46,855 nucleotides of DNA from Saccoglossus kowalevskii (taxonomy: Eukaryota > Hemichordata > Enteropneusta > Harrimaniidae), in NCBI RefSeq assembly GCF_000003605.2, contig NW_003135336.1:345248-392102 (forward strand), read 5' to 3'. Made by a program: the position numbers and the translations under genes. This document shows positions 1 to 46,855 of this stretch, piece by piece. Position 1 is the first letter of the stretch. Each line of letters begins with the position of its first letter. A model generated the notes under the pieces. It was not told where the DNA came from. It made no database searches and was given only the letters and a program-made list of their open reading frames with translations.

Positions 1-205
1 TTAAGTTCATTTATTAAAGTGTTATTATCAATACAGCTTGTGTCTGTGTGAGTTTGTGCAACATACCAATTACATGAATAAAATACACAATACTTAAAAA
101 CGTCTAAAAGAGATAGCAAGGAAGTTTGGCAGCATAGACCCCCCCAAAAGACAAATTTTTATAGTTGGTTGGTTAAATACTTAAATACTCGCTGTAAATA
201 CTTAC

Positions 206-350
206 AGTGCAGTCATGCAATCCTCGTTGCTACCACTGTTGGATGGTTCTCCTGGAATCCAATTACTATATTCTAAATCACTACCATCAACGTGTCTCCA
301 TGAGCCTTCATTTTCTAGATCATTTGGACCCATAAAAATTGTTGGAAAGT
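206..350 (-). CDS. Gene A exon 9: C-type lectin domain core (sugar-binding loop)
   Basis: A 145-nt exon, phase 1 to phase 2, with acceptor GTATTTAG and donor CT|GTAAGT. It contains MGPNDLENEGSW (the WIGL-ND region) and YSNWIPGEPSNSGSNEDC. The usual Ca-binding tripeptide EPN or QPD reads EPS here, while NEDC is kept. The WND motif and the last two Cys must lie in an exon beyond the left edge. Confidence 0.85.
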
Positions 351-3300
351 CTAAATACAAACATTGAAACTTTAGTATCAAACACATAGGACAATCTGAC
401 ACTCGTAATAATTTGAAATATGTTTTAAAAAATGTGTCTTGCCTATGCTTATGCCACGTGTCTTGGAGTGCATGTCTTAAGCTTCGAATTAAATACATTC
501 ACATATGAATGTGCATTTTGCAAATGACAGCAAAATTGGTAACAAGCAAGTTTTTTTCTGATCTCACACATATTACGATCGTGTCTGGTACAACGGATCT
601 CACACAAGTTTTAACTTCGTCATGCGCAAAGTATCCCACGCAAAAAGACATAAATCAAACACAAGTAACAGTCTTGTATCGAACAAACGGGTACAACCGA
701 CCTGTTATAAGTATGATTTGTACAAAGGGTCATATATTGTATATTGTGTAGGCACGACTGAACAATACTATGGTCTGTATTCTGTATCTAACAAGTCATT
801 GTTAATGACACAGTCCCCGTCCAAAATTTTGTGATTTGACATATCAATTTGATGCTGATGAAGTCATTAAAATTAGATTGAAACCATTAATAGGAGATGG
901 ATTGATAAAAAAAGTTATGATTTAGTGCTTTTACTAGAGAATTTGAAATTGGGCAGTCATATTGAAATGTTCATTGCATTCAAGAGAAAGTAGCATGGGT
1001 ACCATGAAAAACAAAATGGCCGCAAGTCGGCAATATTTGTTTGAATCACGAAAAAAGTATGACGTGCACCTATAACCCAATATGTATGATCATCATACCA
1101 ACTTTGATCTAAATCGGCCCAGTCATCTCCGAGAAACTGCTGCGGACACGTTTAGGTATCAGAAATAGCAAAATTTCACATCCAAAATGGCCGCCAGTCG
1201 GCCATTTTTGCTCCGATCATAAAATAACTTGACGCGCATATGTAAGACATTATGTATTGTCTCCATGTTAAGTGTGAATGAAATCCATCAATGGGTGTCC
1301 GAGATATAGCTCCGGACGTGCGTACAGACGGACGGAACGAACACAAATTAATAGTCCCCGTTTTTGGACTTCGTCCGAACGGGGACTAAATACAACTTGG
1401 GTTATGAGTGTGTTATGTACATAAGACCGCACAATACTATGAGTGCGTCCCATGCAAGCAGAGAACCTATAAAAACACACAATCATAAAAACCTAATTAC
1501 CTAAGCCGCCAAAATATTTCTGGAGGAAGTAGTGTCCATCGTTTTGTTCCATCTGATTAAAAGGATCGAATAAAGTTTTGCCAAGATTTCCACAATATGC
1601 TGATGCATCGACATAGTTCATAGCCTCAGGAACATATTCGTACTTGATGGTATCTATGGTTAACAAACCAAATGTTTACATTATATATATTCAGAGTGAA
1701 AACTACATATCTTTACACAAAGTGACGTAACTTCGTCACATGTATAGACATGTGTTGGGAAACACTGTAATACATGGAACATATGTTTGAAAATAAAAAT
1801 TATAATTTCACATATTAACATATATATAAGAGAAGTGCTTTTATGTTTTAGTTTTAAAGGATTGTGGTCGACGTGCTGCGCATGTGCGACATTTGTGTTG
1901 ATAAACACTGATTTTTCCAATGTCCAATGCGCTCTTGTAATGGAAATCACAAGTATAAGATTTGACCTGGGCGCGACTTGCACTGATTACCGCCGGTGAC
2001 TCCTTCGATACGTTCCAATTACCTAAAAACACCTAACTAAAGCTTGGTAACGTCTCAGTTTCTACTCGTTGATCTGCGCAACAGTCAAAGTCGTTTTGTT
2101 TATATGAGAACCACATATCTCGCGCGTACGTGGAGCGACGACTACCGCTCTTTAATCCTAAATAGTACTAAACCCGATATACCTATATAGGGCAACAATA
2201 CATACTCACTTCTACATGAATTAAACAGAGTGCACGTAGCACCTGGTTGAGTGCCCCATGGACCACCATAAATCAGTCCAGATTCAGGAACAGTAAACAT
2301 CCGTATGCAAATGTACTGATAATGTTGGCATTGATAGTCTGTCAGGTCAACCCCGTCTGCTATGATGCTGAAAAAAATGGTTGTGTCGCTTACTATATCC
2401 ACATTGTCGCTTGATACGACGGACGCAAATACGTCTGACAACAATGCATTATTCATGTTGCCCTGAGGGTCATCAACATTAGAGAAAAATATTTCGGTTG
2501 AGAAAAAGATATCTGCATTTCCGCTGAGTTTACCGGTTCCGGTAGTCATTGTTGAAAATTCAACATTCACAATAAATGAATTGTCATCATATCCCATGGT
2601 TACATCAACATTAGTACTATCCAATAACAACGGATCTTGGTTGTCTGGGGTAACTTGAACTACAAAATAAAATGGGAAATATGTTATTCAGGTGACGGTA
2701 TCAACTAAGGATTATTCACAGTATATTACGTATTGTTTGACGTCGGTCACCACGGGTTTTCATCATTAGTCAAACATAGTCAATCCCTGTTATATATATA
2801 TTTTTAATTTCGAGAACAGGCAAAACATCCAAAATTTGTGTTCATGTCAATCATTTAAAAATAGAAATCACATCTATCCTATACAGTCTCTGTGGTTTAC
2901 AAAACTAATGGGGTAAAAACAATCTGAACAGCTGATGGTTGTCAACTTGACATCATATGGGTTAACTTAGATTAAAAGGAAAAATACACAACAAATATAA
3001 AAGCAACGCCTTCTTCATTCCAGCTCGGTATTCAACAACTTGACTTACTCGAGTGAATGGTGCAATACAAAATACAGTTGAGCAATTATGGGCCTTATGA
3101 GGTGCTAGTATGATTTGGGGGTTGGCAATCCGTCAGGAGGGGATCACATGACGCAACAAAATCACGACAAGCCCAATACATAATCACCCTAGAACGACCA
3201 GAGTATCATATGACGTGTCACACGAGATAGCTGCACTAGGCCATTATAATAATTATCATTAACCATCCCCCATATACAGTAGTAGTTCTATAGAATTACT

Positions 3301-6300
3301 AGTGAAATGCTACATGACTCATACCCCGGTCATGACAAACCGTGTTTCAAAAGCTTAGAGTGACAACTAATAGTAAAAGTCTAACATAAGGGCATTGATA
3401 AGGGTTAATGACTTTTTTATTTGTAATCTTATTTTTTCTGATGTTATGGTAGTACGTTGCTACTGTGTCTAAATTATATATCTGATACACTTGACCTCAA
3501 CATTGTGTGCTTCAAACTCATTGTTAGTTCTATCGGGTTGTATGTGAACTATTTCGACTTGTCCCGCAAATTACCATAATGTACTACAGTCTCGTTTTTA
3601 TGTCAATAATATTCGCATAGAAAGTGTACTTCTGTCAATAAATTTATGAATGAATATTCACGGGGAAATTACTCACAGGGATATAGTTACTTGTCTAACA
3701 CTGCATGATTCTACACTCTGGTTACACATAGAAACGTTATTTGTAATACTATGAAAGGGAAGTTAAATGTTTAAGAACACAAAGAAAACAACTGAGAAAT
3801 ACATCGCAGTACATCGTCAACTGAATGAGAGGAAGATATATTGACCTCTTCTTACACATGAAGTTTGCAAAAGGCATGAGCACATTCTCTACGTGTCGCA
3901 CCCATAATGCAACATTCTAAGCCATAATCAACGACTACACAAGACACGTGACATTGATGCCATCCGAAAATATCTATATAAAGGCTAGCGTAGATATATC
4001 TATCATTGGAATATAATCACTAAATTTAGAATTGTTAATTGAATAATATATGCGAATGTGAAATTAAAGGATTTAAATTTTATGTATAAATTCAACTTCC
4101 TACACATGTATTGCAAATAACACAGATAAGACATTACTAATTTACCTTGACATTGTCCATTCAATTGAGTACAACTGGTTTCATAAGCCATTTCATTTGC
4201 CCACGTCCATTCATACGGTAACATTCCTACCACAGGTGATATGTCTACACAAACGTGTGTATAATCTTCACAGCTCAGATCATTTAAACTGAAATCACTA
4301 AATGTTACTCCCAATAGTTCAATATTATGATTGGCATTGATATATACCATAGTTGATGGCAAGGATACAGTGCTTGGTATACGTGCTTCTTCTGAATCGG
4401 ATGCTAAATAAAGTGACGTCTGGAAAACAAACTCTGTTTCGGCTTCGAAGTCAGCTGTTTCTCGGTCGGTTACTATACTGATATCTAAAGTGAAAGTTTT
4501 ATCGGAGCCCATTATCATATTGAGATCGTTTCCTGTAGCGACCATTAGATCAATAGAAGAGGCAGTAATTTGATCTGAATAAAAACAAGAAAGTTTTGAA
4601 TTAGTTTTTTGACTTTGTGTTTGTTCAGACTAGGTCAGCCTTTCATGAATTAAAAAGTATAAACAATCGTTTTTCATTCTCAGTTTAAGTTTTCATAATG
4701 TGGATATAATTGGGAATGCAGCACCGCAAAAATAAATAAAAAGTAAATATAAATGCGGCAGACACTGAATTTTACGCCCAATGAAAAGGAGCCATGGACT
4801 GAGTTGAATCTGTGAGCGTAGGTTGGGAGTATATGATCACGTAGAAAGATTAAAGATATGGACAAATACCCAGTACTGTAAAATAAACAGTATGCCTACT
4901 TCTTTAAAAATGCTGCAAATCTTTGGGCAATGTAATCACCAACATAAGTAACCATTGTAATCAGCTTGCAGTTATTAAGATGCGTATTTCGCTATTTATT
5001 CAAAGCCGAAACAAAAAAAAATATTTAGTAGCGTTGTTAACTATGTTTTGAATATTTCTGACAAAACGTGCTAATACTATTCAACGTATTCAGCTAACAT
5101 AACAAGATATAAATTTTTGAAAGCATTTAACTACAAATACACCAACTGATAGCACAAATCTCATACATGAACGGGTACTTACTACAATTAACAATAAAAA
5201 CTACCGACTTACTTTGACATGTTACAACAGGAAGACAATCAGTAATGACGACACCTGCACCCGACCATATCCAAGGGGAGTCGCTTCTCGGGCCAACATC
5301 AACACACAAGTAAAGAGTTTGAGCACAGCCCATTCCTGTGAGGTCGTAATTAACACTGATATTCGCGAGACTGATAAAAGCTCCTGGTGCCATCATGATC
5401 ATATCACTTGGCAATTCGTGGATTGATGATTTTGATGAAGTATATTCTCCAAACTCGTCGGAGAAGTAAAGGGACACGGAAAACAGAGAGTCTGCAACAT
5501 CACTGTAAGATTGTGATCCGTTGCTGATCCCGATGTCAATATCAAATACTATAGTTTTACTGCTAGACCCCATAATGAAGTCAAGAGTACCTGGTAGGTC
5601 AGAACCTACATGTAGCTGCAAGTCATCGGCATCGATTGGGTCTATTTGACAGAATAAAGAGGTAAAATTAATTTACGTCTCATAGAGGGGGGTATACGTT
5701 ATTTGCGTTAATGGGAGATATTTACACTTACATTGACACATTCCGAGGTCAATACACGCTGTCTTGAATTCTTCATCAGATTTCCATTGCCAGATAGTAT
5801 CTTCTACTGGTCTGATTTCTACACAGATCTCACTGTAATGGTTGCACACCAGCTCTCCGAAGTCCATTTCCACTGGTTGAATATCTAAAGCGATGGTGAC
5901 ATCATCACCAAATGTTACTTCATCGCCAAGGATAGACCCCACTAATCGAGGGGTTAGTTCGTCGCTATGCTCGTCTTGTAACTTGGCTGTGCTAGGGTCT
6001 ACATCATCCATTTTGAGGAACACTTCAACTGCAAATAACTCAGATGCAGGCCCACTAACAGCCTCACTACTGGAGCTAATATGTATATTAATGTGCAATT
6101 GAAATACCTTGAGCCACCCAAGTACTATGTCAAGAGTGGCGTATGGCTGACTTGACAGCTCTACATTTGCTGACACCAATGCTGAAAGCATAAAATACCA
6201 GAATATTAAAATAACTAATTAACTATCTAATAAAGTTTATTGTGATTCAATTCTTGTTTCCTGTGATTTCTATGGTCAGTAAAACAGTGAACGCGATGAC

Positions 6301-7582
6301 GGTAAATAGGGGAGGGGGAACAAATGTTGTGGTTCCTTTGTTCTCAGCGATATCCCGACAACAATTGGCGAATAACGTATAATGAGAGGAGTACAACAAC
6401 ACAATACAGCTCGATTACCTGTGCCAGTCGATTGAGAACCAATAATTCCTGAAGAAAACAAAATAATTACGTATAAACACATAAAATGCATTGGTTCAGT
6501 ATTACTAAAGTATGTAGAAAATTACAATGAATCTATATATTTGTTTTATTATTAAATGTTATTTCAATGTGGATATTCAGTGCGAACATATTATAGAAAA
6601 TTAATATATTATAATATTAATCATGGTTATACTAGATCATATGTGCTTAGCGATCAATAGCTAATTCGAATTGTACCAATCATGTTCTACAACAGGCTAT
6701 AATGATACGAACAAAGTAGAGTCAATCATAATAGTCAAAATTAATATAATCGCATTTAGTTTACAAATTGTTAATATTTATAGCTCCAAAATCACATCAC
6801 GTGATACTCACCAAAATATGATCCAATGCCACCACCTCCAAGAACGGATACAGTTAATACTGTTGCTAAGATACCACCTAGCCTTTTTCTACTTCCACTG
6901 CTCACTGCAGTCTGAGAAATGCATCGTATAAATATGTCGCAAATATGAATATAGAACATACAAGTCTAATTACAGTGATTAGTGACTAAGCACAAGTGTT
7001 TGATTCTCTTTAATGTATTTGGACATATAATCCGATAGCCACAATGCATTTACCTGAATCAATATATTGTCGCCACAAATAGTCAAGTCGGCGCTAATAA
7101 AATCAGATTGGTTTCTATGGCAACACATGTTAAGCGTTCGCATATGTTTCGCTGATATATTGCATGAATACAAGTTGTCGACATACTTAATTAAAATATT
7201 TGGGTAGACTTATACGTTGATTGCACATCCGAAAAAAAACCGTCTTGAAAGTCATAAAAAGTTGTTATTGATATCGTAAAAGTATTCCAATACACATGTA
7301 TACGTTTTACTGCATGTTATAACAATATGAAGTGAAAGTGTTTCTTACAAAATGTAAAAATCCCGAGCGTCAAATCGGATTGTCAACAATCTGACCAATT
7401 CCGTAAGACTGAGTCACATACAAAAAAACACACGTTTGAATATATGCATATGTGAGAGTTAAAATATCTGAATTTTGATATATATACTGTTTAGATGTCA
7501 TGGGAAAAGATATACTCAAGGTTGCTCAAATGATAACTAATATACTCACATTGTTGCTGGAAGTACCTACCGGGTTACTCAT
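206..7582 (-). CDS. Gene A: type II membrane protein with four unknown 4-Cys modules and a C-type lectin domain (3' partial)
   Basis: Nine exons join without a stop: 7582-7550, 6911-6812, 6448-6419, 6181-5732, 5641-5213, 4574-4146, 2659-2210, 1653-1501 and 350-206. The lengths 33, 100, 30, 450, 429, 429, 450, 153 and 145 nt keep one frame for 739 codons, and every boundary has GT and AG. Residues 1-28 or so are a polar tail ending in a basic patch (SRKRL). Residues about 23-43 are a hydrophobic, Gly-rich transmembrane stretch. Four repeated modules occupy 55-204, 205-347, 348-490 and 491-640, and a C-type lectin domain starts at 641. There is no cleavable signal peptide, so I infer a signal-anchored type II surface protein with the lectin outermost. 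The end of the lectin domain and the stop lie left of position 1. The start is the first ATG before a good donor (GTGAGT). The module family is unknown to me. Confidence 0.85.
351..1500 (-). other. Gene A intron between the two C-type lectin exons
   Basis: Apart from the MITE-like element at 812-1387, I see nothing coding or structured in this 1.15-kb intron. Confidence 0.6.
812..1387. mobile_element. MITE-like element with AGTCCCCG ends
   Basis: The left end reads AGTCCCCGTCC and the right end ACGGGGACT, its inverse. The right end also forms its own hairpin at 1353-1387, AGTCCCCGTTTTTGGAC against GTCCGAACGGGGACT. Inside, a motif with AAAATGGCCG and CGGCCATTTT arms occurs at about 1182-1210, and a decayed version at about 1013-1038. 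A GACGGACGGAAC stretch precedes the right end. It has no ORF. These features suggest a non-autonomous foldback DNA element in the lectin intron. The family is not identified. Confidence 0.55.
1501..1653 (-). CDS. Gene A exon 8: N-terminal half of C-type lectin domain
   Basis: A 153-nt phase 1-1 exon between ACCATAG and G|GTAATT. It reads YEYVPEAMNYVDASAYCGNL followed by GKTLFDPFNQMEQ. This is the usual start of a C-type lectin fold: helix 1, the first conserved Cys, and the 'LGxxLxxP' turn with the following Glu. It continues in frame into the exon at 350-206. Confidence 0.8.
1853..2059 (+). repeat. Dispersed repeat, copy 1
   Basis: It matches 44750-44929 in the same orientation. Shared blocks include GCTGCGCATGTGC, ACATTTGTGTTGATAAACA, CAATGCGCTCTT and GGCAACGTCTCAGT/GGTAACGTCTCAGT. 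This copy has about 35 extra bases in the middle. It lies in the intron between module 4 and the lectin domain of gene A. It is probably a SINE or MITE-type repeat; I see no clear Pol III boxes. Confidence 0.6.
2210..2659 (-). CDS. Gene A exon 7: module 4 of the unknown 4-Cys family
   Basis: A 450-nt phase 1-1 exon, residues 491-640, the same length as module 1. It has VDVTMGYDDNSFIVNVEF, CQHYQYIC, YGGPWGTQPGA and a closing CTLFNSC. The acceptor is TTTTGTAG and the donor A|GTGAGT. This is the last module before the lectin domain. Confidence 0.85.
2660..4145 (-). other. Gene A intron, module 3 to module 4
   Basis: A 1.5-kb AT-rich intron. I checked both strands for exon-like frames with splice sites and for repeats and found none. 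Confidence 0.6.
4146..4574 (-). CDS. Gene A exon 6: module 3 of the unknown 4-Cys family
   Basis: A 429-nt phase 1-1 exon, residues 348-490, exactly as long as module 2. It has LNMIMGSDKTFTLDISIV, CEDYTHVC, WTWANEM, and a closing CTQLNGQC (one residue longer between the last two Cys). The acceptor is TTATTCAG and the donor G|GTAAA. Confidence 0.85.
4575..5212 (-). other. Gene A intron, module 2 to module 3
   Basis: About 640 bp. The only sizeable frame, at 4680-4865 on the minus strand, lacks splice-site support and lies between two exons that already join in phase. I treat it as intron. Confidence 0.6.
5213..5641 (-). CDS. Gene A exon 5: module 2 of the unknown 4-Cys family
   Basis: A 429-nt phase 1-1 exon, residues 205-347. 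It has LDFIMGSSSKTIVFDIDIGI at the start, CAQTLYLC (C-x6-C), WIWSGAG, and a closing CLPVVTC (C-x5-C). The acceptor is CAAATAG and the donor A|GTAAGT. It aligns throughout with modules 1, 3 and 4, but only the Cys, Trp and MG-x4 positions stay fixed. Confidence 0.85.
5732..6181 (-). CDS. Gene A exon 4: module 1 of the unknown 4-Cys family
   Basis: A 450-nt phase 1-1 exon encoding residues 55-204. It shows the shared features of the module: a strand-rich start (LDIVLGWLKVFQLHINIHI), a stretch rich in acidic and polar residues, then CNHYSEIC (C-x6-C), a Trp pair (WQWK), and CIDLGMC (C-x5-C) at the end. Alternating hydrophobic residues suggest a beta-sandwich, probably with two disulfides. This is inference from pattern only. 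Confidence 0.85.
6419..6448 (-). CDS. Gene A exon 3: 30-nt linker exon
   Basis: A phase 1-1 microexon between CTTCAG and G|GTAAT. It adds GIIGSQSTGT, a short Gly/Ser/Thr linker between the membrane segment and module 1. The decayed paralogue on the other strand has a 12-nt exon at the same place. Confidence 0.75.
6812..6911 (-). CDS. Gene A exon 2: basic patch and transmembrane segment
   Basis: The acceptor is TTTCTCAG and the donor is G|GTGAGT; the exon runs from phase 0 to phase 1 over 100 nt. It reads TAVSSGSRKRLGG and then ILATVLTVSVLGGGGIG, one hydrophobic helix with a Gly-rich outer half. The positive residues sit on the N-terminal side, which favours N-in, C-out topology. Confidence 0.8.
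7550..7582 (-). CDS. Gene A exon 1: start codon and cytoplasmic tail
   Basis: Encodes 11 residues, MSNPVGTSSNN, and ends in phase 0 at AAT|GTGAGT. The short Ser/Asn-rich peptide precedes the basic patch of the next exon, as expected for the cytoplasmic end of a signal-anchor protein. A TATA-like box lies about 155 bp upstream. Confidence 0.7.
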
Positions 7583-7737
7583 ATCTGGAATACTGATATG
7601 TTCCAAACGTGTCACAAAATGTTGAAACTTTAGCGAGGTACAGTACGTAGGCGATCACCTTTATCAAAATTACCACAGTCAAATGAGTTGATGGGCATCT
7701 GACTTCGGACGATATGTCTCGACGAATTCCCTATTTC

Positions 7738-7745
7738 TCTTATAT
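7738..7745 (-). promoter_or_regulatory. TATA-like box of gene A
   Basis: The minus strand reads CCTATATAAGAG, a good TATA match, about 155 bp before the ATG at 7582. A start about 30 bp downstream would leave a 5' leader of roughly 125 nt. The assignment rests on motif and position only. Confidence 0.4.
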
Positions 7746-7987
7746 AGGATTAAAGTGACTTTAAGCGTTGCCTCCGTCGTTGTGTGTATGCAACAACTAG
7801 TAGTAGAAGCTATACCTGGAGCAATGTTGGTTATTGGGACGCCATAGTACTTGACTTGAATATTGCGAAACTTTTGCTTTGTCTTTGTAATAAGTGTGAA
7901 ATCTGGCTGATGGTAAAAATGCTAAGTGTATTCTTCGAGTTATTTAATAACAATATCTACATGTTCTGATAGATTGTATTAACAACA

Positions 7988-8060
7988 TAAAACATGAGAT
8001 TTAAGATTACGATAATAGCCCCGCAGCTAGCAGACGTGCTAACTACCACGCTACACTATT
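7988..8060 (-). other. Possible tRNA-derived relic
   Basis: The minus strand at 8053-8035 reads TAGCGTGGTAGTTAGCACG, which resembles a tRNA D-arm/A-box, followed by CTGCTAGCTGCGGGGC in the place of an anticodon arm. I find no B-box (GGTTCGAATCC) and no closing acceptor stem. It is at most a decayed tRNA or the head of a tRNA-derived SINE, in the spacer between the head-to-head genes. Confidence 0.2.
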
Positions 8061-8861
8061 TGCGTAAATAACGTATGTGTCTACCTAGTCGATAGATTAT
8101 ACGCGTCAATTTCCGTCGATTAATGTTTAGTAAATGGGACATTATCTTACATATTGCTGGTATCAAGTGATAGCGTAACTGAGTGTGCACAAACATTGTT
8201 TTTGAAATGTACGTTGAATATACGCCATCTACATTATGTATGTGTTGTGCTTGTATTGTTGTTACCATGGAGATATTATTATCTCTTGCACACTCATAAT
8301 TTTTATCCGCCGTTCTTATCCCTGTGGGTGAGATTTGGTCAATTTACAAGCGTAGTTGTAACAACACAGTACCAGTAAGTCATCGTCGGCACATTATTGA
8401 GTATTCATGATTTCAACGCGTACATGTATATCGAATTACATTCTCTGGGTCGTGGTCGAGCGCATTACATCACTAGTAAGAGTGAAAATGTAAGTTGACA
8501 TATTCATAGATTCTAGTTTCTAGTTATAATTCCTACTTTCACCTGAAAACGTTTTTTTTTGTCATATTAATTTTAAATAGCTGTTCAAGCACCCTTATTA
8601 AATGGCGAGGGTGTTGCGGTTTGCATCGTGATTGTTGTACCCGGTAGGTGTATTGAGGCCGCTTTTAATCTTGCTATTAATCCTGTGGGAATTATTGTAA
8701 ACTTCTTGTATTTCATTTTACATCAATGTGTCGAAAATAATCACTTATTGTTGTGAAGATTATTTCAATCCAGTATACAGCTATTGTTCGGGTAAGATGC
8801 TCGCAGTTTGTTCTTTAATGCTTAACAAATTGTCAGATGTTTACGACGTGTTTATTGACAG

Positions 8862-8982
8862 GACAAGGGAGCACCGCCGTCGGTGCCCAAAGGTGTATTG
8901 ATTGCCGTTTTATCATTATTATTATTGGTCGGATGTACTATGTTAATAACGTCTACAACAGCTAGTGTCTTACTGTGGACAG
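8862..8982 (+). CDS. Transmembrane exon of the plus-strand paralogue
   Basis: A 121-nt open exon, acceptor ATTGACAG and donor CAG|GTATGAG, phase 0 to phase 1 as in gene A exon 2. It has a Lys before a long hydrophobic run (GVLIAVLSLLLLVGCTMLI), consistent with a signal anchor. The exon itself is intact although the rest of the copy is damaged. Confidence 0.6.
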
Positions 8983-9812
8983 GTATGAGTTCTTTTGGTC
9001 TAAAATATGTTGACAGATTTTATGAAGATTAAAAATATGGACATTTAATAGAAATGATTAAAATACGTTATTCATTCTTGCCAATTGATTATTATTAATT
9101 TACTTATTGTATGCAAATGTGTTATAGTCGTCGAGTTACATCACCATAGTTACGTGTGTAACTCATCTTTAAAATGTATACCACGCATATGTGCAACTAT
9201 TGGATGATACGAAGTACTTATGGAAAATTCTACTCCATTGGGGTCCACACTAAATCTCATGACAACAAGTTTGATTCAATAACAGTATACGTCATAGCAG
9301 TTTCTCTGTGCTTTATTGCCAGATTTGATACGATATCTTACAATTCGGTCCCTATTCTATTACAGGAAGTGACGATAATGGTTTCGTTAATGGTGTGATT
9401 AAATTAAATATTATCTGCTATACCGTATATTATGGAATCACGCGTGAATGAACTGATAGTGTACAACGATTATTATGTCATAAGTTCTTATACTAAAAAT
9501 TATATCTTCACAAAATATTATTTGTTTATCTTGCAGGTAATAAATCGGGTGAGTGAAAACTATATATTCAATAAAATGTGCATTATGCAAATTGGTTGAG
9601 TGACGTAATAGCGAGGGTAATTTTGACGCTGCCATAGCCGATGCTAAAAAAGTCATCAAAACTTTCTACGATAAAGACACGTAGTATCTACCGTATAAAT
9701 TCTATTAAAATATTCAAAGATGTTAAGTGTGTTTAGCTGCTGATCAACAATCCCCAATATAAATGCATTCACAGCAAATAGTGTGCGTCACGATGTTTTT
9801 TTTATTCTCAAG

Positions 9813-10105
9813 CCATATTGACATTAAACTCAGTTTCGATGTCAATTCTTTCTAATGAAGTCATCATGGGTTCACATTATACCTTGGGAATGGATGTGGT
9901 ATTGGATGTTGGTATAGTGGATGAAATATTTGAGTTCTGGGTGTATTTTAACAACGCGGACAGTACTAGTCAAACTGCAAAACAAGTCCCAGAAAACAGT
10001 ATAACGTCAGCAATAAACATGACTGTCAGCGGTGCTGTGTTAATCCCCAGCGTTACCACACGACATGACCTTCATTCATTCAAACGGATGCGGGGATTAT
10101 ACTAA
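9813..10105 (+). pseudogene. Damaged 4-Cys module of the plus-strand paralogue
   Basis: It opens after TTCTCAAG in phase 1 and keeps the MGS-x4-L core of the family for about 85 residues. It then runs into TAA at 10103-10105 after an apparent indel. Module-like coding (Cys, Trp pair, TGANVI) resumes in another frame to about 10200. Confidence 0.6.
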
Positions 10106-10205
10106 TCTGCCAAATCAGCCAAATAAATTGTCGTGGTGGACTGGCGCCAATGTAATCTCAGTCTATTGGACGCTTGCGGAATTGAGTATAAACGCAAATT
10201 ACCAC

Positions 10206-12199
10206 ATCACTTTGTTGACTAGGTTTTTTCTGGTATCTGATTAGCGGGGGACATTTTTTGCCTTTCATTTTCGTAGACATTTAAAAAAAGTTTATTCTGT
10301 CGTCAGATTACTTATTTTGCTTATAGGTACAGAAAAACATGTAAACGTGTCTGGCTGTCAGACGAGGCACTGAGACATTGTAGCACAAAATCACTGAATA
10401 TGCCGAAACATGGTCATTTGTTTTACTTCTTTGTTAGATTCAACACGATTAAACATGATTTTATGCGGTCAACAACTAATCTAATATAGAACATGCAACT
10501 ACACAACAACTACAACAACTGGCTGGTCGCCTACCAACTTACTCCGTTCATGGAGTAATTAGACTATGAAGATGATATTATATATCCAACATTATTTTAC
10601 TAACTTTGTAAAACTTGTCTTTATTTTAAATATCCAGAATGCGTTTTTGATTTTGGGTCAAAAATATGCTTTTTTGGGCAAAAATGGTTTAACAAAAATT
10701 AGCTTAAAAACTTCAAGTCCGTTTGTGGGAATACATTACATCACTGGATACCTTGGTATACTACTGATTCAAATGCGTCCACTCATCTCTCTAACTGCTT
10801 TCAAAGTCGCACAGCATGACCTCAAAGTTCACTCTTTTCTATGTTTGAATAATTTATATATCTATATTAATTGCGGACTTGTTATTTTTGTTCCACTCGC
10901 CGTAATAAACTGTCCGGACGCATTTTGAAGAAGGAGCACCTTGTCAATAATGTGTGAAAATTTCGAGGCAAATGGCCAGTGTTTATCAGCTATTTTAATT
11001 TAAAACCTAAGAATTCACCAAAAATAGAAGACGAGAAAAAGGCCAATTTGCATATTGAAATTGAAAGTTAACGTATAGACATAGACATTTGATGTAAAAT
11101 CGTTGAACCAGAACAACTGCTCTTGAATATATAAATCAGAAACACTCATTCGTACCAGTGTCTTGATGGGGGTCGGTAAAACACATGGCAATGCCCAGTA
11201 AATATGACGTCATCTCATGAAATATTAAACAGGGGGCGGTCCTTAGAAGGTGACCTTTTATCACGACCAAAACATCATGGCTTCTCTTCTATGTATTTTC
11301 AATAAAAAATACCGTGAAGAGTACAAAGTGGGATATTAAATGTAGTATTGAGAACCAACTCCAGGAAGCAAACGCACAATAATGAATAATCGCGTAACCC
11401 TAGAATCTAAACACGAGGCACGGAAGTTCAGCGTTTCCAATCTCATTTTTCTCACTGCAACATATTTGTTAAAAGAAATATTTGAATACTGTCGTTTTTC
11501 AAGAAGGCAATTTCTTCCGATTTTGTTACGCCACATTCAGGGATTTTCTAAGACAGTCGCAGACAATCAGCGCAAGGATGTACGTACAAAACATGCTGTT
11601 GTACTACCGGCGACGGTCGCCTGCAAGACGCCTATTCAAGAGTATAAGGTTTATTGTGACTAGCGTGAATGGCTAAGCTTCGCTTCGGCAGTGAGCTGTT
11701 ATCACTGTAAACAATGTTAAATTATTCTTCACATGCTCAGTTTATTTTTTGAGAACAATTATTTAAAAATAAAATCACTCAGTAAATCAGAAACTCTTCT
11801 TTCTACCTCTCTTTCTTTTCACACCACGCATAATGTAATGATAAAAAATAGGAAAAAAACGCTGAGGAAATATAATGTTTGGTTTGCGAGCGAGCGAGAA
11901 CTGATTTGAGAATAATTGCACATGCGCGTGATTGAATGAACTATGACCCGTACAATCTCGATTTGCATATTGTCAATCAAAGGTCCTGTTATTTGTTTAC
12001 TCATGCAAATTAGGCAATTGGACATAAACATTGCCACGTGTGAGTGTTTTTTTATTTTTAACCAGAAAATAACCAGCAATTGTAACGGTGTTCCAATAAG
12101 AATTCATCGGTCAAATTTTCACAGAATGTTCTTTAGATAAAAATCTATATAATAAACGAAACAAACAATTTTTGATTGAAATTCACAAATAAACTGCAT
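10206..12199. other. Spacer without recognised features
   Basis: This 2-kb AT-rich spacer holds a 120-codon frame at 10566-10928 (+) with a hydrophobic, low-complexity composition. It has no splice context and no family I recognise. I found no exons, tandem repeats or transposon ends. Confidence 0.5.
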
Positions 12200-13104
12200 C
12201 TCTACCCATTGCGGGGCTATAGAGTAGTGCCGTGCGTATTGCTTCTCTTTTTTAATAACACGACACCATGACTTTTTTCACGCAAGGTTGTAACTTTGTG
12301 GACGCTTTTTCGTCCGTTTTCTCAAATTGTAAATATGTTGAACATCACCAAGTGTCAGAATGTGATGTATTTTGGCATTTAGTCGCGGAGGATATGGACG
12401 ATAACGTCACTTTCATAAAACGGCACAATCTTCGTTCGTGTATTCTGGTTGGTCGGGGATATTGAATTAACTCTCAAAGTTTTTGTCAGTTTAACCTGAA
12501 ATTTTCACACTATTTTGACGCCGTCATTACCAACAAAAGAACGTCTGGGCTTTTTTTTAGTTTTGCATTCTCGGTGAATGACATCCGAAGTGTGAAATAC
12601 CGACCGGGATTCAATATACGTAAACATCCTCGAGAACCTTGTAACATAAAAACAAAACACGCTATCTAAATGCCTAAAGTGCATATTATCGAGATTCAGT
12701 TCGATATATTTTCTCGTGAGTACTTAAACCGATTAATTTGATATATAACAACCTTGAAAGACCTAAGGAGAGTTGATTGTGAAACAAAAAATTCCAGTAT
12801 TTTTGCTTGATGAAAATCATTGGCCTAAACTTGTCAAAGATATTCTCTCAAATCTCTCAGCTGATTGAGTTGACATACACGTTCAAACGTGAGCACATAA
12901 CTACAACCGGTTATGTGAACTTGCTGACAGTTAAATGTTTCATAAAAAACATCTAACTGCTTCAAAAATCGTCTGTGCACGAAGTGTCTAACAATGTGAC
13001 AAACTAATTATAGTTGCTAAAATTAAAATAACAGAAAAAAAATATATTTCTCACGAACTGCTCAACCGAATGATCTGACATTGTGTTTGTGCATTATATC
13101 ATCA

Positions 13105-13655
13105 ATACTCATAAATTAGTCATGTATTGTGCTTTTCTTTGAATTCAAACATGTGAGACAGTTTTAATTAATATTTGTTTCATAAATTGTTTTAAAAATT
13201 ATTCCACATTATTACGTGTAGATACTTTAAAAGAGGTAATTAATTGTTACAAATTATATAATTACTATGTTAAACATTAATCACGACGGAACAATAAGTG
13301 AAAAGTGGTATTGTTCTGCCTAATTTTGTGTATAAATCGAAAGTATTTCATTCAATTGTTTGTAAACATGCTGGTATTTACGTAAGAACATTTCGCGGCC
13401 ATGTGGCTCGCAATGCGGGTGTGTATTTAAGACAGCCGGCAAACATTAATCCTCCACATAATAAAGATATAACTTCACTTGCAGGTCACTAAACCAAACC
13501 ATTTGTGAAAACACGAAACACCACCGACAACTAAGTCTATGGAACTAACAATCACCCAAGTTGTATTATGTGGTAGTCCAGTACATTTATGTCATGTTTC
13601 TATGGCAACATGCGTTGCACGCACGGTAGCTATTCCAGTTGATCAAAGAAAACAA
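13105..13655. other. Extra block in left arm absent from right arm
   Basis: Around 13105 the left arm matches the right arm near 30235 (ATTATATCATCAA). Matching resumes at about 13655 (TTTGTTAATTTACAGGAGG), directly adjacent in the right arm. The intervening 550 bases are either an insertion here or a deletion there. I see no terminal repeats or coding potential. Confidence 0.45.
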
Positions 13656-14967
13656 ATTGTATTTTTTTTGTTAATTTACAGGAGGGGAGTTTCCTCTGTA
13701 GGGACCTTGGCACCCTTACATATGTCGATATCAAGGTGACACATATTGTACTTACCACGAAGAAATAAACGGCAGCATTGTGACCATTGAAAGGGACTTG
13801 AATTTGGTCGGTCTTATTGTGACAACAGGGCTGCTTAAGAAACGCAATAACAAACCTATAATCGATTCACAAGGTCAATTACGAATTACATGGAATGGAT
13901 CTATTTGCAACATTTATTTTAGATACCAGTCTAGGATAAAATTGAATATGATGCGAACCAGAATTGATATTGATAATTACTCCAGGGAGTGGATGTTTGG
14001 CTCAAAACTTTAATTACAACGGTGAATATTGCAGAGCTTTACCACTATAGAGAAGGTATTAATTGTTATCAGTCTTCCTTCTTCTATTTACACAGGGGAC
14101 GCTAGTTGGACAGAATGGACTGGTTGGACGGTATGCGTACTGCCACCAGGCACGCCCGCATGGCAGTGTGTGGCGACGCAGGAAGGAATTAGACAGTGCT
14201 CAAATCCGACAGTAGAGGGCGCTAGGTCTGACTGTGTTGGTGAGAATAAACTAACACAACTCTGTATTCCAGCTGGTAGTATATGTCCAGGTACGAGATG
14301 TTTCTCAATAACGATTTATCAACAAATATAGACTAATATAAGTTAACAGACGTGGAGATTGATGGTTGTGGTTTGGAGAATATAATAATCATGAAAAATC
14401 ATTTTCAATAACACAACACTACATGATTGTAACATTTAATATGCGATACAATTGATGTTTTCACCATGAATCGGTGTACAGACAGAATACGCACCTATAA
14501 TCACACTTACACACTACACGCAAAGTAATCGAAGTCGCAACAACGGCAGAGCGCCTCGCCACTATGAGCAAACGCTCACCTCAGTACGTCACAATGACCG
14601 GTATGCTGTGATCTGGAGACCGGTACGGGAGGGTGGATTGTGTTACAGAAACGTTACGACAGTAGCGTCAATTTCAACATATCGTTCGAGGCTTATGTCG
14701 TAGGATTCGGTTCACTTGAAAGGGAACTATGGCTGGGAAATATATAATTTTCCGTAGAAGATATTAATAACTTTTATCTCAATAATTCTTTTGTAAAAGT
14801 AGACAGCGATATCACTATTGTCGACGACTCGATAGACGATCTGCTTGTTTTCCATGTTTCACGTGTTCATCGAATTATTGTGATGGATGGTGGTTTATAT
14901 CGTTACCTGGTTTTAGACTGTGCTTATACAAACTTAAATGGGTAAATAATATTGCTGACTCCACTAG

Positions 14968-15017
14968 NNNNNNNNNNNNNNNNNNNNNNNNNNNNNNNNN
15001 NNNNNNNNNNNNNNNNN
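14968..15017. other. Assembly gap (50 N)
   Basis: A run of 50 N next to a long (AT)n tract. Fifty may be a placeholder, so the true length is unknown. Confidence 0.99.

Positions 15018-15085
<68 letters not shown>
15018..15085. repeat. (AT)n microsatellite
   Basis: About 34 AT units follow the N gap. The matching place in the right arm (about 27530-27560) has only a short AT-rich stretch, so the repeat expanded after the duplication. Confidence 0.95.
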
Positions 15086-15090
<5 letters not shown>

Positions 15091-16109
15091 TTGCGTCTTT
15101 AACCTGAATTTCCAAACAAAGTTCTCTAACTTATATTTAAATTTATTACACCTAGTAACCTAGTGAATATGAATACTTGGTCATGTCGGACGCTTGCAAG
15201 AAATATAAACACATGGTGTGTATTTCAAAATATAAATATGAATACATAGTGTATATTTTACAGTTCTTTAGTTTTTACAATATTTTAGTTTTCGAAGAAG
15301 GACAATGTAAACCAAAATTAACTTAATGTTCCCCAACTATGCTTTCCATGATTCTAATACTTTTCTGTGACATTTTTTCTCTTCACAGAAAATACTACAA
15401 TCTCTACGGGGGTAATACAGCGGTGTCGGGACAGGTATTTTTTGGACCACGTGACACAATTCATCGTATTCACTTAAAGCTACACGGATGAAACTTCGGA
15501 GCAAACCCTAAAAATCAGAGTAGTAACGTCACATTCCGTTCTTCAGCAATACTTGGTGGTACACGATACATGACTGGACATATGTGATACTATCAATATA
15601 TGGGAAATTAGTTCCACACTATACAGATAATATTATGTTTTTACACTTTGATCTATGATTGACTATATATCGGCAGTACGCAAATAATAAAAAAACGATT
15701 CACGGGAAGCACTTGTTATTTGAAGAAGCACTTGTTAACAATGAGTAAAATGTTACAAACTACAAAATTATTCGAAAATACACAACTTTTTTGGGCGAAA
15801 TGAAATATATCAGTTGCTTGAGGAAATGTTAAAGCAAACAAGTTTAGGGTCAAAAGCGAGCATCTGATCAACACCTAGAATACTAATTAAAACTAAAAAC
15901 ACAATATGAACAAATCTATACCATGAATACAGAATATGTACCAAGGCTACCTATAAGTAGCTTGGCTAAAGATCCGCCAAGCAAAGTAAGGGGCTATGTG
16001 CTCAAGGTGAGGGCAATTGAAACGAACAATTCTGTTCTGTGCTAGACTATGGCAAATATTACTTGTAGTGGATAGTAAGCAACCCACGTGTGACACATTG
16101 AATCACTGG

Positions 16110-16383
16110 AAAATATGGTAAAATGGGAAATTGTAAATTATCTGTATTCTATTGACAGTTTGCACGGTTTTTTGCTTGAAATACAGTGGGCTGTCCAGGC
16201 CATGTTTAAAATTAGTGCTTCCAGAAATATTTCAATGCAACTGATTTTTTGATAACATATTTCTATTTTTATAATTTTTTCTAATATATTTCCAGGTGAT
16301 GTAGAACCAGAAATGAAGTGTGTGACTCCTAATAAAAGAGTCTCCAAAGTCAGTGTACTTGCTTTTATGCAAGTATAAGGGGG
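16110..16383 (+). other. Possible displaced 5' exon of the Harbinger Myb-type partner
   Basis: After an acceptor-like TATTTCCAG at about 16290, an open stretch reads DVEPEMKCVTPNKRVSKVSV and then meets a stop just before the 622-bp repeat. The coiled-coil end of a Myb-type partner protein resumes beyond the LTR-like element at 19222. I infer that the element split it. No target-site duplication is clear, so this is weak. Confidence 0.3.
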
Positions 16384-17005
16384 AAATTCTCTCTCTACGG
16401 GGTTCTCCACACTGTCAGGGGGGAAATCTCGTCTCGTCTCTATATCTCGTCCCCTTGAGGTACGGGATCGGGAAAGTCACTTTAACTTTATAGTCAAATA
16501 AGGCACACACAACGAAATACGTTTCAACTCTCGTCTTAGTCGATCTTTTGGAGCACTCTATAAGACACAGCGCCCTGGGGAAAATCCCCAAGACTCTCAC
16601 AAGGCTGAACCAAGACTCGCCCAAGACTGGACTGCCTCAAGGCTCGCCCCTGGACTGGACTCTCGACTGCGTCTGTCGTGGAGTATTCGCCAAGACCAAC
16701 CCAAACTCTCTTTATTCATTTTCAAAACTCTAACCAATTACAAAACAGTAAAAAGACTCTAGGGCGTAACCTTCAATCATAAAGCCAATCACACTAAGTA
16801 CTGAATACGTCATATCTTTTGATTAATCGTTCACTACATTAATAACTATGGATACCAACTGTCAGAATCGCGACGGTTATCTTGTAATTAGTTCCAAATC
16901 ACTGAGCCAAATTCCGTCCAAAACTTCAAATAGGCCTGAACGATGACAGACATAACACAGCAATTCAGCTAATAATCAACTAATTAAGTCGGTTAACAGA
17001 TACGC
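16384..17005 (-). repeat. 622-bp direct repeat, copy 1 (3' LTR-like)
   Basis: It runs from AAATTCTCTCTCTACGGGG to TTAACAGATACGC. I count about eight differences from copy 2, two of them single-base indels in G and A runs. The minus strand carries GAATAAAGAGAG (about 16704-16715), a polyadenylation-type signal. Confidence 0.85.
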
Positions 17006-18572
17006 CATGGCACATCCTTTCACCCAAACTGAGATTGTGCCTCCTGGCATTACATGTTCATAAATCAAAGATACCGTCCTCTACTCATCGTCATACAGGT
17101 TAAATACAATACTAAGAAAAAGGATAAATCAAAAAGAGTAAAACACACTAATTAATAAACTGATTATAAAGTCTAAATACAATGGTTATAAAGTCTCAAA
17201 TATCAACGGTTATAAATCAAAAACAAGGGAAAGGCTACCAAACGACTCACTTTTTTCAAACAGTTTCGCTGAGTTAACCCGTCGCTTCACTTTCTCCGTT
17301 ACTAAGGTTACGAACTCTATATCAAAGGTCAAAAAAAAAACTAAGGCGTGGCGGTGTAACCAAGCGATCGGCCAATCGCTGCAGTCGACAGCACGATCAC
17401 GTGATTACCAGGGATGCGTCTCTCGGTTAAAGCATTGCAAAGCGGTAACTAATAAACAATGAATAAAAAGCTATTAATCAAACTCCTGTCATATACGCTT
17501 ATAAACTTCAACTGAACTCACAAGTCGTTAATCTAAACACAAGTCATACGGCGTGGAAACAGAATGCAAAGACAAATTCGCTTTCATAATACATTACTTC
17601 TCTGGCAATAAAGACGGGAAAAAGACTAAAACGATATACACTACTTACATATAAACCTGTCAATCATGAACAAAAGCTTGCGATATCAAACAATACGTAT
17701 ATAAGCGCACCAAACTCTCACCTCAAAAAGATATAAAAAAACGTTACAAAGGTGCTCTAAACTCAAAAAGCGTCGGAAGTATTCCGGAACAACACGTAAA
17801 CAAAAACAACTCTTAAAACGTCGATATCTCTGTACTCGACAAATCACAAAACTCTTAAAAAAAACTCATTGTGGCATTACTTTCCCCATCATAATCCTTA
17901 CCCATAAACTCATTAAAACTCCATAACACTTCACAAAACTCAAAACACTGTGTTGCAAATACTTGTCCACTGAGGCGCGCTTAAATCGTTATAAAGGACC
18001 TCGAACGTCACTAAATATCAGTTCAAAACAAAGATCTGGGCGCTTACATAACATACAATTCGATATCACAAAAAAACGGTAAGAAAAAACGATAGGAAAA
18101 GCAAGCAATACATTACATTACTGAGCAATAGGGTTAGGGTTCTGGAAAAGGGTTCAACGTCCTGAGTTACACAGTGTCAGTTACAGTGTCCAACCAGCGG
18201 TTCTCTAAGCAATACACAGATAACTAAAGTTCTAATCAAAGTCTATAAGCGTCTCTTCTCTTGTCGCGTTATTCCGGGTCGTTCTTTGTCATCTTCTTGT
18301 CTTTAATGTCGCTCAATTCTTAATTATTCAGTCCTATACGATACTCGTCCTTCATAAGGGGTTCAGAAGTCTTCATCTCTTCAGCGTCGTTCATCGGTGC
18401 CGTTCGGGTAAAGCCGTTAGTCGTCAAGCGCAGTTTCTGAGTCGTCTCTGCCATCGAGCCAGTTAGTTCGGTTCGCAAGAAAGACACACCTTCGCCATTC
18501 ACTTTTCTTCACAGGATGTCAATGTGCGTAAGACGCAATGCCCAGGGTTCTCACACCACGTATCATAGGGTA

Positions 18573-19194
18573 AAATTCTCTCTCTACGGGGTTCTCCACA
18601 CTGTCAGGGGGAAATCTCGTCTCGTCTCTATATCTCGTCCCCTTGAGGTACGGGATCGGGAAAGTCACTTTAACTTTATAGTCAAATAAGGCACACACAA
18701 CGAAATACGTTTCAACTCTCGTCTTGGTCGATCTTTTGGAGCACTCTATAAGACACAGCGCCCTGGGGAAAAATCCCCAAGACTCTCACAAGGCTGAACC
18801 AAGACTCGCCCAAGACTGGACTGCCTCAAGGCTCGCCCCTGGACTGGACTCTCGACTGCGTCTGTCGTGGAGTATTCGCCAAGACCAACCCAAACTCTCT
18901 TTATTCATTTTCAAAACTCTAGCCAATTACAAAACAGTAAAAAGACTCTAGGGCGTAACCTTCAATCATAAAGCCAATCACACTAAGTACTGAATACGTC
19001 ATATCTTTTGATTAATCGTTCGCTACATTAATAACTATGGATACCAACTGTCAGAATCGCGATGGTTATCTTGTAATTAGTTCCAAATCACTGAGCCAAG
19101 TTCCGTCCAAATCTTCAAATAGGCCTGAACGATGACAGACATAACACAGCAATTCAGCTAATAATCAACTAATTAAGTCGGTTAACAGATACGC
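18573..19194 (-). repeat. 622-bp direct repeat, copy 2 (5' LTR-like)
   Basis: It has the same ends and the same length as 16384-17005. The sharp loss of similarity on both outer sides and both inner sides fits paired terminal repeats of one insertion. Confidence 0.85.
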
Positions 19195-19221
19195 GAAAAC
19201 AAATTCATGACACAAGTCTGA

Positions 19222-19366
19222 AATGGAAATGACAGATAGAGAATTAAACCTGCGTAAAGAGGAGCTGGAACTGGAGCGTAAATGACTGGAACTACAGGAA
19301 AAGAGAGATGCAGATCAATCTAATGAGCGGCAAATGTTTTTGGAATTCCTTATGGGAAACAAATAG
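19222..19366 (+). pseudogene. C-terminal fragment of a Harbinger Myb/SANT-type partner protein
   Basis: It reads MTDRELNLRKEELELERK, then an in-frame stop, then LELQEKRDADQSNERQMFLE. The Glu/Leu/Arg-rich coiled coil is typical of the tail of the Myb-like DNA-binding protein that accompanies PIF/Harbinger transposases. It lies directly upstream of the transposase remnant in the same orientation. Confidence 0.4.
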
Positions 19367-19390
19367 AACGAGAGGCGAGAGGTAGTATTT

Positions 19391-20230
19391 TGCCTTGATG
19401 ATTATAGTGATGACAAGTGTAAGAAAATGTTTTTATAAGGAAGATTTATATATAATCTTTATACATATCTTGGTATACCAGAAAAAGTGGTGGGTGAAAA
19501 TAAAAGTCAAACAAATGGTATTAATGCACTATGTATGTTATTAAGGAGGTTATCCCACCCTAACCGATCGTCTGATATACAGTATACTTTTGGTAGATCT
19601 GAAAGCGGACTGAGTGTTCTCATCAAAGCTACATTAAATCATGTGTACGATAACTTTGGTCACTTGCTACGTACAATGAATGTACGCTTCATGCAAAAGG
19701 CCTACTTGGGTAGATATGCTGATGCTATTCAAAATGCCCCTTAAACAATGTGTTTGGATTTATTAATGGCACATTACGTCCAATCTGTACGCCCTTCATG
19801 TTCAACGAAATAGCTTTTCAGGGCATAAGAGATGCCATGGCATCAAATTTCAAACTATCATTTTACCCAATGGTATAATAGGAAACATGTTTGGCCCTAT
19901 TGAAGGGCGTCGACATGATTCCCATGTGTTGCGAGAATCTAGCATCCTACAACAACTTCAGAACATACCTCTATACGTAACTATGCTTTGTATGGGAATA
20001 CAGCATATCCCTTGAGACGCCAGTTACTCTGTCCATTTAGGGATGCCAAACTCACGCAACAACAACAAGAGTTCATATAGACAATGGGGGTTGAATGGGG
20101 GTTTGGAAAAATACTACTTAGTAGAGGCTCTTTTTACCAACTGCTACACATGTAGTATGGATCCCAAACTGGTACATACTTCTCTATCGAACCACCAACC
20201 ATGGACGTCTATTTGAATGCTTGAAATAAC
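19391..20230 (+). pseudogene. PIF/Harbinger (HARBI1-like) transposase remnant
   Basis: Pieces in several frames follow the HARBI1 order: YLGIPEKVVGENKSQTNG, ALCMLLRRLSHPNRSSD, FGRSESGLSVLI, VYDNFGHLL, GFINGTLRPICTP, GNMFGPIEGRRHDSHVL, YGNTAYPLRRQLLCPF and MGVEWGFGKI. The open part is 19487-19744. The first catalytic Asp of the usual GFIDGT is Asn (codon at 19765), while the RRHDS Asp and the VEW Glu remain. Several stops and frameshifts make it inactive. Terminal inverted repeats were not found. Confidence 0.8.
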
Positions 20231-20244
20231 TATAAATTTCCTCG

Positions 20245-23200
20245 ATGAGTCTGTTCAAAAATTAAAATAAATTACTGTGATCCCTACAGAAATTTAAAAT
20301 TAATTAAACGTTTTGGTCAAGTATCACAAACTAGATATCTGTAAAATGCAAAAGTTGTTATTAAGGTATTTAGCTTCCATTACTTGGGGGGGGGGGGTCA
20401 TCACAGTATTTTTTTTCAAAATTGATGTATAATTATTCTGATAAACTGCCATAAACCAGGATATGCTAAATATAATTTATAGTTATGCTTACAAGTATTA
20501 CATGTATTCCATAATTTATTTATGTTATGCAATTTATTCAATAGAATGTACTCATGTTAGTGTTTTATTTCTTTGTTAATAAACCATTTTTGGATTTATT
20601 TAAAGTTTGTTACTTTATTTTTTGCCATGTTCAGATTCTACATTACCCTGACCTTATCATGTCTTTTTTTTGTTCTAGCCACTGTTTACCTTACGGTGTA
20701 TTTTTATACTTCAATTTTTACGTCCTGACCATATAGGGCAATTTAACCTTGATTTGACCCGTCAAGGTCATGTTAAGGTCAATGTAACTGGTGCCATATT
20801 CAGGGAGCAATGTTCCCTTTGGGTTTAACGTTTGTAGCAATTTGCTTTTGGAGTAGAGCGAAGATCCAAAATTTCTTTAAAAGTTCGGGTTGAACCTGAT
20901 ACTAAAGTATCATTTTGATCAGACTTCATGGTAGAACTTGAACATCGCGTCACAAGTTAAAGTTACAAGTTGAGCCCAAGTCTTGGGCCTGCCTGCCTAA
21001 TTTGCATAAAAATAAACTGTTTCATTTCTAACGAATGGCGCCCCCACTTGCATGAGTGTGACAGGTATCTACTTTTTCAGTTCTGCTTTGTGAAAACTGT
21101 GCTATGTAATTTTGTCTATTTTGCAAGGAACTGAATATATAAAATAGGTACATTGTCGTTTTTTTCAGGTTGTGTATTAGCATCATGTGGTCTATTTAAT
21201 CGTAATTGATATTTTATGTGATTTGAGCTGTGACTTACTGATTGCATTTCTAGTGTATTTTAAATATTACCCCACGGACGTGTGCAGCCACATTTTGTTT
21301 TAAACAATCTGCAGTTATTTTATTTAGTGTTTAAATAGACAGATGCTCCATGCTCAAACAAACCAAGTGTATCGTTGGTTTTTGCATGTCACCATAAATC
21401 AGTAATTTTCCAATAACCCGAAAGTTACATGTTACACTTGGAAGGTCTGGGTTATTGGTTATTATATTCTACCTTTTAATTGTTCCGCGTGTGGTGAAAA
21501 ATTGATTTAAATTATCATGGTCACACTCCAAAACTATTACCATTATCAACTATTCAATTTAACATGATGCGGATGGTCAGCTGCGCCATATTCATTTACA
21601 ATACATGTACATATATTGACCTTCAAGCTCATGATGTACTGAACAGTTATTCCCTCCACATTTTTTCTGCAGTTTATAGTATGGTCTATTTCTGTTTCTT
21701 ACTATCAATACATGTGCTGTTTAACCTGGTTATTAACATATTTTAATATTCTAGATTTTTTTTCTTATACATGACATTGAAATGTTTTGTTTTGTTTTGT
21801 TTTGTTTTTACTTCTTATTTCAGGTTGGAAAGCAGCATCTCCTAACACACTGTTCCAATACTCCTTTTTTCATATGTGTCCAGAGTTTAAAGTTGTCACT
21901 TGCTGACGCCAGTAATACACATTTTACAAACTTATTGGCTGTGCATATTACACAAATATAACAGTGAATTTGTCCCAGATTTCTAAAGCCCAGATGATCT
22001 TTATAAATCCATACTGATGATCTTTATACTTCAATACTAGAGATCTTCAAATACATCATATGTTGCTCAAACAAATCAGAAACACCATTATGGTAAGAAC
22101 ACATGGGAGGATTACTGCATTGCATTACCACAGTGCTCTTCATTTACTCTGGCTACGTACATGCTTCATTTCAAAGATTTACAACCAATCCCACGATACA
22201 AACATTCACATTCCCCCATATTAAACATATGGTTTCAACACTGAAGGCCCTAATTTGATTTAAGTAATATAGGACACAGATGAGAACCTTGAAGTCGTAA
22301 AAAGTAATGTCTCATTTTTCACAAAAGAATGTGGTGCAAGCAAGGTATAATAATGACAATCTCTATATATATACCCACAGACAGTGAACATGACCAAGCA
22401 GCAGATACAGAGTGACGCTGGGTAGAAATTAGCTTTATAAAGTATTGTACTGAGTCTACTTAATACAGTATTCCAACCAAGTGTACTATCATGTAATAAT
22501 TATAAAGGGTAGCCCATTTGAAATTATAGAGGGTGGCTGAAAAGTTTGCGAAATAAAAAAAATAATTTGAAATTTACATGCAGGTTCTGTGGGGGTGACT
22601 AGAAACAAAAATTACACACGAAAAATAGGTTGAAAGTTGAGAATGACAAAATTTGACAAACAATTCAAATGACAATAACACATTTACAGATATTATTGGA
22701 ATTTCTAGATTCATAAATCATTCATGATTTCCTTTATTCTTGGTCAAATGCAATACAAATATATAATTTGTTTTTAAAAAACCCAAATAAATAAATGAGG
22801 ATGAACTTAATGATTACGATTATGTCCCATTGGAACACCATATGCACGCTCGGGGGTCATCTTCAACAACGACTGCCCTGTTACCCTGTGCAGGGACCCA
22901 CATTCATCAAACTTGCTACAGCTATAGTGCACAAGTCAAGCTTACTAAATACCCTACTGTCACTTCTGCGCAAGGTCCCCTAGGTAAATAGCAAGTCTTC
23001 AAACTTTATTTATAAGGATGTGACAGCAAATCTCGCTAGCGAATTGGCTAACTGCTTGGATTTTAACTGAACGGTTGACTTTCGAATCTAGCTGTCGCCG
23101 TCTTGAGCCTCTGATAATCACGTGATGGTGCCAACAGTTGCATCCCTTATTGGTTACTCTGCCACACCTTGGCTGAGTGAGTTGAATTTCCCTACACACT

Positions 23201-26200
23201 ACGTTCCTTTCATAACGAAAAGTCGGCAAAATAATCTAGAAAGCCAATAAAAATGTTTGCAAAGTCGTTAAATTTTGCATTACCATTAGAATAATGCATA
23301 GACTGTAACTTTTCAATCAGAAATAGTCCTCTATATTACCCAAATGAATACCCTTTATAAGTTGTGTGATGGGTGGTACAGAAACGCCAGCTAATACTCT
23401 GTTAGGGAGATTGCATTGTTATGCAGTGATGCTTTACTACCCAACTACAAGTGATATTAAGGAATTCATATTAAGTGGAAGCTCTCAGTGCTGCAACCTG
23501 ATTGTGGGTGATATAAGATATAAATAAAAGTCGAAAACGTATAGCTATTTCAAACTATTCAGATGCCTGATTATACTAGCAGATGATAATGGATGGTTTC
23601 ACCACTGCGGAAGTAAGTGAGCTTGATATATCGCGTGTTTTAGTAATGTAATGTAGACATTGAATGTCATGTCATGGCATGTTTTTTTTTAATATTTATT
23701 TTTATTTTATTTTATTAACTAACTTGACCTGCCCCCTGAATATGAAACATATAAAGCTCATTGCTGTGTTTGCCTGATTCAGCCAACCACTGTTCAATAC
23801 AGTGTGGATTTTAGGGAATGAACATCAACACAATTATACTTAAGGTGGGACAACCTTAGGTTTACTTTGTATGGCATACTAAATGTTATTCCAGAAACTT
23901 CTCTTTTTTCTTGGGTAGATTTGTAGATTTGAAAAATTCTTTAAAAACAAATCCCAGATTGATAGTTACCCCAAAAAGCTTCAAAATGACACCTGTGGCT
24001 TTCAATAAAAATGGTATGAACAATATCGTTTCTGATCGCCACCCTTCTTTGCAGTACTTTCGTATGAAGTATCAGCCTCTGTTGACACAGACGCAACATA
24101 TAATACATACCCCTACTATGTGTGCATGACAATGGTTCCTCGATTAATTTAATCTTACTAACTTGTTAATTCTATCCATTTTCATTCACCGGGGACCTTC
24201 TATATACAATTCCTAATGGTTCCCACGAACAAGTAGATCACAGCTTTCTAATTCTTACATTTTGCAAGGCAGATATATATCTATTAGCTTTGTGACAAGG
24301 TAAAACACGTATTAACGCAAATATTTGTCTTTGTCGATGCTGCGTACATACTACAGTGCGCATAGAAACCTATCCTCCGGCAAATTAGAGGAAAGAAACA
24401 AGACCATAACTACATCATGGTTTGCGAGAAGAGAATCACAAACTCAAACCATGCGTGTTCACCAATTTTTTGGCTAATTATAAGAAAACATATTAAACAT
24501 CTGTATGATGAACATGTTTCATCATGTCAATTTTCTAATCACTTAGGCTCTGTACCTTAGTATGACCCCTGTAGTTTTAATTTACGGCATCAATTTCATT
24601 CGAACAGTTAGTTATCTGTCTGCGGATATTACAGCACAGTGCGTCACAACAATGCGTATATATTTCAAAACAACTTTACAATGCTTTTCACAATGGTAAC
24701 ATTGTGTATGTAGGTTAAATGAACATATTATGAGACTATTACGAAAAAAAACCCTGCAAATTATGCACGAAGGCAATATGGTGATAGTATCTACCGCGCG
24801 TAGCTGAGGTCGATGCGTTACCGTACTGTCTAAGTGCATACTTTGAGAAATTCTCGTGATGAGCTTAATACTATACATTCCTGCTTGTTTTAGTAATTAA
24901 ATGAAAGATAATAACCCGAATTGGCAAAGAAGAACGTTTCGCGCTGTGTGAACGTTTGCGTTATGTTTGCATCACGCGCTGAAAAACGGGGTAAAGTGTA
25001 CGTATTGTTGCATCGTAAACACATCAATGACATTAACTTGAAAGTTATATTTACCATAAAATGTACTCGCCTTTTTTGCAAAATGATTTCGGAAAATCGT
25101 TTATTTTGTAAATTATTCCAATTGTCATCAAAGAACCGAGGTTAGATCCAGGCCCAATGATATTAGTCATTGCACAATAGATGCGCTAATTAAAGATCAG
25201 GTGAATACGGTATTTCTTGTACGCTTGCGCTGAAAGACGAGCCGAGAATTATTGATGGGAATTACTCACTATTTGCAAATAAATTTGCAGACGACTTCAA
25301 CTGACAGTCACCGAACTCGATGACTACACTAATACAGTTTCAATAGTCGTCGGCGAAAATATGTATGTACTTCTTTGCTGATGAACGAATCACCGTGACA
25401 TGATATTTCTCGGCTATTGCCTTGTTTTCTTTCAAACAAAACATATATGTGCTGACACGGTCGATCCCATTTTCGCAGCTAAAAATGCCACAACGTTTAG
25501 TTATTGAAGCGAGCGTCGTGAAGGGTAAATAATTAAATAATTATCGATAGTTCAAACAGTATTACTTGTGAAGTGAAAGATATCGCAATAAAGTCGTTTT
25601 GTGTGAGCTCGAAATTGGAAAAAAACATCAACGTTGAATTACCTCGATATCTTTCAAATATGGTAAATTGTTATATTAAGTCGTATGCTATGAGCGATGT
25701 TCGTAGTCGAATGTGATCGGCTAAAAATGTCTAATGTGTCTCTCAGTACTGAATGAATCGTGAACGCTGTTACTGACTGACAGCTGCTGAATAAAACTAC
25801 TTTTTTCGACTGTTTATGGTGCGTGACAAAGTGCGTATTCATGATATCAAACATTATGGAACGTTCTAAAATGCATGCCATAAGTCTCTATGTGTTGTGC
25901 AATTTATAAATATATATATATATATAATAATATTTAATAATAATTGTATGATGATTAGCACTGACATACCCACCATTAATCTAAAATTAGTACATTATGA
26001 CATTCATGTAGCTACCAGATTTCTGGCGCCCTCGGAACAAAAGTCTGAACACGTGTTAGTTTTTAATCTTTTAGTATGATTTCATTTCTTGCAGAATATG
26101 TTACAACTTGGTACAAATAATGCAGAATCTTCATGTCAATATGCATATACAAAGACTTAAATACTGACAATTATGGTAATTATTTCACACTCACAACACA

Positions 26201-26450
26201 TTGGATATATTTTTATTACAAGTTCGTGATTAATGTTCATTATTTACAGATATATTTATGAATGGTTGATCCCTAAATTTGCACATTATTTTTGATTGGT
26301 AAAGAATCAACATCAACACAAAACCCTGTATTGACAGACGTTGTTTGCTTAGTTACATTTTCAATTTACTAATGGACACACTGCCGTCTGTAACAGGCAC
26401 AGGTTTATGTCCTAAGCTCTTAAACGCATCTCTCATCCGCACAGTTAAAG
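20245..26450. other. Spacer between the arms with minor repeats only
   Basis: About 6.2 kb without a gene I can support. It holds a 12-G run (20386-20397), a block with alternating AAGGTCA words (about 20745-20790) that looks like part of a dispersed repeat, a (TTTTG)n run (about 21784-21810) and an AT run (about 25908-25926). Frames of 60-90 codons here have no splice context or recognisable domains. Part of it is probably the 3' body of the Harbinger element. Confidence 0.5.
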
Positions 26451-27138
26451 TATCGCACGTGGGTTACGATCCACTACAAGTAATTTTCGCCATAGTCTAG
26501 CACAGAACACATCGTGATATTTGATTTATTGTCTAAAAGAGGTTATACAGTTCTCATTTGTTCGTTTCAATCGTCCTCGCCTTGAAACATAGCTCCTTAC
26601 TTTGCTTGACGGATCTTTAGCCAAGTATACACGTGATTTATATGACTTAGAGCTGACTTATACTTAGAGCTGGATAACTATGGCAACCTCATGTAGTAGT
26701 TTATACTGCTGCTACTTATGGGTTGCATTGATACATATTCTGTATTCATGGTATAGATTTGTTCATATTGTGTTTTTAGTTTTAACTAGTACTCTAGGTG
26801 TTGAGCAGATGCTTGCTTTTGATTCTAAACTTGTTTGCTTTAACATTTCCTCAAGCAACTGATGTGTTGAATTTCGCCCAAAAAAGTTGTGTATTTTCGA
26901 ATAAGTCAGTAACATTTCACTCATTGTTGTCATTGCAGGAAATAACAAGTGTTTCTCGTGAATTTGTGTACTGCCGATATATAGTCAAACATAGATAAAA
27001 GTGTAGAAACATAATATTATCTGTATAGTGTGGGACTAATCTCGCATCTATCTGTCATTGATAGTATGACATATGTTCCGTCATGTATCGTGTACCACCA
27101 AGTATTGCTGAAGGAATGTTACGTCACTACTCTGATTT

Positions 27139-27262
27139 TTAGGGTTTGCTCCGAAGTTTCATCTGTGTGGCTTTAAGTGAATACGATGAATTGTGCCATG
27201 TGGTCCAGAAAATACCTGTCCCCGGCACCACTGTATCACCCTCATCGAGATTGTAGTATTTT
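27139..27262 (-). CDS. Gene B exon 5: fibrinogen-related domain C-terminus and stop
   Basis: A 124-nt terminal exon after CTTCACAG. It reads KYYNLDEGDTVVPGTGIFW, then the TWHNSSYSLKATQMKLR ending typical of FReDs, and stops with TAA at 27141-27139. I found no convincing polyadenylation signal close downstream; the nearest AATAAA on this strand is about 610 nt away near 26525. Confidence 0.9.
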
Positions 27263-30200
27263 CTGTGAAGAGAAAAAAATGTCACAGAAAACTATTAGAA
27301 TCACGGACAGCATAGTTGGGAAACATTAAGTGAATTTTAGTTTACATTGTCCTTCTTTTAAAACTAAAATATTGTAAAGGACTGTAAAATATACACTATG
27401 TAATCATATTTATATTTTGAAATACACACCATGTGTTTATATTTCTTGCAAGCGGCCGACATGCCCAAGTATTTATATTCACTAGGTTACTAGGTGTAAT
27501 AAATCTAAATATAAGTTAGAGACGCGACCATCAAATGTATATCTGTTCTACTAGTGGAGTCAGCAATATTATTTACCCATTTAAGTTTGTATAAGCACAG
27601 TCAGAACCAGGTGACGATATAAACCACCATCCTCCACAATAATTCGATGCACACGTCGGTGCCCCTGGGTCCAGATATGTCGAAAAATCCCCCGAAACAT
27701 GGGAAACAAACGGATCGTCTATCGAGTCGTCGTCAATAGCGATATCGCTGTCTACTTTTACAAGAGGATTGTTGAAATGAAAGTTATTGGTAATAGCTTC
27801 TACGTAAAATTCTTCGTATAAAACATAACGGGTATTCATATCCCAGTCTTCAAGTTCAATGAGTAGTTGCGTGGTACCGAGGTTCCGAGAAAGGGCACTT
27901 ATGTAGTTGTTTCCCAGCCATAGTTCCCCTTCCAATGAACCGAATCCTACGACATAAGCCTCGAACGATACGTTGAAATTGACACTGCCGTCGTAACGTC
28001 TCTGTAACACAATCCACCCTCCCGTACCCGTCTCCAGATCACAGTATACCTTGAAATTACCAGTCTCAGTAGTTCTGACTCCATACACACCGGAGTCCGT
28101 GGCACCCAAATTTTGAATATCGGCACAAGACTCTAAGAGGGTAATATAAATATAGGGAAATTATCATTTACATGTGTGGATCGGTCACATAGTGGCAATG
28201 CGCTCTGCCGTACGTCTGTTAACTTATATTAGTCTATATTTGTTGATAAATCGTTATTGAGAAACTTCTCGTACCTGGACATATACTACTAGCTGGAATA
28301 CAGAGTTTTGTTAGTTTATTCTCACCAACACAGTCCGACCCAGCGCCCTCTACTGTCGGATTTGAGCACTCTCTTATTCTTTCCCGCGTCGCCACACACT
28401 GCCATGCAGGCGTGCCTGGTGGCAGTACGCATACCGTCCAACCAGTCCATTCTGTCCAACCACCGTCCCCTGTGTAAATAGAAGGAGAAAGACTGATATA
28501 ATATATACCTTCTCTATAGTGGTAAAGCTCTGCAATATTCATCGATGTAATTAAAGGTGTGAGCCAAAGACACTAGAGTCTTTCTTTGAACATCAACGCC
28601 CTGGAGTAAGTATCAATACCACACGTTTTCTCAAGCACTAGTTGCGAATAACTCACTGGCATTTCTATTCCAAGCAATACATTGTATCGCATAAACACAT
28701 ACTTACGATCTGAGCAGTGTTTTCCGTAAAACCCATCCGTACAATTGCATGTGTATCCGTTTCCATGACAATGGGATATACACAATCCGCCGTTTTGGCA
28801 CGTGTTCATGTCGCACATCAATTTTCTAGATCGCTGTAAATAAAATATATGCCTTTACTGTCCATAATACAATCGATAGATAACATACAAAGCAATAATT
28901 GAACGAAGAACATTGTATACACGAACGAAATTATACCGAGTACCACCAACTTAGCATAAAAATCATCGTACAAGTAAGTATATATTGTATATATTTCTAG
29001 TGCATGTGTGTGGTTGGTGGGATAGGGTTTGACGTTTGGTTCGAAGGTTGTGGATGTCCGTACTAAATATTTATTTGTTCCGAGCCTCTGGTCCATGCAA
29101 TAGAAAATATTGGTTGGATAGGGCCACATTTCCTGATTTGTATTATATATTGTAGAGATATAGATACCTAATCACACTGCTTATAACACTGAAGTGTCAT
29201 AATATATTGGATAAATCATGTTATGTAATCACTGTGTATATTACATAGATTTGGTTGAGTATATGATTGAATTGCTATTATAATATCCATAAATCATTTC
29301 TGATTCATCCCCTAGACTATACATACACTCCATTTTATTTACAGTGCGTCTAGACAAAGGGCTTTTATCTGGATACATCGATTATATTCTAGCTAAATGG
29401 ATGTTTAAATAATTCAAAAGCAACAATTTAAAGAGTCTTGTGTCAAATGGTGACCTAATATGCGTGCATATAAAACTCCCTCACGATGTAGATTATTTTA
29501 CCCTGTATTTCATTTATGTGTAGGGTTTCCTTTTTGGGTTGGCTTACTCGAACTTGAAACAAAATTATTTATTATTTTAGTTTAAACGTCAAGCCAATTA
29601 CAAGTTTAAGGGTTTATTGTTATCATAAAGCAACAGCAAAAAAGGTAATACGGTTACACTCATGTGGCTCAAAATGGCGATGATTTGAGAGTATATGTGT
29701 TACGGCGTAATCCATTTCACCCTCCTTCATATTAATGACGTTTGAATAATTAATTTAACAATAATACCGTCATTGGTACGTGCACATGTAAATCAGATTT
29801 GTCACATACCTCGAAATTAATTCCTCAAAATTATTTAAAAGATATAACTAATATGTTATCTTAAATACCACCACTATTTATATTAATTAATTTGGGTTTG
29901 GTAACATGTTACAAGCCGAGGATGAAATCTAATTGAACAATTAGTTTACATATCGCCTGGGTTGAGATAACATACACTTTAAAATGTTGCAAATAACGTA
30001 ATTGGTAATTGATCTTGTGAATCCATTATTAGTTTGTTATTGTGTTTCTTAAGCAGCCCTGTTGTCACAATAAGACCGACCAAATTCAAGTCCCTTACAA
30101 TGGTCACAGTACTGCCGTTTATTTGACAATATGTGTCACCTTGTTACCGACATATGTAAGGGTACCAAGGTCCCTACAGTGGAAACTCCCCCTCCTGTAA

Positions 30201-33200
30201 ATTAACAAAAGAGAAAGTCATTTTTGATGATATATAATCCACAATCAAAATGTCAGATCATTTGGTTGAGCAGTTCGTGAGAAATATCTTATTTTTTCTG
30301 TTAATTTAATGTTACCAACTATAATTAATTAGTCACATTGTAATGTACTTCCTGTACAGACGCTGTAAACCAATTGTGATATCAATACGGTAAGTGGCTG
30401 GAATTGTTTGAAGCAGTTGTGAAAAATATAAATGTAAGCAGAATCACATAACTGGTTGTAGTTATGGGTAATAATATTGAAAATGTTAGACTAATGTTTT
30501 TCATCAAGCAAAAGTGCTGGAAAGTTTTGTTTTACAGTCAACTGTCCTTGACCCAAATAATGATGAAGAATTAGATCCTCCAAGGTTGTTACATGCTATA
30601 TTAATCGTACGTAATAGTACTCACGAGAAAATATATCGAACATGTTTGATATTCAAGATGGCGACCAAATCATATGACAAAGTTTCATTCATAGATACTA
30701 ATTTATGGAAATCAGAACAATAAATTCGTGAACATTTTTCACTGAATTGGACATTGTTTATCACTGGGTGAAGATTGCTTTTTGTTGAAGGGATTGTGGC
30801 ATTGTGTTGCCAAGGGTGACATCAGCGGTAGAAATCAGGAAAAATCTATTCTTAATATGTGAAACTGAATATCCATAATATGCACTGTACATATTAACTT
30901 TTTTACAAAATAATTTTTCAGTTTGTCCGGAACGTTCAAATTTAAATTGCCCTCACACAATTGCTGTTTACTGGTATTTCACTTGAAATATTTCACTATA
31001 AATAAATATAACTATCCAGGCTTTTAGATTCTCAAGGATGTTTTTCTATAAATTCAAAGCCGGTCAGTATTTCACACTTCGGATGTCATTGTCCGAGAAT
31101 GCAAAACTGAAAAAATAAGCCTAGAAGTTCGTTTGTTCTTAAAGAGAGCGTCAACAAAATTTCAGATCCATTGACAAAAACTTTGAGAGCTAATTAAATT
31201 TCAATACTTCCAACCAAGCAGAAATCACGAACAGAGATAATGCCCGTTTTATAAAAGTTACGTTTATCGTCCATATTCTCTGCAACTAAATGCCAATTTT
31301 CATCACATTCCGACACTTGGTGGTGTTCAATCGTCACGTAAAATAATAAAATAAGAATATTTACAATTAGAGGCAAACGGACGAAAAATCGTTACAACCT
31401 TGCGTGAAAACTGCCTTGGCGTCGTGTTATTAAAGAAAATGAAGCGACAAGCGAGGCACTACAGCTGCACAAAGGCTTAATTTATAGCATTATTACCAGT
31501 AACGAAATGCACAGAGCACAGTAGTTGATCTCAATGGACTCCACTTTCAGATTATTATGTTCAGTCTTTCAAAGAATTTTTTTAGTTTCTGAAAATAAAA
31601 ACATGGCGCAAAGTTCACGTGACCGTTAAGCTTTTTTTCGTCAAATGGGTAGCGCATATAAAAATAATTATTCAAAAAAAAATGCCCAGATCTCAGAAAA
31701 GGTTCAAAATAACCACTTTCTTTTTAACTTCAACCGATGATGGCTGACGAACCAGTTGACCAATCAAAATTTTAAAATTGATCATTAAGCTTTGTTTGAA
31801 CTGAGGATCTACAAAGGCAACAAAAACAACAGAAAAGGTAAAATACACAAACTGCAAACAATTTTTCATGTCAACAGAATTTCCATGATGTATGTATATT
31901 TATGATTTCCCATACTAACTAGGCAGCTTCCATAGTAACCACTATTTCAAAAATGCACGTTTGGCAAGAAAATAACAAAATTGTACTCTTACTGTTGCAG
32001 TGAAATGTTTTCTACGGAGCAACGGTATTGCTAAAACACCAAAATACACTATAGTATGACCACCACACTAGTACACACAATGGACAGTCACTGGACCATA
32101 ATGTTGGCAATAACAAGATTAATGTCCCTTTCTTGTCCTTGATCCTAAATTATATAATACAACGTAACAATAACATTTTAAATTGTTGTCATGGTAACCT
32201 GAGTTGAAGATTTTTGTTTAAGTTGAATGGATTGGCAAATAACTGCGTTACTACGGTAACAGAACTACCGAAGTGTTTGTAGTGCGTTACATTGATACAA
32301 TTTTAACTGATACAAAAACATACTCATAACTTTATGTTCGTCTTGTATATAATGTGCGCGTTTGATATTTATAATGGATATATATAATATTGGATATTTA
32401 TTAATCATTCATTATCATTAATCATTCTACTGGTAGCTATATCGGAAATGATACTATACGCACATTGATTTTTACAATAGTGAATTCACATTGTGCGCAT
32501 GCGCCAATAAATCACACAATATGTTTTACGTGCAACATGTATTACATGTATTACTGCGTAATAATCATTCGTGAAACACGTTGATTCCAAACCTTATGTT
32601 TTGATAACTGGTTTAAATATATATGTAATATATAATATAATTATCATATATTGTTATACATCTGTCACCGTAACGCCATAAGTTGCAGCATGCCGTAATT
32701 ATATAAGGAAATGCGAATTCAAAATATGGAATGATTTCGCGTGTAAGCGCATAAAAACAAACATGGCTGCCCCCAGAGTTTCACCGGACTCCACACATAG
32801 AAGTTCACTGATTCTGTTCTAAGCTTTTTGGATTCCGGCATTCCCATGATGTATCCTTGGAAGGAAAAGTTGTATAATAATAAGGTTATTACGAGGATAC
32901 CTCAAAGTATGCACTCAAACAGTACGCTGCGCGTCGGTCGACGCTCCTGCTATTACCAGCAACTGTCTTCGTGCATACTTTGAGGTATCTTCGTAATAAC
33001 CTCATATTATTCGCTTGTTTATATACTTCCGTTAATGTAATATCAAAAGCAAAGATAAGGTAAGATAAATAGTATTGGTGCTTGGAAGTGTATGTTGGTT
33101 AACACATTCATGTAACTTCTGGTCACCGTGGCATACATTTGATGAAATACTGTAATACGCATGCACAGTGAATCTTCTGGTACATACAATGTATTTGCAT

Positions 33201-34809
33201 ATAATTAAGTTTGTTCACTTCTTTTTAGATCGTATATGAGATAATATTTACACGTCCATTGTGGTTCGGATATAACTACCCACGACCAGCTGAATGCAGA
33301 TGCACAAATGTTATGCCTTCGTCACTTTTATGTTGATAACAATACATCGGGAAGTCTATCAGTAGCACTGAATAGATTCAGTGTTCCATAAACAGCTTCA
33401 TAAAGACAATGTGTAACGCGCCTGTGGATGGTAATAATGATTTACCAAATGATTCCCGCATTTGACGAGTCGTCACTCAGGTGGTCGTATTGTTATTGTT
33501 CGAATCATAGGCGAGTGCTAATAGGAACGTTCAACGTATGATTACTGGTCACTGTGCGTCCAATTGTACCACTATCTACCGCGGCGTTTTAAACAGCATC
33601 AGATTAATTGAAAAGTATATGTAAATCGTGTTAAGTAATTAACTTTCTCTTAGAAAAGAATTCACTTTAACACTAATGGAAAAATATTAAATAATAGTTG
33701 TACATTCGTTGGAAAGATTTTGCCTATTTATTTAATCAACCAATCCCAAAAGATAGTAGTTTATTGACTTATACATTAATTATAATTCAATGTGATTAAT
33801 GAATTGTCTGTATCCAAATAGGAATATATTTGTTGGCCGTTAATTTTTGGTGTAATGTAATGTAACATATACATGTTCCTGGGCACACGTTAAAATAGAT
33901 GGATGCTGTATCTCTTTGACATTTCGGTTTCGCATTCTTCGGATTCGCAATTACATATCACCAGAAGCATTGCAGGATGAATGGTGAAATTTAGAAAACA
34001 AACCTTGAAAGTTGCACGTGATCTAACTCTCTATTTTTCGGGACATTCTCTGGCCTATTGTTCTAGTGCGGGTCTTTCTCTTGATAAAACCCTGTTGACA
34101 GGCGCATTGTCTTAATAATGCCTGCCCGCCACGGAGTCAATTTGAGACCGTGACTGCCTGCCGTCTGTGCCTATCATATATTTATAAAAATACAAAACTC
34201 ATGGTACTAGATTCGCCTCTCAAAGCTAAAAGTCTAACATCCTAAGTTGTCCTTCAATCTACCAGGAATTTGATACTAGTGGTCGGTTTTTTAACCTCAC
34301 CACGTTCAAAATGTAGTCATAAGTATTCATAAGTTGATTATACAATGTAACGTCGTCCTTCTGCGATATTTTTAATAAATGAATGTTATGGAAGCCTGAA
34401 ACATGTGTGAACATTGATATCAACATCGCCAGCGCATTGTAACGTGATTTGGATTTTGGATCATACAAACTAATACTGGGGATTCGTTGAATATCGTCAG
34501 ATTTATTTTCAATCGTATGAATTACTGGATGGCAGATTGGCAGCTTATCGAAACTAGTAGACGATCTCACACATCAAGACAGTTGTCAGGTACATTGAAG
34601 TGTCTATTACGTGAAATACATCCCAAGTATTTTATTATAAACTGGTTTTATAAAATATTACGCGATCGTGACGTCTCAGTAATATATAGGTTGATTTGAG
34701 AGTTATCTATTTTGAAGACTCCATTAAACTGAAGAATCTCAATATGTTCGTGATACATAGCCCGTTTTTTGTCGAATAGCAAATGGTTAGATCTAATCAC
34801 AATGACGGT

Positions 34810-34850
<41 letters not shown>

Positions 34851-37800
34851 GTGTGATTATTGGTTGAAGGCGCGCCTTTAAAATGATTTTATTGTATAGG
34901 ATATACATTAGTTACGACGTTATTGGTGTGGGCGATATATATCATAAACCTTCAGACACCGACAAAGCAAGCATGATTGCATGTGACAATTATGATTGAA
35001 TATTCATTATGAGCTAGACGACTAAAAACTTACAATATATAATTCTATTTGGAATGCAGTCATGCATGTAAAATAATATCCTTGTCTACAGGGTTGCCAT
35101 TAAATAGCACGCTGCGACCGACAATTCGTTTTAATAGACTAAACTATGATGACAGTTACTAAGGCAGGGAATTGGGATTTTCCCGAAGGGGCTTTTAGCG
35201 TTTTAATCATCTTACTGCGTTATTGCATTAGGAGAAAAATGCGATTGTTTTATAAAATGTATAGCCGAACAATAGCTCCTATGGTTAAATTTGAAATTTA
35301 AAGAAAGAAGGTGAAGATAAGAATGAATATATCTTTGTTGATGCTACATATTTCATTTGACCTTTCACCCTCTTTCATTCAAGATCGGAAACACTATTAA
35401 GAGCTATTTCGAATTAAACTTATTTACCTTTTTATATCCAGGCATTTTTTGCTTCAAATGAAATCTTTTAACAACACGATATAACAATGAAAAAAAGTAC
35501 AACGGTATTTTGCTTTTAAAATTGCATTACACATCTGTGGTTCCTACCCACATTTGTATATATTATTAAAATCCTAGCTTTCGCTACAAACTCTAGTAAT
35601 TATAAACCACTAGATAAACAAACTCCTTGTAAGTGAAATCAAGAATGAATGATAACCATCGAGCTTTTGTATGGAATATACCATGTTGATATAAAGACAG
35701 ATTACTAATAGGTAAAATTAATCTTTTTTTTTAAGTTTCACGTCTGACATTTTGAACCGAGTTGTATCGTTTTAAATAAAATTGCCATGTTCTTGTTTAC
35801 TTAATCATCAGAACAGTTTACATTTTGTTAATACTCCAAGTATGAAAAACAGACAAACAAGAGTTGGATTTATGTCTTGTCATAGTAAACAGAATTGTAA
35901 TCGATATCAATTTTCTCAAAAACAAAATTATACTTTTCATCGTTTATGTATAAACTTGCAAATCATTCAAATATTTTACCAAGAGCATATTTGCATTTTT
36001 ATTCTCGTATTTCGAGTGGTTTGTTTAGTAAATTCGAATGTGCCTATGGAAATATATAAGCATCTATACCTGAAAAAGTTTACATTATCAACAGCAAAGA
36101 ACTATGTAACAACAATACGTATGTCATTCAAAAGTTAATCTTTGACGTATGTTATGCTTTTGTTCGCGATGACACCGTACCGTCATAAACATACGAATAT
36201 ACTCTCTCCTGTATACTGTACACACACACTATATAGATTGTGTGCATTTACCATTGCATCGATCTAGGTTTAATAAAACAATTATGGATACAAGCCCACC
36301 AACAACATAAATATTTCTCGCCCATAAATTCACAAACGAGCAATGTTGTACAATATTACCTTCTATTCACAAGAGTTTTAATAATGGAAAATCTGATGAT
36401 AATATATATAGAGAGATTACATTGGGTAAGGCTTAACTCATATTAGCTTGTCGTTTTAGTTAAATAAGATGGATAGTCATTAGTATTACCATGGGTTATG
36501 AAAGAGTCGACCTTTTCATCATGTTTGCAATTGTTGTTTCCATTTTGCTATTATGCTACGGCAGTGATAAGATGGTTATTTACTGATTTTGTAGAATGCT
36601 ATATTTGACATATAATCTGCAATCACCTTTCATGGAAGCTCACCACACATCATGGTAGGATTATTTATGATAATCCATTGTTCGGTTGGGGAAAATAAAA
36701 AAAAGGGTTCATATAAACTGGGTCAGACACTAATTTTTCATTTTTTTTTCAAATGAAACCCCTGTTCAGATGATCATTAAACGCGAATTACAATAATTAT
36801 AAACACATACTATATAGACACGAGTCTTACGTAATTATTTAAGTGTAAGGACGTTGTACTTATGTTCTAACCATACACGCTAAGCACGATAAAACAGAAC
36901 ACATGCAATAGAAATATATATTTTATCTTACTATGAAATAAACATAATTATAAAATGGTGCCAAACACTTTCCAATATCTATCAATATTATAACAGTCTT
37001 GGGTTTCATATCCTGATCATGACAGGTGAAATAAGATTATATTTCTATAATAGCATTCACCACGAGGGAGATGAAATGATTACAAAACAACTGACAAATA
37101 AGATGAGACACTTCATAACATTAATTAATAGATGCATCGTAATCGGTGTGGGATACTTGATGAGAAGAGTAGACTTTTCACAACAACAGAATCAAATGCC
37201 CAAAGTATAAATTACTAAAGATGAGTATTAGGAATAGATTGAACAATTTAACGACATCCACCAAAACGAGAAGTAATGAATATATTATGTAAGACATTCG
37301 ATTCTTTAATGATGCCGCTGTCGACTTCCTACACTTGCTGAAATGTTTTTATAAATATTATATATACAAATATATATATTAATAAAACATGATATCTTGC
37401 GACTGAATATTATTTATGAATAATACACAATATTGGATATTTACCAGATACTTCATTAAACGGGATGAAATAAATTGAGTGAAATGCTCGAGGCCTCTTA
37501 AAGTTTGACCCCTTAATATGTTAAACCATCATTCAAAGATTGACAAATGGCAAAGTAAGCGCGTATGTAGCTATTTAGGTTATGTTATTAAGGAAGCAAT
37601 CTGTGTTTAGACACTCTCTACAATTACTAAGCATGCTAGTACGACAGCATATACATCATCTGAAAGCGTAGGTGAATAAGTGCATATGTCGTACCAATGT
37701 TTGTTTAAGGAGAGAAAAAAAATCACTGCCTCTCAGAATGAAAATCACTTCCAGATAGTTTGTGCTGATACGGCTTTTGATGAATATATATTACTTTGTT

Positions 37801-40800
37801 ATATAAGTCTTTATTGACCAATTGTGTTTTGTTCGGAAGAGTGGATGATTAATGTTGGTCTTATGCAAGAGCAGAGGATGTTAACCTCCATGCAGGTTAT
37901 GTGGGTGGGCGCTGCTTTCCCCATTACAAATATTGTTACTGCAGTGTAGAAATGTGCATGCATAACTAGTAGTTGGTTATGTTTAGTAATAAACTCTGTG
38001 GTCCTATGATTCGTTGACCATGCAGCACACTACAGCCATTGACCGTGTAGCACACTACAGCCATTGATTGTGCAGCACACTACCGCCATTGGCCGCACAG
38101 CGACAACTACGTACGACGTATGGGTCATGTTTATCATATTCTAATAACACACTGCATCACCAGTAGGAATGTTGCCTGGGGGGGGGGGGGCAATGACAAC
38201 TCACACTGGCTCACACATGGCCTGACACGGTAAAGAAATGTTTAAAGCAATTTTCTAACTTGAAGCACTTATAAACTTTGTCCGTAAAACGATTCAATCC
38301 CTAAACGTACAGAATCTAGTAATAATCAGGATTAGTGTAAAATGCATGCACGTGATGAATGGCAATACATTTAAAAAAACTAGATACCAACATATTTGGT
38401 GTATTGCTTCTGTATACCGCTTTTGTTCTGCAATACGGGATGTTGTCTTTAAAACATTTGTCTGTGAAATTGTCCGGGATTCGGCCACATTTACCTGCAA
38501 ATGTGGGAATGTTGTATTGAATGGAAACGTGAAAATATAATAAAGTTAAACTGTTTAAAATAAGTTTGTTTGGCAATTTAAACAAGCTGTCTCGTAAAAG
38601 GAAATTGTCTAGTTAGAAAGAAACTAGATATTCAGTTTACAAATCACGTCTCACGTTTGTGAACACAGATAGATGACCACAAATCAGCAGATAGGCATCT
38701 TTAAGCAGTAAGGTAATTCAGCAACTAAGCATGATCTAGTGTCTCTTGTCTTTCGCTCCACAGCTTAACAGCTTATACAGTGCATTACGCTGCATAGTGC
38801 CAAGTTATCGTCTCTACTCAAACTAGTATTTTACACCAGCATATACATATCGTTCACAATGGTCAGTTGAGTATCGCGAACTAGAGATATTTTACGCACG
38901 AGATTCTTAGGTAGAAATATATGTGATCAAACCAAGACGATGTGAACATTTCTCACGTACATTACATGTAATATACAATAAATATGCAGTTTATAGTAAG
39001 AAAAGAGTTCAAATCGAGACAAATTTACTTGTGAAACAAATGAGATGCAAGTGTTGATTCGTCATCTCTTTACATTTAGCCAAACCTACATCGACCTTAA
39101 TTTTACATTGTGAGTAAGGTCACCTGTCAGCTATATTCAGTAGTGCATATAACAGCACAGTACCTAACATTATATTTAATTGTGTGCTATATACCGAGAA
39201 GGCCACTTCGTTTACTAAACCATTAGATTACCAAGAGTACTTTAGCTTAATTTATTTGTTTTTTCCGAAAATGAACGAACGTCGATCGACGTTATTATTC
39301 ACATAATTGGTGAATTAATTCATCATTTGCAAATAAATACTAACACTTTTAGATATGGATAACACTCCCTTATTTGTGAATAATTTGAAACACATTTATT
39401 TTATGACAACAGTTCAAAGAGAAAATCATTTTACACTTATTAAATGATCACATGAACATAATAAATATTTTTATTTTTTTTGCACGTTTTTTCTAAAGTA
39501 TGCTTACTAAAGCATTATTAGCAAAACACAAATATTTAGTTTGCTGTTCTTTTAAAGGCTACAGTACACTCGTCCAACTCGCCCAGGTTAATCAGGCGGG
39601 TGGGCGCTTAGCCGAGCACTCACTCGAGCAAAAGTGTTCGAAAGACACAGAAATGATCATAAAAAATACACATTGTATTGCACGGATGCAATAATTCCCA
39701 AAGGCGTTTTTGGTAACGCAATGCAGAAGTCAATTACCGATGTCGAAGTACTATATGTTGGGATAGATTTCAGTGAAAAAAACCGTAATTAGCAATCTTT
39801 GAAGGGTAAACTGAATATGGAATGAAGTATTTACCGTCTTTTATGGTTCTTGTTCGTTGTCGAAGCGTAGTTTTCCCTTGGTTACCTTGGTATACGCACT
39901 CACAACATACTCATGACAGTTGATATGCACGCTATATTATACGAAGTCAAAAAATGATCAAACACCAGATTTTAAGATATGATAGTTAAATTTGGGACAC
40001 TATAAAGGGAATATGCGACGTGACCCTGAAAATAGAAATGTACCCAAAGTAGGGGTTGGCGCTTAGTCGGACATGTACGGTAATGAAAATGGTCATGCTG
40101 GGCTGCTGTGACTCAGCCTTGGAGGTGGGCGAGCTGCCCTGGAGTCTATGATAACGTTAGTACAAATGAATGTTTTTCATATATTACCATATATTGTTTG
40201 CAAATAATGTGGTAATTCTATATTGTAGAAATTTCCAAAAACATTGACAAGGATAAATATATGCCTATACCTTTAAAACTTGTTGGAACGTTATATGCGA
40301 ACACTTTGCTGTAACAATCATCTGATTATTTCGATTATACACATTTAGCACATTGTAATGTTAACGTTGTTGTTGTTTGTTTGTTTGTTTTTGTAGTTGT
40401 TGTTACTGTTATCTGTTACATATAAAAATACACGTAACTGGTTCTACTTTTCAGTGATGATACATTCAATACGAAAGAAAAAACAGCTACAAGCTTGCAT
40501 CGTACTGCAGAAACATTAGACCAAGTTTACATGTATGGTAATGTAAATCATACCTATACTGCCTATAGTGAGCCCACCTAAGAGCTCATTAGTTCCCGCA
40601 ATGTACTCATCTATGCATTTTTTAGTTTTTATTCTGTATATATATTTTTTTCATTCTGAAGAAGCGAGTTGATTTTTCATCATATTGTAATGCGTACACA
40701 TGTTCAAGAAGCTGCTTTGTATTCTTGCCATTGTTTGGAATTTCTCTATTCAGATTCTCATCATCCATTTTTTTAGTATTTCATTCAATTACTATAATTT

Positions 40801-42518
40801 AGATACTATACTTTATTGATAGCTCTTTCCCTTTTAACGTTACTGTGGAGATAATCCCGGGAGACAATCACTCATCTAGCATTCACCGGAGACACTGTCG
40901 GTATGAACTATTCATACAACAAGCTTGGACCATGTTGCTGTCCCGAAAGTACGTGTCATAAATGGAGGGTTTTGAAGTCATACATGATCAATGCACGTTA
41001 TGAATACACGCGTTATCAATTAGAAAATAACTTGCACTATGTGTATAAGGCAAATGTCACGTAAATTGTTAAACATCAGTGTGCATCATGAGTCAACAAG
41101 AATGTCATTACTCAAGAATGGCACACAACTGAACATAGTTATATATTTGAACGATATTGAGTACGTGATATCAAACAGAAATACGTATCATAGTCCTAGG
41201 GCGTGTCACGGAGAACCACAAACTCTTTGAAAGAATTCAGTATTGTATATAATGGCATAAATCCAACACACCGTCAAATAAATCCACAGCATATAACAGA
41301 CAATTTATCAAATACTACAGCGAATTGAACTAGTTAGATCGAAGACTATTAGTTATACACCTGCGTAATACGTAACAGTGGCGAACACTTGCATTTATTG
41401 TCAAGAAGTATAAACGCCTGCCATGCAATGAAATTAGCTTTTAGGCATTTTATTTTGTTTATCACCCACCTAAATGACAGTATGTGCATTTAATGACGTA
41501 TAGTGAGTAATATTTATTCGATTTCAGCATTGTTATTGTGGTTCTTTTATGCCACAGGTAGCTCTGTCACATGTAGAACATATTAAATACGTTTGTAAAT
41601 TCAAAAATATGTGTTTATGTTTCAAAGTGGCCATTATCTCTGATTAGGTTCTATAGTTTATGTGAGAATATCAAATAACTCCTAGAAGTGAATTTTCAAA
41701 CCTCACTATCTAAATAGGGGCATGCTTTCTATGTTTTTTTTAAATTATTGAGTAGCCATAATTACGTTGCAAACGCCATGTTAACCCATTGTTACAGGAT
41801 ATTAAAACACATTATCAAAATACTATACAAAGGTTACGTCATGGCTATTTAAAACCATACCTTACTTTTCAATATTTATATACAGTTTTGCAGAACGCTT
41901 GGAAATCAATTTGAGTGTTTGCCTAGTACTCTACTCTTGTGACAGAGCTCCTAATCTTTTAACAATGTAAAGAAAAGACTGTCTAAATATTTTTTAAAAA
42001 GCAAAAACATTTGTAAGACTCGGATTGGCAACAAACCTGACTCCTGAAATTCGTTTCTTTTTTTGTTTAAGTTAGTTTGGTATAACTTTCCCCTCGAGTG
42101 TATCTTTGCCAAATACGATAGACTTTATTATTATGTATGATCACAATATTTACGTGTATGTGGGTAAACCTACCTGATAATGGTTCCTGGATTGTAGAAT
42201 ATAGCCACCCATGTCGATACTTTCAGTTGTCAATTCTGTAAGAAACAATATGCACTCACTGGTTCTTCTGCCATAGCTATACGATAGACATGTATCTACA
42301 TTTTGGCATTGGCCGTCACATTCCATAATGCTGAAAGATCTAGTGCTGCTAATCTGGTACTCGGCACCCAAAACGCCGTGCAGTGGTTGTACGTGTTCCT
42401 CGGTATAAGAACTGGGCCACCACTCCTCTGAACATACTTTCCAGTCTGAGACCACGCTACAGAACGACGTGGCTAATACAGAGAAGCACATCACAGCGAT
42501 GAAGAATGAGTGTTTCAT
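27139..42518 (-). CDS. Gene B: secreted PAN-EGF-TSP1-fibrinogen-domain protein
   Basis: The exons are 42518-42174, 28833-28707, 28469-28275, 28132-27577 and 27262-27139. Their lengths 345, 127, 195, 556 and 124 sum to 1347 nt, or 448 codons and a TAA stop, with phases 0/0-1/1-1/1-2/2 agreeing at each join. It has a signal peptide (residues 1 to about 20), a PAN/apple-like region (about 21-115), EGF (about 121-157), thrombospondin type 1 (158-222) and a fibrinogen-related domain (about 223-448). Such proteins are secreted, and many invertebrate relatives bind carbohydrate or microbes; that role is inferred. The first intron is 13.3 kb. Attribution of exon 1 to this gene rests on strand, phase and domain logic; a transcript would settle it. 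An inactive partial copy lies at 14096-15511. Confidence 0.8.
27577..28132 (-). CDS. Gene B exon 4: fibrinogen-related domain, main part
   Basis: A 556-nt exon, phase 1 to phase 2. It starts ESCADIQNLGATDSGVYGV and holds VYCDLETGTGGWIVLQRRYD (the FReD hallmark), GELWLGNNYISALS, and a late NYCGGWWF. The usual Ca-binding segment is replaced by an acidic stretch, DSDIAIDDDSIDD, without the common DxDND spacing. The donor is AATGG|GTAAAT. Confidence 0.9.
28275..28469 (-). CDS. Gene B exon 3: thrombospondin type 1 domain
   Basis: A 195-nt phase 1-1 exon. WTEWTGWTVC gives the Trp ladder, RERIREC the Arg layer, and six Cys are present. Such domains bind glycans or other proteins extracellularly. 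The pseudogene arm carries a 195-nt open twin at 14096-14290 with only a few residue changes (for instance DGG to DAS). Confidence 0.9.
28707..28833 (-). CDS. Gene B exon 2: EGF-like domain
   Basis: Acceptor ATTTACAG|CGA and donor GATC|GTAAGT, phase 0 to phase 1. It reads CDMNTCQNGGLC and then YTCNCTDGFYGKHC, the C-x4-C-x5-C...C-x-C-x8-C pattern of an EGF module, with one extra Cys in the middle. The phase-0 start is exactly what the PAN exon needs. Confidence 0.85.
32494..32505. promoter_or_regulatory. NRF-1-like palindrome in intron
   Basis: TGCGCATGCGCC followed at once by CCAAT-like GCCAATAA. It fits the NRF-1 consensus (YGCGCAYGCGCR) closely, with one terminal deviation. No promoter is evident nearby, so an enhancer role or chance are both open. 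Confidence 0.3.
32876..33011. repeat. Foldback with about 40-nt arms
   Basis: The left arm 32876-32914 (AATAATAAGGTTATTACGAG... to GTATGCAC) pairs with the right arm 32971-33011 (GTGCATACTTTGAGG... to ATATTATT) with few mismatches. The 56-nt loop holds a second hairpin, GCGTC-GGTC-GACGC. It is probably a small foldback or MITE; a structured RNA or hairpin precursor is possible but unsupported. Confidence 0.7.
34813..34844. repeat. (AT)n microsatellite
   Basis: An uninterrupted run of about 16 AT units within intron 1 of gene B. Confidence 0.95.
38016..38101 (+). repeat. 25-bp tandem repeat, about 3.4 copies
   Basis: Unit GACCATGCAGCACACTACAG + CCATT. Copies lie at 38016-38040, 38041-38065 and 38066-38090 plus a partial one; each differs at one to four positions. 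It is non-coding. Confidence 0.9.
42174..42518 (-). CDS. Gene B exon 1: signal peptide and PAN/apple-like domain
   Basis: It starts MKHSFFIAVMCFSVLATSFC, a clear signal peptide, and has 115 codons ending in phase 0 at CAG|GTAGGT. The Cys-rich part (MECDGQCQNVDTCLSYSYG, then SECILF) resembles PAN/apple domains, in which a helix faces a small sheet and Cys bridge them. The exon must be spliced to something, since no stop precedes the strong donor. Confidence 0.8.
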
Positions 42519-42632
42519 GTTCAGACGATGTACGAATTACGAAAGCTAGGGATGTCTAGTATTTGTTGCGATATATCAACGACCACTACGGGACGTCCAT
42601 AGTAGTATCCTTTTGTTCGTTCGAGTGTCGAA

Positions 42633-42644
42633 CGCGCATGCGCA
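42633..42644. promoter_or_regulatory. NRF-1-like site upstream of gene B
   Basis: CGCGCATGCGCA, a full NRF-1 consensus palindrome, lies about 115 bp before the ATG of gene B in an otherwise AT-rich flank. Its position suits a proximal promoter element. Motif evidence only. Confidence 0.4.
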
Positions 42645-43545
42645 ACATACTGGGTCTTAAACGCACTTATTGATTCCAAGCAATCGCAAAATAAGGTTGA
42701 ATATATGCACGTTAATAAAGTGTGTTTGCCTAAAAATCTACGTCAACTGAATATTAACGACAGCTATATAAATGTTGACTTAAATTCCACTTCCATTAAA
42801 AGCTTGACGAACGATACAAGACTAGTTTTATGAGATTGCCGTAGCAGGAAAACCATCGAGGCCATATATCAAACCTCGTCATGTAATTCAAACCTTTTGT
42901 TACCTCGTATTGTGATATGAATGGAAATAAAATGGTTCATGCAATTTTATGATGGCACGTTGAATAAGGAATCCTGCGAATCACAAGAGAGAAACCCAAT
43001 ATAATGGAACTACGATTGATGTCGCGAATATAATTACAGAGTAGGTACGCTGTTGACTCGAGATTTGTTTGTGGGAGTAATACTGAATGGGGTAATATGA
43101 ATAATACATAGTGTTTTCCCGTGTACGTGTCGTTCTTCTCACTGGGTGATGACTCATAGCTAACACACTAGGTTACACTTACAATGATGCAAGTAATGTT
43201 AGATGTACAGTTAGTGAACGCATGTGATTTAATCACAGCCGTATAAATATGTCCAACTTAGAACAGAAGTAGATGTGAATGACCTTAAAGATATAATGGA
43301 CGCGTTATATAATGAAATTTGTAAAACTGGTCAATATTTATAACCCGGTGTTCAAATTTTATACAAGAATTAAACTGCTCATGTCATTCACACCAAATGC
43401 CAGAATTAACCCAAAAAGGAGTATGTTTATTTTCGCAGAATTCATTACATATTTTGTTTATGATCGTCTGAAAATAGCAGGTGTGTGGAGATACCATTGA
43501 CATATTTAAGATAAATCTTCTGTATAATGGTTAACCATCGTCCGA

Positions 43546-43672
43546 ATCGCACGGTCCCGTGTCTTCGACCTATAGGCCTCTACACGATACCGTGCGGGAT
43601 CGCATAGGCTAATTGCGTATCTTTAGCAGTGAGATCTGATTGGGCGCGTCTCGAAACAAGACGCCTAATCAG
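43546..43672. repeat. Two adjacent imperfect hairpins
   Basis: Hairpin one: ATCGCACGGTCCCGTGT (43546-43562) pairs with ACACGATACCGTGCGGGAT (43582-43600). Hairpin two: CTGATTGGGCGCGTCT (43636-43651) pairs with AGACGCCTAATCAG (43659-43672). The second abuts the helicase fragment. They may be ends of a decayed DNA element. Confidence 0.55.
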
Positions 43673-43677
43673 CTTGG

Positions 43678-43890
43678 ACGTACCAAATTGTAAAACAAAA
43701 TTCCACTTCCTGTTTTTGTCGCTATGAAGACATCCTTTCCACACAAAACTGCGCCGCTTGCCTGTACCTGGTGAGGTTTGAGGGCACCAACACCGAAAAC
43801 TTTCGCAATTTTATCATCACAAATATCACGATTCGTGGGTGCGCCATTTTGTTTAAAATAAAACGCCAAAAGAGGGATTTTAACACGCAA
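43678..43890 (-). pseudogene. RecQ-like helicase N-terminal fragment
   Basis: The minus strand reads IAKVFGVGALKPHQVQASGA, then LCGKDVFIATKTGSG. This matches the start of a RecQ-type helicase core: the F-G...L-K-P-x-Q Q-motif and the GKDVF...TGSGKS Walker A. The Lys-Ser of Walker A is replaced (GSGILFY), and no motif II or later follows. It is a fragment of a helicase gene or of a transposon carrying one. A first exon of a gene continuing elsewhere is less likely because Walker A is broken. Confidence 0.5.
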
Positions 43891-44749
43891 ACTGATTGAA
43901 CAATGATTAGTCACAACTGACTGGGAGCGCTGTTAGAATACGCATATTTGATGGTCGTTCTGCCAAGGTATGTTTAGAGGCTTGGCCGAATAAACTTAGA
44001 CCTTGGCTGGCGAAGATGATGGTTAACCGGCTATCGGATTTCTTGTGTAAACCTTCGCAAACTGTTAATGTGAAACTATAAAAATGATATAATAAATTAC
44101 GAGTGATGTACAAAACAAAAAACAATAAAAGATTAAATAAATACCATAAACTTTATAAAATATCTGAGCAATAACGCTGAGAGTTTATAAAATGGTAAAT
44201 TACTAATGATTTACTAATAAATATTGTTTAGTAAGTCGAGGCACTGAGAGATAAAATAATTTTTAAGGTAGTTTAGTTTAAAAAGGTGAACAAAGATGAA
44301 ATATGCGTGTTGCATCATGAACATTTGGATATAATGGTAGGGGAATAAAAACAAAATTATTAAGATAGGTATGAAAAAACGGCCTCAGGAAGCTTTTTCC
44401 GAGACTCAAGTGTTGTTAGATTAAAATAATTCCATACGCAGCGTAATCGGATGCTGCCTATGACATGTAAGTATGGAAGCATAGACATTTGATAGATTTG
44501 CTTTGAACCCGTTCGATCTTCTTGATCAGATAGATCAGATATATCACTTTCATATGTAATGAAATCGCCAAGTGTGTTAAGAATTATAACTGTATAGCAA
44601 GTGTGTATACCTGTATATTCAGATATTAATGACGTCAGGGCTAAGATATAATTGTATTAGGACCTGAATGATAAGGTTCGTAAGGTTATCCTTCTCATCG
44701 TCCCGACCTGACTTGTTGTGAAGTGAATCTTGAGTACCATTATAGGTAA

Positions 44750-44929
44750 TTTAAAGGTCGGCGGTCGCTGCGCATGTGCAACATTTGTGTTGATAAACAT
44801 TAATTCTCACACAATACAATGCGCTCTTCTTGACCTTGGCGCGACGTGCACTAATTACCGTCGATTACTCCTGCAATGCCTATCAATCACCAAAGAAATC
44901 ATCTACTTAAGGCTTGGCAACGTCTCAGT
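44750..44929 (+). repeat. Dispersed repeat, copy 2
   Basis: Second copy of the repeat at 1853-2059, same orientation, with a shorter middle. It starts near TTTAAAGG and ends at CAACGTCTCAGT in both. Two copies 43 kb apart suggest a family spread through the genome. Confidence 0.6.
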
Positions 44930-46855
44930 ATGTAATTTCGATCTAAATGTGATTACCTTCTTATCAAGTCACCTCCAACACACACACACACACATACCCA
45001 CACACAAAACACACACCTCAAACTACATAGCATATATTGAAGATTTTTCCATCATGTTAAGATGTCGTGTCGTGTTCTATCCTCGTCACGTTGTAAAACA
45101 CTGCCCTCTATGAGACACCTGGTGGTTACGAAAAAACGTTGTAAAATGCGCATACATTGTAATAATCAGGAGGTTAAAAAAAAACACTAATCATCGTGTC
45201 TTCCTTTCATTACACGGAAACAAACAGACTGTTAGAATTCACATCTAAGAACGAGCACTGCTTAGTCACTTTCTTACATGGTGTTTATTTACGAATATAT
45301 GCAGATCAAAGTCCTCAAATACATGTCTTCTGTTAGTTTGAATTGTAGTGTAAAATCTATGAGGCTTCACGCAATTTAACCACGTCGCATCATGTGTTTT
45401 GTGTGTTCCATACAGTAAAACTAGTTTGAGATGGTTTTTTATTTTGTGTCAAAATTTGTTCTGAAAAGAATCTGCTGTGAAAATAAATCTTGTTCTTAAC
45501 TTTTAGTAGAATTTCAATTAGTATTCCTGTACAGCATCCGTGGAGTTTTGGCAGACACTCGTACCCAGCAGTAAATTGTTGTGATTAGTGTTATTACTTG
45601 GTAACTGCCGCACGCCAAGATTTGATACCAATGCACGAAAAGCTACCCGATTGTCTGTGAATAAAACAACGTGTTTATCGATGAAATCACACACTTTGCG
45701 TTTTATATATTGAAATTTATTTGTCTTTAACGTCGTGTTGTATCTGACGCTGTGTTGCTATCATTGATAACGCCATCATTGACAGTGACCTCATTTCTCT
45801 CTTTTATTGGAGAGAACTGTTTTATTTTAATCAGTAATTGCTACGTGCATGGAAATAAAGAACGTCACCAATGTGAACATTGGTTTCTTCTCTGTAGTAA
45901 ACAATGACCAGAGGAGGAATCGCTCGTGAGGGCGCACTTCTTTCAACGGAGTTTATTTTATCTCATAACCGATTAAGTCGTGTTGTGAGTATCATCCCGG
46001 TAGTTAATTGCTTGAACACGGACATCTGTCCCATATTCGGTGTTCACAGCTTTACTGGTGTTTCCCACGGAGGTATTATTTGAATCATCGAGAATCCTTC
46101 TGCACTTTCCTGATCGTTTTCGTTTTTTTCTGATATAGAGCTATAGACAACTTTTATATTGTATCCATTTTGGGTCGGCGTTTTAGGCATTGTTATATAC
46201 AGAAAACTCGATAATAAATACTTAAGACAAGCAAAAGAATATCCATATCAGTTATCATATATTAAGATATAATTTTAAACACCATGCAAATACTATAATT
46301 TTAGAACATACCGTACAACTGAATCGAATGAAATATTCTTACTCAAGAAGTACACAATTAATATATATATATATATATATGTTTCATTTATACGACATGA
46401 AATTTAGTTTCACAGATAGTAGTCTTGTTCCGGTACGTCATACAATTGTATACAATCTGCCCGTAACCAGTAAAATATTGCAAACACCTCCTCCAAACAC
46501 CAGGAAATACTAAAATATTTTAATCATTAGTTTGTACGGTGACCGCATGCGAACAAATTGCGAACGAGGCTACTACACTAATGACATAATCGGACTGAAT
46601 ATCATGGGTACTGGTAACGCACATATAGTGTATTTGTAAATCATCGTCACGTAAAACACACTCCGCATCAATAGCACCATAGTCCGTCCATATGCCACTA
46701 AAAAACATAATGCAACTAGACTAAACCACGACTCTTGCGAATTAGAGAGGATACGGGCAAACGAACTGCTGCTGGGAACACGTATGGAGCTTCGCTTAAT
46801 TCGTTACATATGCGAAATGGTTGTTATATACCACGCCATAACTAAGTTACAGCAC
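44930..46855. other. Right flank without supported genes
   Basis: It contains a (CA)n-rich tract at about 44978-45017 and an AT run at about 46360-46380. A 62-codon minus-strand frame at 46520-46708 has several Cys and could be an exon of a gene beyond the window, but I cannot match it to a family. Nothing else stands out. Confidence 0.45.

Follow-up and report, generated by a model that had tools for sequence, protein, structure and literature searches.

The stretch of DNA analysed here (the window) comprises 46,855 nucleotides of contig NW_003135336.1 of the hemichordate Saccoglossus kowalevskii. Nine exons on its minus strand, bordered by AG/GT, run from position 7582 to position 206 and, once spliced, give 2219 nucleotides, or 739 codons, free of stops. 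The encoded chain starts with a short basic N-terminus, followed by a hydrophobic anchor, four modules and a partial C-type lectin domain (CTLD). Exon 1 (7550..7582) carries the ATG start and MSNPVGTSSNN, part of the predicted cytoplasmic tail, and ends in a GT donor in a frame that fits exon 2. Exon 2 (6812..6911, phase 0 to 1) contains a basic SRKR and the hydrophobic anchor LGGILATVLTVSVLGGGGIGSYF, as indicated by its splice sites and hydropathy, and exon 3 (6419..6448) is a linker of 10 codons supported by splice sites and frame. Each module then occupies one exon with 4 cysteines: module 1 at 5732..6181 (450 nt, 150 codons), module 2 at 5213..5641 (429 nt, 143 codons), module 3 at 4146..4574 (429 nt, 143 codons) and module 4 at 2210..2659 (450 nt, 150 codons). 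The first half of the CTLD lies in an exon at 1501..1653, and a further CTLD exon at 206..350 ends in the splice donor ACT|GTAAGT. Phase 1-1 is common to the linker, all four module exons and the first CTLD exon; this symmetric phase is the exon class expected for shuffled, duplicated extracellular modules. The preliminary description of this DNA had proposed nine exons at these coordinates, with modules of 143-150 residues, and both proposals are borne out by the splice sites and the single continuous frame. In the intron between the two CTLD exons, a near-palindrome (agtcccc...ggggact, 1350-1390) was noticed by eye and may mark one end of a mobile element.

The predicted anchor has a 19-residue hydrophobic core with a mean KD hydropathy of 1.79, and residues 1-22 carry a net charge of +3. 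Both values fit an N-in, type II orientation, and the signal anchor proposed earlier is thus plausible, although the core is only moderately hydrophobic. The 21-residue tail has no tyrosine and the anchor has no charged residue; therefore, no tyrosine signalling motif is visible, nor any charged residue that could pair with an adaptor.

The joined CTLD exons match Lectin_C (PF00059) at E = 5.3e-08 and 34.0 bits, above the curated cut-off of 22.6, over profile positions 2-84 of 107, and the second exon contributes a match of its own at 5.2e-05. Against PDB sequences, 89 matches were obtained at E up to 1e-3, the best 60 of which are C-type lectins, including mannose receptors, collectins (collectin-11), CD23 and DC-SIGN; the top match is MRC2 (3.7e-10), mainly through the second of the two CTLD exons. 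The CTLD of the preliminary description is therefore upheld as a domain but is incomplete: because the last exon ends in a donor at base 206, its second half, to which the WND region and the last conserved Cys belong, would lie before window base 1. The fold does not need the EPN or QPD motif, which binds sugar and calcium in CTLDs, and here the EPN position reads EPS, in GEPSNSGSNEDC, which is neither EPN nor QPD.

The four modules are homologues. Local alignment of the six module pairs gave scores of 104, 111, 81, 115, 77 and 87 (z from 8.3 to 16.8), while the top score in 500 shuffles per pair was 52-62 depending on the pair. Module 4 has the lowest scores with the other three (81 for modules 1/4). 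Identity is 31% for modules 2/3 and for modules 1/3, 26% for modules 1/2 and 19-20% for module 4 against modules 3 and 2, modules 1 and 4 being compared by score rather than by percentage. Only one G, one F, one L, one W and four C are invariant across the alignment. All 16 module cysteines belong to this pattern, four in the C-terminal third of each module at spacings of 7, 23-26 and 6-7 residues with none extra, and the remaining two cysteines of the open frame are both in the CTLD. The C-x6-C described earlier is indeed found in all four modules, as is the C-x5/6-C, with x5 in three modules and x6 in one. The other two elements of the motif need amending: "MG" occurs in three of the four modules but reads LG in module 1, leaving the G alone invariant, and the "Trp-rich loop" retains one invariant Trp, which in module 4 is the only one. 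Two glycosylation sequons are present in the ectodomain, both within module 2.

Bases 1-8600 contain four stop-to-stop frames of at least 180 codons, identical with the four modules, while 200 first-order Markov copies of the same bases contained on average 0.015 such frames and at most 1. We also computed the hydrophobic moment as an average over the four modules. Of 2000 column shuffles, 1 was as high as the observed value at 160 degrees, 2 at 170 degrees and 4 at 180 degrees; at the helical 100 degrees, 1999 of the 2000 were equal or higher. A high moment at the beta period together with a depleted helical one favours a domain rich in beta strands and speaks against a helical stalk. The beta-sandwich proposed in the preliminary description thus receives indirect support, from the periodicity of the sequence, and the module is probably of this kind.

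A fifth, decayed module, part of a divergently placed relative, lies on the opposite strand (9818..10157, plus strand, ends approximate), where it was recovered by frameshift-tolerant alignment. This region was chosen by eye and tested afterwards, using bases 9700-10299 as query against the four modules. The scores summed over the four modules reached 182, as against a best of 145 in 200 Markov copies and of 149 in 168 other 600-base pieces (84 stretches on both strands, omitting starts before 6301, those from 9302 to 10400 and stretches with N). Because module 1 aligns in another register (its residues 82-100 at 9842-9898), the sum was repeated over modules 2-4 and came to 139, compared to a best of 114 in the 200 random copies and of 117 in the 168 stretches. 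Module 3 taken singly was equalled by 1 of the 200 random copies and 2 of the 168 stretches. The alignment of module 2 crosses two frameshifts, near 10104 and 10118, and that of module 4 crosses one, near 9856; in a search with the four-module profile, the decayed copy did not stand out from the noise (best stretch 3.8 bits; -1.7 and -1.6). Ahead of it, an anchor-like exon, DKGAPPSVPKGVLIAVLSLLLLVGCTMLITSTTASVLLWT (8862..8982, plus strand), has AG/GT boundaries and an open frame and, if read in that frame, passes from phase 0 to 1 like exon 2. We infer that exon and module together are the remains of one decayed relative of the gene. Beside this broken copy, the four intact modules keep open frames in spite of the 19-31% identity among them, which suggests that they are under selection.

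Other features of the window were noted in passing. A gene or part of a gene at 27573-28854 on the minus strand is recognisable by its EGF-like exon (Pfam EGF, 7.4e-06) and by a fibrinogen C-terminal domain (1.2e-38); it also contains an exon that looks thrombospondin type 1-like by eye and has no Pfam match. The region of this gene is present as an inverted duplication, 12224-16099 (plus strand) against 26447-31462 (minus strand), about 70-94% identical in pieces, and the fibrinogen copy on the plus strand seems to have decayed: a single stretch, 54 profile positions long, matches in one of three frames. A direct repeat of about 629 bases occurs at 16378-17005 and 18567-19194, the two copies being 98.4% identical, and is followed at about 19797-19961 by a piece of DDE_Tnp_4 transposase (1.2e-09), possibly a recent mobile element. 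About 136 bases at 32876-33011 are imperfectly self-complementary and may be a small inverted-repeat element; a related copy lies at 24725-24877. An ORF at 42153-42536 on the minus strand, hydrophobic at its start and containing a PAN domain (4e-06), perhaps belongs to another extracellular gene. Scans of the window for tRNA and Rfam families found none.

What, then, is the module? With E values up to 10 accepted, Pfam showed no family shared consistently by the four modules and nothing near a curated cut-off, and NCBIfam gave zero matches. HTH_Tnp_1_2 (E 0.15) and DUF4567 (E 0.17) each matched one of the four modules and were dismissed as chance, as were five PHROGs families (best E 0.0012), again each in one module of four. 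The Pfam "ET module" found in the module 3 ORF (E 0.017) was also rejected: it spans residues 150-187, mostly intron read-through beyond the module, and is absent when the module 3 exon alone is scanned. The preliminary description had proposed a profile search; a profile was accordingly built from the four modules and, at E up to 10, matched nothing in PDB. For modules 1 and 4 this profile was the sole comparison with PDB; modules 2 and 3 were also searched singly, with phmmer matches (E 1.4 and 0.5, respectively) that we regard as chance. Relatives were sought in viral and prokaryote collections by searches that detect close relatives only: all four modules found none in a collection of viral contigs, module 3 alone found none in prokaryote genome contigs, and module 2 alone had one match to phage sequences at E 0.7. 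In the open-licence literature, no title or start of an abstract describing such a module was found. Similar-looking modules presumably occur in uncharacterised predicted proteins of marine invertebrates; if so, the domain would be unnamed rather than unique. The earlier verdict of an unrecognised module stands insofar as Pfam, NCBIfam, PHROGs and PDB hold no convincing match, but has to be qualified by one weak signal, towards CARDB and other Ig-like domains.

Visual inspection suggested a resemblance between CARDB domains, whose fold is an Ig-like beta-sandwich, and the first two thirds of the module, with alternating hydrophobics followed by "FSVSLYFSDE". To follow this lead, 23 loci were fetched with a made-up CARDB-like probe, and 96 domains from them plus three PDB stretches were built into a profile; Pfam named the matched stretch CARDB in all 7 of these loci that were checked, and fn3, Big_2 and PKD in the three control stretches checked. 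Compared by hhalign, the module and CARDB profiles scored 18.2, above the maxima of three sets of column shuffles (13.9, n=100; 12.9, n=60; 14.7, n=40), above the reversed profile (9.7) and above the control families FN3 (8.9), Big_2 (11.7) and PKD (9.0); a CTLD control scored 7.0. When the CARDB HMM scores were summed over the four modules, 5 of 500 shuffles equalled the total, as against 119 of 500 for PKD and 271 of 500 for FN3. Singly, module 2 (17.2) and module 1 (13.9) scored above their own 40 shuffles.

The same comparisons also limit the signal. The hhalign probability is 4.3% over an alignment of 28 columns, or about two strands; in global mode the score falls to 4.67, below a shuffled maximum of 10.3; and hmmalign leaves modules 1, 3 and 4 mostly unaligned to a model of long CARDB domains. 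Big_2, at 11.7, is likewise slightly above its own shuffles (10.7) and, as for CARDB, was equalled by 5 of 500 shuffles in the HMM test, in which a longer CARDB subset was equalled by 36 of 500. DUF11, which stood outside the control families, also matches several of the fetched CARDB-type domains, and Pfam gave no CARDB match to any of the four modules at E up to 10, a scan in which the HMMER filters drop most weak matches. We reject CARDB as an established identity, as unproven, on three grounds: modules 3 and 4 singly (10.7 and 10.0) stay below their shuffle maxima (15.7 and 15.0); when the CARDB set is split, its halves score 19.6 and 15.1; and a fibrinogen-domain control from this window scores 15.2. 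We take the signal to hint at an Ig-like beta-sandwich rather than to show membership. That the module is a strongly diverged Ig-like beta-sandwich, nearest to the CARDB kind among those found and with added cysteines, is a serious candidate to which we would give somewhat less than even chances. Slightly more tentatively, the module could represent a family of animal extracellular domains not described before. Such a family would have a disulfide plan of its own (C-x6-C, Trp, C-x5/6-C), would have been dispersed by exon shuffling and would be present in more than one membrane gene in the cluster.

For the gene as a whole, we favour, with some confidence, a type II animal membrane protein in which a CTLD is displayed on a stalk of four tandem four-Cys beta-domains. 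The extracellular part would be preceded by a hydrophobic anchor without charged residues and, before it, a short tail of 21 residues in the cytoplasm. Each beta-domain would be held by its four cysteines, probably paired in two disulfides, and the set would go back to a symmetric phase 1-1 exon that was duplicated. The four domains may form a stiff stalk that keeps the CTLD, the putative ligand-binding head, off the membrane. Because the tail has no tyrosine motif and the anchor no charged residue, capture, adhesion or uptake would be more likely functions for such a receptor than direct signalling. Exon structure, module homology, the cysteine pattern and the CTLD can be read directly from the sequence, while the fold of the modules, the pairing of their cysteines, the topology, the role as a stalk, ligand binding and the recognition role suggested earlier are inferences.

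Three other accounts of the gene have to be weighed against this one. In one, the hydrophobic segment would be cut off as a signal peptide, leaving a soluble multidomain lectin, in keeping with the moderate hydropathy and the Gly-rich second half of the segment. However, 21 residues, long for a signal peptide, precede the hydrophobic core and carry a net charge of about +3, and the hydrophobic stretch continues into FGII; we consider secretion unlikely. Alternatively, the modules themselves might bind ligand, with the CTLD reduced to a vestigial or structural cap, as the EPS that replaces EPN in the visible CTLD loop and the far divergence of the modules (19-31% identity) could indicate; but the CTLD score is still good and a passive stalk is also compatible with such divergence, and we find this less probable still. 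Finally, exons of two genes may have been joined, or the modules may be skipped in transcripts, so that the combination is an artefact of prediction. PMC4967905 argues that gene prediction errors may explain many novel domain combinations in lancelets. Here, all exons lie on the same strand in a continuous, stop-free frame with matching phases, and an artefact is in our view the least probable of the three. An unfamiliar domain next to a CTLD is in itself to be expected: according to PMC10140915, CTLD genes have undergone large lineage-specific expansions and many of their proteins carry extra domains, with 300 genes in the lancelet.

If the module is a real uncatalogued domain, its profile could annotate a class of membrane proteins that are at present uncharacterised in invertebrates, and it would represent another way to build a stalk beneath a C-type lectin head. 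If it is a divergent CARDB or other Ig-like domain, it would be an ordinary extension of a known fold.

The overall plan of the receptor is familiar; the module is unnamed in the libraries searched and possibly a diverged Ig-like domain. CD23 (Fc epsilon RII), DC-SIGN/DC-SIGNR and langerin are type II proteins with the same succession of N-terminal tail, anchor, stalk and C-terminal CTLD, and the CTLD described here matches the CD23, DC-SIGN and CLEC4K chains in PDB. Their stalks are helical, coiled-coil or made of repeats, whereas the predicted stalk of the hemichordate protein consists of four four-Cys domains with beta periodicity. The mannose receptor family (MRC1, MRC2) resembles it in the CTLD, MRC2 being the closest PDB sequence, but MRC1 and MRC2 are type I proteins with many CTLDs, while here a single CTLD is preceded by four unrelated modules. 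With CARDB (PF07705; solved structures 2l0d, 2kl6, 3idu and 2kut, by probe match), the modules share a weak profile similarity over about two strands and differ in their four conserved cysteines and Trp, which have no counterpart in the CARDB consensus.
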